From assembly GCF_010731855.1 (NCBI RefSeq), contig NZ_AP022620.1, positions 744,001 to 808,000 of the forward strand: DNA of 64,000 nt. Direction: 5' to 3'. The stretch is from Mycolicibacterium anyangense (GTDB lineage: Bacteria > Actinomycetota > Actinomycetes > Mycobacteriales > Mycobacteriaceae). The notes under the pieces were generated by a model. The model had not been told where the DNA came from, ran no database searches, and worked only from the letters and a program-made list of their open reading frames with translations. The position numbers and the translations under genes were made by a program. Positions 1-64,000 of this stretch are shown here, in pieces; positions within the stretch are counted from its first letter, which is position 1; each line of letters begins with the position of its first letter.

Positions 1-200
1 CGCTGACTCATCCCGGTCAGGTAGAGCACCGCTTCGCGCAGTGTCTTCGACGGGATGGTTCCGGTGTTGACGCAGACGCCGCCGAGCATGCGGCCTCGTT
101 CGACGATCGCCACCGTTTTGCCGAGCTTGGCCGCGGCGATGGCGGCTTTCTGCCCGCCGGGGCCCGAGCCGATGACGACGAGGTCGTATTCCAAACCCAT
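1..200 (-). CDS. sthA: Soluble pyridine nucleotide transhydrogenase, N-terminal part (runs off the left edge)
   Basis: Only the first 66 or so codons are in the window. They begin [16 protein letters not shown], a Rossmann FAD-binding GxGxxG segment, and continue to [17 protein letters not shown], which is the redox-active-site region of the pyridine nucleotide-disulfide oxidoreductase fold in its SthA form (one cysteine followed by VNTGTIPSK rather than the CxxxxC pair). SthA is a flavoprotein that moves reducing equivalents between NADPH and NAD+ in the cytoplasm. The start ATG at 200 matches the N-terminus remembered for mycobacterial SthA. The DUF4192 gene diverges from it, as in M. tuberculosis, where the homologous neighbours are Rv2713 and Rv2712c. 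The C-terminal two thirds cannot be seen. Confidence 0.93.
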
Positions 201-360
201 GAGCAACAGGTGTACGCCGGTTTGCCGAATCTCGCATGCCGACGGCGGCAATACGACGTGAACACTGAGTCATCCCCAGACCCCACTCCATCCACAGGTT
301 GGCGGGCCGACCAGCTCACCGGTCGGGGTTCTGACGGGGTTTGTTGACAGCGTCGGGGCC

Positions 361-1419
361 ATGACCACCTACCGTCCCGATTTCCGGATCAACCGCCCCG
401 GCGCGCTCATCGCCGCCATCCCTGCCGTGCTCGGGTTCGTCCCCGAGCATTCCCTGGTTCTCGTCGCCCTCGAGCACGGACAGATGGGTGCGGTCATGCG
501 AGCCGACCTCACCGACGCGATGGCCGACGGGATGAGCCGTCTGGTCGAGCTGGCCTCGGCGTCGGGCGCCGAGGCCGTGATCGCCGTGATCGTCGACGAC
601 AAGGGCGCCCCCTGCCCGATGTGCAACGACGACTACCGCGAGCTGTGCGGGGAACTGGGCGCCGGGCTCGCCGACGAGGGCATGACGTTGTACGCCGCGC
701 ATGTGGTCGACCGGATCGAGGTCGGCGGGACGTGGCACTGCGCGGACGGCTGCGATGACAGTGGACCGGTGGAGGATCCGATGGCCTCGCCGCTGGCCGC
801 CGCCGCTGTCCTGGACGGCCGGCGGCTCTACGGGCGGCGGGCGGACCTGCAGGCGGTGATCGCGCTGGACGACCCGGTGCACGCACAGTCGCTGATCGAA
901 CTGATCGGCCGGTGTGCCACCGACAAGGATCCACTGTGGCGGGCCGATGCCGACGCGTGTGGGCGTCGCGATGTCGAGGCGGCGATAGCCGCGGCTGCCA
1001 GGGTCAGCGCGGGTGGGGCACTCGAGGACTCCGAGCTCGCGGCGCTGGCCTGTGCCATCACCGATGTGGCGGTGCGTGACACCCTCTACGCCTTGGCTGT
1101 CGGGTCGGGTGCGGGGGAGGCCGAGACGCTCTGGGCCTTGCTGGCGCGCAGCTTGCCTGGCCCATGGCGGGTGGAAGCGCTTGTCCTGTTGGCGTTTTCG
1201 GCGTATGCCCGCGGCGACGGACCACTGGCGGGCCTGTCGTTGGAGGCGGCGTTGCGCGCTGACCCCGAGCATCGGATGGCCGGGATGCTCGATACCGCCC
1301 TGCAATCCGGGATGCGGCCTGAACAGATTCGGGAACTTGCCGGTACCGGTTACCGGCTGGCCAAGCGGCTCGGTGTGCAGCTGCCGCCGCGCCGGACGTT
1401 CGGCCGGCGCGCGGTCTAG
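361..1419 (+). CDS. DUF4192 family protein
   Basis: This 352-residue cytoplasmic protein starts at the ATG at 361 (MTTYRPDFRINRPGALIAAIP). The opening, with a strand of small hydrophobic residues (VLGFVPEHSLVLVALEHGQMGAVMRADL), is characteristic of the actinobacterial DUF4192 family. The middle carries a cluster of cysteines (CPMC near residue 87, and further Cys within CADGCDD), and the C-terminal half is rich in alanine and leucine helices that look TPR-like. No catalytic motif is recognised, and the function of the family is unknown. It is convergent with ideR, with only 3 nt between the two stop codons, and divergent from sthA. This is a conserved mycobacterial arrangement. Confidence 0.85.
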   Translation: MTTYRPDFRINRPGALIAAIPAVLGFVPEHSLVLVALEHGQMGAVMRADLTDAMADGMSRLVELASASGAEAVIAVIVDDKGAPCPMCNDDYRELCGELGAGLADEGMTLYAAHVVDRIEVGGTWHCADGCDDSGPVEDPMASPLAAAAVLDGRRLYGRRADLQAVIALDDPVHAQSLIELIGRCATDKDPLWRADADACGRRDVEAAIAAAARVSAGGALEDSELAALACAITDVAVRDTLYALAVGSGAGEAETLWALLARSLPGPWRVEALVLLAFSAYARGDGPLAGLSLEAALRADPEHRMAGMLDTALQSGMRPEQIRELAGTGYRLAKRLGVQLPPRRTFGRRAV

Positions 1420-1422
1420 GGG

Positions 1423-2115
1423 TTAGACCTTCTCGACCTTGACGGCGTGGGCCATCTCGTGCGGCAAATCGACGTTCTCGTGACCACCGATGATGATCGT
1501 GACGCTGCCGTTGGGGTTGTTCTCCACTTGCACCCGGGCATTGGGCACCACTCCGGCGTCCTTGAGGCGGCTGATCAGCGCGACGTCGCCTTGGACGTGT
1601 TCGGTGAGCTGACGCACGACCACCGCGACCGGCGAGCCGGCAGGTAATTCGGTCAATCGCACCAGGTTGTAGTCCCGATGCCGAGCGCCGCCGTCGAGGC
1701 CCAGCAGAGTCAGGCCGGGAATCGGGTTGCCGAACGGGGACACGGTCGGGTCATCGAGCACCTTGACCAGTCGGCGCTCGACATCGTCACTCATGACGTG
1801 CTCCCACCGGCAGGCCTCGGCATGCACTTCTTCCCAGGGTAGGCCGATGAAATCGACGAGCAGGCGCTCGGCCAGCCGGTGCTTGCGCATCACCGAGATC
1901 GCCAGCGCGCGGCCCTTCTCGGTCAGTTCGAGGTGACGGTCACCGGCCACATGCAGCAGTCCGTCGCGCTCCATCCGGGCTACGGTCTGGCTGACCGTCG
2001 GGCCGCTCTGTTCGAGCCGCTCGGCGATTCGTGCACGCAGCGGCGTCACGCCCTCTTCTTCGAGGTCGTAGATGGTCCGGAGGTACATCTCGGTGGTATC
2101 GACCAAGTCGTTCAT
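1423..2115 (-). CDS. ideR: Iron-dependent transcriptional repressor IdeR (DtxR family)
   Basis: A 230-residue protein, the normal length for IdeR. It has the expected three parts: an N-terminal winged helix (MNDLVDTTEMYLRTIYDLEE, and the recognition helix QSGPTVSQTVARMERDGL), a metal-binding and dimerisation domain (RLAERLLVDFIGLPWEEVHAEACRWEH, with the Met/Glu/His/Cys ligands of DtxR proteins), and a C-terminal SH3-like domain. With Fe2+ bound, IdeR dimers repress siderophore genes and activate iron-storage genes. The ATG at 2115 is preceded by GAAGGGTGACCT. It lies downstream of sigB in the same orientation, but an inverted repeat separates the two genes. Confidence 0.97.
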   Translation of the reverse strand: MNDLVDTTEMYLRTIYDLEEEGVTPLRARIAERLEQSGPTVSQTVARMERDGLLHVAGDRHLELTEKGRALAISVMRKHRLAERLLVDFIGLPWEEVHAEACRWEHVMSDDVERRLVKVLDDPTVSPFGNPIPGLTLLGLDGGARHRDYNLVRLTELPAGSPVAVVVRQLTEHVQGDVALISRLKDAGVVPNARVQVENNPNGSVTIIIGGHENVDLPHEMAHAVKVEKV

Positions 2116-2188
2116 AGGTCACCCTTCGTCGCCGTCGAGTCTACTGGCGTGGCTGGGCGAATGGTCGGACAACACCGTCCGCATACAG

Positions 2189-2223
2189 CTGTGTGCCCGC
2201 CGGGCAGGCCGACGGGCACACAG
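2189..2223 (-). terminator. Hairpin between sigB and ideR
   Basis: A perfect 11-bp inverted repeat (CTGTGTGCCCG at 2189-2199, CGGGCACACAG at 2213-2223) with a 13-nt loop lies directly downstream of the sigB stop codon. No U-tract follows, as is common for mycobacterial terminators. It probably ends or attenuates the sigB transcript before ideR. Confidence 0.7.
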
Positions 2224-2235
2224 GAGAGGGGTGGT

Positions 2236-3195
2236 TCAGCTGGCGTAGGACCGCAAGCGATCAGCTCGTTCACCGTTGCGGAGCTTGGCCATCACCTCGC
2301 GCTCGATCTGGCGCACGCGCTCGCGGGACAGACCGAACAGCTTGCCGATCTGGTCCAGCGTGCGCGGCTGGCCGTCATCGAGGCCGAACCGCAGCCGGAT
2401 CACCTGGTGCTCGCGTTCATCCAGGGTGGCCAGCACGCTGCGGATATCGGTGTGCAGCAGTTCGGAGATCACCGCGTTCTCCGCCGACATCGCCTCGGCA
2501 TCCTCGATGAAGTCACCCAGCGGGGCTTCCTCGTCACTGCCGACGGGCATGTCCAGGCTCACCGGGTCGCGGCTGTGCTCGAGGAGATCGTTGATCTTCT
2601 CCACCGGGATGCCCGACTCTTCGGCCAATTCCTCATCGGTGGCCTCGCGCCCTAGGTTCTGGTGCATCTCACGCTTGATTCGCGCGAGCTTGTTGACCTG
2701 CTCGACCAGGTGGACGGGCAACCGGATGGTGCGGCTCTGGTCGGCCATACCGCGGGTGATGGCCTGGCGGATCCACCAGGTGGCGTAGGTCGAGAACTTG
2801 AATCCCTTGGTGTAGTCGAACTTCTCCATCGCGCGGATCAAGCCCAGGTTGCCTTCCTGGATGAGATCCAGCAGCGGCATTCCGCGACCGGTGTAGCGCT
2901 TGGCCAACGACACCACCAGGCGCAGGTTGGCCTCCAGCAGGTGGCTGCGAGCGGCTTGACCGTCCCGCACCACGATCGCCAGATCGCGCTTGCGGTTGTC
3001 GCTGAGGCGCTTGCGGGTGTCCAGCAGGTGTTGGGCGTAGAGACCGGCTTCGATGCGCTTGGCCAGTTCGACCTCATCCTCGGCGCTCAGTAGAGCGGTC
3101 TTGCCGATGCCATTGAGATACACGCGCACGAGGTCGGCTGCTGGACTCTGAGCGTCCAGATCGCTGTCAACCCGGCTAGTGGTGGCATTTGCCAT
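2236..3195 (-). CDS. sigB: RNA polymerase sigma factor SigB
   Basis: A 319-residue group 2 sigma-70 factor. It shows region 1.2 ([20 protein letters not shown]), region 2 with the core-binding and -10 recognition segment ([20 protein letters not shown]), region 3, and the region 4 helix-turn-helix ([21 protein letters not shown]). It lacks the long acidic N-terminal extension of SigA. SigB governs general stress and stationary-phase transcription. The ATG at 3195 ([14 protein letters not shown]) has AGGAGG six bases upstream and aligns with the known mycobacterial N-terminus. The open frame continues 22 codons further to 3261, but that would place the start inside the promoter described next. 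Confidence 0.97.
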
Positions 3196-3231
3196 GGTGG
3201 CCTCCTGATCGGCTCCGACTGTCAATGTGTC

Positions 3232-3258
3232 CAACGACTGATCGGAGCTAAGAGTTCC
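3232..3258 (-). promoter_or_regulatory. ECF-type (SigE/SigH-like) promoter of sigB
   Basis: On the minus strand GGGAAC is followed after 18 nt by GTTG. This is the GGAAC-N-GTT pattern of SigE/SigH-type promoters, which are known to drive sigB in mycobacteria. The -10 element lies about 37 nt upstream of the chosen sigB ATG, leaving a short leader with the AGGAGG site. This supports the internal ATG as the true start. Confidence 0.7.
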
Positions 3259-3342
3259 CACGGGGCCGTCATCTCACACCCTCTGACGTGCGCAAACGCA
3301 ACGACGTCCTGAGAATGTGCTGAGAAAGGAGCTAGCCGGTGC

Positions 3343-3741
3343 TCAGTGGGAACCGGCGTCGGCCCCTCCGGCCGGATGCGGTTGCGCGGTAGGTGTGATG
3401 CTCGCCTCGATGGCGCGGCGGTCCGGTCGCGGGAACAGCTGGGTGCGGTTGGGCACATCGTTGTAGCGGCGCGGTTCCTCGGCGGTGCGGGGCGGCCGAT
3501 CGTTGGCGATCAACACCGCCATCCACGGCAGCGGAAGCGACACCGCCACGATCGCCAGGGAAATCAGACCGTTGTGCCAGATGCCGTAGGCGACGGCCGC
3601 CAAGATCAGCGCCGGAATGCGAAAAGACATGATCGTCAAGTACTTCCGCACCCGCGCGCGATGCTGCTCCTCATAGGCGGGCGCGGCCGCTGTGATGAGG
3701 ACGGGCCGACCGTCGTCGTCGAAACCCACCTCACGCTTCAT
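3343..3741 (-). CDS. DUF3099 membrane protein
   Basis: A small protein of about 132 residues whose core (VLITAAAPAYEEQHRARVRKY) followed by two adjacent hydrophobic helices (FRIPALILAAVAYGIWH and LISLAIVAVSLPLPWMAVLIAND) is the DUF3099 signature. The C-terminal tail is Pro/Arg-rich and presumably cytoplasmic. Function is unknown. I chose the ATG at 3741 (MKREVGFDDDG); an in-frame ATG at 3759 would add six residues. It lies upstream of sigB on the same strand, about 80 nt before the sigB promoter, and is divergent from the DUF3039 gene. Confidence 0.85.
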   Translation of the reverse strand: MKREVGFDDDGRPVLITAAAPAYEEQHRARVRKYLTIMSFRIPALILAAVAYGIWHNGLISLAIVAVSLPLPWMAVLIANDRPPRTAEEPRRYNDVPNRTQLFPRPDRRAIEASITPTAQPHPAGGADAGSH

Positions 3742-3818
3742 GTCTCTACTGTTCCACATCCGGGGCCGTTTAACCCGGCCGGTTTCTTACATTCCTCTAA
3801 CCGGGCAGAATGGTGTTC

Positions 3819-4058
3819 ATGCAGACCCAGACCATCGAACGGACCGACAGCGACGAGCGCGTCGACGACGGGACCGACGACGACGCTCCCAAGGTCTTCC
3901 ATTACGTGAAGAAGGACAAGATCGCCGAGAGCGCGGTCATGGGGACCCACGTCGTGGCGCTCTGCGGTGAGGTCTTCCCGGTGACCCGGGCGGCCAAGCC
4001 GGGCTCGCCGGTGTGCCCGGACTGCAAGCGGGTCTACGAGTCGCTCAAGAAGGGCTGA
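3819..4058 (+). CDS. DUF3039 protein
   Basis: A 79-residue soluble protein with an acidic N-terminus, then FHYVKKDKIAESAVMGTHVVALCGE and a C-terminal CPDCKRVYESLKKG. One cysteine in VALCGE and the CPDC pair look like zinc ligands. The family is restricted to actinobacteria and its role is unknown. The start MQTQTIERT at 3819 fits my memory of mycobacterial relatives; an ATG three codons earlier (3810) is possible. Its last 14 nt overlap the 3' end of the convergent BrkB-family gene. Confidence 0.85.
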   Translation: MQTQTIERTDSDERVDDGTDDDAPKVFHYVKKDKIAESAVMGTHVVALCGEVFPVTRAAKPGSPVCPDCKRVYESLKKG

Positions 4059-5037
4059 CCGGCTCGCCCTGCGGTTGCGGGCTCGGCTCGGTCGGTTTGG
4101 CCCGGCCGTTGGTGTTCTCGCCCAGCGAGCGGGCTTTGTACTGGAGCCACGTCCGCAGCTGGTGGCCGCGGGGGACCGACGCCGGGAATTCCTCCTGGAT
4201 GGCCGCGTTCAGCTCGGCGCCGATCATGATCGCGAAGCCCAGGAAGAACGCGAACAGCAGGAACGCGATCGGGGTCGCCAGTGCGCCGTAGGTGTAGCCG
4301 GTGCTGGTGATCCAGGTCAGGTAGAACCGCAGCCCCATGGTGGCCACCACGAACACCGCTACTGCCAGTACGGCACCCCAGATCAACCGATGGGTCGGTA
4401 GCGGCTTGGGGAGCGATACCCGGTACAGCACGGTCACCGCGACGATCGCGACGAGGATGAGCGCGGGGAAGTAGCCGTACCGCAGCACGTTGTCCCAGCT
4501 GTCCGGGATGTACTCGGAGACCTTGCGCGGGCCCAGCGCCACGAACGGCGCGGCCGCGATCACCACGAGCAGCATCACCACGTACAGGCCCAACGCGAAG
4601 AAGCGCTGCCGCACCGGGTGCCGCAGCGGCGTCTGGTCGTGGGCTTCGACCACCGAGTCGACGAACGCCGAGACCGCCGACGACCCCGCCCACAGGCTGA
4701 TCACGAACCCCACCGACACCACCTCACCGCGGGCGCCGGCGACGATGTCACGGACGGTCGGCTCGATGATTTCGGCCACGACGTTCTTCGAGAAGAAACT
4801 ATTCGCGGTGTTGATCAGCTGTTCCTGGATCCGCTGCAGAGTGTCCGGACCGAACAGCGGCGCGATATAGGACAGGCTCCCGAGCACCCCCAGCAGCAGC
4901 GGTGGCAACGACAGCACCGACCAGAAACCCGCCTGGGCGGACTCCGAGAAGATCGAATCGTCCCAGCTCTTCGACAGGGTTCTCTTGCTGATGCGCCACA
5001 CGTGGTGGCGGGATGGCTTCACAGGCTGGTCAGTCAT
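4045..5037 (-). CDS. YihY/BrkB family inner-membrane protein
   Basis: A 330-residue integral membrane protein. The N-terminus is cytoplasmic and basic (KPSRHHVWRISKRTL). About six hydrophobic segments follow, including AGFWSVLSLPPLLLGVLGSLSYIAPLF and FVISLWAGSSAVSAFVDSVVEAH, and GSSAVSAFVDS together with LTWITSTGYTYGALATPIAFLLF is typical of the YihY (formerly RNase BN/BrkB) family. The family is not a nuclease; its transport function is undefined. The tail is Pro/Gln-rich. Its orthologue in M. tuberculosis lies in the same place (Rv2707, from memory). Confidence 0.9.
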   Translation of the reverse strand: MTDQPVKPSRHHVWRISKRTLSKSWDDSIFSESAQAGFWSVLSLPPLLLGVLGSLSYIAPLFGPDTLQRIQEQLINTANSFFSKNVVAEIIEPTVRDIVAGARGEVVSVGFVISLWAGSSAVSAFVDSVVEAHDQTPLRHPVRQRFFALGLYVVMLLVVIAAAPFVALGPRKVSEYIPDSWDNVLRYGYFPALILVAIVAVTVLYRVSLPKPLPTHRLIWGAVLAVAVFVVATMGLRFYLTWITSTGYTYGALATPIAFLLFAFFLGFAIMIGAELNAAIQEEFPASVPRGHQLRTWLQYKARSLGENTNGRAKPTEPSPQPQGEPVSPS

Positions 5038-5097
5038 GACCAGTCCAGCATTCCTGACGGTGCCGGTCCTGCCCAGCGACGCGGCCGTCAGGCCGTG

Positions 5098-5289
5098 TCA
5101 TGCGTCCGCGGGGCTCACTTCGATGACGGCGGCCAGCTCCACGAGCTTGGCCTGGTGCTCGTTCGCGTGATGCTGGCAGAACAGCAGTTCGGCTCCAGAA
5201 GGAAGCTTTGCTCGCACCCGGGCCGCCGCACCGCAGCGGTCGCAGCGATCAGCCCTGGTCAATTCGGGACTGGTCAGGGTTGCGTTCAT
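5098..5289 (-). CDS. DUF7455-type small zinc-finger-like protein
   Basis: A 63-residue protein with two pairs of possible metal ligands, CDRCG near residue 17 and CQHHANEH near residue 38, arranged C-x2-C ... C-x-H-H. This pattern matches the short actinobacterial DUF7455 family. Function is unknown; the ligand pattern suggests a structural zinc. It lies downstream of no obvious partner, 60 nt from the start of the BrkB-family gene on the same strand. Confidence 0.8.
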   Translation of the reverse strand: MNATLTSPELTRADRCDRCGAAARVRAKLPSGAELLFCQHHANEHQAKLVELAAVIEVSPADA

Positions 5290-5450
5290 GGGCTCCTCCG
5301 TAAGGTGCTCAGCGCGCCGGCGGTTTCGGCGCCACCGTCGCGTATCTCTACTGTCTCAGACGTTTTGCGTTCCGGCCTTGTTCCCCGGGGGTTTGATGTT
5401 GTGTCGTGTCTCACGCCCGCCTGTGTTGCGCATGGTGGGAGTGTGCTCGT

Positions 5451-5816
5451 ATGTACCCGAACCCGGAATTCCTACTCCACCTGTGCGGACGGCGTGACTG
5501 GGACAACGCCCAGGCCGATGGCGAGCTTCGCCCTGTTTCGCTGGCCGAGGTGGGGTTCGTCCATCTGTCGGCGCCGTATCAGGTGCACCTGCCGGCCAAT
5601 CGGCTCTACTCCGGTCGCACCGACTTGGTGCTGCTGCAGATCGACCCGAGTCGCCTTGCCGCACCGTTGCGTTGGGAACCAGGTGTGCCAACCGATCCCG
5701 AGGCCATGGTGTTCCCACACCTGTACGGGCCGCTACCGGTCGACGCCGTCGTCGAGGTGACCGACTACCGGCCGGCGGCCGACGGCCGCTTCCTGCCGCT
5801 TCAGCCCGCGACGTAG
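5451..5816 (+). CDS. DUF952 family protein
   Basis: A 121-residue protein. LLHLCGRRDWDNAQADGELRP near the N-terminus, GFVHLSAPYQV in the middle and VFPHLYGPLP near the end are the three conserved blocks of DUF952, a small fold related to ADP-ribosyltransferase-like proteins; activity has not been defined. The start at the ATG at 5451 puts these blocks in the usual places. The open frame extends 15 codons upstream without family resemblance. Its 3' end overlaps the convergent ridA gene by 16 nt. Confidence 0.85.
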   Translation: MYPNPEFLLHLCGRRDWDNAQADGELRPVSLAEVGFVHLSAPYQVHLPANRLYSGRTDLVLLQIDPSRLAAPLRWEPGVPTDPEAMVFPHLYGPLPVDAVVEVTDYRPAADGRFLPLQPAT

Positions 5817-6169
5817 GCATCGGCTTCGATCTCGACGAGCAGTCCCGGATCGATCAGGGCCGACACTTCGACCATGGTTGCGGCCGGTCGGATGCCGCCG
5901 AAGAATTCGGCGTGCACCGCGCCGACCGCGCGCCACTGCGAGATATCGGTGACGAAGATCCGGGTGCGGATGACATCGGCGAGTTCCCCGCCGAGGGCCT
6001 GCACAGCAGATCCGATGCGGTGCAATGCGTTTCGGGTCTGCTCGGCAATGTCGGCACCCGGGGCGGTGGTGCCGGACACCACGATCAACCCTCCGGTGCG
6101 TACCGCGCGGGAGTACCCCACCTCAGGTTCGTAGCGGGATTCCGAGGACAAGTTCACCCGTGCGGTCAC
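5801..6169 (-). CDS. RidA (YjgF/YER057c/UK114) family protein
   Basis: A 122-residue protein showing the RidA fold: YSRAVRTGGLIVVSGTTAPG near residue 20, then ALGGELADVIRTRIFVTDI, and RPAATMVEVSALIDPGLLVEIEADAY at the end, including the arginine (R in IRPAAT) that binds the carboxylate of imine substrates. RidA proteins hydrolyse reactive enamine/imine intermediates such as 2-aminoacrylate in the cytoplasm; the exact substrate of this member is unknown. Same position as Rv2704 near sigA in M. tuberculosis. Confidence 0.88.
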   Translation of the reverse strand: MTARVNLSSESRYEPEVGYSRAVRTGGLIVVSGTTAPGADIAEQTRNALHRIGSAVQALGGELADVIRTRIFVTDISQWRAVGAVHAEFFGGIRPAATMVEVSALIDPGLLVEIEADAYVAG

Positions 6170-6326
6170 GGCGGTCAGGGTAGGCCGACGCGGTCGGGCC
6201 GCGCACCCGAGTTTCTCGCTCCGGTTGTTGCTGGTGGTCGGGGACCGCTAGCGTCAATTACGCGGGGGCGGCTTTCCTTCCAGTGCTCGAAGTCCAAGCA
6301 ACTGAAGCGTGCTGGACATGAGGCCG

Positions 6327-6344
6327 CTCCCGCCCGTGGCGGAG
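6327..6344 (-). terminator. Possible weak hairpin after the PGRS-type gene
   Basis: Minus-strand CTCCGCC-ACG-GGCGGGAG forms an imperfect stem with one bulged base, 11 nt downstream of the stop codon of the glycine-rich gene. It is short, and in such GC-rich sequence it could be chance. Confidence 0.3.
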
Positions 6345-6355
6345 AAACTTGGCGA

Positions 6356-7831
6356 TCAGCTGGTCCCGGCGCCGCCCGTACCACCCGATCCGCCGCTGCC
6401 GCCACGGCCGCCGACACCGCTGGACTGCGGTTGGCCGGGTCCGCCCGTGCTGCCGGTGCTGCCAGGGTTGGCGCCGTTAGCGCCTGAACCGCCCTTGCCG
6501 CCGGCGCCGCCCGTGCCACCCGCCCCGCCGGTATTGCTCACGCCGTTGTCGGTGTTGCCGCCGAAGCCGCCGGTACCACCGGTGCCACCGCGACCACCAG
6601 AGCCCACCGTTCCCAGACCGCCGGCGCCGCCGGCGCCGCCGCTGCCACCTGCGCCGCCGTTGTTGGTGCCCGAATCGAAGCTGACACCGCCCGTACCGCC
6701 GGTGCCGCCAGTGCCACCGGGGCCGCCGGTCGCGCCGGTACCGCCCTGACCGCCGATGCCGCCAGAGCCGCCGGCGCCACCGCTGAACCCACCGCCCCCT
6801 TGGCCACCGGTGCCGCCGTAGCCGCCGGATCCGCCGGCACCGCCTAGCTGAGTGCCGGTGCCGCCCTGGCCGCCGTTACCCGCCTGGCCGCCGTTGCCCT
6901 TGGAGGCGATGCCACCAGAACCGCCGGTACCGCCGGAGCCGCCGGTGACGCCGTCGCCGCCCTGGCCACCATTACCGCCGTCGCCACCGGACTCGCCCAG
7001 CCCGCCGGCCCCTCCGGTGCCGCCCTGGCCACCGAGGGCGCCGCCGTTGCCACCGCTACCGCCGTTGCCGCCGGCACCTCCGATAAGCGCGCTGAAGGAG
7101 CTGCCGCCGGCGCCACCGGTTCCGCCACCTCCGCCGCTGCCGGTGTTGCCGTCCAATCCAAACAGGCCGAAGAAACCTCCCCGCCCGGCCGCTCCGCCAT
7201 CGCCGCCGTTACCGCCGTCGCCGCCGTTCCCGACGGTGGTCGGGGACAGCACGCCGCCGTTGGCGCCACTGCCGCCGGTGCCGCCTGCTCCACCGTCGCC
7301 ACCGCGGCCGAAGAAAAACCCGCCTGCTCCGCCGCTGCCGCCGTTGCCGCCGTGGCCCCCGTCGTCGCCGGCCAGGGTGCCCGCGGTGCCGGCAACACCC
7401 GCTCCGCCGTTGCCGCCGTGGCCGAAGAAGAAGCCGCCTGCGCCGCCGTTGCCGCCGTCGAGGCCGTTGCCGCCGTTGCCGAACAGCAGACCGGCGTTGC
7501 CGCCGTTGCAGGCGGCACCGACGCAGCCCGGCTGGGCGTCGGCGCCGTTCCCGATGAAGATGCCGATGATCGGGACGTCACGGATGTTGACGTTGTCGAT
7601 CGGGGTGGCAAACGCGACGGTCCTGGCGGCGACCTGACCACCGGCGGGGCAGTCGGTATTCGTCATGAGGCATTGAAGGCCGCCGGGGGAGGACGCCTCG
7701 GCAGGTGCCGCCTGGGCGGTACCCGCGTTGGCCAGCAGCAGACCGGCGCCGGCGATCGCCGTTCCGATCGCCAGGATCACGGCAGATGATGTGACGGAGA
7801 AATGCGGCCGCACAGCGGAGTGAGACGACAC
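6356..7831 (-). CDS. Secreted PGRS-type glycine-rich repeat protein lacking a PE domain
   Basis: A 491-residue protein starting at a GTG with GAAGGG seven bases upstream. Residues 1-42 look like a Sec signal peptide: a polar start, the hydrophobic stretch [20 protein letters not shown], then a cleavage-like GTAQAA. Residues 43-110 hold four cysteines (54, 61, 103, 108). At about 89-104, [14 protein letters not shown] resembles the GRPLIGNG motif that joins PE and PGRS domains in PE_PGRS proteins. From residue 110 to the end the chain is GGNGG/GGAGG repeats with GLLFGNGG and GGFFFGHGG variants, as in PGRS domains. There is no PE (Pro-Glu) helical domain, so ESX-5 export is unlikely. It sits between ridA and sigA, where M. 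tuberculosis has no such gene. Surface exposure is an inference. Confidence 0.85.
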
Positions 7832-8009
7832 GGCAAACCCTTCGGCTGGGAGGTCCGGGAAGAGCTGATCTTGATGATCATGTCATCGCCGGACGGCGCC
7901 GTATAGGTATTTGACTCTGGCGAAGGAATTAGCTGCGCTCGAGTTTGTCCTGATCGCGCGATCTGCTGACGCACGTATGTGGTGCAAATGCCCTACGCTG
8001 CAACACTTT

Positions 8010-8039
8010 ACGAGGCCCCGACTGGTGCCGAGGCCTCGT
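8010..8039 (-). terminator. Terminator hairpin of sigA
   Basis: Just after the sigA stop, the minus strand reads ACGAGGCC - 14 nt - GGCCTCGT, a perfect 8-bp stem, followed by AAAGTGTT. The position 4 nt after the sigA stop codon and the stem strength support a terminator that insulates sigA from the PGRS-type gene. Confidence 0.75.
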
Positions 8040-8043
8040 TCCC

Positions 8044-9489
8044 CTAATCCAGGTAGTCGCGCAAGACCTGCGAGCGGCTCGGGTGGCGCAGCTTGCTCAT
8101 GGTCTTGGACTCGATCTGGCGGATGCGTTCACGGGTCACCCCGTACACCTGGCCGATCTCGTCGAGGGTGCGCGGCTGGCCGTCGGTCAGGCCGAACCGC
8201 AGCCGGACCACGCCGGCCTCGCGTTCGGACAGCGTCTCGAGCACCGACTGCAGCTGGTCCTGCAGCAGCGTGAACGACACCGCGTCCACGGCCACCACGG
8301 CCTCGCTGTCCTCGATGAAGTCACCCAGCTGGCTGTCACCCTCGTCGCCGATGGTCTGGTCCAGCGAGATGGGCTCCCGGGCGTACTGCTGGATCTCCAG
8401 CACCTTCTCCGGGGTGATGTCCATCTCCTTGGCCAGCTCTTCGGGGGTGGGTTCGCGGCCCAGGTCCTGAAGCAGCTCGCGCTGGATGCGGCCGAGCTTG
8501 TTGATCACCTCGACCATGTGCACCGGGATACGGATGGTGCGGGCCTGATCGGCCATGGCGCGGGTGATGGCCTGCCGGATCCACCAGGTGGCGTACGTGG
8601 AGAACTTGTAGCCCTTGGTGTAGTCGAACTTCTCGACCGCGCGGATCAGACCGAGGTTGCCCTCCTGGATCAGGTCCAGGAATGCCATGCCACGGCCGGT
8701 GTAGCGCTTGGCCAGCGACACCACCAGGCGCAGGTTGGCCTCCAGCAGGTGGTTCTTCGCGCGGTCGCCGTCACGGCAGATCCACTGCATGTCGCGGCGC
8801 TGCTGGACGGGCAGCTTCTCGCCCTTTTCGGCCAGCTCGGAGAGTTTCTGGGTGGCGTACAAGCCGGCTTCGATCCGCTTGGCCAGCTCGACCTCTTCCT
8901 CGGCGTTGAGCAGCGCGACCTTGCCGATCTGCTTGAGGTAGGCCCGCACCGAGTCCGCCGATGCGGTGAGTTCGGCGTCCTTGCGTGCCTGACGCAGCGC
9001 CTCGGACTCCTCCTCGTCCCAGACGAAGTCGCCGGAGGCCTTGTCCTTCTCGGACGGCTCGGCGATGTCTTCGTCGGTGGCGTCCTCGTCGGCCTCGGCC
9101 GCCGGGGTCGCCTCCTCGTCGGAGGCCTCTTCGACGTCGTCCTCAGCGACGTCTTCGAGGTCATCGAGCTCGATGTCGTCGTCGGTGACGTCGAGCTCGG
9201 GGTCGGCCTCGAGATCGGTGTCGAGATCGTCGGCGACGACGCCACCGTCGACACCGGCGTCAGCCTTCTTGGCGCGGCCGGCCGGAGCCTTGGTGGCCTT
9301 CTTCGCCGCGGGACGGGTTTTGGCCTCGGCGTCCTCGCCCTCGGTGGCCCGCGTCGCGGTGGCCTTGGTGGCCCGCTTGGCCGGGGCGGACCCGTTGGGT
9401 GCCTTGGCCGCCGGCTTCTTGGCGGGGGCCTTGGTGGCGGTGCGCTTCACCGGCTCTTCGGTTGCCGGGCTTGCTTTGGTCGCTGCCAC
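8044..9489 (-). CDS. sigA: Principal RNA polymerase sigma factor SigA
   Basis: A 481-residue group 1 sigma-70 factor. Residues 1-90 are Lys/Ala-rich ([13 protein letters not shown]), 90-160 are highly acidic, and from about 165 the conserved core follows: region 1.2 ([17 protein letters not shown]), region 2 ([20 protein letters not shown]), region 3, and the region 4 helix-turn-helix ([21 protein letters not shown]), ending [10 protein letters not shown] as in other mycobacteria. The start is taken as the GTG at 9489 ([17 protein letters not shown]), which has GAAAGGG five bases upstream and matches the M. tuberculosis N-terminus; a GTG two codons earlier at 9495 is also open. It directs housekeeping transcription. 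Confidence 0.98.
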
Positions 9490-9621
9490 GTACACCCTTT
9501 CGGTCGTGCTGGCTGTCGGCGGGCGTGGGCGCGCCCGACCGAAAGCGTCGGCTATCAGGAATATCGGCGTGGATCTCGTGGGGGATTCTTGCCGCTATCC
9601 GGTAGGCGGCCGCCATCGACC

Positions 9622-9627
9622 ATTGTA
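9622..9627 (-). promoter_or_regulatory. -10 element of the sigA promoter
   Basis: Minus-strand TAGTTACAATGG contains TACAAT, a near-consensus mycobacterial -10 hexamer, about 130 nt upstream of the sigA GTG. No strong -35 is evident. This gives sigA a leader of roughly 125 nt. Confidence 0.55.
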
Positions 9628-9667
9628 ACTACTGCTCGGCCCTGTACCGCGCTCCGCGGCCAAAAAA

Positions 9668-10444
9668 TCAGCGCCGGGCGCTGCCTGCAGCGGCCATCGC
9701 GGCGCCCACGATGCCCGCTTCGTTGAGCAATTCGGCGGCCACGACCGGGGTGCGGTTCTTCAGCAGCGGAATCCACTTGTCGGCCTTGCGGCTAATCCCG
9801 CCGCCGGCGATGAACAGGTCAGGCCAGATCAGATTCTCGATCGCGACCAGCACTTTGGTGACTTCTTCGCTCCACCGCTCGTAGCTCCAGTCCTTGCGTT
9901 CCTTGACCGAGGACGCCGCGCGGTGCTCGGCTTCCTTGCCGCCTACCTCGAGGTGGCCGAACTCGGTGTTGGGCAGCAGCACGCCCTTGTGGATCACCGC
10001 CGAACCGATTCCGGTGCCGAAGGTCAGCAACACCACGACACCGCTCTCGGCGCGTCCGGCGCCGTAGCGCTCCTCGGCCAGTCCTGCCGCGTCCGCATCA
10101 TTGAGGACGGTGACCTGCTGACCGCCCAGCTCGCCGCCGATGATCTCGGCGGCGTTGGTGCCGATCCAGCCCTTGTCGACATTGGCGGCGGTCTGGACCA
10201 CCCCGTTGACGACGACTCCGGGGTAGGTGACCCCCAACGGGCCGGTCCAGTCGAAGTGCCGGACCACCTCGGCGACGGTCTTGGCGACGGCCTCCGGGGT
10301 CGACGGCTGCGGGGTGAGCAACTTGAACCGGTCACCGATCAGCTGGCCGGTGTCAAGATCGACGATGCCGCCCTTGACGCCGCTGCCGCCGACGTCGACT
10401 CCGAATCCTCGGTTCTGTCCTGCGGCGGTCTCGGTGTCGGTCAT
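9668..10444 (-). CDS. ppgK: Polyphosphate glucokinase
   Basis: A 258-residue ROK-family kinase that phosphorylates glucose to glucose-6-phosphate using polyphosphate or ATP. The N-terminal phosphate-binding loop GFGVDVGGSGVKGGIVDLDTG is characteristic, followed by LGVTYPGVV, VLNDADAAGLAE (catalytic Asp), LLTFGTGIGSA and the histidine-containing NTEFGHLEVGG. DLFIAGGGISRKADKW near the C-terminus matches the mycobacterial enzyme. The ATG at 10444 has AGGAG upstream; a frame extension to 10483 is unlikely. It is upstream of sigA on the same strand, as in M. tuberculosis (Rv2702), and divergent from suhB, with about 100 nt between the starts. Confidence 0.96.
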   Translation of the reverse strand: MTDTETAAGQNRGFGVDVGGSGVKGGIVDLDTGQLIGDRFKLLTPQPSTPEAVAKTVAEVVRHFDWTGPLGVTYPGVVVNGVVQTAANVDKGWIGTNAAEIIGGELGGQQVTVLNDADAAGLAEERYGAGRAESGVVVLLTFGTGIGSAVIHKGVLLPNTEFGHLEVGGKEAEHRAASSVKERKDWSYERWSEEVTKVLVAIENLIWPDLFIAGGGISRKADKWIPLLKNRTPVVAAELLNEAGIVGAAMAAAGSARR

Positions 10445-10545
10445 GGCGGCTCCTGAGCGAGGCGGGGTCTCTGCGCGATCCACACACTAGTGCGTACCGG
10501 CCGCCGGATGTGCCGGTGTGAGCCGGTGTGTGCTGCGATAGGCCG

Positions 10546-11412
10546 GTGAGCGACAACCGCCCTGAGCATCTGCGAGCACTGGCCGAGGCGCTGGCGGTGG
10601 AGGCGGCGGCGTTCGTTCGTGGGCGCCGAGCCGAGATCTTCGGACAGCGGCCCGGCGACAGCTCGGATCCGGCGAATGCGGTGCAGGCCGTGCGGGTCAA
10701 AAGCACGCCCACCGATCCGGTGACCGTTGTCGACACCGAGACCGAATCGCTGCTGCGTTCTCGGCTGGCCGCCCAGCGGCCCGGCGACGCGGTGCTCGGC
10801 GAGGAGGGCGGTGGTCCCCAGACCGGTTCTGGTGACGGTGTCTGCTGGGTTCTCGATCCGATCGACGGCACCGTCAACTTCGTCTATGGGCTCCCGGCCT
10901 ACGCCGTCTCGGTCGCGGCGCAGATCGGCGGGCAGTCGGTGGCCGGCGCGGTGGCCGATGTGGTCAGTGGTGACGTGTATTCGGCCGCACAGGGTGGGGG
11001 AGCGCAGGTGCTGCGTGCCGGTAGCCGCCGAGCGCTGAGCTGCAGCACGGTCACGGAGCTGCCGATGTCGTTGGTGGGCACCGGGTTCGGCTATGCAGCC
11101 GGTCGGCGCGCCGAGCAGGCGGCACTGCTGGCCCGCATGCTGCCGGTGGTGCGCGACGTGCGGCGCATCGGCTCGGCGTCCCTGGATCTGTGCCTGGTCG
11201 CCGAGGGGCGGCTGGACGCCTACTACGAACACGGCCTGCACGTGTGGGACTGGGCGGCCGCGGCGCTGGTCGCGGTCGAAGCCGGTGCGCTGGTGCGACT
11301 TCCGGAGCCTGCCGAGGGTGACGGTGCTCTGGTGGTCGCCGCCGCCCCCGGGGTTTTCACCCCGCTGGTCGAGACGCTGGAGGGTTTCGGGGGTCTGCGC
11401 GCCCTGCCGTGA
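10546..11412 (+). CDS. suhB: Inositol-1-monophosphatase family protein SuhB
   Basis: A 288-residue Mg2+-dependent phosphatase. The metal-binding motifs are intact: GEEGGG (Glu ligand), WVLDPIDGTVNFVYG (the DPIDGT signature) and, towards the C-terminus, GLHVWDWAAAALVAVEAG (the WDxAAA motif). It hydrolyses inositol monophosphates, supplying inositol for phosphatidylinositol, mycothiol and lipoarabinomannan precursors. The GTG at 10546 (VSDNRPEHLRAL) is chosen because the conserved family helix begins there; no clear ribosome-binding site is visible. It is convergent with cei, with 3 nt between the stops. Confidence 0.93.
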   Translation: MSDNRPEHLRALAEALAVEAAAFVRGRRAEIFGQRPGDSSDPANAVQAVRVKSTPTDPVTVVDTETESLLRSRLAAQRPGDAVLGEEGGGPQTGSGDGVCWVLDPIDGTVNFVYGLPAYAVSVAAQIGGQSVAGAVADVVSGDVYSAAQGGGAQVLRAGSRRALSCSTVTELPMSLVGTGFGYAAGRRAEQAALLARMLPVVRDVRRIGSASLDLCLVAEGRLDAYYEHGLHVWDWAAAALVAVEAGALVRLPEPAEGDGALVVAAAPGVFTPLVETLEGFGGLRALP

Positions 11413-11415
11413 CGG

Positions 11416-12066
11416 TCAGCAGGTTCCGTTGTGGATCTTGGCGATCAGCGCCGAGTCCGCCGGTTCGGTGGCGTCGGGTCGCAACCCGGCCAGCACCGCG
11501 TCGATGTCGTCGCTGTGCGCCAGCGTGGTGAAGTCGGTACCGATGGCCAGGTCTACGGAGTCGTCCTTGCGGTCGTCCTGGTAGAGCTCCACGCACGGTG
11601 CGACCAGCCACACCGCGGCGGCTCCGGGCTTCCCGTTCGGGCCGAACCGGATCTGGCCCTGGCAGGTCAGCCGTTCACCGGAGTAGATCGGGTCGTTGGC
11701 CGCGGTCGGCTGGGCGAAACCCAGGTCACGCAGGGCGCCGGCCACCTCGCCGGCCTGGCCGCCCTGGCCACTGGCGTTGAGCACCCGGATCTTGGCGTCG
11801 GCCAGCTTGGCGGGCGCTACGTCGATCAGCGTGGACCGCGACACCTGCTGGCCCAGCTTGGGCGCATTGGCGTCGGTGGCGGCCGGCGGGGCGTTGCAGG
11901 CGGCGGCCTCGCGCACGTCGACCGGCCGGGTCAGCACGATTCCCCACACCACGGCGGTGATCACGAACAGCACGCCCAGCGCGATGATCCCGGGCAGATA
12001 GTTGCGTCTGCGGAAGGGACGACCGTGCTTGTCGAAGGCGGTGCCCTCGGTTATCTGTGCGACCAC
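11416..12066 (-). CDS. cei: Cell envelope integrity protein Cei (LytR C-terminal domain)
   Basis: A 216-residue bitopic membrane protein. A short cytoplasmic N-terminus with an RPFRRRNYLPG basic patch precedes one transmembrane helix (IIALGVLFVITAVVWGIVL, about 27-46). The extracytoplasmic part carries the LytR_C fold (IRVLNASGQGGQAGEVAGALRDLGF), and cysteines at about 57, 135, 154 and the C-terminal residue could form disulfides. It corresponds to Rv2700, which is needed for envelope integrity and virulence in M. tuberculosis (established for that protein). Location next to suhB and the DUF4193 gene is conserved. Confidence 0.9.
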   Translation of the reverse strand: MVAQITEGTAFDKHGRPFRRRNYLPGIIALGVLFVITAVVWGIVLTRPVDVREAAACNAPPAATDANAPKLGQQVSRSTLIDVAPAKLADAKIRVLNASGQGGQAGEVAGALRDLGFAQPTAANDPIYSGERLTCQGQIRFGPNGKPGAAAVWLVAPCVELYQDDRKDDSVDLAIGTDFTTLAHSDDIDAVLAGLRPDATEPADSALIAKIHNGTC

Positions 12067-12237
12067 GGAAGCACTCTAGAACCACTACGGGCAGCGAGGT
12101 GGAACACGCCCAACACGGCATATCAACAGATGTGATGTATTTCACACTTCAACGCGGTGTGATCTGGGCACGAATCGTTTGGCGGATGCGTTCGACGCTG
12201 ATACAAAGCTCTGCTGAGGTTACGAGGGGACGAGACG

Positions 12238-12540
12238 ATGGCTACCGACTACGACGCCCCACGGCGTTCAGAAACCGACGACGTGTCTGAGGACTCGCTC
12301 GAAGAGCTCAAGGCGCGTCGCAACGAGGCGCAGTCAGCTGTCGTCGACGTCGACGAATCAGACACGGCGGAAAACTTCGAGCTGCCCGGCGCCGACCTTT
12401 CCGGCGAGGAGCTGTCGGTCCGGGTCATTCCGAAGCAGGCCGACGAGTTCACCTGTTCGAGCTGCTTCCTGGTGCACCACCGCAGCAGGCTGGCCAGCGA
12501 GAAGAACGGTGTGCTGATCTGCACCGACTGCGCGGCCTAG
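12238..12540 (+). CDS. DUF4193 family protein
   Basis: A 100-residue acidic protein. The first 65 residues are Asp/Glu-rich and probably disordered (LEELKARRNEAQSAVVDVDE). The C-terminus holds FTCSSCFLVHHRSRLA and LICTDCAA, two C-x2-C pairs that could bind one zinc ion. This is the DUF4193 pattern found throughout actinobacteria (Rv2699c in M. tuberculosis). Proteins of this length with such a zinc knuckle often act in transcription, but no function is established here. The ATG at 12238 follows GAGGGGACGAG. Confidence 0.9.
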   Translation: MATDYDAPRRSETDDVSEDSLEELKARRNEAQSAVVDVDESDTAENFELPGADLSGEELSVRVIPKQADEFTCSSCFLVHHRSRLASEKNGVLICTDCAA

Positions 12541-12548
12541 CCGAACAG

Positions 12549-13049
12549 TCAGCTCCGCAGCGCCGAGAGCACCTTGTCGGGGTGCCGTGCGCTGACCAAC
12601 CAGTACGGCGTCGGATCGTCGGGGTCGTCGAGGACCAACAGGACCAGCGGGCCGACCCAGCCCCGGTGCAGCACGAACGCCGCCGGATCGAGCTGGCGGC
12701 CCAGGGCGGCCGACTTCGCGGTGCGGGGAATCTCAGCCGAGCGGGTCACCACCGAGACCGGAAGATGCGCCTGCCCGGCCCACAGCTCGACGTCGGGCCC
12801 GTCGGCGACCACCCGGACCTCGGTGCGCGAGAGCCACAACAACGCTCCGACGGCCACCAGGCCCAGGACGGTGTAGGGCAGCCAGGTGGGTATCGAGCGC
12901 ACCCCCATCGTCACTTCCTTGGCGATGATCCACGCCGGCACGAATCCCAAGGGCCACCACCACCACGGCACCCACAACCGCTCGCGATACCGCACGGTTT
13001 GCGAGGTCACACGCGAACCAGACACGGGCCCAAGGGTAGTCTGTGCCAT
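12549..13049 (-). CDS. DUF3093 membrane protein
   Basis: A 166-residue protein with a Trp-rich first membrane segment ([23 protein letters not shown]), a second helix ([17 protein letters not shown]) and a C-terminal soluble domain ending in [21 protein letters not shown]. This is the DUF3093 family. Role unknown. Its ATG at 13049 lies only one base from the divergent dut start codon, so both promoters must lie inside the other gene or overlap its first codons. Conserved neighbour of dut in mycobacteria. Confidence 0.88.
13037..13042 (+). promoter_or_regulatory. -10 element of dut (leaderless type)
   Basis: TAGTCT lies 8 nt upstream of the dut GTG, the spacing expected when transcription starts at or next to the start codon. 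It lies inside the first codons of the divergent DUF3093 gene. No ribosome-binding site is present, consistent with a leaderless mRNA. Confidence 0.55.
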
Positions 13050-13050
13050 C

Positions 13051-13515
13051 GTGCCGACCAGTCTCGCGGTGGTTCGCTTGGACCGCGATCTCCCGATGCC
13101 CAGCCGCGCTCACGACGGCGATGCCGGCGTCGACCTGTATTCCGCCGAGGACGTCGACCTGGCGCCCGGGCAGCGCGAGCTGGTGGGTACCGGGATCGCC
13201 GTGGCTATCCCGCACGGCATGGTCGGACTGATTCACCCGCGCTCCGGTTTAGCTGCGCGCGTGGGACTTTCGATCGTGAACAGCCCCGGCACGATTGACG
13301 CGGGCTATCGCGGGGAAATCAAGGTCGCACTGATCAACCTCGACCCCGCCACGCCGATCGAGATCCGGCGTGGCGACCGCATCGCCCAACTCGTGGTCCA
13401 GCGGGTCGAATTACCAGAGCTGGTCGAGGTGGCCTCGTTCGACGAGGCCGGACTGGCTGACACCACCCGTGGCGAGGGCGGCCACGGATCCTCCGGCGGA
13501 CATGCGAGTTTGTGA
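13051..13515 (+). CDS. dut: Deoxyuridine 5'-triphosphate nucleotidohydrolase (dUTPase)
   Basis: A 154-residue trimeric dUTPase, exactly the length of the M. tuberculosis enzyme. All five motifs are visible: [11 protein letters not shown] (1), [16 protein letters not shown] (2), [17 protein letters not shown] (3), [15 protein letters not shown] (4) and the C-terminal [15 protein letters not shown] (5) that closes over the substrate. It hydrolyses dUTP to dUMP and pyrophosphate, keeping uracil out of DNA and feeding dTMP synthesis. The GTG start at 13051 is set by homology and by the -10 element 8 nt upstream. Its stop overlaps the ATG of the DUF3710 gene (TGATG). Confidence 0.97.
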
Positions 13516-14282
13516 TGGCATTCGGCAGACGTAAGAACGACGACTCCCGCGACGAGACCACCGTGGAACCGCCTGCGCCGGCCGAGCCGGAGCTCGACGA
13601 CGTCGTTGAGTTCGAGGGTGGCCCCTTCGACATCGAGGACTTCGACAATCCGGAGGACGCCGTGCAGGCGCGGCTGGACCTGGGCTCGGTGCTCATCCCG
13701 ATGCCGCCGGCCGGCCAGGTCCAGGTCGAACTCAACGAGGCCGGGGTGCCCAGCGCCATCTGGGTGGTCACCCCCAACGGCCGCTTCACCATCGCCGCCT
13801 ACGCCGCGCCGAAATCGCCCGGACTGTGGCGTGAGGTGGCCGGCGAGCTGGCCGACTCCCTGCGCAAGGACAACGCCCAGGTATCCATCCAGGACGGCCC
13901 GTGGGGCCGCGAGGTCGTGGGCACCGGTGCGGGTGTGGTGCGTTTCATCGGCGTCGACGGCTTCCGCTGGATGATCCGCTGTGTGGTCAACGGCGCCCCC
14001 GAATCGATGGAGAGTCTTGTCGCCGAGGCGCGAGAAGCTTTGGCCGACACCGTGGTTCGTCGCGGTGACACACCGTTGCCGGTGCGCACGCCGCTGCAGA
14101 TCCAGCTGCCCGAGCCGATGGCCGAACAGCTGCGCCAGGCCGCGGCACAGCAGGCTCAGATGATGGCGGCCCAGCAGGCCATGATCCAGCAGCAGCAGGC
14201 CCAGGGCCTGCAGCCCGCCGAGCGCCGCGGCGCCGACGGCTCGGCAATGCAGCAGCTGCGCAGCACCAGCACCGGCGGCTAG
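13515..14282 (+). CDS. DUF3710 family protein
   Basis: A 255-residue cytoplasmic protein translationally coupled to dut (TGATG overlap). The N-terminal 45 residues are charged and low-complexity. The core (LDLGSVLIPMPPAGQVQVELNE, VVTPNGRFTIAAYAAPKSPGLWREV, GPWGREVVG) is the DUF3710 family. The last 70 residues are Gln/Ala-rich (QQAQMMAAQQAMIQQQQAQG) and probably form a disordered or coiled-coil tail. Function unknown; the dut linkage is conserved (Rv2696c). The 3' end overlaps the convergent hydrolase gene by 4 nt. Confidence 0.88.
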   Translation: MAFGRRKNDDSRDETTVEPPAPAEPELDDVVEFEGGPFDIEDFDNPEDAVQARLDLGSVLIPMPPAGQVQVELNEAGVPSAIWVVTPNGRFTIAAYAAPKSPGLWREVAGELADSLRKDNAQVSIQDGPWGREVVGTGAGVVRFIGVDGFRWMIRCVVNGAPESMESLVAEAREALADTVVRRGDTPLPVRTPLQIQLPEPMAEQLRQAAAQQAQMMAAQQAMIQQQQAQGLQPAERRGADGSAMQQLRSTSTGG

Positions 14283-14983
14283 CCGACCGCCTCCTGCAGC
14301 GCCGCCACACACGCGGCCCCCAGCACGGCGGGCTGCGGCCCGAATTCGTCCAGCGTCACCGTGCGCACGGCGGCGCGCGGCGCGGCCGACACCCACTCCA
14401 GGGCCACCTCCAGCGGGTGGATCGGATCGTCGGTGGCCGCAACCACCCCCATCGGTACCGCCAGCCGTTCCAGCGCGGCGGTCGTTGGGCAGACATATCC
14501 GGCCGCCTCGTCCATGGCGTCGGGCAGCTCGGGCCACTGACCCAGCCAGCTGCGGGTCAACTCGTCGGCCAGCCAGGCCGGGCTCGACGCCCGCATCCGG
14601 GCCGTGGTGGCCGCCAACCCGTCGCTGCGAAGCTGCGCGGCGGTATGCCGGGCGGCCAGCGCGGCCGCCGCCTGGTGCGGCTCACCGGTCCAGGGCGGTA
14701 GTGCCGCGAGCACCGCGACGCAGCGCTGCGGATGCGTCAGCGCCCAGCTCGCGGCCACCGCGGCGCCGATCGACACCCCGCCCACCGCGATGGGCCCGCC
14801 GCGCGCCGCCTCCTCGAGAGCGTCGAGGTATCCGACGACCAGGCGGGTCGGCTGCGGCGGTGCCGCGACCACCACCGCACCGGCGGCATGCAGGGGTGCT
14901 GCGAACGCGCGGTAGACGTAGTCGTCGTCGGATCCGGTTCCGGGCAGAAGCACCGCCGTGACGCCGTCGAGGGGGGTGGTCAT
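14279..14983 (-). CDS. Alpha/beta hydrolase family protein
   Basis: A 234-residue cytoplasmic protein. The nucleophile elbow is GGVSIGAAVAASW (G-x-S-x-G), preceded by VLLPGTGSDDDYVYRAF, which resembles the oxyanion-hole loop of alpha/beta hydrolases; DDPIHP near residue 190 supplies a likely Asp/His. No signal peptide is seen. The substrate is unknown. It corresponds in position to Rv2695. It is convergent with the DUF3710 gene and divergent from the OB-fold gene. Confidence 0.82.
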   Translation of the reverse strand: MTTPLDGVTAVLLPGTGSDDDYVYRAFAAPLHAAGAVVVAAPPQPTRLVVGYLDALEEAARGGPIAVGGVSIGAAVAASWALTHPQRCVAVLAALPPWTGEPHQAAAALAARHTAAQLRSDGLAATTARMRASSPAWLADELTRSWLGQWPELPDAMDEAAGYVCPTTAALERLAVPMGVVAATDDPIHPLEVALEWVSAAPRAAVRTVTLDEFGPQPAVLGAACVAALQEAVG

Positions 14984-15100
14984 CGTGCCATCGTGCCCTG
15001 TAGCTGGTTCACCGGACCGGACCCGGGTAGGCCACGTGGCATTGGGGAACCAAGAGGTCTACCGTGACGTTGGCAGTGTGATCCAAGTTCAGGAGAGGCC

Positions 15101-15472
15101 ATGGCTACGGCCGAAGGTTTTGTTCGCCGCATCACGCGTCGGTTGACGGAAGATCCCGAGCAGCGTGACGCCGAAGAGTTGACCGGTGAGGCCGCCAGCA
15201 CCGGCGCCCAGCGCGCCGCGGACTGCTGTCGCGGACAAGAGGTCACGATGGTCGGCATGCTGCGCTCCGTGGAAGCCAATGCCAAGGGCTGCGCAGGCGG
15301 TGTGCGCGCCGAATTCTTCGACGGCACCGACAGCGTCACCCTGGTCTGGCTGGGCCAGCGCCGCATCCCGGGCATCGAGTCCGGCCGCACTCTGCGCGTG
15401 CGCGGCCGGCTGGGCACGCTGGAGAACGGCAGCAAGGCCATCTACAACCCGCACTACGAGATTCAGCGGTGA
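15101..15472 (+). CDS. OB-fold nucleic-acid-binding domain protein
   Basis: A 123-residue protein whose second half (EVTMVGMLRSVEANAKGCAGG, VTLVWLGQRRIPGIESGRTLRVRGRL) is an OB-fold of the kind found at the C-terminus of RecG and similar proteins; it is the only domain. The N-terminal 40 residues are charged and helical. A clear ribosome-binding site (AGGAG) precedes the ATG at 15101. It overlaps the DUF3159 gene by 4 nt (GTGA), suggesting the two are co-translated. Rv2694c is the positional equivalent. Binding target unknown. Confidence 0.82.
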   Translation: MATAEGFVRRITRRLTEDPEQRDAEELTGEAASTGAQRAADCCRGQEVTMVGMLRSVEANAKGCAGGVRAEFFDGTDSVTLVWLGQRRIPGIESGRTLRVRGRLGTLENGSKAIYNPHYEIQR

Positions 15473-16176
15473 GTGGACCACCGGTCACCTCCGAGCCAGT
15501 GGACGAAGAAGACAAGAAGACCCCCGCTCAGGCCCTGCTGGCCCAGATGGGCGGCATCAGTGGCCTGATCTACTCCGCCCTGCCGGTGGCCGTCCTGGTC
15601 CCGGTGAACACCGCCTTCGGTCTGGTCCCCGCGATCAGCGCCGCACTCGGTGTGGCCGCGCTGATCCTGGTGTGGCGGCTGATCCGCCGCGATTCGGTGC
15701 AACCGGCCGTCTCCGGCTTCATCGGTGTCGGCATCAGCGCGCTGATCGCCTGGATGGTCGGGGCCTCCAAAGGCTACTTCCTGCTCGGTATCTGGACCTC
15801 GCTGGTGTGGGCCGTCGTGTTCGCCCTCTCGATCCTGATCCGGCGCCCGGTGGTCGGCTATGTGTGGAGCTGGGTCAACGGCCATGACCGGGCTTGGCGC
15901 ACGAGCCGGCGCGCCGTGCTGGCTTTCGACATCGCCACGCTGACCTGGGTGCTGGTGTTCGGCGCGCGCTTCGCCGTGCAACACCACCTCTACGACGCCG
16001 ACCGCACCGGCTGGCTGGGGGTGGCACGCATCGCCATGGGCTGGCCGCTGACCGCGGTCGCGGCTCTGGTCACCTATCTGGCGATCCGGGTGGCGCAGCG
16101 TGCGGTGCATGCCCAGCACGCCGAGGAATCCGACGGACAGACCGCCGACGCTCAGGTCACCCCGGTCGAGGACTGA
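15469..16176 (+). CDS. DUF3159 integral membrane protein
   Basis: A 235-residue membrane protein with a polar N-terminus of about 35 residues followed by five to six hydrophobic segments (for example SALPVAVLVPVNTAFGLVPA, GFIGVGISALIAWMVG and LGIWTSLVWAVVFALSILI). RRPVVGYVW is a conserved block of DUF3159. Function unknown. It begins with a GTG that overlaps the stop of the OB-fold gene and is convergent with ceoC, 3 nt apart. Same order as Rv2693c in M. tuberculosis. Confidence 0.87.
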   Translation: MSGPPVTSEPVDEEDKKTPAQALLAQMGGISGLIYSALPVAVLVPVNTAFGLVPAISAALGVAALILVWRLIRRDSVQPAVSGFIGVGISALIAWMVGASKGYFLLGIWTSLVWAVVFALSILIRRPVVGYVWSWVNGHDRAWRTSRRAVLAFDIATLTWVLVFGARFAVQHHLYDADRTGWLGVARIAMGWPLTAVAALVTYLAIRVAQRAVHAQHAEESDGQTADAQVTPVED

Positions 16177-16179
16177 GCG

Positions 16180-16863
16180 CTAGCCCGTCGTCTCCGCGAG
16201 CACCGTCGCGCGCAGCTCGCCCTCGACCTCGGGTGCGGACACGAACAGTAGCTCGTCGCCGCCTTCGAGCGGCTCGTCGGGCTCGGGCACGATCACCCGT
16301 TGGCCGCGCAGGATGGTCACCAGCGCCGCGTCGCGCGGCAGTGTCAGCTTGCGCACCGGCCGCCCACCCCACGGGGTGTCGTCGGGCAGCGTGATCTCGA
16401 CGAGGTTGGCGTGGCCTTGCCGGAACTGCATCAGCCGCACCAGATCGCCGACCGCGACGGCCTCCTCCACGAGCGAGGCCAGCATCCGCGGCGTGGAGAC
16501 GGCGACGTCCACCCCCCAGGCGTTGTCGAACAGCCACTCGTTGCGCGGGTCGTTGACGCGGGCCACCACGCGCGAGACCGCGAATTCGGTCTTGGCCAAC
16601 AGCGACAGCACCACGTTGGCTTTGTCGTCGCCGGTGGCGGCGATCACCACGTCGAAGTCCTCGAGGTGCACCGACTCGAGCAGACTCAGCTCGCAGGCAT
16701 CGCCGAGCCGCCAGTGCGCGGCCGGGATGGCGTCGACGTCGACGTGCTCGGGGTTGCGCTCGATGAGCGTCACCTCATGCTGGTTGTCGACGAGCTCGCG
16801 GGCGATCGACCGACCGACCGCGCCGGCGCCGCCGATCGCGACCTTCAACCGTTTCTCGCCCAT
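16180..16863 (-). CDS. ceoC: TrkA family potassium uptake regulatory protein (CeoC)
   Basis: A 227-residue cytoplasmic protein made of an RCK_N domain, with a Rossmann motif VAIGGAGAVGRSIAREL and the acidic end of the second strand (LIERNPEHVD), and a C-terminal RCK_C domain (PVRKLTLPRDAALVTILRGQRVIVPEPDEPLEGGDELLFV). Such proteins bind NAD(H) or nucleotides and gate K+ uptake systems. It lies 4 nt downstream of ceoB in an operon, the arrangement known in mycobacteria (Rv2692 and Rv2691). No membrane subunit of a Trk system is adjacent. Confidence 0.92.
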   Translation of the reverse strand: MGEKRLKVAIGGAGAVGRSIARELVDNQHEVTLIERNPEHVDVDAIPAAHWRLGDACELSLLESVHLEDFDVVIAATGDDKANVVLSLLAKTEFAVSRVVARVNDPRNEWLFDNAWGVDVAVSTPRMLASLVEEAVAVGDLVRLMQFRQGHANLVEITLPDDTPWGGRPVRKLTLPRDAALVTILRGQRVIVPEPDEPLEGGDELLFVSAPEVEGELRATVLAETTG

Positions 16864-16867
16864 CTCG

Positions 16868-17545
16868 CTAGTGCCCCTCTCCGACGTCCGGGGCCGGTGG
16901 TAGCGCGGCGATCGCCAGCGCCTCGGCGGCCCGACCGGACACCGCCGCGATGTAGACCTGGTCGCCGGCCTGCACGACGGTCTTGGGTTCGGGCAGGATT
17001 CCGGTGCCGAACCGGATCAGGAACGCCACCCGCGCCCCGGTGGTGGCCTCCAGGTCGGTGACCCGGTGCCCCACCCAGCCCTCGTGCAGCGAGGCCGCGG
17101 CGACGGCCACCGTGCCGGTGGGGTCGCGCCACTTGGTGGTCTCGGCGTCACCGACCAGGGTGTTCAGCAGCCGGTCGGTGGTCCACGGCACGGTCGCCAC
17201 CGTCGGAATGCCCAGGCGCTCGTAGACCGCGGCCCGCTTGGCGTCGTAGATGCGGGCCACCACCCGCTGCACCCCGAAAGTCTCGCGGGCGACCCGCGCG
17301 GAGATGATGTTCGAGTTGTCGCCCGAGGACACCGCGGCGAAGGCGTCGGCGTCCTTGATTCCGGCACGGGACAACACTTCTCGGTCGAATCCCATACCGA
17401 GCACCCGCTCGCCGGAGAACTCGGGGGAGAGCCGGTGGAAGGCTGTCGGGTCGCGGTCGATGATCGCGACCTGATGCCCGATTCGCGACAGCGCGTCGGC
17501 CAGTGAGGCGCCCACTCGGCCGCACCCCATCACCACTATCCGCAC
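16868..17545 (-). CDS. ceoB: TrkA family potassium uptake regulatory protein (CeoB)
   Basis: A 225-residue paralogue of the downstream CeoC. It has the canonical Rossmann start MRIVVMGCGRVGASLADAL (GxGxxG intact), IIDRD at the end of strand 2, and a C-terminal RCK_C domain (FGTGILPEPKTVVQAGDQVYIAAV). It probably pairs with CeoC to form a heteromeric gating ring. It starts the operon; the start codon at 17545 is 133 nt from the divergent APC permease gene, so the intergenic region carries both promoters. Confidence 0.92.
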   Translation of the reverse strand: MRIVVMGCGRVGASLADALSRIGHQVAIIDRDPTAFHRLSPEFSGERVLGMGFDREVLSRAGIKDADAFAAVSSGDNSNIISARVARETFGVQRVVARIYDAKRAAVYERLGIPTVATVPWTTDRLLNTLVGDAETTKWRDPTGTVAVAAASLHEGWVGHRVTDLEATTGARVAFLIRFGTGILPEPKTVVQAGDQVYIAAVSGRAAEALAIAALPPAPDVGEGH

Positions 17546-17664
17546 CTGGTGTCCTCTCGGCTACGTCGTGCGTCGGGCCGTCGCAACCGGGGCCGGGAAG
17601 TGGCTGACCGATGCGTCCGGACAACGACCGTATGGGGAACGCTACAGCCAAACCGGGTTGGGCT

Positions 17665-17670
17665 TAGTCT
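17665..17670 (+). promoter_or_regulatory. -10 element of the APC permease gene (leaderless type)
   Basis: TAGTCT ends 8 nt before the GTG at 17679. The hexamer and spacing are the same as at dut, supporting a leaderless transcript and the choice of this GTG. Confidence 0.5.
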
Positions 17671-17678
17671 TGGCACTC

Positions 17679-19673
17679 GTGTCTAAGCTTTCGACCGCCG
17701 CACGTCGGCTGGTCCTGGGGCAGCCTTTCCGCAGCGACAAGCTGAGCCACACGCTGCTCCCCAAGCGCATCGCGCTGCCCGTGTTCGCCTCCGACGCCAT
17801 GTCGTCGGTGGCCTACGCGCCGGAGGAGATCTTCCTGGTGCTCTCGGTCGCCGGGCTGGCCGCGTACTCGATGGCCCCCTGGATCGGTGTGGCCGTCGCG
17901 CTGGTGATGCTCGTCGTGGTGGCCTCCTACCGGCAGAACGTGCACGCCTATCCCTCCGGTGGTGGCGACTACGAGGTGGTGACCACCAACCTGGGCCCGA
18001 CCGCCGGTCTGACGGTGGCCAGCGCCCTGCTGGTGGACTATGTGCTCACCGTGGCGGTGTCGATGGCCTCGGCGATGTCCAACATCGGCTCGGCGGTGCC
18101 GTTCATCGCCGAGCACAAGGTTCTCTTCGCCGTGGTGGCCATCGTGCTGCTCACCGCGGCCAACCTGCGGGGTATCCGCGAGTCCGGCACCGCGTTCGCG
18201 ATCCCCACCTACGCCTTCATGATCTCGATGTTCGTGATGCTGCTGTGGGGCTTCTTCCAGATCCATGTCCTGGGACACCAACTGCGCGCCGAGTCGGCCG
18301 GCTTCGACCTGCGCTCCGAGCACGGCGACGTGATGGGGCTGGCACTGGTATTCCTGGTCGCCCGCTCGTTCTCGTCGGGCTGCGCCGCGCTGACCGGTGT
18401 GGAGGCGATCAGCAATGGGGTCCCGGCCTTCCGCAAGCCCAAGTCCAAGAACGCCGCGACGACCCTGGCGCTGCTGGGCGGCATCGCCGTCACCCTGTTC
18501 ATCGGCATGATCGTGCTGACCCTGGAAACCGGCGCCAAGGTGGCCGAGCGCCCCGACGAGCAGCTGATCGGAGCGCCCGCCGGTTACCAGCAGAAGACCC
18601 TGGTCGCGCAACTGGCGGACTCGATCTTCCACAACTTCCCGCCCGGGCTGTTCCTGATCACCGGCGTCACCGCGCTGATCCTGGTGCTGGCGGCCAACAC
18701 CGCGTTCAACGGCTTCCCGGTGCTGGGATCGATCCTGGCCCAGGACCGCTACCTGCCGCGGCAGTTGCACACCCGCGGTGACCGGCTGGCCTTCTCCAAC
18801 GGCATCGTCTTCCTCGCTGTTGCCGCCATCGCCTTCGTCGTCGCGTTCCGCGCCGAGGTCACCGCTCTCATCCAGCTCTACATCGTCGGCGTCTTCATTT
18901 CGTTCACCCTCAGCCAGATCGGCATGGTGCGGCACTGGACCCGGCATCTGCGCACCGAGACCGACCCGGCGGCCCGGCGGCGCATGATGCGCTCCCGGGT
19001 GATCAACACGATCGGATTCGTGGCGACCGGGGCGGTGCTGATCGTGGTGCTGGTCACCAAGTTCGTGGCCGGCGCCTGGATCGCGATCGTGGCGATGTCG
19101 AGCCTGTTCATCCTGATGAAGGCGATCCACAAGCACTACGACACGGTGTCGCGCGAGTTGGCTTCCCAGGAGGCCGAGCAGGGCGAGATGGTGCTGCCCA
19201 GCCGTAACCACGCCGTGGTGCTGGTGTCCAAACTGCACCTGCCGACGCTGCGGGCACTGGCCTACGCGCGGGCCACCCGGCCCGATGTGCTCGAGGCCAT
19301 CACCGTCAGCGTCGACGACGCCGAGACCCGACAGCTGGTGCACAAGTGGGAGGACAGCGACGTCACGGTGCCGCTGAAAGTCGTCGCATCCCCGTACCGG
19401 GAAGTCACCCGGCCGGTGCTCGACTATGTGAAGCGAATCAGCAAGGAAGCCCCGCGCACGGTCGTCACGGTCTTCATCCCCGAGTACGTCGTCGGGCACT
19501 GGTGGGAGCAGATCCTGCACAATCAGAGCGCGCTGCGGCTCAAGACCCGGCTGTTGTTCATGCCCAATGTCATGGTGACGTCCGTTCCATGGCAATTGAA
19601 TTCCTCGGAGCGGCTGCACGATCTGCAGACTCAGAACGCGCCCGGTGACGTGCGTCGCGGTTTCGTGGAGTGA
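17679..19673 (+). CDS. APC superfamily permease
   Basis: A 664-residue transporter. After a short basic N-terminus (SKLSTAARRLVLGQPFRSDKL) come about 12 transmembrane helices from residue 35 to about 480, including LPVFASDAMSSVAYAPEEIF and YPSGGGDYEVVTTNLGP, which are conserved in this APC subfamily of amino acid or K+ permeases. The last 160 residues are a soluble domain (HAVVLVSKLHLPTLRALAYARATRP) resembling a universal-stress-protein-like fold. Substrate unknown; the neighbouring TrkA proteins make K+ possible, but this is inference. The GTG at 17679 is preferred over an upstream extension because of the leaderless promoter. It overlaps the next gene by 4 nt. Confidence 0.88.
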   Translation: MSKLSTAARRLVLGQPFRSDKLSHTLLPKRIALPVFASDAMSSVAYAPEEIFLVLSVAGLAAYSMAPWIGVAVALVMLVVVASYRQNVHAYPSGGGDYEVVTTNLGPTAGLTVASALLVDYVLTVAVSMASAMSNIGSAVPFIAEHKVLFAVVAIVLLTAANLRGIRESGTAFAIPTYAFMISMFVMLLWGFFQIHVLGHQLRAESAGFDLRSEHGDVMGLALVFLVARSFSSGCAALTGVEAISNGVPAFRKPKSKNAATTLALLGGIAVTLFIGMIVLTLETGAKVAERPDEQLIGAPAGYQQKTLVAQLADSIFHNFPPGLFLITGVTALILVLAANTAFNGFPVLGSILAQDRYLPRQLHTRGDRLAFSNGIVFLAVAAIAFVVAFRAEVTALIQLYIVGVFISFTLSQIGMVRHWTRHLRTETDPAARRRMMRSRVINTIGFVATGAVLIVVLVTKFVAGAWIAIVAMSSLFILMKAIHKHYDTVSRELASQEAEQGEMVLPSRNHAVVLVSKLHLPTLRALAYARATRPDVLEAITVSVDDAETRQLVHKWEDSDVTVPLKVVASPYREVTRPVLDYVKRISKEAPRTVVTVFIPEYVVGHWWEQILHNQSALRLKTRLLFMPNVMVTSVPWQLNSSERLHDLQTQNAPGDVRRGFVE

Positions 19674-20857
19674 GCGCTGCAGCACCCGCCGAACTGATCC
19701 TCGACACCGGTCCGGCGGCCAACGGCGGCAGCTGCGTAGCCCGGCACGACGGCCGGGTGGTGTTCGTCCGCTACGCACTGCCGGGGGAGCGGGTCCGTGC
19801 CCGCGTCACCGGTGATCGCGGATCGTATTGGCACGCTGAAGCTTTCGAGATCCTGCAAGCCTCGCCGGATCGGATCGAGTCGCTGTGCCCGATCGCCGGG
19901 GTCGACGGCGCGGGCTGCTGCGATCTGGCTTTCGCCGATCCCGTGGCAACCCGTGCGATCAAGGGCCAGGTGGTGGCCAACCAGCTGGCCCGGCTCGGCG
20001 ACTTCACCTGGGACGGCGTCGCCGAACCGGTCGGCGACGGTGCGGCCCGCGGCTGGCGCACCCGGGTGCGGCTGGCGGTGGGCTCGGACGGCCGGGCCGG
20101 ATTCCATCGCTATCACAGCGATGAGCTGGTGACCGACCTGCGTTGCGGGCAGCTACCCGACGGCATGCTCGACGGGATCGAGGCCAACCGTTGGGAGCCC
20201 GGTGAGCAGGTGCACGTGGTGCTCGACGACGACGGGCACCGACACATCGTCGCCACCACCCGTCAGCCCCGGCGCACACGTGCGGTGGAGGGCGCCGACG
20301 AGGCCGTTCAGCGCGCAGGTGAGCGGGTGTGGCGGGTGCCGGTGACGGGTTTCTGGCAAGCGCACCGCCAGGCCGCCACCACCTACAGCGAGCTGGTGCG
20401 GCAGTGGTCGGCCGATGCGGGCGCGACCACAGCATGGGATCTCTACGGCGGCGCGGGACTGTTCGCCGCGGTGCTCGCCGAGGTGGTCGGCCCGCAGGGG
20501 CGGGTGCTCAGCGTGGACACCGCGCGCAGCGCCTCACGGGCGGCCCGCGCGGCCCTGGCCGACCTGCCGCAGATCGAGATCCTCACCGATTCGGTGCGCC
20601 GCGCCTTGGGCGCGGCCCGCGGCGGTGCCGACATCGCGGTGCTGGACCCGCCGCGCGCCGGAGCCGGCCGCGAGGTGATCGACCTGCTCGCGGCGGCCGC
20701 GGTGCCCCGGGTGATCCACGTCGGCTGCGAGGCCGCCGCGTTCGCCCGCGACATCGGGCTCTACCGGACCCGTGGCTACACCGTCGAGCAGATCCGGGTT
20801 TTCGACTCCTTCCCGTTGACCCACCATGTCGAGTGCGTCGCTCTGCTCAGCAGATGA
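19670..20857 (+). CDS. Class I SAM-dependent RNA methyltransferase (TrmA/RumA-like)
   Basis: A 395-residue enzyme with an N-terminal TRAM domain (GGSCVARHDGRVVFVRYALPGERV, about 15-60), a short Cys-containing region (CPIAGVDGAGCCDLAF), and a C-terminal methyltransferase domain: AWDLYGGAGLFAAVLAE (SAM-binding), VLDPPRAGAG (the DPPR motif) and HVGCEAAAFARDI near the catalytic Cys. The family forms 5-methyluridine in tRNA or 23S rRNA; the exact target cannot be told. It overlaps the permease stop by 4 nt (GTGA), so the two are co-translated, as are Rv2690c and Rv2689c. Confidence 0.9.
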   Translation: MSAAAPAELILDTGPAANGGSCVARHDGRVVFVRYALPGERVRARVTGDRGSYWHAEAFEILQASPDRIESLCPIAGVDGAGCCDLAFADPVATRAIKGQVVANQLARLGDFTWDGVAEPVGDGAARGWRTRVRLAVGSDGRAGFHRYHSDELVTDLRCGQLPDGMLDGIEANRWEPGEQVHVVLDDDGHRHIVATTRQPRRTRAVEGADEAVQRAGERVWRVPVTGFWQAHRQAATTYSELVRQWSADAGATTAWDLYGGAGLFAAVLAEVVGPQGRVLSVDTARSASRAARAALADLPQIEILTDSVRRALGAARGGADIAVLDPPRAGAGREVIDLLAAAAVPRVIHVGCEAAAFARDIGLYRTRGYTVEQIRVFDSFPLTHHVECVALLSR

Positions 20858-20911
20858 CGGGTATGCAGCGGATCGCTAATCTCACACCGACCCGTCGACG
20901 CGAGGTGAACC

Positions 20912-22231
20912 GTGCCCGACCGTAAGCCCCTCCTGCAGCGTGCGCTGTTCTCGCCCGGCTCGTGGTCGGAGACCTCGCGCATCGCCGGGATCCTGCGCAA
21001 GGAGACCGTCGGCGGGGCGCTGCTGCTGTTCGCCGCCGCCGTTGCACTCATCTGGGCCAACACGAGGTGGTCGGCGTCCTACCACAGCCTGACTGCCTTC
21101 CACGTCGGTACCGACCGGCTCGGACTGCATCTCGACCTCAGCCTGGGTGGTTGGGCCGCCGACGGTCTGCTGGCGATCTTCTTCTTCGTCGTCGGGCTCG
21201 AGCTCAAACGCGAGTTCGTCGCCGGCGACCTGCGTGACCCGAGCCGGGCGGCGCTGCCCATCGCGGCGGCCGTCGGCGGCATGGTGGTGCCGGCGGCCAT
21301 CTTCGTGGCCTTCACCGTCAACGCCGGTGACGGCGCCGTGCGCGGCTGGGCCATCCCGACCGCCACCGACATCGCGTTCGCGGTGGCCGTGCTGGCCGTG
21401 ATCTCCACGCACCTGCCCTCGGCGCTGCGCACCTTCCTGCTGACCCTCGCGGTGGTCGACGACCTGCTGGCCATCACCGTCATCGCGGTGTTCTACACCG
21501 AGAAGATCAAGCTGGTGCCGCTGCTGCTGGCGCTGATCCCGCTGGCGTTGTTCGCAATCCTGGTGCAGCGGCGCATCCAGTCCTGGTGGCTGCTGCTCCC
21601 GTTGGCGGCGCTCACCTGGGCCTTCGTCCACGAATCCGGCGTGCACGCGACGGTAGCCGGGGTGCTGCTGGGCTTCACCGTCCCGGTGCTGCGCAACGAG
21701 CGCGACGCCGGTGAGAGCGGACCGGGGATGGCCGAACACTTCGAGCACGTGATGCGGCCGGTGTCGGCGGGCTTCGCCGTGCCGGTGTTCGCGTTCTTCG
21801 CCGCCGGTGTCACCTTCGGGGGCTATGACGGATTGGTGACAGCGCTGAGCAACCCGATCGCGTTGGGCATTGTCTGCGGCCTGGTGCTGGGCAAGACCCT
21901 GGGGGTGTTCGGCACCACCTGGATCCTGGCTGCCGCGACCCGCGCCAGCCTGGACGCCACACTGCGCTGGATCGACGTGTTCGGGATGTCGATGCTGGCC
22001 GGCATCGGGTTCACGGTATCCCTGCTGATCGGGGATTTGGCCTATGAATCGGGCTCCGCGCGCGACGACGTCGTCAAGGTCGCCGTCCTCACCGGCAGTT
22101 TGCTGGCCGCGCTGCTCGCGGCCGTCGTGCTGCGGCTGCGCAACCGGCATTACCGGACGGTCTGGCTGATGGAGACACGTGACACAGACCACGACGGGGT
22201 ACCCGACATCTATGGTTCCCAGCAGGACTGA
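20912..22231 (+). CDS. nhaA: Na+/H+ antiporter NhaA
   Basis: A 439-residue inner-membrane antiporter. Diagnostic segments are present: [26 protein letters not shown], the unwound-helix motif [17 protein letters not shown] (ATDIAF with the Na+-binding acidic residue), [19 protein letters not shown] (the paired aspartates of NhaA) and [16 protein letters not shown]. It exchanges external protons for cytoplasmic Na+. The N-terminal 25 residues are cytoplasmic. GTG start. The gene has no counterpart at this position in M. tuberculosis as I remember it, so it is either a retained ancestral gene or an insertion between the methyltransferase gene and dxs. Confidence 0.95.
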
Positions 22232-22247
22232 TCACCTCGGCCGTGCG

Positions 22248-22253
22248 TAGACT
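22248..22253 (+). promoter_or_regulatory. -10 element of dxs (leaderless type)
   Basis: TAGACT lies 6 nt before the dxs ATG at 22260, and there is no Shine-Dalgarno sequence, so transcription probably starts at or next to the start codon. Confidence 0.45.
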
Positions 22254-22259
22254 GGCCAG

Positions 22260-24167
22260 ATGCTAGAACAGGTTCGCGGCCCCGCTGATCTGCAACACCT
22301 GTCGCAAGAACAGCTCGGCGAACTGGCTGCGGAGATTCGCCAGTTCCTGATTCACAAGGTCGCTGCGACCGGTGGGCACCTGGGGCCCAATCTCGGCGTG
22401 GTCGAGTTGACGCTGGCGTTGCACCGTGTCTTCGACTCCCCGCATGACCCGATCATCTTCGACACCGGGCACCAGGCCTATGTGCACAAGATGCTGACCG
22501 GACGGGCCGGCGAGTTCGATACCTTGCGGATGAAGGACGGCCTGTCGGGTTACCCGTCGCGGTCCGAAAGCGAGCACGACTGGGTCGAATCCAGCCACGC
22601 CTCCTCGGCGTTGTCCTATGCCGACGGTCTGGCCAAGGCCTTCGGGCTGACCGGTCACCGCAATCGGCACGTCGTGGCCGTCGTCGGCGACGGCGCGCTG
22701 ACCGGTGGCATGTGTTGGGAGGCGCTGAACAACATCGCCGACTCCCGGCGCCCAGTGGTCATCGTCGTCAACGACAACGGCCGCAGTTACGCCCCGACCA
22801 TCGGCGGTCTGGCCAATCACCTTGCGGGCCTTCGGCTACAGCCCGGTTATGAGCGCGTGCTGGAGCGGGGGCGTACCGCCGTTCGCGGCGTGCCGCTGGT
22901 GGGCGAGGCGTTCTACCAGGCCCTGCACAGCGTCAAGGCGGGCCTCAAGGATGCGCTGTCGCCGCAGGCGATGTTCACCGATCTGGGGCTGAAGTACGTC
23001 GGCCCGATCGACGGTCATGACGAGCACGCCGTCGAGAACGCGCTGCGCCACGCCCGTGGGTTCAACGCCCCGGTGATCGTGCACGTCGTCACCCGCAAGG
23101 GCATGGGCTATCCGCCGGCGGAGAACGACGAGGCCGAGCAGATGCATTCCACCGGGGTCATCGACCCGGTCACCGGGCGGGCCACCCAGGCCTCGGCGCC
23201 CGGGTGGACGTCGGTGTTCTCCGATGCACTGATCACCTACGCCGGCAAGCGCCGCGATGTCGTCGCCATCACCGCGGCGATGCCGGGCCCGACCGGCCTG
23301 TCGGCGTTCGGGGAGCGCTTCCCGGACCGGCTGTTCGATGTCGGTATCGCCGAGCAGCACGCCATGACCTCCGCCGCGGGCCTGGCGATGGGTGGCCTAC
23401 ACCCGGTGGTCGCCATCTACTCGACGTTCCTCAACCGCGCGTTCGATCAGGTCATGATGGATGTGGCCCTGCACAAGCTGCCGGTCACCATGGTGCTCGA
23501 CCGGGCTGGTGTGACCGGCAATGACGGCGCCAGCCACAACGGTATCTGGGACATGTCGATGCTCAACATCGTGCCCGGCATCCGGGTGGCCGCCCCACGT
23601 GACGGTGCGCGGCTGCGCGAGGAGCTCGGTGAGGCCCTCGAGGTCAGTGACGGACCGACCGCGCTGCGGTTCCCCAAAGGCGCTGTGGGCGAAGATATTT
23701 CGGCTCTCGAGCGGCGCGACGGCGTGGACATCCTGGCCGCACCGGCCGACGGTCTCGGCGACGACGTGCTGCTGATCGCGGTCGGCTCGTTCGCATCGAT
23801 GGCACTCAAGGTTGCCGAGCGGCTACGCAACCAGGGCATTGGGGTCACGGTGGTGGACCCGCGCTGGGTCCTGCCGGTGCCGAAAGCCCTTGAGCCGCTG
23901 GCGAAGTCGCACAAGCTGGTCGTCACCCTCGAGGACAACGGGGTGCACGGCGGTATCGGTTCGGCAGTATCGGCCGCGCTACGCGCCGCTGAGATCGACG
24001 TGCCGTGCCGCGATGTCGGTGTGCCCCAGCAGTTCCTGGACCACGCGGCCCGCGGCGAGGTGCTGGCCGAGGTCGGCCTGACCGAGCAGAACGTGGCCCG
24101 TCAGGTCACCGGTTGGGTGGCAGCCCAGGGGTCACTCGACGAGACGGTCAGCGAACAGGTCGACTAG
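22260..24167 (+). CDS. dxs: 1-deoxy-D-xylulose-5-phosphate synthase
   Basis: A 635-residue thiamine-diphosphate enzyme that condenses pyruvate and glyceraldehyde-3-phosphate, the first step of the MEP isoprenoid pathway. Key motifs: [34 protein letters not shown] (with the catalytic His), [19 protein letters not shown] (the GDG...N ThDP/Mg2+ site), the pyrimidine-domain [15 protein letters not shown] (catalytic Glu), and [19 protein letters not shown]. The length and domain order are normal. It is convergent with RNase D across a long inverted repeat. Confidence 0.97.
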
Positions 24168-24179
24168 GGCGTACTCTGC

Positions 24180-24240
24180 ATCGATTCTGCGGCGAGGGCG
24201 CGATTTCCACCGAAAAGTGCACCCTCACCGCAGAATCGAT
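24180..24240. terminator. Long inverted repeat between convergent dxs and rnd
   Basis: Two 22-nt arms, 24180-24201 (ATCGATTCTGCGG...) and 24219-24240 (...CCGCAGAATCGAT), pair with two mismatches around a 17-nt loop. The right arm touches the RNase D stop codon and the left arm begins 12 nt after the dxs stop, so it can end transcripts from both directions. The arms are unusually long for a simple terminator. Confidence 0.75.
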
Positions 24241-25517
24241 CAGGCCTGCGGTGTCAGCGCCCCGGCCAGCACCGGCACCACCAGCTGACGCTGCCAGGCT
24301 CTGGCTCCGCCGTCGCGCAGGAAGTCGTCGATCGCTGCCTCGCGGTCTTCCTGGCGTTCCTGCCAGTCCCAGCACAACCGGCGGATCAGCTCGGGGGATA
24401 CCAGGTTCTCGGTGGGCACGCCGACCTGCGCCGACAGTTCGCTCAGCGCGCTGCGCGCGGCATCGAGGCGGGCGGCGGCCTCCGGTTTGCGCTTGGCCCA
24501 GCGCACCGCCGGCGGCGGCCCGTTCTGCTGGTCGCCGGAATCGGGCGGCTCGGGGTTGGTCCGCGCGGTCTCGAGCGCGGCCAGCCACACGTGTGCGCTC
24601 CGACGCTGCTTGCTACCACCGAAGATCGGCAGTTTCGTCAGGTCCTCGACGGTCTTCGGGTCGGCCATCGCCGCGGCGATGATCGCCGAGTCGGGCAGGA
24701 TGCGCCCGGGCGCGATGTCGCGGCTGCGGGCGATCTGGTCGCGCACCGTCCACAGTTCGCGCACCGCCGCCAGGCCGTGCCGGCTGCGCACCTTGTGCAT
24801 GCCGGACGTCCGCCGCCACCGATCCCGCCGGGTGACCTGCGCGGTTGCCAGGCTGCTGTACCGCAGATGCTCGAATTCTTCTGCAGCCCAATCGCTTTTG
24901 TTCTGTTCCGCCAGAACGGCGGCGATCGATTCGCGCAGCGCGATCAGCACCTCGACATCGAGTGCGGCGTAGTTCAGCCAGGCGTCGGGCAGCGGCCGTT
25001 TGGACCAGTCCGCCGCACCGTGGCCCTTGGCCAAACCCAGCCCGAGTAGCCGCTGGACCATGGCGGCCAGGTTCACCCGGTCGAAACCGGCCAGCCGGCC
25101 TGCCAATTCGGTGTCGTACAGCGCGGGAGGTCGCATGCCGACCTCGGCCAGGCACGGCAGATCCTGATCGGCGGCGTGCAGGATCCACTCGTCTTCGGCC
25201 AGCACTTCGGCGACCGGTTTGAGGACGTCGATCGGGCTGCTGCCGTGGTTGACCGGGTCGATCAGCACGGTGCCGGCCCCGGTGCGGCGGATCTGGATCA
25301 GGTAGGCACGGTTGGAGTAGCGGAAGCCCGACGCGCGCTCGGCGTCGATCGCGAACGGGCCGTGGCCGGCGGCCAATTTCTCGGCGGCCTCGGCGATCTC
25401 GCTGACGCTGGTCGACAGCGGCGGCACACCTTCGGCGGGCTCCAACAACGGAACGGCCGACGGCGCTTCCTCGTCGGGAGTGTCGGGCGCCGCGGCGCCC
25501 CGGTCGTCGGAATCCAT
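24240..25517 (-). CDS. Ribonuclease D family 3'-5' exonuclease with HRDC domain
   Basis: A 425-residue DEDD-type exonuclease. Exo I is PFAIDAERASGFRY (D-x-E), Exo II lies in DEWILHAADQDLPCLAEVG, and Exo III is WLNYAALDVEVLIAL (Y-x3-D). An HRDC domain begins at about residue 235 (VRELWTVRDQIARSRDIAPGRILPD). It trims RNA 3' ends. The first 30 residues are acidic and variable. The start codon lies 2 nt from the DUF3000 stop, so the two form a DUF3000-rnd operon, matching Rv2680-Rv2681. Confidence 0.92.
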   Translation of the reverse strand: MDSDDRGAAAPDTPDEEAPSAVPLLEPAEGVPPLSTSVSEIAEAAEKLAAGHGPFAIDAERASGFRYSNRAYLIQIRRTGAGTVLIDPVNHGSSPIDVLKPVAEVLAEDEWILHAADQDLPCLAEVGMRPPALYDTELAGRLAGFDRVNLAAMVQRLLGLGLAKGHGAADWSKRPLPDAWLNYAALDVEVLIALRESIAAVLAEQNKSDWAAEEFEHLRYSSLATAQVTRRDRWRRTSGMHKVRSRHGLAAVRELWTVRDQIARSRDIAPGRILPDSAIIAAAMADPKTVEDLTKLPIFGGSKQRRSAHVWLAALETARTNPEPPDSGDQQNGPPPAVRWAKRKPEAAARLDAARSALSELSAQVGVPTENLVSPELIRRLCWDWQERQEDREAAIDDFLRDGGARAWQRQLVVPVLAGALTPQA

Positions 25518-25518
25518 G

Positions 25519-26121
25519 TCAGGCGCGGGTGCGGGAGTTCAGATCGGTGACGCCGACCGGTGGGAGTCCGGCCGCATGCTCGAGGACCTCGCAGAACGCC
25601 TGCACGTGCGTCTCCAGCGAGAGGGTGGTGGCCGTCCACGATGCACGCAGTTCGAGCTGGTGGGCGCGCGGCGGGCCGGAGATGTCGCCGTAGCGCACCG
25701 AGGTGGTGGCGGTGACGGTCCCGCCGAGGGCGGTCACGTGCTCGGAGCGGGCCTCCAGGGCATCGATCAGCCAGCTCCACGCCACCTCCGGCAGCAGCGG
25801 GTCGACCGCTTCGCTGGAGTCCAGATCGGCCTGGATGTAAGCGACCAGTCGCATCGTGCCGTCCCACGCCTCCGAGCCGTCCGGGTCGTGCAGCAGGATC
25901 AGCCGGCCAAAGGCGTCGCCTTCGGAGCGCTCGGGGACGACGTCGGTCTCCGGGTGCTTGACCTCGGCGCCGATCGCATAGCTGTACGGCGCGAGACGCT
26001 GAGGTGGCCGGATCGGCCCCAGTTCGATCTCCGGCCGTACCTGTGCGGCGTTCATCGCCGCCACCGCCTCGCGGAATTGCGCCGGTTCCGCAGTGGTCAC
26101 GCCGATTGACGCTAGCGGCAT
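25519..26121 (-). CDS. DUF3000 family protein
   Basis: A protein of about 200 residues. [24 protein letters not shown] near residue 30, [16 protein letters not shown] in the middle and [26 protein letters not shown] near the end are the conserved blocks of DUF3000, found next to RNase D in actinobacteria. No catalytic residues are recognised. The start is uncertain: ATG at 26121 ([16 protein letters not shown]) or GTG at 26100 (VTTAEPAQF). A reading frame stays open far upstream, but that part is antisense to hemE and not real. It is divergent from hemE. Confidence 0.85.
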
Positions 26122-26203
26122 CGGCGAGGTCGGGGAGGCAGGCGCGCCGAATTCACCCCATCGGCCCGATCCCGGCGGCAGCCACCGTGGCAGCATGGAC
26201 GCG

Positions 26204-27268
26204 ATGAGTACGCGTCGTGCACTGCCCGAGGCCCCCTTCCTGGCCGCCGCCACGGGCCGTAAACCCAGTCGGGTTCCGGTGTGGTTCATGCGGCAGGCCG
26301 GCCGCTCGTTGCCCGAATACCGGGCGCTGCGGGCCAAGAACACCATGATGCAGGCCTGCTTCGACCCGGAGCTGATCTGCGAGATCACCCTGCAGCCGGT
26401 GCGCAGGCACGATGTCGACGCGGCCATCCTGTTCTCCGATATCGTCGTGCCGCTGCGCGGGGCGGGCATCGACCTGGACATCGTGCCCGACGTCGGTCCG
26501 GTGATCGCCCATCCGGTGCGCACCGCCGCCGACGTCGAGGCCATGAAAAGCCTTGAGCTGCAGCGGGTCAGCGCGGTCACCGATGCGGTGGGCATGCTGG
26601 TCGGCGCGCTCGGGGAGGTGCCCCTGATCGGCTTTGCCGGCGCCCCGTTCACCCTGGCGTCCTACCTGGTCGAAGGCGGCCCCAGCAAGCTGCACGAGCG
26701 CACCAAGGCGATGATGCTGGGTGAGCCGCAGACCTGGCATGCCCTGATGGGGGTGCTCACCGACCTGACCATCTCCTTCCTGAAAGTGCAGCTCGACGCC
26801 GGCGTGGATGCCATCCAGGTGTTCGACTCGTGGGCCGGAACCCTGTCGTTGGCCGATTACCGCACTCACGTCCTGCCGCACAGCACGCGGGTCTTCACCG
26901 CACTGGCCGGCTACGGCGTGCCGATGACCCATTTCGGGGTCGGCACCGCCGAGCTGCTGGGCGCGATGGGTGCGGCGGTCTCCGGGCACGGTGCCCCGGC
27001 CGTCGTCGGCGTCGACTGGCGCACCTCGCTGGCCGATGCCGCGACCCGGGTCGGTCCCGGTGTGGCGTTGCAGGGCAACCTGGATCCGGTGACCTTGCTG
27101 GCCGGGTGGCCGGTGGTCGAGAAGGCGGCCCGCGCGGTGGTCGACGACGGCCGCCTGGCCATCGATGCCGGTGCCGCCGGGCATATCTTCAACCTGGGGC
27201 ACGGTGTGCTGCCGGCGACTGACCCCGAGCTGCTCACCGACCTGGTGGCCCTGGTGCACTCGCTGTGA
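26204..27268 (+). CDS. hemE: Uroporphyrinogen decarboxylase
   Basis: A 354-residue cytoplasmic enzyme that decarboxylates uroporphyrinogen III to coproporphyrinogen III. Signature blocks: [21 protein letters not shown] (N-terminal signature), [16 protein letters not shown] (with the catalytic Asp), [25 protein letters not shown], and the C-terminal [13 protein letters not shown]. The ATG at 26204 gives the N-terminus [11 protein letters not shown] found in other mycobacteria. It overlaps hemY by 4 nt, forming hemE-hemY-hemQ, the lower coproporphyrin-dependent heme pathway less ferrochelatase. Confidence 0.97.
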
Positions 27269-28632
27269 CAACTCCGTCCTATTGCATTGTCGGGGGCGGT
27301 ATTTCGGGTTTGGTCGCCGCCTATCGCATCCGCGCCGCCGTCGGTCCGGACGCCACCATCACGCTGTTCGACCCGGCCGACCGGCTCGGTGGCATCTTGC
27401 GCACCGAGCGGATCGGCGGCCAGGTCATGGACATCGGCGCCGAGGCGTTCGTCGCGCGCCGTCCCGAGGTGCCTGCGCTGCTGGCCGAGCTGGGCCTGGC
27501 GGCCCGCCAGGTCAGCACCACCGGGGTACGTCCGACGATCTTCAGCCAGGGACGGATCCATCCGCTGCCGCCGGACACGGTCAACGGCATTCCGACCTCG
27601 GCGGCCTCGGTGGCCGGTCTGGTCGACGACGCGACCATCGCCCAGATGGCTGCCGAACCCCATCGGCTGTTGTCCTGGCAGGCCGGTGCCGATCCCGCGG
27701 TGGGTGCGGTGGTGGCCGACCGGTTCGGCGAGCAGGTCGTGGCCCGCTCGGTCGATCCCATGCTGTCCGGGGTGTACGCCGGATCGGCGGCAACCATCGG
27801 CATCCGCGCGGCGGCGCCGACCATCGCCGCCGCCCTCGACGCCGGCGCGACCAGCCTCACCGAGGCGGCCCGCCGCGCCCTGCCCGCCGGCAGCCCTGGG
27901 CCGGTGTTCGGCGCCATCGACGGCGGATACCAGGTGCTGCTCGACGCGCTGATCCAGCGCAGCGGGTTGCAGTGGGTGCAGGCGGCGGTCAGCCGGATCG
28001 CCGCCGACGGCGCGGGCTGGTCGCTGCGTGACGACGAGGGCACGCACTGGCATGCCGACGCCGTGGTGGTGGCTGTGCCGGTGCCGCGGTTGGCCGCGCT
28101 GATCGGTGACATCGCACCCCGCACGGCCGCGGTGGCCGCCCGGATCCCGGTCGCCTCGGCCGCGGTCCTCGCGATGGCCGCGCCCGGGGGCACCCCGTTC
28201 CCACCGCAGTCCGGGGTGCTGGTGGCCAGCGGAGAACAGTTGCACACCAAGGCAATAACGTTGTCGAGCCGCAAATGGGGTGCGCACGGGAACTGCGAGC
28301 TGCTGCGGATGTCGTTCGGCCGGTTCGCTGACGCCGAGAAGAATCCGGCGCGCGTCACCTCAGACGCCGAGCTGCAGGCATGGGCTCGAGCTGATCTCGA
28401 GACGGTGTTCGGCATCGACGTCGACCCGGTCGAGGTCCTGGTCCACCGCTGGCTCGACGCGATGCCGCAATACGGCCCCGGCCATGCCGCGCTGGCCGCC
28501 CAGCTGCGGGCCGATCTGCCGCCCACGCTGGCTCTGGCAGGCAACTATCTCGACGGCATCGGGGTGCCCGCCTGCCTCGCGGTCGCCGGCGCTGCCGCCG
28601 CGGCCGTGGTGGCTGCCACCACGCGCAGATAG
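27265..28632 (+). CDS. hemY: Coproporphyrinogen III / protoporphyrinogen oxidase (HemY/CgoX)
   Basis: A 455-residue FAD-dependent oxidase. The dinucleotide-binding motif [17 protein letters not shown] opens the protein, followed by [19 protein letters not shown], and [19 protein letters not shown] in the middle; the C-terminus [21 protein letters not shown] closes the FAD fold. In actinobacteria, which carry HemQ, this enzyme converts coproporphyrinogen III to coproporphyrin III. GTG start overlapping the hemE stop by 4 nt. Often annotated hemG in mycobacteria. Confidence 0.94.
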
Positions 28633-28661
28633 CCACCGGCCCGCGTGGCACGATGGATGCC

Positions 28662-29366
28662 ATGGCACGACTGGACTACGACGAGCTCAACGCCACGATC
28701 CGATACGTCATGTTCTCGGCGTTCGCCGTGGAACCCGGGGCGCTGGGCTATGACGACGACGCCCGCGCCGCCGTCGTCGACGAGACCGCCACCTTCCTCA
28801 AGCAGCAGGAGGAGAGCGGGGTCGTGTTCCGCGGCATCTATGACGTGGCCGGCATGCGCGCCGACGCCGACTTCCTGTTCTGGACCCACGCCGAGCGGAT
28901 CGAATCGCTGCAGGCCACCTACAGCGATTTCCGTCGCACCACCACGCTGGGGCGGGCCAGCAGGCCCACCTGGAGCAGCGTGGCACTGCACCGCCCGGCG
29001 GAGTTCAACAAGAGCCACGTCCCGGCGTTCCTCGCCGGCGAGGAGCCCGGCAACTACGTGTGTGTCTACCCGTTCGTCCGGTCGCTGGACTGGTACCTGC
29101 TGCCCGACGAGGAGCGTCGCAAGATGCTCGCCGACCACGGGATGGCCGCCCGCGGATACAAGGACGTCCGCGCCAACACCGTTCCCGCGTTCGCGCTCGG
29201 CGACTACGAGTGGATCCTGGCGTTCGAGGCCCCTGAGCTGCACCGCATCGTCGATCTGATGCGTGATCTGCGGGCCACCGAAGCCCGCAGGCACGTGCGC
29301 GAGGAGATCCCCTTCTTCACCGGCCCGCGGGTCGGCGTGGAGGAACTGGTCGCCAAGCTGCCCTGA
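28662..29366 (+). CDS. hemQ: Coproheme decarboxylase HemQ (ChdC), chlorite-dismutase family
   Basis: A 234-residue protein of the chlorite-dismutase fold. It contains [62 protein letters not shown], and [20 protein letters not shown] with the catalytic tyrosine of ChdC, followed by [26 protein letters not shown], whose histidine is the proximal heme ligand position. It converts coproheme to heme b using peroxide. The ATG at 28662 (MARLDYDEL) matches the M. tuberculosis start; one at 28653 is three codons upstream. It ends 85 nt before the first GGDEF-EAL gene. Confidence 0.95.
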
Positions 29367-29451
29367 AGCCCCGCCCGGAGCGCCCCACCTGGATAGCATT
29401 TTTTCCGACGATCATTTTTCGGCAAGAAGTGCCACGACGATCGGGGGCCGG

Positions 29452-31806
29452 GTGGGTCGACCTCAGGTGACACCGAGGGTGGGGATGAGCGCGGCCGTTG
29501 CCGGCCTCGTGGTCCTCGGCTACCTCGGCTGGCTGATGTCCCTGCGTCCGGCGTCGGAGCTGCTGTCACTGATTCTGGATTCGGACACGCTGCTGGTCGT
29601 GGTCGCCGCGGCGGCGGCGTTCGCCTCGGCGGTCACCGCCCGCGTCACCGGGGGCCGGGTTCGAGCCGCGTGGCTGTCGATGACCGCCGGTCTGACCGGA
29701 TTCACCGTCGGTGCCGCGATCTGGCGGTACTACCAGGTGAGCGGCAACCAAGCCCCCTTCCCGTCGGTGGCCGATATCGCCTATCTGATCCTGCCGGTGA
29801 TGACGGCCATCGCCCTGGTTCTGCTGGCCACCGGGCTGTCCCGGACCTCGCGCACGCGTCTGATCCTCGACGGACTCATCGTCGCGGCGTCGTTCACCAT
29901 CGTGGCGTGGGTGCTGGTGCTCGAGGAAGTGGTCGAGGCCGAGCGGGTCAACGAGGTCAAGATCGCGGTATCCCTGAGCTATCCGGTGCTCGACGCCGCC
30001 GTTCTGACCGTCGCCGTGTTGGTGTTGGCCAGGGCCCTGCCGGGCCAGCGGCGCACGCTGGCCTTGTTGGCGCTGGCCACGAGTTGCATCGCCATCTCGG
30101 ACGGCGCCTTCGTGTATCTGGCTGCCACCCAACGTCATTCACAATTCGAGGTGATCGATCTGGGATGGCTGGCCGGGCTGGCCTTGATGATCGCGGCGGC
30201 CGTCGCCGGGCGGGACTTCGCGGTACGGGATACCGTTGCGGCCCAGCCGCCTTCAGCGGCTTCGGTGTGGCTGCCGTTCGTCCCGGTGGTGGCGGCGAGT
30301 GTGGCGGCGCTGCTGGTGCCGCCGGAGCTGATCAGGACGCCGCCGATCATGGTGCCCAGCATCGTGCTCGTCATCGCCTTCTTGACCCGTCAGCTCCTGA
30401 CGATGAGTGAGAACCGCAGACTTCTCGGGGCGGTTGCCGAACAGGCGCTGCGTGATCCACTGACCGGTGTCGGTAACCGCATCGTGTTCGGTGACCATCT
30501 CAACCACGCCATGCAGATGCGTCAGCGCGACGGTCTGACCGTGGGGGTGCTGGCGATGGACCTCGATGACTTCAAAGTGGTCAACGACACCCTCGGCCAT
30601 CCGGCCGGTGACGAACTGCTCAGCCTGGTCGCCGAGCGCATCCTGGGCTGTGTCCGCGACGGCGACACGGTGGCGCGCCTGGGTGGCGACGAGTTCGCGG
30701 TGCTGCTCGAGGGGCGCGACGACAAGACCCAGCTGATCGCCCACCGGGTGGTGGAGGCCTTCGACCGGCCGTTCGTGGTCGACGGCCAAGAGCTGCTGGT
30801 GCGGCCCAGTGCCGGGCTGGCCATCGCCGACACCGAGGACCCCGACGTGACGGCCCTGGACCTGCTCAAGCGCTCCGATATCGCCATGTACCGGGCCAAG
30901 CGCACCCGCACCGGCGGTGTGCACACCTTCAACGCCGAGATGCTGCTGGCCGAGTCGCCCGACAGCAACCTGTTCGGCAAGCCGGCGCCGGCCAACCGTG
31001 GCCGCGGCGCCGAAGCCGTCCGGCTGCTCGGCGAATTGCGGCAGGCCATCGACCATTTCGAGCTGACCCTGGTCTACCAGCCCAAGTTCGACCTGCGTAC
31101 CGGGGTGATCGTGGGTGTCGAGGCGCTGGTGCGCTGGCCGCATCCCGAGCGGGGCGTGCTGGCACCCGATCAGTTCCTTCCTCTGGTCCGCCGATACGGG
31201 CTGATGGGCCGCGTCAACGATGTCGTCGTCAACAAGGCGCTCGACGACGTCGTCGAGTGGCGTACCGCAGGCATTCCCACGACTATCGCCATCAACCTGT
31301 TCGCGCCGTCGATGGCCGACCTGCGGCTGCCGGACACGATCAGTCTGGCTCTGGGCAACCGCGACCTTGATCCGTCCATCTTGACCGTCGAGATCACCGA
31401 GGATCTCTTCCTGGACAACATGGAACGGACCAAGCTCGTCCTGGCTCGCCTGCGTGAGCGCGGGGTCCGCATCGCCATCGACGACTTCGGCAGCGGCTAT
31501 TCGGCGTTGTCCTACATGCGCGAGCTGACCGTCGACGAAGTCAAACTCGACCGGCACTTCATCGCCCCGATGCTGGGCGACCCACGGGCGGCGGCGGTGG
31601 TACGAGCCGTCATCGATCTGGCCGCCGAACTGGGTCTGTCCATCGTCGCCGAGGGTATCGAGAACGGGCAGACCGCCGGCTGGCTGCGCGAGCACGGATG
31701 CAGCATCGGCCAAGGTTTTTTCCTGAGCCCGCCGGTGTCCTCGAAGGAGGTGATCGACCTGTTCCGCCGGTCCGCGGTCCACACTCTGGCGCGCACCCTT
31801 CGCTAA
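29452..31806 (+). CDS. Membrane GGDEF-EAL protein, copy 1 of 5
   Basis: A protein of about 784 residues predicted to make and break cyclic-di-GMP. Residues 1 to about 310 hold roughly ten hydrophobic helices and no PAS or HAMP domain. A short helix (TMSENRRLLGAVAEQALRDPLTG) leads into GGDEF: LGGDEFAVLL is intact, with the inhibitory-site RDGD five residues before it. The EAL domain keeps VEALVRW, INLFAPSM, EITEDLF, IDDFGSGYSAL, VKLDRHF, AEGIE and IGQGFF, so both activities look possible. The start is uncertain: GTG at 29452, GTG at 29467 or ATG at 29485. Its membrane part is closer to copy 5 (RLILDGLIVAASF, RALPGQRR) than to copies 2-4. Confidence 0.9.
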   Translation: MGRPQVTPRVGMSAAVAGLVVLGYLGWLMSLRPASELLSLILDSDTLLVVVAAAAAFASAVTARVTGGRVRAAWLSMTAGLTGFTVGAAIWRYYQVSGNQAPFPSVADIAYLILPVMTAIALVLLATGLSRTSRTRLILDGLIVAASFTIVAWVLVLEEVVEAERVNEVKIAVSLSYPVLDAAVLTVAVLVLARALPGQRRTLALLALATSCIAISDGAFVYLAATQRHSQFEVIDLGWLAGLALMIAAAVAGRDFAVRDTVAAQPPSAASVWLPFVPVVAASVAALLVPPELIRTPPIMVPSIVLVIAFLTRQLLTMSENRRLLGAVAEQALRDPLTGVGNRIVFGDHLNHAMQMRQRDGLTVGVLAMDLDDFKVVNDTLGHPAGDELLSLVAERILGCVRDGDTVARLGGDEFAVLLEGRDDKTQLIAHRVVEAFDRPFVVDGQELLVRPSAGLAIADTEDPDVTALDLLKRSDIAMYRAKRTRTGGVHTFNAEMLLAESPDSNLFGKPAPANRGRGAEAVRLLGELRQAIDHFELTLVYQPKFDLRTGVIVGVEALVRWPHPERGVLAPDQFLPLVRRYGLMGRVNDVVVNKALDDVVEWRTAGIPTTIAINLFAPSMADLRLPDTISLALGNRDLDPSILTVEITEDLFLDNMERTKLVLARLRERGVRIAIDDFGSGYSALSYMRELTVDEVKLDRHFIAPMLGDPRAAAVVRAVIDLAAELGLSIVAEGIENGQTAGWLREHGCSIGQGFFLSPPVSSKEVIDLFRRSAVHTLARTLR

Positions 31807-31872
31807 ACTTCCGCCAGCGTCAATATTTGTCCGCCTGTCCAGTCGGGAGGTGCCGTGCCCAGGGCTGCGCAT
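31804..31872 (+). repeat. Duplicated leader, copy A (start of GGDEF-EAL copy 2)
   Basis: The stop codon and following bases of copy 1 (TAAACTTCCGCC) and the first 18 coding bases of copy 2 (GTGCCCAGGGCTGCGCAT) recur at the junction of copies 2 and 3 with one change in 30 bases. The sequence between them differs. TAAACT also fits a -10 hexamer. Confidence 0.7.
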
Positions 31873-34200
31873 CTGGCCGTCGCCGCCGGCGTCTTCTTCC
31901 TCGCCTTCGCCGTCTGGCTCGTGGGCGGGCTGTCTGACGGCACCACGCTCGTGGCGGTCTCCGACATCGCGATGCTGCTGTTCGTGGTGCCCGCGGTCGT
32001 GTTCAGCGCGTTGGCCGCGCGAGCCTCGGCCGGCCGGGTACGGCTGGCCTGGGCGGCGCTGACCGTCGGCGTGCTCAGCTGGGGGATCGGCGAGGCGTTG
32101 TGGACCTACTACGAGCTGGTCGCGCACAAAAGCCCGTTCCCGTCCCCGGCCGACGCCGCCTACCTGGTCTTCCCCGTTGCCGCATGTGTCGGTCTGCTGG
32201 TCTTGCCCGGCGAGCAAACCGGACCGTTTCGCAGTCGGGCGTTGCTGGACGGGCTCATCGTGGCGGCCGCGCTGTTCCTGGTCGGCTGGGTGACGGTCCT
32301 GGGACCGCTGTACGCCAGCGGTGGCAGAGTGGAGCGGCTTGCGTTCGTCGTCGCGATCGCCTACCCGCTCTCCGATGTCGTCGTGTTGACCATGGCCACC
32401 GTCGTCCTGGTCCGCTCGGGAGCTCGCGACCGGCTCCCGCTGACTTTGGTGACCGTCGGTGTGGCATGTATTGCGCTGTCGGACAGTACCTTTGCCTACT
32501 TGGCGTCCAAGGGGCAGTACAGCAGCGGCCGCGCCCCGGACATCGGCTGGGTGGCGGGTCTGCTGTTCATCACGGTCGCCGCAGTGACCGCCATGCAGAC
32601 CACCCGGGAGAACCGCGAGGCGCAGGAACTTCCGAGCTGGGCCTCGATCTGGCTGCCCTACGTGCCGGTGCTGCTGGCCGGTGTCGTCGCGGCGGCCAAC
32701 CCGCCTGATCTGTTCCGGAACCGGATGGTCTTGGCAGTGGCCGGGCTGTTGGTGGTTGCGGTTCTGGTGCGGCAGTTCCTGGCGGTCAGTGAGAATCGGA
32801 TGCTGGTCGCCGCGGTGACCGAGCAGGCCCTGCGAGATCCGCTGACCGGCCTGGCCAACCGGTCCCGCTTCGACGACCGGCTGGATCACGCGATGCGGAT
32901 GCGTCAGCGCGACGGCTCCTCGGTCGGCGTGATCTCCCTGGACCTCAACGACTTCAAGCTGGTCAACGACAACCTCGGTCATTCCGTCGGTGATGAACTG
33001 CTCATCGGTGTCGCGGACCGACTTCGCGGCGCGGTCCGATCGGTCGACACCGTCGCCCGGCCTGGCGGTGACGAGTTCTGCCTGCTGGTGTCGGGGGGTG
33101 CCGACGCCCCGCACGTGGTGGCCGACCGGGTGGCCCGAGCGTTCGACCAGCCGTTCATGATCGCCGGTCATGAACTGCCGATGCGGCCCAGCATCGGACT
33201 GGCGATCGCCGGGGCAGGTGAGCCGGCGCTGAGCGCCGACGAGGTGATGACGCGCGCCGACACGGCGATGTATGCGGCCAAGCGTAGCGGCAACCGCGGC
33301 GTGCTGACCTATGACCCGCAGATGCAGCTCAGCGCGGAGGCCGACGACGGGCAGATGTTCGTCCCCGCAGAGTCGGAATCCGTTGGAGTGGAGGCGATTG
33401 CGTTGCTGGGCGACTTTCGTGGCGCGCTCACCAATGCCGAGTTGGCCCTGGTCTATCAGCCCAAGTTCGATCTGCTCACCGAGCGCGTCGTCGGGGTGGA
33501 GGCATTGTTGCGCTGGAACCGGCCCGATGGCCGGGTGGTGACGCCGAAGGACTTCCTGCCGTTGGTCCACCGGCATGGACTCACCGCTCCGGTCACCGAG
33601 TTCGTGCTCAACCGCGCCCTCGACGACATGGTGTCCTGGCATGCGGCGTCGTTCGACATTCCGGTGTCGGTGAATCTGTTCGCCGCCTCGATGGCCAACC
33701 GGGGGATCCCGGCCCGGCTCACCGCAGCGCTGTCCGAGCGTGGCCTGGCTCCGGACACTTTGACGGTGGAAGTCACCGAGGACGTGTTCCTCGACAATGT
33801 CGAACGGACGCGTGCAGTGCTGGAAGATCTGCGCCGCAACGGTATTCGGATTGCAATCGACAACTTCGCCAGTGGTGACTCGGTGCTGCCGCTGTTGCGG
33901 GAGCTGCCGATCGACGAGGTCAAGCTCAATCGGCACTTCATCGCGCCGGTCGTGGACGACCCGCGGGCGGCGACGGTGGTACGTGCGCTGTTGGGCCTGG
34001 CCGACGGGCTGGGCCTGGCCGCGGTGGCCGAAGGGGTGGAGGACGCCGAGACCGAGACATGGCTTCGCGGCAATGGGTGCCGCCTGGCGCAGGGGCACTT
34101 CCTGAGCCCGCCATTGAGCACCCACGAGTTGCTGACATTGCTGAATCGGCGCGCCGCAGAGTGTGGCGAGACGCATACCGGCAGGGGTGTGCTCGGATAA
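31855..34200 (+). CDS. Membrane GGDEF-EAL protein, copy 2 of 5, with damaged EAL active site
   Basis: A 781-residue protein with about ten transmembrane helices (residues 6-310), then GGDEF at 404-408 (ARPGGDEF; inhibitory-site RSVD just before) and an EAL domain from about 530. The EAL triplet (549-551), VNLFAAS, EVTED and AEGVE are kept, but the metal-binding loop normally read as IDDFGSGYSAL has become IDNFASGDSVL (Asp to Asn at 670), and KLDR has become KLNR (Asn at 692). The phosphodiesterase is therefore probably weak or dead while the cyclase looks intact. GTG start with GGGAGG eight bases upstream, 48 nt after copy 1. Its opening sequence MPRAAHLAVAAG is nearly repeated in copy 3. Confidence 0.92.
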   Translation: MPRAAHLAVAAGVFFLAFAVWLVGGLSDGTTLVAVSDIAMLLFVVPAVVFSALAARASAGRVRLAWAALTVGVLSWGIGEALWTYYELVAHKSPFPSPADAAYLVFPVAACVGLLVLPGEQTGPFRSRALLDGLIVAAALFLVGWVTVLGPLYASGGRVERLAFVVAIAYPLSDVVVLTMATVVLVRSGARDRLPLTLVTVGVACIALSDSTFAYLASKGQYSSGRAPDIGWVAGLLFITVAAVTAMQTTRENREAQELPSWASIWLPYVPVLLAGVVAAANPPDLFRNRMVLAVAGLLVVAVLVRQFLAVSENRMLVAAVTEQALRDPLTGLANRSRFDDRLDHAMRMRQRDGSSVGVISLDLNDFKLVNDNLGHSVGDELLIGVADRLRGAVRSVDTVARPGGDEFCLLVSGGADAPHVVADRVARAFDQPFMIAGHELPMRPSIGLAIAGAGEPALSADEVMTRADTAMYAAKRSGNRGVLTYDPQMQLSAEADDGQMFVPAESESVGVEAIALLGDFRGALTNAELALVYQPKFDLLTERVVGVEALLRWNRPDGRVVTPKDFLPLVHRHGLTAPVTEFVLNRALDDMVSWHAASFDIPVSVNLFAASMANRGIPARLTAALSERGLAPDTLTVEVTEDVFLDNVERTRAVLEDLRRNGIRIAIDNFASGDSVLPLLRELPIDEVKLNRHFIAPVVDDPRAATVVRALLGLADGLGLAAVAEGVEDAETETWLRGNGCRLAQGHFLSPPLSTHELLTLLNRRAAECGETHTGRGVLG

Positions 34201-34268
34201 ACTTCTGCCGTCGTCTCACCCGCGGCGGCCTAGGGGAGGGGGGCGGTGTTGTGCCCAGGGCTGCGCAT
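34198..34268 (+). repeat. Duplicated leader, copy B (start of GGDEF-EAL copy 3)
   Basis: TAAACTTCTGCC at 34198 and GTGCCCAGGGCTGCGCAT at 34251 match the junction of copies 1 and 2 at 31804 and 31855. The shared ends around a diverged spacer mark a tandem duplication boundary. Confidence 0.7.
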
Positions 34269-36575
34269 GTAGCTGCCTTCTCCGGTGCGATGTTCCTCGC
34301 GTTCGTCGGCTGGATTCTCAGCGGGGTGTCCCAGGGCAAGCAGCTATCCGCCATCGATGACCTCGTCCTGCTCATCGTGACCATTCCGGCCGCCGTGTTC
34401 GCCGCGATCGCGGCGCGCTCGGCGCGCGGCCGCCTGCGGATGGCGTGGGTGGCAATGACGGTGGCATTGGTGGCGTGGGGGATCGGCGAGGCGATCTGGA
34501 CCTACTACGAACTTGTCCTCAACGAGGTGCCCTATCCGTCGGTGGCCGACGCCGCCTACCTGATGTTTCCGGTCGGGGCCTGCGCGGGATTGCTGTTGTT
34601 CCCCAGCGAACACGGCGGGCCGTTTCGCGGTCGGGTCTTCCTCGACGGACTGATCGTGGCCGGCTCGCTGTTTCTGGTCAGCTGGGTGACGATCCTGCAG
34701 CCGCTCTATGCTGCCGGCGGCACCGACCAAGTGGCGTTCGCGGTATCGCTGGCTTACCCGGTCTCCGATGTCGTCGTCCTGACGCTGGCTGCGGTCGTGC
34801 TGGTCCGTACCGGGCCGGAGCACCGGTTGACGTTGACCCTGCTCACCGTCGGGCTGGCGTGTATTGCGTTGTCGGACAGCTTGTTCACCTATCTCACCGC
34901 GAAGGACGAGTACGCCAGCGGGGATGTGATCGACATCGGGTGGGCGGCCGGCCTCCTGTTGATCGCGGTGGCCGCGGCGGCGAGCGGGCAGAGCACCCAC
35001 GAGCCCACCGAAGCGCCGGAACTGCCGGGGTGGGCCTCGATCTGGTTGCCGTATGCGCCGCTGCTGCTCGCCGGCATCATCGCTGCCGCGCAGCCGGTAC
35101 CGCTGCTGAAAACATCGCCGGTGGAGGTGGTGGCGGTACTGCTGGTGATCGCGGTGCTGGCCCGCCAGTTCCTGGCGGTCAGGGAGAACCGGCGCCTGCT
35201 GGCCACCGTCGCCCAGCAGGCCATGCGGGATCCGCTGACCGGTCTGGCCAACCGCGCGCTGTTCAGCGAGCGTCTCGACCACGCCATGCAACTTCGCCAG
35301 CGCGACGGGACCACCGTCAGCGTCGTGGCGGTGGACCTCAACGATTTCAAGCTGGTCAACGACAACCTCGGGCATCCCGTCGGGGACGATCTGCTGATCG
35401 GGGTGTCCAATCGGCTGATGAACTCGATCAGGGCCGGCGATACCGCCGCCCGCATCGGTGGCGACGAGTTCTCGGTCCTGGTCGAAGGTAGTGCCGACGC
35501 CGCGCATCTGGTTGCCCACCGGGTGGCGGAGTCCTTCGATCTGCCGTTCCGCATCGCCGATCACGAACTCCTGATGCGTCCCAGCATCGGCCTGGCGATC
35601 GCCGAACCTGACGAAGCCGCCCTCACCGCCGACGACCTGTTGATCCGCGCGGACGCCGCGATGTACGCCGCGAAACGGGCCCGCCTGCACGGGGTGCAGA
35701 CCTATCACCCCGAGATGCAACTGACCGCGCTGGCCGACGTGTTCGCTCAGCCGGCCGCGACGTCCGAACCCGGCGGGGTCGCGGCGATCCAGCTTCTCGG
35801 CGACCTGCGCCGGGCCATTGCCGACGGCATCTTGACGTTGGTGTATCAGCCCAAATTTGACCTGATCAGTGCGCGGATCGTCAGCGTGGAGGCGTTGTTG
35901 CGCTGGCCGCGGCCCGACGGCCCGGTACTGACCCCCGAGGAGTTTCTTCCGCTGGTTCGACGGCACGGACTGATGGGGACGATCACCGACTTCGTGCTCA
36001 ATCGTGCGCTCGACGACGCCAGAGCATGGCGGGCGGCGTCGGTCGGTCTGCCGATCGCGGTCAATCTGTTCGCGCCGTCATTGGCCAATCTCGGGATCCC
36101 GGCCACCATCGACCGGGCGCTGGCCGAACGTGGGCTTCCGCCTGAGGCGCTCACTGTCGAGATCACCGAGGATCTGTTCCTGGACAATCTGGAGCGCACC
36201 CAGAACGTTTTGGAAACCTTGCGGCACAACGGGATCCGGATTGCCATCGACGACTTCGGCAGCGGCTACTCGGCGTTGTCGTATCTGCGGGACCTGCCGA
36301 TCGACGAGGTCAAGCTGGATCGCACGTTCATCGCGCCCATCCTGGTCGACCAGCGCGCAGCGGCGGTGGTGCGTGCGGTGATCTCGCTGGCCGACGAGCT
36401 GGGCCTGACCACCGTCGCCGAGGGCATCGAGAACGCCGAGACGGTGGCGTGGCTGCGTGATCACGGCTGCCGCATCGGGCAGGGTTTCTACCTCAGTCCG
36501 CCAGTGGATGCGGCGACGCTGGTGGCCTTGGTGGCCGGCACATCGCCCTCCGGCAGCGGCACACTCGATTCGTAG
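34251..36575 (+). CDS. Membrane GGDEF-EAL protein, copy 3 of 5
   Basis: A 774-residue protein of the same build as copy 2: about ten hydrophobic helices (AAHVAAFSGAMFLAFVGWIL first), the conserved membrane motifs WTYYELV and FRGRVFLDGLIVAGSLFLVSWV, then IGGDEFSVLV with inhibitory-site RAGD, and a complete EAL set (VEALLRW, VNLFAPSL, EITEDLF, IDDFGSGYSAL, VKLDRTF, AEGIE, IGQGFY). Both activities are possible. The GTG at 34251 has a purine-rich GGGGAGGGGGG upstream and matches the start of copy 2; the frame stays open for 64 codons before it, inside the end of copy 2, but this is not homologous. It ends 12 nt before copy 4, so they are probably co-transcribed. Confidence 0.92.
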   Translation: MPRAAHVAAFSGAMFLAFVGWILSGVSQGKQLSAIDDLVLLIVTIPAAVFAAIAARSARGRLRMAWVAMTVALVAWGIGEAIWTYYELVLNEVPYPSVADAAYLMFPVGACAGLLLFPSEHGGPFRGRVFLDGLIVAGSLFLVSWVTILQPLYAAGGTDQVAFAVSLAYPVSDVVVLTLAAVVLVRTGPEHRLTLTLLTVGLACIALSDSLFTYLTAKDEYASGDVIDIGWAAGLLLIAVAAAASGQSTHEPTEAPELPGWASIWLPYAPLLLAGIIAAAQPVPLLKTSPVEVVAVLLVIAVLARQFLAVRENRRLLATVAQQAMRDPLTGLANRALFSERLDHAMQLRQRDGTTVSVVAVDLNDFKLVNDNLGHPVGDDLLIGVSNRLMNSIRAGDTAARIGGDEFSVLVEGSADAAHLVAHRVAESFDLPFRIADHELLMRPSIGLAIAEPDEAALTADDLLIRADAAMYAAKRARLHGVQTYHPEMQLTALADVFAQPAATSEPGGVAAIQLLGDLRRAIADGILTLVYQPKFDLISARIVSVEALLRWPRPDGPVLTPEEFLPLVRRHGLMGTITDFVLNRALDDARAWRAASVGLPIAVNLFAPSLANLGIPATIDRALAERGLPPEALTVEITEDLFLDNLERTQNVLETLRHNGIRIAIDDFGSGYSALSYLRDLPIDEVKLDRTFIAPILVDQRAAAVVRAVISLADELGLTTVAEGIENAETVAWLRDHGCRIGQGFYLSPPVDAATLVALVAGTSPSGSGTLDS

Positions 36576-36587
36576 GAGGATTCTGGA

Positions 36588-38924
36588 TTGCCGAGGACTC
36601 GACATGTCGCCGCGGTAGGGAGCGTCTTCTTCCTCGCCTTCGCCGTCTGGGTGCTCGGTGACTGGTCGCACGGGCTGGTGCGGCTGGGGGTCTCCGATGT
36701 CACGCTGTTGGTCGCCGCGGCAGCCGCCACGGTGTTCGCCGCACTGGTGGCCCGAGGCACCCGCGGCCGGTTGCGGCTCGGCTGGCTCTGGATCACGGTG
36801 GGCCTGCTGGGCTGGACGGTCGGCCAGGCGATCGCCTGCTACTACGAACTGGTCCTCGAACGGACGCCGTTTCCCTCGCCTGCCGATGCCGCCTACCTGA
36901 TCTTCCCGATCGGTGCGTGCATCGGCCTGCTGCTGATGCCGACCGAACGCACCGGCCGTTTCCGCGGCCGGGTGTTCCTGGACGGCCTGATCGTCGCCGG
37001 CTCGCTGTTCCTGGCCAGTTGGGTGACCGTGCTCGGCCCCATCTACACCGGCGGCGGTACGGATCGGTTGGCGTTCTTCGTGTCGTTGACCTACCCGGCC
37101 TCGGATCTGGTCACCCTCACCCTGGCCGCGGTGGTCTTGGTGCGCTCAGACGCCGAGCACCGGGTTGCCCTCACCCTGGTCACCGTCGGTGTCGCCTGTA
37201 TTGCGTTGTCGGACAGCGTGTGGACGTACCTGACGGTGCTCAACGAGTACGAGAGTGGCGACGTCATCGACATCGGCTGGGTCGCCGGCCTGCTGTTGAT
37301 CGCGGTGGCGGCGGCTGCGAGTCGTCAAAGTATCGGGGATGACCCCGACGCCGCGGAGCTACCCGGATGGGCCTCGGTGTGGTTGCCCTATGCGCCGCTG
37401 TTGCTGGCCGGCATCGTCATGGGCGCCAACCCGCCCACGCTGCTCCGGTCAGGGCCGGTCGAGACCATCGGGGCACTCCTGGTGATCGCGGTGCTGGCCC
37501 GGCAGTTCCTGGCGGTCAGTGAGAATCGCACGCTGTTGGCCACCGTTGCCGAGCAGGCCCTGCACGATCCGTTGACTGGTCTGGCCAACCGGGCGGTGTT
37601 CAACGAGCGGCTGGACTCCGCGATGGCCGTACGAGACCGCGACGGAACGTCGGTCGGTGTGGTCACGCTGGATCTCAACGACTTCAAGCTGGTCAACGAT
37701 CACCTCGGCCATCCGGTGGGTGACGATCTGCTGATCGGGGTGGCCAACCGGCTGGGTCACTGTGCGCGCGACGGAGACACCGTCGCACGACTGGGCGGTG
37801 ACGAGTTCTCCATCCTGGTCTGCGGTGGCGTCGACGCCTCGTATCTGGTGGCCCATCGGGTGGTGGATGCGTTCGAGCGGCCCTTCGTGCTGGCCGGCCA
37901 CGAGCTGCTGGTGCGCCCCAGCGTCGGGTTGGCCGTCGCCGACGGTGAGGAGGCTGTGCTCAGTTCCGAGGAGCTGGTCCGGCGCGCCGACACGGCGATG
38001 TACACCGCCAAGCGCTCACGCAGCCGCAACGTCCAAAGTTACGATCCCGAGCTCAAGCTGGCTGATGAGGCCGTCGACGCCCAGCTTCTCAACGAGTCGG
38101 CGATGGCGCGGGATTCCGACGGGGTGCTGGCGATCCAGCTGCTCGGCGACCTGCGGCACGCGATCGCCAACGGCGACCTCACGCTGGTGTACCAACCGAA
38201 GTTCGAGCTGTCGACCGAGCGCATCGTGGGTGCCGAGGCTCTGCTGCGATGGCCGCGTCCGGACGGTCACGTGCTGACCCCCGACGATTTCCTGCCGCTG
38301 GTCCGCCGGCACGCAATGATGGGTCCCGTGACCGATTTCGTCATCAACCGGGCCCTTGATGACGCGCTGGTATGGCAGCGGGCGTCCTTCGACGTCCCGG
38401 TTGCGGTCAATCTGTTCGCACCGTCGCTGGCCAATCTGGGCATCCCGGCCAAGATCGATCACGCGCTGACCGAGCGGGGCCTGGCTCCGGCGAGCATTAC
38501 CGTTGAGATCACCGAGGACATGTTCCTCGACCATCTCGAGCGCACCCGATCGGTGTTGGAAGAGCTGCGTCGCAACGGGATTCGTATTGCTATCGATGAC
38601 TTCGGCAGTGGCTACTCGGCGCTGTCGTATCTGCGCGAGTTGCCGATCGACGAGGTGAAGCTGGACCGCGCCTTCATCGAGCCGATCCTCGCCGACGAGC
38701 GTGCGGCCGCGGTCGTGGAGGCCGTCGTCGGGCTGGCGCATGTGCTCGGTTTGGTCATCGTGGTGGAGGGTGTCGAGGACGCGGAGACGGCGGCGAAGGT
38801 CCGCGAGTACGGCAGCGATATCGGGCAGGGCTTCTATTTCAGCCGACCTGTGACGGCTGCCCAACTACTGGAATTGCTCAGGCGTCAGACGCGAGCGTCG
38901 ACGCGATCGAGATCGACGCCGTAG
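36588..38924 (+). CDS. Membrane GGDEF-EAL protein, copy 4 of 5
   Basis: A 778-residue protein, closest to copies 2 and 3. It starts at a TTG (PRTRHVAAVGSVFFLAFAVW), with AGGAGG upstream in TAGGAGGATTCTGGATTG; the first residues align with those of copies 2 and 3. About ten hydrophobic helices are followed by LGGDEFSILV with inhibitory-site RDGD and a complete EAL domain (AEALLRW, VNLFAPSL, EITEDMF, IDDFGSGYSAL, VKLDRAF, VEGVE, IGQGFYF). The membrane motifs YYELV, RGRVFLDGLIVAGSLFL and LTYPASDLVTLTLAAVVLVR are shared with copies 2 and 3. Predicted bifunctional. Confidence 0.91.
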   Translation: MPRTRHVAAVGSVFFLAFAVWVLGDWSHGLVRLGVSDVTLLVAAAAATVFAALVARGTRGRLRLGWLWITVGLLGWTVGQAIACYYELVLERTPFPSPADAAYLIFPIGACIGLLLMPTERTGRFRGRVFLDGLIVAGSLFLASWVTVLGPIYTGGGTDRLAFFVSLTYPASDLVTLTLAAVVLVRSDAEHRVALTLVTVGVACIALSDSVWTYLTVLNEYESGDVIDIGWVAGLLLIAVAAAASRQSIGDDPDAAELPGWASVWLPYAPLLLAGIVMGANPPTLLRSGPVETIGALLVIAVLARQFLAVSENRTLLATVAEQALHDPLTGLANRAVFNERLDSAMAVRDRDGTSVGVVTLDLNDFKLVNDHLGHPVGDDLLIGVANRLGHCARDGDTVARLGGDEFSILVCGGVDASYLVAHRVVDAFERPFVLAGHELLVRPSVGLAVADGEEAVLSSEELVRRADTAMYTAKRSRSRNVQSYDPELKLADEAVDAQLLNESAMARDSDGVLAIQLLGDLRHAIANGDLTLVYQPKFELSTERIVGAEALLRWPRPDGHVLTPDDFLPLVRRHAMMGPVTDFVINRALDDALVWQRASFDVPVAVNLFAPSLANLGIPAKIDHALTERGLAPASITVEITEDMFLDHLERTRSVLEELRRNGIRIAIDDFGSGYSALSYLRELPIDEVKLDRAFIEPILADERAAAVVEAVVGLAHVLGLVIVVEGVEDAETAAKVREYGSDIGQGFYFSRPVTAAQLLELLRRQTRASTRSRSTP

Positions 38925-38982
38925 CGCTGCGGAAATGGATGATCTGGGCGGATGGTATGCGCTAGTCAGGTACCCCCCATCA

Positions 38983-39001
38983 ATTTGTTAGGCTGTCCTG
39001 A
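38983..39001 (+). promoter_or_regulatory. Possible IdeR iron box before GGDEF-EAL copy 5
   Basis: ATTTGTTAGGCTGTCCTGA matches 13 of 19 positions of the mycobacterial iron-box consensus (TTAGGTTAGGCTAACCTAA), with the central TTAGGCT and CCT intact. It lies 25 nt upstream of the ATG of copy 5, in a 102-nt gap where a separate promoter is plausible. This match level is at the weak end and could be chance. Confidence 0.3.
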
Positions 39002-39026
39002 CTTTCGATGCGGGGGCGGGGGCCTG

Positions 39027-41369
39027 ATGCAACAGCGCTGTGTCGCGTCCAGATCGGTGCGCGGCGGTGTCGCTGCGGCGGTCGGATTGCTGGTGATCGC
39101 GGTGGTCGCACTGAGTGGTTCGCCCAGCCAGTCGACGATCGCCGCCTTCAAGACCGTCCTGACGCTGGCGGCAGTGCTGGCGTCGGTGCTGACCGTGCGT
39201 ACCGGTCTCCTGGCGCGGGGGCAGGCCCGGGTGGCGTGGCTGGCGCTGGCCGGCGCTCTCGCCGTGTACGCGGTCGCCGTGGGAACGCGCGCGTGGGACG
39301 CGATCGCCGGCAGCGAGCGAGCGTTCCCCTTCTGGGCGGATCTGCTTCGACTGGTGCTTCCGTTGGCCGGATGTGTCGTGGTGTTGTTGCTGCCGTTGGG
39401 ATTGACCCGGATGTCGCGTCTGCGACTGTTGCTCGACGGGCTCGTCGTCACCGGCTCGTTCATCATCGTGGTGTGGATCGGGGTGTTGGACGAGGTCTAT
39501 CAGAGCCGCCCGGCCGACCGGGCCATGCTCGCCATGTCGATCGCCTACCCGATGGTCGACGCGGCGTGGGTGACCATCGCGCTGTTGGCGTTCTTGCGGG
39601 CGTTGCCCGGGCAACGCTTGACCACCGGTCTGATCACCGCAACCGGCTTCTGCTTCGCACTGACCAACGACGCCGCGGTGTATTACATTTCGGCGCAGCA
39701 GTACTTCGACCATCGGGTGGTCGCCGTCGGATGGCTCGCCGGGCTCTTACTGTTCGTCGCAGTCGCCATCGCAGGACGGACGTGCGCATACCGGTACACC
39801 ACGGTGGTACAGCCGCCGTCGTCGGCGTCGGTGTTGCTGCCCTTCGTGCCGGTGGTGGCGGCGATCGCGGCGACCTTCACCCGACAGCCTCAGCAACTGC
39901 TGTCCGGCCCGTCATTGGTCGCTGGGGCGCTGTTGATCGTCGCGTTCCTGGCGCGGCAGATCCTCGTCGCCGGCGAGAACGCGAGGCTGTTCGCGACCGT
40001 CACCGACTACGCTCTGCATGACCCGGTGACCGGCCTGGCCAACCGCGCGGCTTTCCACGACCGGGTCAGTCACGCGATGCAGATGCGGGATCGGGACGGG
40101 GTCTCGGTCGCGGTGATGACCCTCGACATCGACGACTTCAAGATGGTGAACGACACCTTCGGCTATCACATCGGCGACGAGTTGCTCCTGCTAGTCGGCG
40201 AGCGGATCGTGACCGCTGTACATTCCGGCTACACGGTGGCACGGGTGGGTGGCGATGAATTCGCGGTGCTCATCGAGGGACGGGATGACCACTCTCAGGT
40301 GGTCGCTCATCGGGTGGCCGAGGCGCTGGACCGGCCGTTCACCGTCGCCGGTCAGGAACTGATCATTCGGGCCAGCATGGGGTTGGCCATCGCAGATCCG
40401 GACGACTGTGACATCACGACCGCTGAATTGTTGCAGCGATCCGATGTCGCGCGGGTGGCGGCCAAGAAGTCGAGGGTCCCTGGTGTCCACGCGTTTGCCC
40501 CCGAGATGGTGGCCGAGTTCTTCGTGGGCAGTTTCCTGCATCGGGAGCCGGTGCCAGTGGGCAGCAAGCAGACCTCGGCCGTCCGCCTCCTCGGCGAGCT
40601 TCGGCAGGCCATCGATCGCGATGAACTCGCGTTGCACTATCAACCGAAAGTCGACCTGCGCTCATTGGAGATCGTCGGAGTGGAGGCATTGGTGCGCTGG
40701 CCGCATCCTTCGCGCGGGATGCTGGGGCCCGAGGAGTTCCTCCCGCTGGTGCGGCGGCACGGGCTGATGCTGACGGTCACCGATCAGGTGATCAACCGAG
40801 CTCTCGACGACGCATTGATCTGGCACCGGGCCGGTTTCGAGGTTCCGGTGGCGGTCAACGTCGCCGCGCCGTCATTGGCCACGGCGAAGCTCGCGACGAC
40901 GATCTCCCGTGCGGTGTCCGCGCGAGGTCTAAGCGCCTCCTCGTTGATCGTGGAGATCACCGAAGACCTGTTTCTCGAAGGGCTCGAGCGGACCACCCGG
41001 GTGCTGGGACTGCTGCGAGCCGCGGGGGTGCGGATCGCGGTCGACGATTTCGGCAGTGGCTACTCGGCGCTGTCGTATCTGCCCGACCTTCCGCTGGATG
41101 TGGTGAAACTGGATCGCCGGTTCGTTGAACCGATCACATCGGACCCGCGCTCGGCCGCGGTGGTGCGTGCCGTCGTCGACCTGGCGCACGAGTTGGGTCT
41201 GAGCGCCGTCGCCGAAGGCATCGAAGATTTCGGCACGTTGTCCCGTCTGCGCGAGTTGGGTTGCGATGTGGGACAAGGCTTTTACTTCAGCAGGCCGGTG
41301 GAGCGCGACGTTCTGCTCGCGATGCTCGCTAATCCTCCGTGGGCACCAGCTTCAGCGACACCGAGTTGA
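39027..41369 (+). CDS. Membrane GGDEF-EAL protein, copy 5 of 5, inhibitory site lost
   Basis: A 780-residue protein whose membrane part resembles copy 1 (LLLDGLVVTGSFIIVVWIGVLDE, RALPGQRLTTGL). The cyclase loop VGGDEFAVLI is intact, but the inhibitory-site RxxD is replaced by HSGY, and the usual SDxAMYxAK segment near the end of GGDEF reads SDVARVAAKK. The EAL set is complete (VEALVRW, VNVAAPSL, EITEDLF, VDDFGSGYSAL, VKLDRRF, AEGIE, VGQGFYF). So it is probably mainly a phosphodiesterase, or a cyclase free of product inhibition. The ATG at 39027 follows a G-rich stretch and sits 102 nt after copy 4. Its last 41 nt overlap the convergent msrB gene. Confidence 0.9.
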   Translation: MQQRCVASRSVRGGVAAAVGLLVIAVVALSGSPSQSTIAAFKTVLTLAAVLASVLTVRTGLLARGQARVAWLALAGALAVYAVAVGTRAWDAIAGSERAFPFWADLLRLVLPLAGCVVVLLLPLGLTRMSRLRLLLDGLVVTGSFIIVVWIGVLDEVYQSRPADRAMLAMSIAYPMVDAAWVTIALLAFLRALPGQRLTTGLITATGFCFALTNDAAVYYISAQQYFDHRVVAVGWLAGLLLFVAVAIAGRTCAYRYTTVVQPPSSASVLLPFVPVVAAIAATFTRQPQQLLSGPSLVAGALLIVAFLARQILVAGENARLFATVTDYALHDPVTGLANRAAFHDRVSHAMQMRDRDGVSVAVMTLDIDDFKMVNDTFGYHIGDELLLLVGERIVTAVHSGYTVARVGGDEFAVLIEGRDDHSQVVAHRVAEALDRPFTVAGQELIIRASMGLAIADPDDCDITTAELLQRSDVARVAAKKSRVPGVHAFAPEMVAEFFVGSFLHREPVPVGSKQTSAVRLLGELRQAIDRDELALHYQPKVDLRSLEIVGVEALVRWPHPSRGMLGPEEFLPLVRRHGLMLTVTDQVINRALDDALIWHRAGFEVPVAVNVAAPSLATAKLATTISRAVSARGLSASSLIVEITEDLFLEGLERTTRVLGLLRAAGVRIAVDDFGSGYSALSYLPDLPLDVVKLDRRFVEPITSDPRSAAVVRAVVDLAHELGLSAVAEGIEDFGTLSRLRELGCDVGQGFYFSRPVERDVLLAMLANPPWAPASATPS

Positions 41370-41748
41370 TGCAGTAGCGCTGATCGGTCGGGGTGGGGTA
41401 GCCCTCGCCGCTGAACACGTGACCCAGGTGGCTGTGGCAGTTGGCGCACAACACTTCGACCCGGTGCATACCCAGCGAGTCGTCCGGGCGCAGGATCACC
41501 GCTTCGGAATGCGACGGGTCGAAGAACGACGGCCAGCCGCAGTGCGACTCGAATTTCTCGGTGCTGCGGAACAATTCGGCTCCGCAGGCTCGGCACTGGT
41601 AGATGCCTTCGGTCTTGGTGTCGGTGTACTCGCCGGTGAACGGGCGCTCGGTGCCGGCCTGGCGCAACACGTGATACTCCGTGGGCGTCAGGCGCGTGCG
41701 CCACTCGTCGTCGGTCAGTTCCAGCTTTGGGGCGGGAATCGAACTCAT
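41329..41748 (-). CDS. msrB: Peptide-methionine (R)-S-oxide reductase MsrB
   Basis: A 139-residue zinc-containing reductase that repairs methionine-R-sulfoxide. It holds two CxxC zinc pairs (YQCRACGAELF and VLCANCHSHLGHVF), the substrate site FESHCGWPSFFDP and the catalytic cysteine in DQRYCINSVSLKL. Length and order are normal for a single-domain MsrB. It is convergent with GGDEF-EAL copy 5, whose end overlaps msrB by 41 nt. In M. tuberculosis msrB (Rv2674) is close to hemQ, so the five-gene array separates genes that are otherwise near neighbours. Confidence 0.96.
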   Translation of the reverse strand: MSSIPAPKLELTDDEWRTRLTPTEYHVLRQAGTERPFTGEYTDTKTEGIYQCRACGAELFRSTEKFESHCGWPSFFDPSHSEAVILRPDDSLGMHRVEVLCANCHSHLGHVFSGEGYPTPTDQRYCINSVSLKLVPTED

Positions 41749-41818
41749 GGCACCACGGTACCGCGTACGCGTGCACCCCCGTCGAGCGTCACATCAGAGC
41801 CGCTCTCGGCGGCGGGCG

Positions 41819-43126
41819 TCACGCCGGTGTGGCGTTCGGCGCCTCGGCCGCGTCGTTCTCGTGCATCCAGCGCGGGTCGATGCCCTCGTCGAGCCGGCCG
41901 TCGGCCTTGGCATCGAGATAGCGGAAGTACAACACACAGAACACCACGATCAGCATCAGCGACCAGCCGTAGGTGATCTTCATGTACTCCAGGAACCGGC
42001 CTGTCGTCGGCCAGCGCCACATCAGGTAGCGGTCCATCGTCAAGAACCCGTAGGTCGCCAGCCACGCCGGCCAGTTGCGCAACACCGAGTTGGGCAGCAC
42101 CACCGTCATCAGGAACGGGAACAACATCATCGAGTAGTAGCCCTGCGCCAGCGACAGCACCAGCCACGACGTGATGAGCAGGACGCCGGAGGAGGTCAGC
42201 ATCCAGAACAGTTGGTCGCGCTGGTGGTAGTAGCGGTACAGCAGCCACAGGCTGATCACCGCCAGCACTGCGAACAGCACCCGCAGAGCGAGGATCAGCC
42301 ACATCGGCAGGCCGTAGTAGACGCCGTTGCCCAGCACCGAGGAGTTGAAATAGTCCCGGGTGGAGAAGATGTAGGGCAGGGTGCGCCGCACGAAATCCAT
42401 CGGGTCGGATACCAGCGGCCAGGCGGCGATGTTGAACACCAGCGGCACCGCGAAGGCAGCGATCAGGGTGCGCCACTGCTTGTTGAGCAGCGGCAGCAGC
42501 AACAGCACCCCGAGCAGCGGTTTGACCACCAGTGACAGCCCGATCGCCACGCCGGCCAGCCACTGATGGTTGACCTTGCCGTCGAGCAGCCAGCGGAAGA
42601 ACAGCACTTCGGCCAGCAGGATGCAGCCGTTGATGTTGGTGAACACCAGCGTGTTGGTCACCGACTCGGTGCAGAACATGGCCAGCAGCAGCGCGGGCAG
42701 CGCCACCGAGGTCAGCGGGAAGTTGAACAAGCGCACGATCAGGCAGGCCGCGACGATCATCGCGACGGTGTTGAAGAACACGAACCAGTTGTGCGAGGCA
42801 AAGACCGGCAGGTAGCCGAACGGCGCCATCAGCAGAGTGCCGCCCGGCGGATAGAGATAGTGCGGGTCGACGTGGTCGAAGTGCTCGTTGTAGATGTCCA
42901 GCCCGCGGCGGAAGTTCGACACCGCCCGGTACACGGGGCCGAAGTCGTCGGTGATGTATCCGTTGGAGGACAGCACATAGCTGCGATGGATGATCGACAC
43001 GATCGCGATCGGCCACAGCGCCGAGCGCAGCACGGAGGCCGCGCTGGCCGGGCTGGTTCGGGGGGCGAACGCCTGTCGCAGGCCGGAACGAAGGGAGTCA
43101 GCTACCGCCACGTCCGCACCGTACAC
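41819..43126 (-). CDS. aftC: Arabinofuranosyltransferase AftC (GT87 family)
   Basis: A 435-residue polytopic membrane glycosyltransferase. The N-terminal loop NGYITDDFGPVYRAVSNFRRG carries the acidic DD motif of GT-C enzymes, followed by IYNEHFDHVDPHYLYPPGGTLLMAPFGYLP, and about ten membrane helices with TNTLVFTNINGCILL, DYFNSSVLGNGVYYGLP and YYSMMLFPFLMTVVLPNS. It transfers arabinose from decaprenyl-phosphoryl-arabinose to make alpha-1,3 branches in arabinogalactan and lipoarabinomannan. The GTG at 43126 aligns with the remembered start of the M. tuberculosis enzyme; the frame stays open upstream inside the protease gene. Confidence 0.94.
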   Translation of the reverse strand: MYGADVAVADSLRSGLRQAFAPRTSPASAASVLRSALWPIAIVSIIHRSYVLSSNGYITDDFGPVYRAVSNFRRGLDIYNEHFDHVDPHYLYPPGGTLLMAPFGYLPVFASHNWFVFFNTVAMIVAACLIVRLFNFPLTSVALPALLLAMFCTESVTNTLVFTNINGCILLAEVLFFRWLLDGKVNHQWLAGVAIGLSLVVKPLLGVLLLLPLLNKQWRTLIAAFAVPLVFNIAAWPLVSDPMDFVRRTLPYIFSTRDYFNSSVLGNGVYYGLPMWLILALRVLFAVLAVISLWLLYRYYHQRDQLFWMLTSSGVLLITSWLVLSLAQGYYSMMLFPFLMTVVLPNSVLRNWPAWLATYGFLTMDRYLMWRWPTTGRFLEYMKITYGWSLMLIVVFCVLYFRYLDAKADGRLDEGIDPRWMHENDAAEAPNATPA

Positions 43127-43146
43127 CGGACCGCGGCCCGGACCGA

Positions 43147-44718
43147 TCAGGCGGGGCAGTAGGTGTCGGTGGGCGGCATCTTGCCGGTGTCGATGTAGCT
43201 CATCATCGGGGGCAGCGCGCAGGCCGAGTAGATGCTGGCGCCATGGCCGATGCCCTGCCACATCACCCGCTTGCTGGCCGCGCCGGCGTTGATGATGGTG
43301 GCCGCGGAGGCCGGCACACCCTGGCCGCCGGCGATCGGATCGTTCTGCACACCCATCAGCAGCACGTTGACCTTCAGGTTCTTCGGTTCCTTCGGAGCCG
43401 CGCCGCTGGGCCAGTTCAGGCACTTGACCAGGTTGAGCGCGCCGACGGTGCCGAACTGGGGGTAGAGCTTGCCCCAGGCGACCACGAGTTCGCGCACCCG
43501 GTCGGGGGTGGGCCGGTTCAGCGCATCACTGCAGGAGTTGACGAACTGGCCGTCGGAATCCCGCGTCCCCTGCGCCTGGGTGATCAGGCTGTTGAGCGCG
43601 TTGGTATCGCCGTTGCGTGCCGCGGCGAGCGTGTTGGCGAGGTTGACGGTGCTGCCGATCCGATCCCCGCTCGGGTAACCCAGCGCGGTCACGATCGCGT
43701 TGGCCAGCACCGCCACCGACACCCCACCGGGGCCGCGTCCGGCCCTGGCGGCCGACAGCAGCGCATCGACGGCGGCCTTGGGGTCGGGGCCCAGGGCGCA
43801 GTTGACGGCGACGCACTGAGCGGCGAACGCGTCGAGAGCGCCCTGCTGACTCTTGACCTGGTCTTCGGCTTCGGCCTCCGCGCTGATCCCGGGCGGGACG
43901 GGGGAGTCGAGCACCAGTCGGGCCACCTTGTCCGGATGCGACCCGGCATAGGCCAGCGCGATCTGCGCGCCGTTGCCCACGCCCACGATCGCCAGCGCCG
44001 GGACGTCCCAGTTGCTGCGCAGCCGCTCGAGGTCCTCGGCGGCGCGGGCGTTGTCATAGGCCGAGTCGCCGGGCGCGATGGCGTCGGTGCAGCCGGTGGT
44101 GGCGGTCATGGTGATCGCGCCGAGGTTGGCCACCGGGTCGTCGCCGGATTCGAACTGCGCCTGGTCGCGCATCTCCTGGCGGTCGAACGCGTCGCGGCAG
44201 TCCACCGCGCTCGACAGCCCGATACCGCGGCGGTCCACCGACACGATCGGATGCGTCTTGAGGACGTCTGTTCCCGAACGGCTCAGCCACACCGGTAATT
44301 GCATCGACGACGGAATGTCGGTGCCCGTGGTGAACACCACCGGTCCGGCGTCGGGCGGGGTCTGGACCGAACGGGCGCGCACCACGCCGACGCTGATCGT
44401 CCCGGTGGCCCCGGCGATCGAGTCGAGGTCGGCGTCGTAGTTGGTGCATTCCAGGATTACCCCGGGCAGGGCGGGCATGCCGGCATCGCCGAACACCTTC
44501 GACGTGCAGTCCTTCCACCCCGTCAGATCTTTCTTGGGGGCCGCGATATCGGGCGGCCCACCAGCGGGCTTGGCGGTGGTGGGACCGCCGCCGGGGTTGT
44601 GCGCCGAGTTGCTGGCGAACTGCGGGTTGGCAGCCAGCCATGGGGCGCACCCGGTCAACAGAGCCGTCAGCGCCGCGGTCCCGACGCCGACCGCGGCGAG
44701 CACCCGGCGATCACGCAT
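43147..44718 (-). CDS. Secreted lipoprotein alpha/beta hydrolase (tripeptidyl-aminopeptidase-like)
   Basis: A 523-residue exported enzyme. It starts MRDRRVLAAVGVGTAALTALLTGCAPW, a lipoprotein signal with the lipobox LTGC. A Pro/Gly-rich stretch follows. The catalytic domain has IVSVDRRGIGLSSAVDCRD near residue 180, the nucleophile elbow LAIVGVGNGAQIALAYAG (Gly in place of the usual Ser in G-x-S-x-G) and a C-terminal segment with disulfide-type cysteines (IGHGASIYSACALPPM). The family matches SlpD/E-like peptidases and Rv2672, whose elbow I cannot compare from memory. The frame stays open 27 codons upstream, but the lipobox fixes the start. Confidence 0.85.
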   Translation of the reverse strand: MRDRRVLAAVGVGTAALTALLTGCAPWLAANPQFASNSAHNPGGGPTTAKPAGGPPDIAAPKKDLTGWKDCTSKVFGDAGMPALPGVILECTNYDADLDSIAGATGTISVGVVRARSVQTPPDAGPVVFTTGTDIPSSMQLPVWLSRSGTDVLKTHPIVSVDRRGIGLSSAVDCRDAFDRQEMRDQAQFESGDDPVANLGAITMTATTGCTDAIAPGDSAYDNARAAEDLERLRSNWDVPALAIVGVGNGAQIALAYAGSHPDKVARLVLDSPVPPGISAEAEAEDQVKSQQGALDAFAAQCVAVNCALGPDPKAAVDALLSAARAGRGPGGVSVAVLANAIVTALGYPSGDRIGSTVNLANTLAAARNGDTNALNSLITQAQGTRDSDGQFVNSCSDALNRPTPDRVRELVVAWGKLYPQFGTVGALNLVKCLNWPSGAAPKEPKNLKVNVLLMGVQNDPIAGGQGVPASAATIINAGAASKRVMWQGIGHGASIYSACALPPMMSYIDTGKMPPTDTYCPA

Positions 44719-44755
44719 GCCCACCACAGTAGCGACCGGTCCCGCGATGGCCGCG

Positions 44756-45538
44756 TCAGCGCACGCGCGTGTATCGGCCGTAGATGTAACCCTCGGCATC
44801 GGAGATCAGATGGGTGCGCTGCATCCGGGTCAACGCCTGCGCCGCCCCGGCGGTGATGCGGGGTCCGTCGCCGCCCACCAGCACCGGGGCGCTGGTCAGG
44901 CACATCTCATCTAGGAGTCCCGCCGCCAGGAATGTGCCCATCAGGCTGGGACCGCCTTCGCACAGAATCCGGGGCAGACCCCGGTCGGCCAGCGCGGCCA
45001 CCGCGACCGCCGGGTCGACTTCGGCCGGGTCGTCCGAGGAGCAGGCGATCACCTCGGCGGCCGAACCCAGCAGCGAACGGGACGTCTCGGCGGCATCGGT
45101 GCACGTGAGCACCAGCGGCGGCACTTCGGTCCGGGTGAGCACCGGCAGGTCGTGGTCCAGCCGCCCGGAGCGGGTCACCAGGGCGATCGGTGGGATCTCG
45201 GTCTGGCCGCGGTGCTGACGGTTGCGCCGCTGCGCGACGGTCATCTGCGCGCCGGAGTAGTTCTCGCTGCGCGCGGTGCCGGCTCCGACGACGATCACGT
45301 CGGCCAGCTCGCGCAGCACGTTGAACAGCCGCCGGTCACCGGCTCCGCCCAAGCCGCCGGACGTGCCGTCGGTAGTGGCTCCGCCGTCGAGGCTGGCGAT
45401 CATGTTGCCGCGGACGCAGGGCGCCCCATCGGCGGGATAGCCATAGAGCGCATAGAGCCCGTCGTCGTCCACGGGGCCCGCGGGGCCCAGCAGTGTGAAG
45501 TACGTCCCATCCGGCATGTCGTGGGGTGGGCTTGCCAT
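44756..45538 (-). CDS. RibD-like pyrimidine reductase family protein
   Basis: A 260-residue protein with the dihydrofolate-reductase-like RibD C-terminal fold: RGNMIASLDGGATTDGTSGGLGGAGDRRLFNVLRELADVIVVGAGTARSE is split as substrate loop and NADPH loop (ADVIVVGAGTARSENY), and LPRILCEGGPSLMGTFLAAGLLDEM near residue 195 is the second conserved block. Such proteins reduce the riboflavin precursor 5-amino-6-ribosylamino-pyrimidinedione or similar pyrimidines; no deaminase domain is present. It corresponds to Rv2671 in M. tuberculosis. Starts may be at 45538 or 45517. Divergent from zapE. Confidence 0.88.
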   Translation of the reverse strand: MASPPHDMPDGTYFTLLGPAGPVDDDGLYALYGYPADGAPCVRGNMIASLDGGATTDGTSGGLGGAGDRRLFNVLRELADVIVVGAGTARSENYSGAQMTVAQRRNRQHRGQTEIPPIALVTRSGRLDHDLPVLTRTEVPPLVLTCTDAAETSRSLLGSAAEVIACSSDDPAEVDPAVAVAALADRGLPRILCEGGPSLMGTFLAAGLLDEMCLTSAPVLVGGDGPRITAGAAQALTRMQRTHLISDAEGYIYGRYTRVR

Positions 45539-45572
45539 GTCATCGATTCCAACACGTCGCTACAGTGCGTCC

Positions 45573-46628
45573 ATGCAAAGCCGCACAGCCGAAGCCAATT
45601 CGGTACCGGGGCTTGACCATCTCGTCGACCGGCATCCGACGGTTTCGCCGGAGCGTCTGATCGCCCAACTGGTTCCGCCGCCCACCTTCGCCGACGTCAC
45701 CTTCGACACCTACCGGCCCGACCCCGCCGAGCCAACCCAGGCCGCCGCGCTGGAGACCTGCCGGGCGTTCTGTGTGCAGGCGCACCAGCGGCGGGCCGGC
45801 AAGAAGAAGATGTTCGGCAAGCGCGAGACGGTGCCGGGGGTGGGGATCTATCTGGACGGTGGGTTCGGGGTCGGCAAGACCCACCTGCTGGCGTCGACGT
45901 ACCGGCAACTGGCGGATTCGGCCGAACATCCCAGGGCGTTTGCCACTTTCGGTGAGCTCACCCAGCTGGCCGGGGTGTTCGGCTTCGTCGAGTGCATCGA
46001 CCTGCTGGCCGACTATGTGGTGCTGTGCATCGACGAGTTCGAGCTCGACGATCCCGGTAACACCACACTGATCTCGCGGATGCTCTCCCAATTGGTCGAG
46101 CGCGGCGTGTCGATCGCGGCCACGTCGAACACGCTGCCCGAACAACTGGGTGAGGGCAGATTCGCCGCCCAGGATTTCTTGCGTGAGATCAACACGCTGG
46201 CAAGCATTTTCACCACCGTTCGCATCGAAGGTCCGGACTATCGGCACCGCGGCCTGCCGCCGGCGCCCGACCCGCTCTCCGATGACGAGGTGGCCTCGGG
46301 AGCGGCCGGCACCCCGGGTGCCACCATCGACGACTTCGACGCGCTGTGCGCCCACCTGGCCACCATGCATCCCTCCCGCTACCTGACGCTCATCGAGGGT
46401 GTGACTGCGGTCTACATCACCGGCGTGCATCCGCTGGACGACCAGAACGTCGCGCTGCGTCTGGTGGCGCTCACCGACCGACTCTACGACGCCGGCATTC
46501 CGGTGGTGGCGTCCGGCGCGAAGCTCGACACGTTGTTCTCCGAGGAGATGCTTGCCGGGGGCTACCGCAAAAAGTATCTGCGTGCCACCTCGCGGCTGCT
46601 GGCGCTCAGCCGCCAGGGTGGTCTGTGA
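45573..46628 (+). CDS. zapE: Cell division protein ZapE (AFG1-like ATPase)
   Basis: A 351-residue AAA-type ATPase. Walker A is GIYLDGGFGVGKTHLLAS, Walker B is VLCIDEFELDDPG, with sensor residues in SIAATSNTLPEQLGEGRFA. ALETCRAFCVQ and YRHRGLPPAPDP are typical of the family. ZapE binds FtsZ and is needed for division in stress in E. coli; in mitochondria its relative AFG1 handles misfolded proteins. The ATG at 45573 follows TACAGT by 6 nt, consistent with a leaderless transcript; ATGs at 45537 and 45495 are alternatives. Confidence 0.92.
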   Translation: MQSRTAEANSVPGLDHLVDRHPTVSPERLIAQLVPPPTFADVTFDTYRPDPAEPTQAAALETCRAFCVQAHQRRAGKKKMFGKRETVPGVGIYLDGGFGVGKTHLLASTYRQLADSAEHPRAFATFGELTQLAGVFGFVECIDLLADYVVLCIDEFELDDPGNTTLISRMLSQLVERGVSIAATSNTLPEQLGEGRFAAQDFLREINTLASIFTTVRIEGPDYRHRGLPPAPDPLSDDEVASGAAGTPGATIDDFDALCAHLATMHPSRYLTLIEGVTAVYITGVHPLDDQNVALRLVALTDRLYDAGIPVVASGAKLDTLFSEEMLAGGYRKKYLRATSRLLALSRQGGL

Positions 46629-46635
46629 TCCGGGC

Positions 46636-47277
46636 TCAGTCCAGTCCGAGCGCGGGCAGGATCAGGGTGTCGATGACCTTGCGGACGAACGGTGCGTCGA
46701 CCCGGAGTCCGTTGATGACACGGTGAAGGGCCATCGCAGTGAGTGAACCTGCGATCATCGGTAGGTCGAGTCCGGGCGGGATCTCCCCGCGCTCGACGGC
46801 CCGCTCAAACAACGCCGAGATCTTGCGGGTTCCCTTGCCCAGCAAGAGATCCTCGAGCGCCGCGCTCAGTTCGGTGTCTCGGCCGGCTTCCAGGGCCACC
46901 TGCATGATCAGTTCGTTGGTGATGATGTCGTCGTCATTGCGGGCGACACGTGTCACGAGCAGGTCCAGGTCCCCGCGCAGGCTGCCGGTGTCCGGTGGTT
47001 CGTCGTCGAGAAGTTCAGGTCGCCAGTACACCAGCGCATCGGTGACCAGCGCGGCCTTCGACGACCACCGCCGGTAGATCGCGGCTTTTCCCACTCCAGC
47101 CCGTGCGGCGATGTCGTTCATGTTGGTGGCCGCGTATCCCGATTCGGCGAGTACCGCCACCGTCGCATTGAGGATCGCGACATCGCGTGAGCGGTCTAGT
47201 CTGCCGCTGCTGCGCTGCCGGGTCACCGGGGGGACTCTGGTCCCCTCCGAGGCGGCCAGCTCACGGCTCGTACGCAT
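46636..47277 (-). CDS. TetR/AcrR family regulator, third gene of the mmpS-mmpL operon
   Basis: A 213-residue regulator. The N-terminal helix-turn-helix is VAILNATVAVLAESGYAATNMNDIAARAGVGKAAIYRRWSSKAALVTDAL (about 31-80, given here in its key parts), and the C-terminal ligand-binding domain ends VRKVIDTLILPALGLD. It starts 4 nt after mmpL, so it is probably in one transcript with mmpS and mmpL and likely controls them from the palindrome at 50652. The gene order matches other mycobacterial pumps that have a linked repressor. Confidence 0.88.
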   Translation of the reverse strand: MRTSRELAASEGTRVPPVTRQRSSGRLDRSRDVAILNATVAVLAESGYAATNMNDIAARAGVGKAAIYRRWSSKAALVTDALVYWRPELLDDEPPDTGSLRGDLDLLVTRVARNDDDIITNELIMQVALEAGRDTELSAALEDLLLGKGTRKISALFERAVERGEIPPGLDLPMIAGSLTAMALHRVINGLRVDAPFVRKVIDTLILPALGLD

Positions 47278-47281
47278 CAGG

Positions 47282-50161
47282 TCATTCTGCCGGAGCGACC
47301 GCCACTGGCTCGGTTTCGGGATCGTCCGTTGACTTGGGCGGTGCCGGTTGCGGGTGGGTGATCTTGTAGGTATTGAGTGGCCACCAGAACCAGCGCCCCA
47401 GTGCCGCAGCGATCGACGGAGTCATGAATGACCGCACGATCAGGGTGTCCACCAGCAGGCCGATGCCAATGGTCATGCCGATCTGACCGACCACGCGCAG
47501 GTCACTGACGACCATGGACATCATGGTGAAGGCGAACACCAGCCCGGCTGAGGTCACCACCCGGCCGGTCGCGCCCATCCCCCTGATGATGCCGGTGTTG
47601 AGGCCGGCATGGATCTCCTCACGGAGACGGGACACCACCAGCAGGTTGTAGTCGGAGCCCACGGCCAGCAGGATGACGACCGCCAGCGGAATGACGATCC
47701 ATTGCACCCCGAGTCCGAGGATGTCCTGCCAGAGCAGAACCGACAGGCCGCACGCCGTGCCGAGTGAGGCGGCCACTGTTCCGACGATCACCAGCGCAGC
47801 CACCACGCTTCTGGTGATCAGCAGCATGATCGCAAAGATCAGGATCATCGCCGACAGGCAGGCGACGGCAAGATCGTTGTTGGCTCCGCGTTGCATATCG
47901 GCATACATCGCCGCGGTGCCCGCCAATGAGACACGGGCGTTCTCCAGCGGCGTGCCCTTGAGGGCGTCGGCCACGGTGTCCTTGATCCCGGCGACGTGCT
48001 CGATGCCCTGCACGGAGGCGGGATCGCCCTGGTGGGTGATGATGATCCGCACGGCTTTGCCATCCGGGGACATGAACATCTTCATGCCGCGCTGGAAGTC
48101 GGGGTTCTTGAACACATCCGGTGGTAGGTAGAACGAGTCGTCGTTCTTGGCCTCGTCGAAGTATTGGCCCATCAGCGTGGACCCTTCTGCCAGTTCTTGT
48201 TGGTGGGCTTGGATTCCGGCCATGGTGCTGTGCGTGGACAGCATGAAATCACGCATCGTCTTCATCGACTGGATCGTCGGTGGCAACGTCGCGACCAGCT
48301 GGGGCATCAACTTGTCCATCTGATCCAGGTCACCGGTCAGGCCACCGATCTGGTCGGCTAGGGTGTCGACGCCGTCCAGGGAGTCGAACACGGACCTGAT
48401 CGACTGGCAAACCGGGATGTCGAAGCAATGCGGTTCCCAATAGAAGTAGTTACGCATCGGCCGGAAGAAATCGTCGAAATCAGCGATCTTGTCGCGCAGA
48501 TCGTTGGTGGTATCGGCCATCTCGTGGGTGCGACCCACCATGTCGTGCGTGGTGGTGTTGAGCTGCGTCATCAGGTCATACATGTGTTCCATGCTGGCGA
48601 TGGTCTTGCTCATCTCGTCAGCCTGTTCGAGCATCTGCGCGGTGTTGTCACTCTGAATCTTTGCCGTTTGCAGCGTTCCCGCGTTCTGCATGGCGATCTG
48701 GAACGGGATCGAACTGTGCTCGATCGGCGCGCCCAGCGGTCGGGTGATGGTCTGTACCCGTTCGATACCGTGCAAGTGGAAAACCGCCTTCGCCACGCGA
48801 TCGATGACCAGCATGTCGGCCGGATTTCGCAGATCGTGGTCGGCCTCCAGCATCAACAATTCGGGGTTCATACGTGCCTTGGAGAAGTGCCGTTCGGCCG
48901 CGGCCTGGGCGATATTGGATGGCATGTCCGCGGGCGTGAACTTCGCGTCGTTGTATTGCGGAACGTAGGTCAACAGGCTCACGAAACCGATGATCGCGAT
49001 GACTCCAGTGACGACGATGATGGGAACGGGCCAACGCACGACGACGGTGCCCACCTTGCGCCACCCGCGGGTGGACGGTTCTCGTTTGGGATCGAGCAAC
49101 CCGAAGCGCGACAGCACGGCCAGAACCGCTGGTGCGAGCGTCAGTGCCGCGGCCACAATGGCCAAAAGTGAGACAGCACAAGGTACCGACATTGAATTGA
49201 AGTACGGCAGGGTTGTCATCTTCAAGCACAGCAATGCGCCGACGATGGTCAGCCCGGAGCCCAGGATGACATGCGATACGCCTGCATAAGAGGTGTAGAA
49301 GGCCTCCTCGCGATCAAGCCCCTTGGATCGCTCTTCGTGGTAGCGGCCGATCAGGAAGATGATGTAGTCGGTGCCGGCCGCGATGGCCAGCATGGTCACC
49401 ATGCTCTCGGCGTACGGCGTGAGCCCGATGATGTTCTTGTCGCCGACGAAGGCCACCAATCCTTGTGCGGCAAACAGTTCAATTCCGAGTATGAGCAGGG
49501 CGACGATCGTGGTGATCACCGAGCGATAGACGATCAGCAGCATCACCAGGATGACCAGGATCGACAGGCCGGCCATCAGGCCCATGCTCTTCTTGCCGGC
49601 GATGCTGGTGTCGGCGACGATCACGGTATTGCCACCCACGTAAGCCTTGACCCCGGGAGGCGCCGGCACCGAATCGACGATACTGCGCACCGCTGCAACG
49701 GATTCGTGGCTCAGATTGGTGCCCTGAGCCCCCCGTAGAAACACCTGGACGTAGGCAGCTTTCCCGTCGGCGCTCTGCGCGCCGGCCGCAGTGAGCGGAT
49801 CTCCCCAGAAGTCCTGGACATTCTCGATGTGTGCGGTGTCTGCGGTGAGCTTGGCGACGATCTGGTTGTAATACTGATGTGCGCTGTCGCCAAGTTTGTC
49901 CTGGCCCTCGATGACGACCATCGCCGAGGAATCGGAGTCGAACTGCTGGAACACCTTGCCGATGCGCAGCATGCCGATATAGGCCGGTGAGTTCGTCGGC
50001 GCCAGGTTGGCAGAGTGCGCGTCGGCTACTTCCGGCAAGCTTGGCGCGACAACGGCAAAGCCGACCGCCAACAGCACCCAGAAGGCGATGATCGGCAGTG
50101 CGAAGATGCGGACCAGTCGCGGCACCAACGGACGGTGGGGCTGGGCGTGAGATGTGCTCAT
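47282..50161 (-). CDS. MmpL family RND transporter
   Basis: A 959-residue inner-membrane protein with 12 predicted helices and two large periplasmic loops. Proton-relay Asp-Tyr pairs of MmpL are present in both halves: IAAGTDYIIFLIGRYHEERSKG and LAVGSDYNLLVVSRLREE. The second periplasmic loop carries a coiled-coil-like region (MEHMYDLMTQLNTTTHDMVG) as in MmpL4 and MmpL5. It exports lipids or siderophores to the envelope using the proton gradient; the substrate is unknown. It overlaps mmpS by 4 nt and ends 4 nt before the tetR gene. Confidence 0.93.
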   Translation of the reverse strand: MSTSHAQPHRPLVPRLVRIFALPIIAFWVLLAVGFAVVAPSLPEVADAHSANLAPTNSPAYIGMLRIGKVFQQFDSDSSAMVVIEGQDKLGDSAHQYYNQIVAKLTADTAHIENVQDFWGDPLTAAGAQSADGKAAYVQVFLRGAQGTNLSHESVAAVRSIVDSVPAPPGVKAYVGGNTVIVADTSIAGKKSMGLMAGLSILVILVMLLIVYRSVITTIVALLILGIELFAAQGLVAFVGDKNIIGLTPYAESMVTMLAIAAGTDYIIFLIGRYHEERSKGLDREEAFYTSYAGVSHVILGSGLTIVGALLCLKMTTLPYFNSMSVPCAVSLLAIVAAALTLAPAVLAVLSRFGLLDPKREPSTRGWRKVGTVVVRWPVPIIVVTGVIAIIGFVSLLTYVPQYNDAKFTPADMPSNIAQAAAERHFSKARMNPELLMLEADHDLRNPADMLVIDRVAKAVFHLHGIERVQTITRPLGAPIEHSSIPFQIAMQNAGTLQTAKIQSDNTAQMLEQADEMSKTIASMEHMYDLMTQLNTTTHDMVGRTHEMADTTNDLRDKIADFDDFFRPMRNYFYWEPHCFDIPVCQSIRSVFDSLDGVDTLADQIGGLTGDLDQMDKLMPQLVATLPPTIQSMKTMRDFMLSTHSTMAGIQAHQQELAEGSTLMGQYFDEAKNDDSFYLPPDVFKNPDFQRGMKMFMSPDGKAVRIIITHQGDPASVQGIEHVAGIKDTVADALKGTPLENARVSLAGTAAMYADMQRGANNDLAVACLSAMILIFAIMLLITRSVVAALVIVGTVAASLGTACGLSVLLWQDILGLGVQWIVIPLAVVILLAVGSDYNLLVVSRLREEIHAGLNTGIIRGMGATGRVVTSAGLVFAFTMMSMVVSDLRVVGQIGMTIGIGLLVDTLIVRSFMTPSIAAALGRWFWWPLNTYKITHPQPAPPKSTDDPETEPVAVAPAE

Positions 50162-50610
50162 ACGGATTTCACCAAGCAGTAGATGAACGGTTGGTACTCG
50201 TCGGTGCTGCGGTCATCGCGAACCTGTCCGTCGACGACCACCCGGCACCGCAACCCATCGGTCGCCGGGCTCGCCTGCGCCACAATGTTGGCCGACATCG
50301 ACGGCAGGGTGGTGACGATCGAGTACGACCAGGGCAGGGCGGTCTCCACGTGATGGGGTTGGCCGTTTTCGTCGAGGTAGTCGATCGTCGCCGTACCGCC
50401 CACGCCACCGGTGATCTCGTAGGTGATCTTCTTGGGATTGAACGGAGCGGTGTTGTCGGCGTTGCCGTCAGCGTTAGTGGCTGCCGGCGGGTTGAGTCCC
50501 TCTTTGATCCTGACGATCGCGTAGCCGCCGATCGCGACGACGACGACCAGAAGCAGCGGGATCCATGCCCGCCGAAGAAGTCGCAACACTCCGCGGTACC
50601 TGCCCTTCAT
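50158..50610 (-). CDS. MmpS family transport accessory protein
   Basis: A 150-residue membrane-anchored protein. A basic start (MKGRYRGVLRLLRRAW) precedes one transmembrane helix (IPLLLVVVVAIGGYAIV), then a periplasmic domain beginning PFNPKKITYEITGGVGGTATIDYLDENG, the conserved MmpS block, with a Cys pair at the end (GLRCRVVV and FIYCLVKSV). MmpS works with MmpL in export. Its stop overlaps the mmpL start by 4 nt. About 40-60 nt upstream sits a palindrome that may be the operator of the linked TetR protein. Confidence 0.92.
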   Translation of the reverse strand: MKGRYRGVLRLLRRAWIPLLLVVVVAIGGYAIVRIKEGLNPPAATNADGNADNTAPFNPKKITYEITGGVGGTATIDYLDENGQPHHVETALPWSYSIVTTLPSMSANIVAQASPATDGLRCRVVVDGQVRDDRSTDEYQPFIYCLVKSV

Positions 50611-50651
50611 TCACCGTCCAGACGGCCGCGCGGCGGACCTCTCGCCGCAAA

Positions 50652-50667
50652 CGGAACTCGGGTTCCG
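50652..50667. promoter_or_regulatory. Palindrome upstream of mmpS (candidate TetR operator)
   Basis: CGGAAC-TCGG-GTTCCG is a perfect 6-bp inverted repeat with a 4-nt centre, 42 nt upstream of the mmpS ATG. Its position in the promoter region of an operon that ends with a tetR gene makes it a candidate operator; binding is inferred. Confidence 0.5.
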
Positions 50668-50735
50668 ATCGGTAGGCACGTTACAACATGCGGGCGGCGA
50701 CTTCTCTGTGGGTGGTGTGGGTGGCGCGTGTGCGC

Positions 50736-51050
50736 TCAGTGATTCCCGTCACGCGCTGCTTCGTCGATCCGGGCCAGCGCAGCGAGGCCGCTGACCTGAA
50801 ACGCCCGCAACAACAGCGGGTTGGCAACGATGTGCAGTGATTCCGCATGCGGCACAAGGACATTGATGGCCGCGCTGTCGAGGTATTCCACCGCACTGAG
50901 GTCCACGACCAGCTTGTCGGTGGCCTGCGATGTGGCGGTGTCGAGCGCCTCGGCGAACCTGCTGACGTTACTGGCGTCGATCTCGCCGACCGCTTCCAGC
51001 ACGACGGTGTCCTCCTCGCGTCTGGTCTGAACGGTCAGCGGCGTGGTCAA
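50736..51050 (-). CDS. STAS domain anti-sigma factor antagonist
   Basis: A 104-residue protein of the SpoIIAA/RsbV type. VVLEAVGEIDASNVSRFAEAL is the first half of the STAS fold, and VVDLSAVEYLDSAAINVLVPHA carries the phosphorylatable serine (Ser59) in the D-S-A motif. Antagonists of this kind release a sigma factor from its anti-sigma kinase when dephosphorylated. It overlaps the upstream kinase/phosphatase gene by 4 nt, so the two are co-translated. This strongly implies that it is the substrate of the PP2C and ATPase domains of that protein. Confidence 0.9.
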   Translation of the reverse strand: MTTPLTVQTRREEDTVVLEAVGEIDASNVSRFAEALDTATSQATDKLVVDLSAVEYLDSAAINVLVPHAESLHIVANPLLLRAFQVSGLAALARIDEAARDGNH

Positions 51051-54000
51051 CGGCGAATCCTCGTGGACAGGCGGACGGTGGTGCCCGCGGTATCCGGAAG
51101 GATATCGACATCTTCCATCAGTGCACGCATGATCTGGATGCCCCGGCCGCGATGGGAGTTGGCCGGATTGTCCTTGGGCTTCCAGCTGCCGCCGTCGGTG
51201 ATCGTCAGGCGGAGCTGGTCCACCTCGGCGGCGGCCTGCAGCGTGATGGTGCCATGGCCGTCGCTGCCGCGGTAGCCGTGCTCGATGGCGTTGGTGACGG
51301 CTTCGCCCGCCGCTACGAGCACGTCCTGGGCCTGGTCATAGTTGATACCGGCCGAGGACAGCCAGCTGCGTAGCGCTGCGCGCGCCGGGGCCAGATGGAC
51401 CGCATCGGCGGGGATCTGCACGCGCAGTGGCGCTGGATGGCGGTAGAGCAGCAGCGCGACGTCGTCCTGGTAGCCGCCCGGAGGTGCCAGTTTCGACATG
51501 ATCGCGTCGGCGAGTGAATCGAGTTCGAGTGAGCTGTCGTCGCGAATGAGGGCGGCTGCGTCGGTGATCCCGTCGTCTAGGGACCGGCGCCGCCGTTCCA
51601 CCAGCCCGTCGGTGTAGAGCAGCAGCGTCGCCTGGGCGGGCACGGTCACCTGGGCCTGGGGGCGAACCCGTTGGGGCCGGATGCCCAGCGATATCGAATG
51701 ACCACCCTCGAGAAGCGTTGTGCTGCCGTCGATGTCGACCATGATCGGCGGTGGGTGACCGGCGCTGGAGTAGGTCAGCTCACCGCTTTCGGGATCCAGC
51801 ACGGCGCAGAACGCGGTGGTGCACTGTGCGCCTGGCAATCGGGCCGCGAACCGGTCCAGGCCAGCTAATGTTGCTGCCGGACTTGACTTTTCGAGTAGCA
51901 GAGCGCGGCAGGCGCTGCGTAGCTGGCCCATGACGGTGGCCGCGCTCAGGTCGTGGCCCACGCAATCGCCGACTACCAGCGCGATCCGGCCGTCTTCGAG
52001 GTCGACGACGTCGTACCAGTCGCCGCCGACCTGCAGGGGGCGTGATGCCGGCTGGTAGCGGACGGCGAACCCGGCAGGCAGATCAGCGGGGCCCAGGATC
52101 GAATGCTGCAGTGCCAGTGCGGTTTCACGCTGCTGGTCGAGTTGGTGGACGCGCTGCAGTCCCTGGCCGAGTCGGCCGGCTAGCACGCTGAGTAGGGTCT
52201 GATCCTCGGCGGTGAACGGTCGCTGCTCGGGCAGCTCTATCCACACCACCAGAATTCCCTGCGGGTGCTGCAGCGCGATACCCGCGGATCCGGGTGTCCT
52301 GGTGTCGACGGTGAGCAGATCGCCACTGTCGGCCAGTGTGCTGATCCGTTCTCGGGTTCGTTCGGGCAGCGCGGACCACCGCGCGTCCCCGGGCGTGCTG
52401 ATCAGGTCCGGAACCTCGGGTTGATCGTCCGGGGTGCCGCCCGGGCTGGAGAAGGTCGCCGCCAGCACCTGCATGGCGGCCCATTGCCCACGTAGCTGGT
52501 CGAGTGCGGCGCGCAGTGCATCATCGACCGTATCTGCCTGTGCGAGTTGGGCATTGAGTGTTGCTAGTGCCGTCTGGCGTTGTACGGCGTAGTGTTCCGC
52601 GGTGACATCGCGGAACGTTCCTACCATCACCGAGCGGCCGGTGTCGGGATCCTCGGCGTGGGCGATGTTGGCGGTGATCCACAGCCGGTGCCCGTCGCGA
52701 TGGGTCACCGGCACCGTGTAGGTGCCGTCGGGCCCCTCGGGAACGCCGGCGAACGCGTCGACGATCTCCCGGTTGGCTTCCGGCTCGGTGTCGATGTTCG
52801 GCCACCAGGGGTGCATCGGCTGATAGGGCAGCCCCTCCGGCCCGTAGCCGAGGATGTCGGTGAACGCGGCGTTGATCTCGATCACCGCACCGCGTTCGTC
52901 GACAACGAAGAATGCCTCCTGCAGCGAGTCCACCAGCGCGGTGCGCCACCGGCTGTGGTGGTTGCGCAGCCGGGCGAGTTCGATATTGGCCCGGACCCGG
53001 GCCAGTAGCTCGGCGGCCGCGAACGGCTTGACCAGGTAGTCGTCGGCACCGGCTTGCAATCCCTCGATCGAGGCCTCCTGCCCGGCGCGGGCCGAGAGCA
53101 GCAGAACCGGGACCGCGACCGTACGTGCTTCGGCCCGCAGCGCCGCGACCAACTCCAGCCCGTCGAGCCGGGGCATCATCACATCGCTGACCACCAGGTC
53201 GGGCAGGCCGGAACGAATCCGTTCGAGGGCCTCATGGCCGTCGGTCACGGCTTCGACCTCATATCCGGCGTTGCGCAGCAACCGCACCAGGTACTCGCGC
53301 ATGTCGGCGTTGTCGTCGGCGACCAGCACCTGCGCCGGCGAACCGAGTTTCCCGGCCGGCCCGGCGAGGGTAGTCAGGTGGCCGGTATCGCTGCCGCCGC
53401 GCACATCGCCCGGCAGCCAGCGCAATGCCTCCTGCAGGAACGGCTCTGCGGCACCCGAGGACGTCCACCCCGATCCCGCGGCGATAACGGCGTCGGCGGG
53501 CAGGTGCCCGGCGCCCAGGGGCAGCCGGATGGTGAACGTCGTCCCGGCCCCTTCGATGCTGTCGGCGGTGATGGTGCCGCCGTGCAGTCCGACGAGCTCG
53601 CGGACCAACGCCAGCCCGATTCCACTGCCCTCGGTGGACCGGGCCCGCGCCGTCTGGATGCGGTGGAAGCGTTCGAAGAGCCGGGGCATCTCTGCGGCGG
53701 GCACGCCGATGCCGGTGTCGGTCACGCTGACCACCGCCGCGGAGTCTTCAGCCCTCACCCGCACGGTGATCGCGCCGTCGAAGGTGAACTTCAGCGCGTT
53801 CGACAGCAGGTTCAGGATCACCTTCTCCCAGATGTCGCGGTCGAGGTAGACCGGCTCGTCGAGCGGCTCGCACTCCACCACCAGACGCAGCCCGGCGCGG
53901 TCGATCGCCGACCGGAAGACGCTGGCCAGTTCCGCGGTGACCTCGCCCAGGTCGACGGGCTCGTAGCGGGCCTGCATCCGGCCGGCCTCGATCCGGGAGA

Positions 54001-55216
54001 AGTCCAGCAGGGTGTTGACCAGTTTGGCCATCCGCAGCCCATTGCGGTGCACGACGTCGAGTTCCTGGCGGGCGTGTTCGTCGAGCCCTGCCGTACGGCT
54101 GCGCAGTTCGGCGACCGGTCCCAGGATCAGGGTGATCGGGGTGCGGAACTCGTGGCTGATGTTGGAGAAGAACGCAGTCTTGGCGCGGTCGAGTTCGGCG
54201 AGTTCCTCGGCCCGGCGCTGCTGGGCGCGGTAGCTGCGGGCACTGCTGATGCCGGTAGCGATGTGCCCGGCAACCAGGTTGACGAAGCCCCGGTATCCGT
54301 CGTCGAGGGGGCGGTAGCGGTTGAGGCCGGCGACCAGGAATCCGCACGGCGCGCCGCCCTGGACCAGCAACGGCGTCACCAAGGCACCCTGTGGCGGAGC
54401 GTGCCAGTCGCCGGCGGGCAGGTCCACGTACGGCGGTCCGGACAGCGCAACGAGTGCCGACTCGCCGCGGGCAGCGGCATCCAGCGGCCAGACCGACGGT
54501 CCGGTGGCGGCCAGCCACGGCGGCGCGGCGGGGTGACCGGGGGTCATTCCGCTCAGTGCGGCCAGCCGTGCGCTGCCGTCGTTGTCGTAGAGGTAGATCA
54601 GGGTGAAGGGCAGGTCTCGCGGGTTGCGCGCGAGTTGGCGGGCGGCAAAGGTCAGCATCTCCTCTTCGGTGCGTACCACCGACGGATCGGATCCGAGATT
54701 GCGCAGCGTGGTCATCCGCCGCTCGCCGATCACCCGGTCGGTGTCCTCGCTGACCACGCACAGCATGCCGACCACCTGCGCGTCGTCGTCGCGCAGCGGG
54801 CTGTAGGAGAAGGTGTGGAAGGTCTCCTCGGGATAGCCGGAGCGCTCCAGGATGAGCATCAACGCCTCGTCCCAGGTCGCCGTCGCGGTGGTCAGCACCC
54901 GGTCGATGCGCGGCCCGATGTCGTCCCAGATCTCCGCCCATACTTCGCGCGCCGGACGCCCCAGCGCCCATGGGTATTTGTGGCCGAGGGTGTCGCGGCG
55001 GTAGGCGGCATTGCAGAAGAACGTCAGTTCCGGCCCCCAGGCCATCCACATCGGGAACCGGGAAGACAGCAGGATGCTGACCGCGGTGCGCAGACTCTGT
55101 GGCCACTCGCGAGGTGGCCCCAGCGGGGTCGCCGACCAATCCACCCGGGAGAGATCACCGCCGACCTCGCTGTCGGCGCCGAAAACCCGTTCTCCCACCA
55201 AGTGTCCTTTCGCCAT
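51047..55216 (-). CDS. Hybrid histidine kinase / receiver / PAS / PP2C phosphatase / anti-sigma-type ATPase
   Basis: A 1389-residue cytoplasmic multidomain protein. In order: PAS-like (about 10-160) and GAF (165-335) sensors; HisKA with His355 in FFSNISHEFRTP; HATPase (N-box NLLSNALKF, DTGIGVP, GSGIGLAL); receiver at 629-745 with phosphoacceptor Asp678 (VVSDVMMPRLDG) and Lys in LVKPF; PAS (755-875); GAF (880-1025); SpoIIE-type PP2C phosphatase (1036-1260; GGDWYD, GDCVGHD, YTDGLVE, DDVALL); and a C-terminal RsbW-like ATPase (1264-1389; GEAVTNAIEHGY, RGRGIQIM). So one chain joins two-component sensing to sigma-factor partner switching. The ATG at 55216 is chosen; a TTG at 55240 is open. It overlaps the STAS gene. 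Confidence 0.92.
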   Translation of the reverse strand: MAKGHLVGERVFGADSEVGGDLSRVDWSATPLGPPREWPQSLRTAVSILLSSRFPMWMAWGPELTFFCNAAYRRDTLGHKYPWALGRPAREVWAEIWDDIGPRIDRVLTTATATWDEALMLILERSGYPEETFHTFSYSPLRDDDAQVVGMLCVVSEDTDRVIGERRMTTLRNLGSDPSVVRTEEEMLTFAARQLARNPRDLPFTLIYLYDNDGSARLAALSGMTPGHPAAPPWLAATGPSVWPLDAAARGESALVALSGPPYVDLPAGDWHAPPQGALVTPLLVQGGAPCGFLVAGLNRYRPLDDGYRGFVNLVAGHIATGISSARSYRAQQRRAEELAELDRAKTAFFSNISHEFRTPITLILGPVAELRSRTAGLDEHARQELDVVHRNGLRMAKLVNTLLDFSRIEAGRMQARYEPVDLGEVTAELASVFRSAIDRAGLRLVVECEPLDEPVYLDRDIWEKVILNLLSNALKFTFDGAITVRVRAEDSAAVVSVTDTGIGVPAAEMPRLFERFHRIQTARARSTEGSGIGLALVRELVGLHGGTITADSIEGAGTTFTIRLPLGAGHLPADAVIAAGSGWTSSGAAEPFLQEALRWLPGDVRGGSDTGHLTTLAGPAGKLGSPAQVLVADDNADMREYLVRLLRNAGYEVEAVTDGHEALERIRSGLPDLVVSDVMMPRLDGLELVAALRAEARTVAVPVLLLSARAGQEASIEGLQAGADDYLVKPFAAAELLARVRANIELARLRNHHSRWRTALVDSLQEAFFVVDERGAVIEINAAFTDILGYGPEGLPYQPMHPWWPNIDTEPEANREIVDAFAGVPEGPDGTYTVPVTHRDGHRLWITANIAHAEDPDTGRSVMVGTFRDVTAEHYAVQRQTALATLNAQLAQADTVDDALRAALDQLRGQWAAMQVLAATFSSPGGTPDDQPEVPDLISTPGDARWSALPERTRERISTLADSGDLLTVDTRTPGSAGIALQHPQGILVVWIELPEQRPFTAEDQTLLSVLAGRLGQGLQRVHQLDQQRETALALQHSILGPADLPAGFAVRYQPASRPLQVGGDWYDVVDLEDGRIALVVGDCVGHDLSAATVMGQLRSACRALLLEKSSPAATLAGLDRFAARLPGAQCTTAFCAVLDPESGELTYSSAGHPPPIMVDIDGSTTLLEGGHSISLGIRPQRVRPQAQVTVPAQATLLLYTDGLVERRRRSLDDGITDAAALIRDDSSLELDSLADAIMSKLAPPGGYQDDVALLLYRHPAPLRVQIPADAVHLAPARAALRSWLSSAGINYDQAQDVLVAAGEAVTNAIEHGYRGSDGHGTITLQAAAEVDQLRLTITDGGSWKPKDNPANSHRGRGIQIMRALMEDVDILPDTAGTTVRLSTRIRR

Positions 55217-55277
55217 GCCCGACTCATCGTCGGGTGGCAAGCACCCCCGAACTCGGCTCGAGCGGTCAGCCCATAAG

Positions 55278-55302
55278 TAACCCTACGTGGCGCTGGGCAA
55301 AC
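55278..55302 (-). promoter_or_regulatory. SigF-like promoter of the kinase/phosphatase-STAS operon
   Basis: Minus-strand GTTT - 15 nt - GGGTTA resembles the mycobacterial SigF consensus (GTTT-N15-17-GGGTA), with one mismatch in the -10. It lies 62 nt upstream of the kinase ATG. SigF is itself controlled by partner switching, so feedback is possible. Confidence 0.5.
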
Positions 55303-55319
55303 AGTGGGCTGGTCGGCAT

Positions 55320-55850
55320 TTACAGCTGCCTGACCATCACGAAATCGTGTTCGGTCTGGGTGCCGAGGGTGAAGGTCTTGGTGCCGGCGACGGTGAATCC
55401 GTGCTTGCCGTAGAAGCGTTGCGCGCGCTGGTTCTCCTGGTTCACGCCGAGCCACAGACAGCGGGCCCCGGCATCGGCCGCGCATTCGATTGCCCGGTTC
55501 ATCAGCGAACCCGCCACTCCGGCGCCGTGCTGCGCGGCCAACACGTACATCTTGGACAGCTCCATCGCGGGCCTCCCTGGGACAGCTGCGGCGACATCTG
55601 GGTCGTCGCCGATGCCGCGCACGAGCATCGCGTAGCCCAGGATCGTTCCCTCGTCGCGGGCAGCCAGCACGACGCGGGACGGGTCGGCAAGGTAGCCGCT
55701 GAATCGTGCCGGTGACAGCTGGGCATCGATGAAGGCGGCAATGTCGCCTGGCGGTGACGACGGGGGACAGGCCAGCGGGAAGGTCACCGCCGCCACCTGT
55801 GCCAGCTCGGCGGCATCGGCGTGGGTGGCAGGGGTGATCGAGATCGTCAC
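55320..55850 (-). CDS. GNAT family N-acetyltransferase
   Basis: A 176-residue acetyl-CoA-dependent acetyltransferase. SKMYVLAAQHGAGVAGSLMNRAIE contains the acetyl-CoA pyrophosphate loop (Q-x-G-x-G/A, here QHGAGVAG), and CLWLGVNQENQRAQRFYGKHGF is the C-terminal motif with the YGKHGF tyrosine. VVLAARDEGTILGYAML forms the preceding strand. The substrate is unknown. GTG start at 55850. M. tuberculosis has a GNAT gene (Rv2669) directly after the zapE homologue; here the mmpS-mmpL operon and the signalling pair lie between them. Confidence 0.87.
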   Translation of the reverse strand: MTISITPATHADAAELAQVAAVTFPLACPPSSPPGDIAAFIDAQLSPARFSGYLADPSRVVLAARDEGTILGYAMLVRGIGDDPDVAAAVPGRPAMELSKMYVLAAQHGAGVAGSLMNRAIECAADAGARCLWLGVNQENQRAQRFYGKHGFTVAGTKTFTLGTQTEHDFVMVRQL

Positions 55851-55969
55851 GGGTCCATTGTGGGGTGCTGCCGGGTGGACGTGATCGTGGCCGCCGTCGC
55901 GTCACGGCGCACGTGTGATCGGCGGGAGCCCGGGTATCCCGACTCGACAGCCGACAGACGGGGAGATCA

Positions 55970-56422
55970 ATGCCGACCAGCGTCACTCGCGACATCGCCG
56001 CGCCGCGCGCCAGGGTCTGGGAAGTGCTTGCCGACGGGTGGACCTACTCTCAGTGGGTCGTCGGCAACAGCAGGATGCGCGCCGTGGACTCCGACTGGCC
56101 GGCCGCCGGCTCCCGGATTCTGCATTCCATCGGGGTGTGGCCTGCCGTCATCGACGACGAGACGGTGGTGCTGAGCTGCATCCCGCAGCAGGAGCTGGTG
56201 TTGCTGGCCCGGCTCGGGCCACTGGGAGCCGCGCGGATCACGTTACGCCTCAGTGATATTCCGCAGGGCTGCCGTCTGGAGATGGCCGAGGTGGCGGTCG
56301 AGGGCCCGATGCGTTTCGTACCCAACCGGCTACAGCTGGCTGGGGTGTGGCCGCGCAACAAGGAACGCACCTGGCGGCTGGCCAACCTCGCTGAAGAGCG
56401 CGATCCGGAGGATCTCGCATAG
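55970..56422 (+). CDS. SRPBCC family protein (polyketide cyclase/START-like)
   Basis: A 150-residue soluble protein. VTRDIAAPRARVWEVLADGWTYSQWVVG at the N-terminus is the START-like opening, with SRILHSIGVWPAVIDDETVVL forming the strands of the hydrophobic cavity. It lacks recognised catalytic residues. The ligand is unknown. ATG at 55970 with GGGAGA upstream. It lies 62 nt upstream of the acyl-CoA ligase gene on the same strand, so co-expression is possible, but that gene also has its own -10 element. Confidence 0.83.
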   Translation: MPTSVTRDIAAPRARVWEVLADGWTYSQWVVGNSRMRAVDSDWPAAGSRILHSIGVWPAVIDDETVVLSCIPQQELVLLARLGPLGAARITLRLSDIPQGCRLEMAEVAVEGPMRFVPNRLQLAGVWPRNKERTWRLANLAEERDPEDLA

Positions 56423-56472
56423 TGCATTGCGTGGGCTTGCCCATTCCGCCACCGGCAAGGCGGCGCGCTTCC

Positions 56473-56478
56473 TAAACT
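56473..56478 (+). promoter_or_regulatory. -10 element of the acyl-CoA ligase gene (leaderless type)
   Basis: TAAACT lies 6 nt upstream of the ATG at 56485, the usual leaderless distance. No ribosome-binding site is visible. Confidence 0.5.
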
Positions 56479-56484
56479 CGCCCT

Positions 56485-58323
56485 ATGGCAGGCCTGCACA
56501 AATCCCAAGAGCGGCCCGACATCAGCAAGATCGACAACCGGGCACCGTCGGTGCCGCGGATGTTCCTTGACCGTGTCGCGGCCACGCCCACCGCCGAAGC
56601 GTTCCGCTACCCCGACCACGACGGGTGGACCGGCGTCACCTGGCAGCAGGTCGGGGATCGCGTCGAGCTGATCGCCGCAGGGCTGATTTTGTTGGGAATC
56701 AACGCCGAGGACCGGGTGGCGCTGGCGTCGTCGACCCGCTACGAGTGGGTCGTCGTCGACTTCGGCATCCTGTCGGCGGGGGCGGCCACCACGACGGTGT
56801 ACCCGACCACCAATGCCGAGGACGTCGCCTTCATCGTCGCCAACTCGGGCAGCCGGGTTGTGGTGGCCGAGAACCAGACCCAGGTGGACAAGCTGGTCGC
56901 GCACCGCACGGAACTGCCTGCAGTGGAGAAGGTCGTGATCATCGACGGCGCCGGTGACGGTGACTGGGTGATCACGCTCGACGATCTCGAGCAGCGCGGC
57001 AAGCAACTGCTGGCCGACACCCCCACCGCGGTGACCGAACGCATCGACGCGATTCGGCCTGACCAGCTGGCCACGCTCATCTACACCTCGGGTACCACGG
57101 GTAAGCCCAAGGGTGTGCGGCTCAACCACGAAGCGTGGACCTACACCGCAGCGGCCATCGACTCCCTCGATGTGCTCAGCGACAAAGATCTGAACTACCT
57201 GTGGCTGCCGCTGGCCCATTCGTTCGGCAAGGTCATGCTGGCACTGCCGCTGATGATCGGTTTCCCGACTGTCATCGACGGCCGGGTCGACAAGATCGTC
57301 GAGAACCTCGCTGTCATCCGGCCGACGATCATGGGTGCGGTGCCGCGCATCTTCGAGAAGGTGCACGGGCGTATCACCGAGATGATCGCCGAAGAGGGCG
57401 GGGCCAAGAAGCGGTTGTTCGACTGGGCGATCGACGTCGGATTGCAGGTGTCGCGGGCCAAGCAGGCCGGCCACCGGGTGGGGCCGGTGCTCGCACTCGA
57501 GCACAAGATCGCAGACCGATTGGTGTTCAACACGATTCGCGAGCGATTCGGTGGGCGCTTGCGGTTCTTCATCTCCGGTTCGGCGGCGCTGGACCGTGAT
57601 GTCGCCCAGTGGTTCGATGCGGTCGGGGCCATCGTCCTGGAGGGCTACGGCCTCACCGAGACGTCAGCGGCCTCGTCGATGAACCGGCCGCACGCTTACC
57701 GGTTCGGAACGGTCGGGTGGACCTTCCCCTACACCGAGGTCACGATCGCCGAGGACGGTGAGGTTCTGCTCAAGGGTCCGGGCGTGATGAGCGGGTACCA
57801 CGACCTGCCGGAAGCCACTGCCGAGGCGATCGACGCCGACGGGTGGTTCCACACCGGTGACATCGGCGAGCTGGACGCCGAGGGCTTTCTGCGGATCACC
57901 GACCGCAAGAAGGACATGTTCAAGACGTCCCAGGGCAAGTACGTCGCGCCCTCGGCGATCTCGGCGACGTTCAAGGGGCTGTGCCCGTTCGCCAGTGAGA
58001 TCATCATCTACGGCGAGAGCAAGCCCTACTGCGTGGCCTTGGTCAGCCTCGACGGTGAGGCGATCCGGGAGTGGGCGGACCGAAACGGCTTGGCGGGCAA
58101 GTCATTCACCGAGATCGCCCGGGATGAGAAGACGCGGGAGATGATCGGCGAGTACGTCGATCAGCTGAACAAGCACCTGAATCGCTGGGAGCAGGTCAAG
58201 CGGTTCACCGTCATCGACCGCGAGTTGACGGTCGAGGCCGGTGACCTGACGCCGAGCCTGAAGCTCAAGCGCAAGGCCGTGGTCGAGAACTTCCACGACA
58301 ACCTCGACGAGCTGTATTCCTAG
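56485..58323 (+). CDS. Long-chain fatty-acid-CoA ligase (AMP-forming)
   Basis: A 612-residue adenylate-forming enzyme. The AMP-binding motif LIYTSGTTGKPKGVRLNHEAWTY and the adenylate motif EGYGLTETSAASSMNRP are intact, as is WFHTGDIGELDAEGFLRITDRKKDMFKTSQGKYVAPSAI (hinge and C-terminal domain, with a catalytic Lys near the end, SLKLKRKAVVENF). It activates fatty acids to acyl-CoA via acyl-AMP. It resembles the FadD11/FadD15 group rather than FadD32-type ligases, but I cannot assign a number. Its role relative to MmpL is not clear. Confidence 0.93.
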   Translation: MAGLHKSQERPDISKIDNRAPSVPRMFLDRVAATPTAEAFRYPDHDGWTGVTWQQVGDRVELIAAGLILLGINAEDRVALASSTRYEWVVVDFGILSAGAATTTVYPTTNAEDVAFIVANSGSRVVVAENQTQVDKLVAHRTELPAVEKVVIIDGAGDGDWVITLDDLEQRGKQLLADTPTAVTERIDAIRPDQLATLIYTSGTTGKPKGVRLNHEAWTYTAAAIDSLDVLSDKDLNYLWLPLAHSFGKVMLALPLMIGFPTVIDGRVDKIVENLAVIRPTIMGAVPRIFEKVHGRITEMIAEEGGAKKRLFDWAIDVGLQVSRAKQAGHRVGPVLALEHKIADRLVFNTIRERFGGRLRFFISGSAALDRDVAQWFDAVGAIVLEGYGLTETSAASSMNRPHAYRFGTVGWTFPYTEVTIAEDGEVLLKGPGVMSGYHDLPEATAEAIDADGWFHTGDIGELDAEGFLRITDRKKDMFKTSQGKYVAPSAISATFKGLCPFASEIIIYGESKPYCVALVSLDGEAIREWADRNGLAGKSFTEIARDEKTREMIGEYVDQLNKHLNRWEQVKRFTVIDRELTVEAGDLTPSLKLKRKAVVENFHDNLDELYS

Positions 58324-58409
58324 GGGTACTTCTCGGGTTGTGCGCCCGCGTTGCGGTCGTCGTCGGACGTAACCTTGCGTTGCGTTGAAGCGATGCTGGG
58401 GGAGTGGAC

Positions 58410-58916
58410 ATGCTGAATCGCGCTGGGGTGCCGGCTGCCATCGTCGCACTGCTGCTTGCGGCCCCGGGGATCGCGGCTGCCGATACGACGGCGCCGCAGG
58501 CGGGGGCTGGATGCCCGGGTGATCAGGCCGGGGTGATGACGCAGCTGCCCAACGGCAGTGACTACCTGGTGTGCCTGCCTGGCGCGGACGGGGCTACCTG
58601 GAGCGCGGTCGCGACACCGTTCGACCCCCACGATCGGTGGCTGAGCTACGGGCCGCCGATCATCTTGCACGGTCAAGGTTTCCGCAACCCGAACCTGACC
58701 TCGGGGCAGTGGACCGCGACCCCGCTGGAGCCCACCACCAGCTGTAGTGCCGAGCAGGTCACCGTGGTCAGCGCTGGCGTGCTCGCCCCGCCGCAGCGTT
58801 CCGACGGTCAGCCTGGTGTCGCGCTGTCGGTCGAGCTGCTGCCAAAGTTGTTCACCGTGGCGTTGGCCGGTGACTGCCTGTGGTCCAGGGATTCGGGATT
58901 CAGCCTCGGGTGGTAG
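58410..58916 (+). CDS. Small secreted protein of unknown function
   Basis: A 168-residue protein with a typical Sec signal peptide: MLNRAGVPAAIVALLLAAPGIAAA, cleaved after AAA (about 24). The mature part has four cysteines (GAGCPG, YLVCLPG, TSCSAEQ, GDCLW), which suggests two disulfides, and no known domain. It is not recognised. ATG at 58410 with GGGGGAG six bases upstream; a GTG at 58404 is two codons earlier. It lies 86 nt after the acyl-CoA ligase gene. Confidence 0.75.
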   Translation: MLNRAGVPAAIVALLLAAPGIAAADTTAPQAGAGCPGDQAGVMTQLPNGSDYLVCLPGADGATWSAVATPFDPHDRWLSYGPPIILHGQGFRNPNLTSGQWTATPLEPTTSCSAEQVTVVSAGVLAPPQRSDGQPGVALSVELLPKLFTVALAGDCLWSRDSGFSLGW

Positions 58917-59307
58917 GCGCCGGCCAGTAGTCGGCGGGTATGCCCCTCGCATCGAGTCTGTGTGCAGTGCAGATTCCCGGGGATCGTCCTCACGTATCGC
59001 GATGCGTCAGCGCCGTTCATGAGTCTGGCTAGTAGTTTGCTGAATCTGCAATAGCATGAAAGTCAGCATTGCCTGTATCCGCGTCGGCGTGCATGGAGTG
59101 CGGGATTCATGTGTCAGATACAGCCACTTTTCGTCCGTCGAAACCTTCTGAACTGGTCGCATAGCGACAGCTGACCGAGGGTTTCTCGGGATGCCATCGA
59201 CCGATGGTGTGGTTTGCGCCACAAATCAAGGCAAATCTCTAGAAATTTGCTGTCATAAGTGTACTAATGAAGGGGACCTAACTGTTCCCCCTCAGCAAGG
59301 CACCGAC
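58917..59307. other. 391-nt gap without a convincing gene
   Basis: This stretch has lower GC than its surroundings, including AT-rich patches such as AATCTGCAATAGCATGAAAG and a short inverted repeat (CCGAG-GGTTT-CTCGG at 59175-59189). No open frame of gene quality is seen. It probably holds the promoter of the small membrane protein gene and may mark a recombination border. Confidence 0.5.
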
Positions 59308-59586
59308 ATGACTCTTGTGATTGCCGACTCTGACGCTTCTGGTGTAGCGGCGTCGACGCAGGCCGTCTACCCGCTGTTCGTGATCCCCGCGCCGGTTGCT
59401 GCAGCGGCCACGGACAGCATCGAGGAACACGACCTCAGCGAGGCAGCCGAGGATGCACCACAGCCGAGCTTCGATTTGAGCGCACGGATGATTCTCGCGA
59501 TCATCCTGACCAGCGTCATCCTGACCGTGCTCGCGGTCACGACGGTGGCATCGTTCGCCCCGCAGGGCTTCTCGGCCGGAACCTAA
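59308..59586 (+). CDS. Small single-pass membrane protein, unknown
   Basis: A 92-residue protein starting at the ATG at 59308 (MTLVIADSDASGVAAS), with AAGG seven bases upstream. It has one hydrophobic helix near the C-terminus (MILAIILTSVILTVLAVTTVASF, about 62-84) and an acidic middle (IEEHDLSEAAEDAPQ). The frame opens further upstream, but that portion is not convincing. Function unknown and no family recognised. Its last 4 nt overlap the convergent gene. Confidence 0.55.
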   Translation: MTLVIADSDASGVAASTQAVYPLFVIPAPVAAAATDSIEEHDLSEAAEDAPQPSFDLSARMILAIILTSVILTVLAVTTVASFAPQGFSAGT

Positions 59587-60062
59587 AGTCCTCCCGGCTG
59601 CGGAAGCTGGGCCAGGATGCGGTCCCGCAGTGCATCCCGGGACAAGGTCACCACAACCTCGGCCTCGTGGCGGTAGCCGTCGAAGACGAAACCCTGGCGG
59701 CGACCGGGATGAAACGTCGCATTCTTGTCGACCGGCCTAGTGCCCGCACCGGCTTCGCCGCCCAGCAGTGTCCAGGTGCCATCGGGGTGGAACGCCACTC
59801 GCATGCAGGTGTCGGCTTCGCCGGGCGGGTGGGCGGCACACAGCCTGAACACCCAGCCACGGTCCGTGGTCAGCCGGCCCAGTCGCTTCGCCGCGAAGTG
59901 GCGCCGTCCGCACTCGGCGACCACCTCAGGAGCTAGTTCATCGAGCGCCTCACGCGTGCGGATCCAGGCGCGCTCGCGCTGGGCATCTTCGGCAGCCTCG
60001 CGTAGGCGGACCTGTTCAGCCTCTTCGGCCATATCCACGCGTTGACGATAATCCCGCCTCAT
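59583..60062 (-). CDS. Hypothetical protein of about 159 residues
   Basis: The proposed start MRRDYRQRVDMAEEAEQ leads a charged helix-rich segment, then RHFAAKRLGRLTTDRGWVFRLCAAHPPGEADTCMRVAFHPDG and a C-terminal TLSRDALRDRILAQLPQPGGL. The frame is open upstream to 60401, but that part reads as the C-terminal ligand-binding domain of a TetR protein without its DNA-binding part. So either this is an independent gene or it is the tail of a damaged TetR fusion. Function unknown; no transmembrane segment. Confidence 0.5.
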   Translation of the reverse strand: MRRDYRQRVDMAEEAEQVRLREAAEDAQRERAWIRTREALDELAPEVVAECGRRHFAAKRLGRLTTDRGWVFRLCAAHPPGEADTCMRVAFHPDGTWTLLGGEAGAGTRPVDKNATFHPGRRQGFVFDGYRHEAEVVVTLSRDALRDRILAQLPQPGGL

Positions 60063-60129
60063 CGCTGTCCGGGGATCAACCGCGGGAATGCGATGAGCCG
60101 AGTGGGATGTCGGCCGAGTGGGGCTGTCG

Positions 60130-60330
60130 GCGGCGATGCCTCTGATGAAGATGTCGAGAACCTGCGTCACGTACTCCGGACGCGCCGGGCTGTCGTCGAA
60201 GAAGACGTCGTGATAGAGCGAAGTGCTCAACATGCGCACCGCTTCCAGCGGGTCGATGTCACTGCGCACTTCGCCACGCACCCTCGGCTGCGGTGGCGAT
60301 GACGCGCTGTTCTCGCGTCGAGCCTGACAC
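60130..60330 (-). pseudogene. Remnant of a TetR-type regulator with a frameshift
   Basis: In one frame RGEVRSDIDPLEAVRML followed by YVTQVLDIFIRGIAADS (about 60137-60278) is a TetR C-terminal domain. The matching preceding part, TREQRVIATAAEGA, occurs in a different frame at about 60275-60320, so a small indel separates them. No helix-turn-helix is found upstream. The gene has been truncated and shifted. Confidence 0.6.
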
Positions 60331-60596
60331 GCCGTCCATCTCGTCCCCCGGCCGGTAAACCGGCTGCCAAGTGAAGATGGTCTCCAGAGGCGGGCGCGCA
60401 TAGCGCAAGGGGATGGCTACGCTGTCCCGCCCCTGGAGACCTGCTTGTGGCGGTTCGTGCACGGACGCCGTGCTAGAACACGTCGGCACCGAACGGCAGA
60501 TCGGCTGTTCTCTCAACCTCGCGAGAATTTACGCCAACGCCGCCCCGCTCGTGCGGCTTCCGACGACAAATTGACAGTGCGGTAAGCACGAGAGCG

Positions 60597-61235
60597 CTAG
60601 TGGCCGCGGCCGGCGGCGGCTCTGCGCACGACTTCCTGAAAGTAGGTCACCGACTCGGCGGGCACGATCGCCCGCAACAGCACCTGCCAGGCCCGGGCGA
60701 GCCGCTCGATGAGGTCATCGCCGATGGCCGCGGACAGGAATTGGCAGCCGATCACACCGACCCAGATGCACTCTCCGACATCGGCAGGGTCGACGTCGTC
60801 GCGCAGGTCGCCGGCGGCGAACGCCTTCTCCACCTCGCCGACGAAGGCCACTGTTGTCTGGGCGAAGATTTGTCGGCCGGCGTCGCTGACCTGGCCGAGC
60901 GCCTGGGACAGTTCGTTGCCTACCTGTACCGACTCGTCGTTCTGCATCAACTCGGCGACGGCGAACGTGCCTCGGATGATGTTCTCCAGTGTCGGCCTGG
61001 CAGGTGGGTCGATGGCCTGACGGAACGCGGTGCGGATCGTGTTGTGGAATGCCGCGATCACGGCGGCAGCCACCGCGTCCTTGGAGTCGAAGTGATAGTA
61101 GAAAGCACCTTTGGTCACACCGGCGCGCTGCTGGATCTCCGCCAAACTTGTGTCGCCGTAACCCTTTTTACTGAACAGGCCGATCGCGGCGTCGACTATC
61201 GACTGCCGGGTGGCCTCAGCTCTGGCCTGCGCCAT
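60597..61235 (-). CDS. TetR family regulator, gamma-butyrolactone-receptor (ScbR) like
   Basis: A 212-residue regulator. The helix-turn-helix is in TRQSIVDAAIGLFSKKGYGDTSLAEIQQRAGVTKGAFYYHFDSKDAVAAAV, where VTKGAFYYHFDSK is the ScbR/ArpA-type recognition helix. The C-terminal part (EVEKAFAAGDLRDDVDPADVGECIWVGVIGC) is the ligand pocket region. No butyrolactone synthase or target operon is adjacent, so the ligand is unknown. Same strand as the TetR remnant, 260 nt downstream of it. The 195 nt between 60402 and 60596 hold no gene that I can support. Confidence 0.82.
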   Translation of the reverse strand: MAQARAEATRQSIVDAAIGLFSKKGYGDTSLAEIQQRAGVTKGAFYYHFDSKDAVAAAVIAAFHNTIRTAFRQAIDPPARPTLENIIRGTFAVAELMQNDESVQVGNELSQALGQVSDAGRQIFAQTTVAFVGEVEKAFAAGDLRDDVDPADVGECIWVGVIGCQFLSAAIGDDLIERLARAWQVLLRAIVPAESVTYFQEVVRRAAAGRGH

Positions 61236-61281
61236 GTCGTCACCCCCTTACCGCTGGGAATCAGCCACAGCCTAGATGAGC

Positions 61282-61362
61282 TCACCGGGCCGATCGGGTG
61301 ATCTGGTGATCTGCGTAGTGCTGGGCCATCCGGGCGGCGAGTTGCTGGGCGTAGCGCAGTCA
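61282..61362 (-). pseudogene. C-terminal coding fragment of unknown origin
   Basis: On the minus strand YAQQLAARMAQHYADHQITRSAR ends at a TGA (given in parts: YAQQLAARMAQHY, ADHQITRSAR). It is preceded by stop codons in the same frame, so it is the tail of a lost gene. No family is recognised. Confidence 0.4.
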
Positions 61363-61453
61363 CGCTTAGTCTCAATGTGGGGCAACACTAATCCGCCATC
61401 ACGACATATTGCGAGCTCCTCACCTCGCCGCGAGCGCGCCTGCGCAGCGCGGA

Positions 61454-61697
61454 CCGTCACACTGCTGCTGGTTCCGGGGACGATGACGGAAGTGTTGCGC
61501 GCTGTGTCCGGGTTGCCGATGGCTACGAGTGCTCTGCCCTTCCCGCCGAACGCGGTGGGGTCGTAATCCATGAGGTATGTGTGGTTCAGACCGTTGGGGC
61601 CGGCGTCGTGGATGAGTCCCTTATTAGTCTGAATTGCGTTGCCATATCTGACGATATCGTTTTGGGTCAGACCGTAGCGTGTCGGATCGGCAGGGGA
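61454..61697 (-). pseudogene. Remnant of a DUF1023 alpha/beta hydrolase
   Basis: The minus-strand reading YGLTQNDIVRYGNAIQT, then LIHDAGPNGLNHTYLMDYDP and AFGGKGRALVAIGNPDTARN ending VIVPGTSSSVT resembles the N-terminal half of the actinobacterial DUF1023 hydrolase domain, where YEPxAFGGxGRAAIAIGNPDTA...VVPGT is typical. The conserved nucleophile motif further on is missing, and the reading frame continues into unrelated sequence. The upstream end joins an IS630-type fragment. Confidence 0.65.
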
Positions 61698-61771
61698 CTG
61701 TTGGGCCGACGAACCCACCCTTCCAACTCGGCATGTTCAGCATCAGACAACACGATCGCGGCAGCCTGCGG
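61698..61771 (-). mobile_element. N-terminal remnant of an IS630-family transposase
   Basis: On the minus strand AAIVLSDAEHAELEGWVRRPNS matches the start of IS630-family transposases (IVLSDAERAELERWVRR pattern) but stops after about 25 codons and runs straight into the DUF1023 remnant. No intact ends or target duplication were seen. It marks past insertion and deletion here. Confidence 0.6.
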
Positions 61772-61822
61772 ACCAGGCGCAACTCAGTCCTCCCACTGAC
61801 ACGCGATTAACGACTCAGGACA

Positions 61823-62950
61823 TTAGGTGCTCAAGGCGGGACTTATAGCGATGCCCTCGCTCGCGCCGCGGTTCAGCAGAAGGGGCACCGTCTCGTGGTC
61901 GATCATCGCGGCCAGGTGCCGCTCGGCCATGGCAGCCACCCGATCCGCCCGCTGCATCTGCGGTCCCGTCAGCGCCCAGAAGAACCCGTGAATGAGGTTC
62001 ATCCGGTACTCGTCCCAGACGTCGTCGAGATTGAGGTCGGGTCCCCCGTGCCTGGCGAGAGCTTCGAGGTAATGCGCGAGCAAGGCGCTCTCGCGTTCGC
62101 GGCGGTCCTCCACGCTGAGAGCGCCGGAGATGAAGTACGCGACGTCGTCCATCGCCGGCGCGGCGCAGACCGCCTGCCAGTCCAGGAAGGACACTTGGCC
62201 GTCCGCCGCCAGGTAGGTGTTGCCGATGTGCGGGTCGTTGTGAGACACGGCAACGTACTGGTCGGACTCCGCGTACCGCCACCACGCGGCGAAGGCCGCC
62301 TGCATCCGCGGCCGGTCAAGGAGTTCGTCGGGGACCACTGGTGCGTATTCGCTGGCGAAGTGCTGATCCCAGTACGGAGCGTCGAGCAGAAGGGCGCCGA
62401 CCTCCCGGACCGGGTTAATCTGGGTCAGCCAGGGGAAACGGCCCGGGTCCGCGCCCCACGTGCCGCCGTGCAGGCCGGCGAGTACATCGAGCCCGCTGGC
62501 GACCTGGTCGACGGTCATCGGCTCGGTGCATTCACCGAAACTGAACCCCCCGGCTGCCAGGTCCTCCATGACGACGATGCCCTGCTGACCGGCAGCATCG
62601 GCGCCGCTGTACCAAACTCGCGGCAGGGCGATGTCCAGCTGTGGTGCCAGGTGTGCATAAAACTCTGCCTCCCGCCGGTAGGAACTTCCCAGCCCGAACT
62701 CTCGCAGCGCCGGGTCGAAGCCACCCTTGACGCAAACGGAGCGTAAAAGGTCATCCGGCGCTCCAGGCGCGAAGTCCAAGGTCATGAGGACCTTCGTTGC
62801 AGTGCCCCACACGATGGTGCTGACCGCAGCGGCCGTGACGGTAACGCCGGGTCGGCGGCTCGCCAGCGCCCACGTCAGCCATTCCGGCGTGAGTTCGTCC
62901 GGGGTCTCCGGCATTGCGTGGGCAACGTCGAGTGACAGCGATCCGGGCAT
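61823..62950 (-). CDS. Phosphotransferase with kinase-like fold (APH / ecdysteroid-kinase-like)
   Basis: A 375-residue cytoplasmic protein. The kinase-like catalytic loop is YVAVSHNDPHIGNTYLA (H-x-D-x4-N) and the metal-binding Asp is in VSFLDWQAVCAAPAMDDVAYF. An N-lobe strand with lysine (KVLMTLDF) precedes them. Such proteins phosphorylate small molecules, sugars or acyl compounds; the substrate is unknown. The ATG at 62950 has GAGGTG upstream; the frame opens further but overlaps the divergent tetR gene. The pair is probably a regulated unit. Confidence 0.83.
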   Translation of the reverse strand: MPGSLSLDVAHAMPETPDELTPEWLTWALASRRPGVTVTAAAVSTIVWGTATKVLMTLDFAPGAPDDLLRSVCVKGGFDPALREFGLGSSYRREAEFYAHLAPQLDIALPRVWYSGADAAGQQGIVVMEDLAAGGFSFGECTEPMTVDQVASGLDVLAGLHGGTWGADPGRFPWLTQINPVREVGALLLDAPYWDQHFASEYAPVVPDELLDRPRMQAAFAAWWRYAESDQYVAVSHNDPHIGNTYLAADGQVSFLDWQAVCAAPAMDDVAYFISGALSVEDRRERESALLAHYLEALARHGGPDLNLDDVWDEYRMNLIHGFFWALTGPQMQRADRVAAMAERHLAAMIDHETVPLLLNRGASEGIAISPALST

Positions 62951-62990
62951 AAGCACCTCGTGAGTAGTTGGGCCATTAGTCGCTTCGAAC

Positions 62991-63003
62991 GTAGCAATGC
63001 TAC
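62991..63003. promoter_or_regulatory. Palindrome between the kinase gene and tetR
   Basis: GTAGC-AAT-GCTAC is a perfect 5-bp inverted repeat in the 95-nt region between two divergent genes, 43 nt before the tetR GTG. It is a plausible operator for the TetR protein controlling both genes. Confidence 0.45.
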
Positions 63004-63045
63004 TTATTAGGCACAAGACCATACTCATTGAGATAGTGTGGCTTT

Positions 63046-63666
63046 GTGACAATTCACGCCGTACGGCGCAGCTCGGTCCAGGTCCGCGAAGAGATCCTGC
63101 GCGCGGCCGAGTCGGTGTTCAGCGAGAAGGGCTACGCCTCCGCGACAAGCCGCGACCTGGCGAAAGCCGCGGGGGTGAGCGAGTCGGTGCTGTACCGCCA
63201 TTTCGGTTCGAAGTCCGGCCTGTTCGCCGAGGCCATGGTCACGCCGTTCATCCACGTCCTCGACGCGTTCTCCGCGCTGTCGGCGCGGACGATGGCGCAG
63301 CCGCTCGACGTGGAGACCCTCATGCGGTTGTTCCTTTCCGAGCTCATCGAACAGCTCTCGGCGCACCGTCAGACCATCCGGATGTTCCTGGCTGCCGAGG
63401 ATCAACTCGACACGGAAACCCGGGCATCGTTCTACGACCGCTTCCACTCGGTGATGACCCGCCTAAGCGAAGCTACCGGTGAAGAGTCGCACCGACGCCA
63501 ACGACCGCAAGGGCCTCTTGGTCCAGACATGAACGTGCGAGCAACTATGGGGATGGTGCTTTCCCTTGTCGTTTTTGACGATTGGCTATTGCGGCCAGAA
63601 CCCCATCGCCCGAGCCGGGAGCAGCTCATCGAGCATCTCGGCACCATGCTGCTGCATGGAACCTGA
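63046..63666 (+). CDS. TetR/AcrR family regulator
   Basis: A 206-residue regulator. The helix-turn-helix region is REEILRAAESVFSEKGYASATSRDLAKAAGVSESVLYRHFGSKSGLFAEAM (in key parts: SVFSEKGYASATSRDLAKAAG and VSESVLYRHFGSK), and the C-terminal domain is variable (LMRLFLSELIEQLSAHRQTIRMF). The GTG at 63046 follows TAGTGT by 7 nt, consistent with a leaderless transcript. It is divergent from the phosphotransferase gene, which is likely its target. Confidence 0.88.
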   Translation: MTIHAVRRSSVQVREEILRAAESVFSEKGYASATSRDLAKAAGVSESVLYRHFGSKSGLFAEAMVTPFIHVLDAFSALSARTMAQPLDVETLMRLFLSELIEQLSAHRQTIRMFLAAEDQLDTETRASFYDRFHSVMTRLSEATGEESHRRQRPQGPLGPDMNVRATMGMVLSLVVFDDWLLRPEPHRPSREQLIEHLGTMLLHGT

Positions 63667-63740
63667 AGCCTCGTCAATTTTAGAAATCCGATCAAGTCCG
63701 TTTCGAGAACGGCAACTTATGAGTGCCGCAAGATTGGGCG

Positions 63741-64000
63741 ATGTCGAGGCGGGCGGAGTACATCTATGCGCTCTATTCCGGGCGGCTGGCTGATCCAGGC
63801 GCCCGCAACCCCTACGCCGGCCAGTCACACGCCCTGGCGGCACTCTGGCTGCGTGGGTACATGCGGATGCTGCATTATTCGAACCAGCAGCGGGCGGGTG
63901 ACGCCGTGAAGGCCAGCGATTGGCTCTCGCTGGCGGCGTTCGTCCTCGCCCTGGCGGCATTCGCCACCAACACGGCGCTGAGTTGGTTGCGGTGGCCGCG
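63741..64000 (+). CDS. Partial hypothetical membrane protein (runs off the right edge)
   Basis: Reading from the ATG at 63741 gives MSRRAEYIYALYSGRLADPG, a polar stretch with NPYAGQSHALAALWLRGYMRMLHY, and then a hydrophobic helix (LSLAAFVLALAAFATNTALSWL) at the edge. The frame has no stop to 64000. A GTG at 63723 is an alternative start. No family is recognised. The codon pattern is typical of coding sequence in this genome. Confidence 0.55.
   Translation, partial: MSRRAEYIYALYSGRLADPGARNPYAGQSHALAALWLRGYMRMLHYSNQQRAGDAVKASDWLSLAAFVLALAAFATNTALSWLRWP

Follow-up and report, generated by a model that had tools for sequence, protein, structure and literature searches.

What would a mycobacterium gain from five membrane-bound enzymes of cyclic-di-GMP (c-di-GMP) turnover encoded side by side at a single locus? 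Signalling by c-di-GMP seems marginal in mycobacteria if the view is limited to Mycobacterium smegmatis and Mycobacterium tuberculosis: the available parts of two papers describe a single GGDEF/EAL enzyme in the former (PMC12632254, which also calls the role of c-di-GMP in mycobacterial biofilms unclear) and one GAF-GGDEF-EAL protein plus one EAL protein in the latter (PMC2994820). The genome considered here (5.70 Mb, a single contig) encodes 25 GGDEF and 11 EAL domains, and five proteins carrying both domains are encoded in a row in the 64-kb window, that is, the whole stretch of DNA analysed. Counted as floors with 13 scored candidates per genome, EAL domains reach a median of 11.5 (7 to at least 13) in 14 sampled genomes with such an array, the window's own included, and a median of 3 (0 to 12) in the other 184 genomes of the genus, 57 of which lie outside the locus survey described below. 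Thus, the statement in a preliminary description of this DNA that well-studied mycobacteria carry only one or two such proteins is borne out for M. smegmatis and M. tuberculosis but does not extend to the genus. No match to PilZ was found in the source genome, and PilZ is absent from 117 of 118 genomes of the genus, the exception being a genome listed at 5% contamination. What have the five genes kept of their enzymatic motifs, how did they come to stand together, and what could their membrane parts be for?

The array between hemQ and msrB

The five GGDEF-EAL genes lie on the same (+) strand at 29452-41369, with the following features.

28653..29366, + strand: hemQ (Pfam Chlor_dismutase, synteny), left boundary of the array
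29452..31806, + strand: gene 1, 784 aa, 10TM-GGDEF-EAL, type A; start GTG; GGDEF, product-inhibition site (I-site, RDGD) and EAL motifs intact
31855..34200, + strand: gene 2, 781 aa, 10TM-GGDEF-EAL, type B; start GTG; GGDEF and I-site intact, EAL active-site motifs degenerate
33415..34113, + strand: degenerate EAL domain of gene 2, residues 521-753 (Pfam stretch); dN/dS 0.091 against M26
34251..36575, + strand: gene 3, 774 aa, 10TM-GGDEF-EAL, type B; start GTG; all motifs intact
34248..35228, + strand: part of gene 3 modelled as its membrane domain (327 residues; the stretch begins one codon ahead of the gene)
36588..38924, + strand: gene 4, 778 aa, 10TM-GGDEF-EAL, type B; start TTG; all motifs intact
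39027..41369, + strand: gene 5, 780 aa, 10TM-GGDEF-EAL, type C; start ATG; I-site lost; D210 to N, D229 to A
40221..40232, + strand: position of the product-inhibition site in gene 5, HSGY in place of RxxD
41329..41748, - strand: msrB (SelR domain), right boundary, convergent with the array

Protein lengths are those of open reading frames trimmed to plausible starts. GGDEF (118-134 bits) and EAL (212-233 bits) score above their Pfam cut-offs in all five proteins and nothing else in Pfam matches any of them at E<=1, so that they are without PAS, GAF and HAMP parts. A crude hydropathy count gives nine transmembrane (TM) segments in gene 1 and ten in genes 2-5, and an AlphaFold2 model of the membrane part of gene 3 has ten helices. 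The preliminary description had reported five tandem same-strand genes of 774 to 784 residues between hemQ and msrB, a multi-pass N-terminus of about ten helices and the lack of PAS, GAF and HAMP, with all of which these results agree.

Adjacent genes are spaced by 12 to 102 bases (12 from the gene 3 stop to the gene 4 start), gene 1 starts 85 bases past hemQ, with hemE, hemY and hemQ directly upstream in the same direction, and msrB overlaps the 3′ tail of gene 5 by 41 bases. Co-transcription of the array genes is likely. TANNNT-like sites upstream of genes 1-3 are common to the relative Mycobacterium sp. M26; in front of genes 2 and 3 they run into the preceding gene's stop codon, and no claim of per-gene promoters is made. 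The 64-kb window holds no riboswitch by Rfam at gathering thresholds and no tRNA by ARAGORN. Elsewhere in it (51047-55240, - strand) is encoded a 1397-aa hybrid protein with GAF, HisKA, HATPase, receiver, PAS, SpoIIE-type phosphatase and second HATPase domains.

At the DNA level the copies are in register, with 62-77% identity to a reference copy in 300-base blocks and a spacing of about 2.4 kb, and are therefore true tandem paralogues rather than a chance assembly of similar genes. Pairwise identities among the five are 30-64% in the membrane part, 51-68% in GGDEF and 50-73% in EAL, genes 2, 3 and 4 being the closest trio. Recent identical duplicates or an assembly repeat are ruled out by the limited likeness of the DNA blocks and by orthologues in independent genomes. 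Horizontal import of the array is not favoured, as the flanks are syntenic and GC3 is 0.82-0.86 in the array against 0.86-0.91 in six neighbours.

GGDEF-EAL proteins of c-di-GMP turnover have a GG[D/E]EF motif and, five residues before it, an RxxD product-inhibition site that is absent in some members; the catalytic motifs of the EAL domain are EAL, N, E, DDFG, K, E and Q. These columns were compared over all 78 proteins encoded at the locus in the genomes surveyed. The GG[D/E]EF motif is present in all five window proteins, and all 51 array members keep an intact GGDEF motif. RxxD is found in four of the five window proteins, the exception being gene 5; it is kept in the other five type-C genes and is also lost in the first gene of locus L018 and the second of L020. 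The EAL catalytic motifs are likewise intact in four of the five, the exception here being gene 2: in it and in its M26 orthologue, DNFASGDS, VKLNR and QGH replace DDFGSGYS, VKLDR and QGF. Judged by the known chemistry of EAL enzymes, these changes should abolish hydrolysis.

Copy number and descent at the locus

Is this array a common possession of mycobacteria? hemQ is present in 196 of 198 genomes of the genus, the source genome included, and the locus was surveyed in 143: 140 of the 195 other hemQ-bearing genomes (55 were left out), the window, and two further Mycobacterium genomes, sp. M26 (L009) and sp. BK086 (L011). The MAG HKST-UBA41 (L010, three copies) and L018 were counted once. Since genomes were taken in the order of hemQ similarity, the fractions lean toward near relatives. 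hemQ faces msrB in all 143 loci; between them lie no family copies in 100, one in 27, two in 2, three in 10, four in 3 and five in 1. The preliminary description had asked for such a survey in case most mycobacteria should share the copy number; the window proved to be the sole five-copy locus, and just 16 loci have two or more.

The hemQ genes of all 16 arrays are 87.2-100% identical to that of the window, and eight loci with hemQ at least 86% identical have no copy or one. In one of these (L027, hemQ 88.9%) only an EAL remnant stands in a 419-base hemQ-msrB gap; its relatives carry an array, so that the remnant is probably a relic of loss. It was the only remnant at E<=1e-4 among 86 gene-less gaps of over 150 bases. 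Three of the 27 single genes are without a GGDEF domain. Such genes have been both acquired and lost at the hemQ-msrB locus. Gaps of about 14.4, 14.0, 5.9, 6.4 and 8.0 kb occur in five other loci, only the last of which (L089) has a family gene, and the site therefore accepts other insertions too. When the 198 whole genomes of the genus were searched with a profile of the membrane domain, no larger array appeared among the matches listed, where the runs spaced at about 2.4 kb were those of the array genomes and one further close pair was seen, 2.9 kb apart with its second copy past msrB (G219).

The history of the copies can be read from a tree of the 78 locus proteins (short search, SH-aLRT support). 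Each of genes 1, 2, 3 and 4 has a single M26 gene as its partner (100, 100, 99 and 100), and M26 has no gene 5 at the locus. A clade of eight (100) unites genes 2-4 with their orthologues from M26 and two genes of HKST-UBA41, and points to local duplications in that sub-branch. All 16 arrays have their first-position genes in a single clade (99). Gene 5 and the last-position genes from five other arrays make up a clade of six (100), in which it groups with three of them at 90, and this clade and the first-position clade together make one of 22 (100); the other type of last-position gene, seven in number, is a separate clade (100). Deep branches are weak, so that neither the root nor the placement of the single genes is supported. 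The pattern indicates that an array with first, middle and last types is old and that the middle type was multiplied to three in the window. We regard the array as a tandem expansion specific to one lineage, the branch being defined by hemQ identity and the gene tree.

Substitution ratios were calculated by the Nei-Gojobori method with our own script for genes 1-4 against their M26 orthologues. Whole-gene dN/dS is 0.138-0.155; it is 0.161-0.267 in the membrane parts of the four genes. In the EAL part it is 0.062-0.121 in genes 1, 3 and 4, a range that takes in the 0.091 of the degenerate EAL of gene 2. By this measure genes 1-4 are under purifying selection. As read from sequence, the copies are old and specialised, and likely sensing and catalytic sites differ between them.

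A ten-helix membrane domain shared by cyclases and kinases

A Pfam scan of 15 membrane domains gave a best E-value of 0.017 (UPF0014, in one member), and the gene 3 domain scores 9.9 bits against Mem_trans, whose cut-off is 25.7. No PDB chain is a sequence relative of the domain at E<=1, and the MASE models match none of the five full proteins at E<=1 and none of the 15 TM domains at E<=10. Kinship with MASE3 was considered on the strength of a distant TM-GGDEF relative (L181) and set aside, its match being below threshold (20.7 bits, cut-off 31). Another EAL protein of the source genome carries MASE1; the available part of a 2022 review of c-di-GMP inputs (PMC8846402) counts MHYT and MASE1 with the domains whose function is unknown.

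The membrane part of gene 3 was modelled by AlphaFold2 from 15 sequences as ten helices (pLDDT 78.6, pTM 0.75), the tenth of which (290-326) is continuous and leads straight into the GGDEF domain. Comparison with solved structures returned only weak matches to seven-helix bundles (rhodopsin/GPCR-like, over helices 2-8), and no rhodopsin-like function is claimed. In the alignment, arginine-bearing connections follow helices 2, 4 and 6, so that both ends should be inside.

The alignment comprises 93 domains, 78 from the locus and 15 others (13 loci; 12 of the 15 from other genera), and residues are numbered along the modelled stretch, which begins one codon before the gene 3 start. Conserved in the gene 3 domain are D101, Y170, D174, D210, D229 and W232. 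Among the 15 domains from outside the locus, W67, G80, D133 and D210 are kept in all, Y170, P171, D174 and W146 in 14 each and W232 in 13; position 101 is D in 14 and E in one, and position 229 D in 13 and E in two. The predicted topology puts D101, D210 and D229 toward the outer side in helices 4, 7 and 8, and D174 midway along helix 6. These four acids are a candidate outward-open site. Within the arrays, D101, D174 and D210 are kept in all 38 genes of types A and B, and position 229 is Y in 7 of 16 type-A genes and E in 1 of 22 type-B genes. All six type-C genes have N at 210 and A or M at 229, and in all seven genes of the other last-position type T or K stands at position 101 and E at position 174. 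Thus, by alignment, the gene 5 type has lost two of the four conserved acids. Of the 27 single-copy genes, 9 have a degenerate GGDEF motif or none; a coupling among single-copy genes between loss of the pocket and loss of the cyclase is suggestive, but it rests on two clades and is contradicted in the arrays.

How widely is this domain used? By profile search (with 11 scored candidates per genome for the genus and 14 for the phylum, so that the counts are floors) it is found in at least 112 of 198 genomes of the genus (E<=1e-50), and in at least 36 of 149 evenly drawn Actinomycetota genomes and 30 of 117 genera, the own genus included. Besides TM-GGDEF-EAL, the fetched relatives include TM-GGDEF (L181, L185), TM-PAS-GGDEF-EAL (L178, L179, L186, L187) and, in other Actinomycetota, histidine kinases of the form TM-HisKA-HATPase (L180, L182, L184), with a PAS domain in L186 and with PAS and receiver domains in L183. 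A plasmid protein of Deinococcus sp. D7000 (QLG12706.1) is 33% identical over 98% of gene 3; among the 5000 plasmid matches listed, two records cover at least 80% of gene 3, and the top five are from Deinococcus. On the Deinococcus plasmid a separate GGDEF gene (L170:1609-2256) is found close to the TM-GGDEF-EAL gene and points the other way. Within the genus, a further genome (G006) encodes a natural fusion, TM-GGDEF-TM-GGDEF-EAL, of 1342 aa (L177:3610-7635), whose second GGDEF motif was not found with the pattern used; six more genomes have reading frames of 972-1348 aa with two TM matches, and a further one (G031) has a reading frame of 1359 aa with one TM match listed. The source genome itself has a sixth, dispersed family copy at about 4.721-4.723 Mb (L171:5952-8474), 57-58% identical to gene 3 and to the M26 orthologue of gene 3.

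The occurrence of the same input domain on kinases and cyclases is the strongest argument for a sensor role, and the domain is probably a portable sensor. As judged by these searches, it is not lineage-specific and has no Pfam model. The preliminary description had proposed a multi-input module of this lineage sensing through an undescribed membrane domain. The rarity of the array at the locus and the divergence of its sensor and catalytic positions are in keeping with the former, but the domain is not bound to the lineage; as for the latter, neither Pfam nor the PDB offers a relative, but a ten-TM region ahead of PAS, GGDEF and EAL is known in Streptomyces, as discussed below.

A possible role for the array and its closest known systems

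On balance, the array probably arose when a single membrane-anchored c-di-GMP enzyme was expanded in tandem within this lineage, and it probably serves as a diversifying multi-input module. With its ten-helix domain and the four conserved acids in it, each product would detect a signal at the membrane's outer face or close by. Because helix 10 continues unbroken into the GGDEF domain, movement of the bundle would determine how synthesis by GGDEF is balanced against breakdown by EAL. Duplication would yield a set of related sensors, and we infer that the copies, if co-expressed, may sense different inputs and cooperate. Genes 1, 3 and 4 retain the conserved acids as well as both active sites and might act as enzymes in both directions. 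Gene 2, whose cyclase motif is kept and whose EAL domain is degenerate yet conserved, is probably a cyclase with a non-catalytic EAL domain as a regulator or partner surface. Gene 5, without the product-inhibition site and with a changed set of acids, is probably an enzyme free of product feedback that has another ligand or none. A bolder proposal, which we put forward tentatively and with some doubt, is that the ten-TM domain represents an extracytoplasmic sensor, not yet described and spread across phyla, in which four conserved acids form a site for a cation or cationic ligand and which serves kinases and c-di-GMP enzymes alike; here it would have been multiplied to a stack of up to five, pockets and active sites diverging by position and one cyclase bearing a receptor-like dead EAL, to make an evolvable multi-input switchboard in a genus almost without PilZ.

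Other explanations have to be weighed against the sensor module. That the products form a heteromeric membrane complex, a local signalling hub controlling a nearby target by contact and local c-di-GMP with the ten-TM part mostly an anchor or dimer surface, would fit the adjacency and common direction of the genes, the natural fusion of two units, the degenerate but constrained EAL of gene 2 as a partner or receptor and the lack of a PilZ receptor in the genome; we think it unlikely, since acids and aromatic residues are kept across kinases and cyclases beyond the needs of an anchor and the array encodes no partner. Unequal crossing-over without functional meaning, leaving redundant copies that only raise the amount of enzyme, is distinctly improbable. 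Copy numbers from 0 to 5 among species with similar hemQ, 100 empty loci of 143 and the remnant in L027 are what such a process would leave behind, but it accounts poorly for membrane parts so far apart between the window's copies, orthologues kept by position across species, dN/dS of about 0.15 in genes 1-4 and position-specific motif changes common to orthologues.

Ten helices and conserved intramembrane acids are usual in transporters too, and the domain might accordingly be a transporter or channel fused to a signalling output, with transport rather than binding being read out. Against this stand the Pfam scores for UPF0014 and Mem_trans given above, the lack of a PDB sequence relative and the fact that the best folds, themselves weak matches, are seven-helix bundles; a transporter seems to us very improbable. 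The hemQ-msrB locus offers a natural series of 0 to 5 copies at one place for testing the value of sensor duplication, and a membrane domain without a Pfam entry that is exchanged among kinases and cyclases of different phyla merits a name and a ligand search.

Which described systems come closest? In the mycobacterial literature, MSDGC-1 (MSMEG_2196) and MtbDGC (Rv1354c) resemble the array proteins in joining GGDEF and EAL in one chain. According to the available parts of the papers, MtbDGC has a GAF input, unlike the ten-TM part of the array (PMC2994820), and each is the single enzyme of its kind in its genome, against five here (PMC2994820, PMC12632254); no ten-TM array is described in those parts. 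Neither a tandem mycobacterial GGDEF-EAL array nor such a membrane domain appears in the available parts of PMC10333796 and PMC8846402 or, as far as titles and the beginnings of abstracts go, in the open-licence literature. MASE1 and MASE3 are, like the membrane part of the array, multi-pass membrane inputs of signalling enzymes, but their models do not match it. Deinococcus QLG12706.1 is a full-length TM-GGDEF-EAL relative of gene 3, though from another phylum and annotated merely as an EAL domain-containing protein.

The nearest described kind appears, by analogy of layout, to be Streptomyces CdgC and CdgF, reported in the available part of PMC6205966 as 10TM-PAS-PAC-GGDEF-EAL. They share with the array proteins ten predicted TM helices followed by GGDEF and then EAL, and CdgC, in which a degenerate EAL goes with cyclase activity (PMC6205966, same part), is a precedent for an active cyclase with a degenerate EAL as proposed for gene 2. 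Compared by described layout, the array proteins differ in that PAS is absent in all five and in their tandem arrangement. Three genomes of the same class (7.9-9.7 Mb) encode 10TM-PAS-GGDEF-EAL proteins whose ten-TM part matches the window's profile. Membrane-bound GGDEF-EAL signalling is already known; the present case adds to it an unnamed, widespread domain, probably a sensor, and an unusual series of copy numbers.
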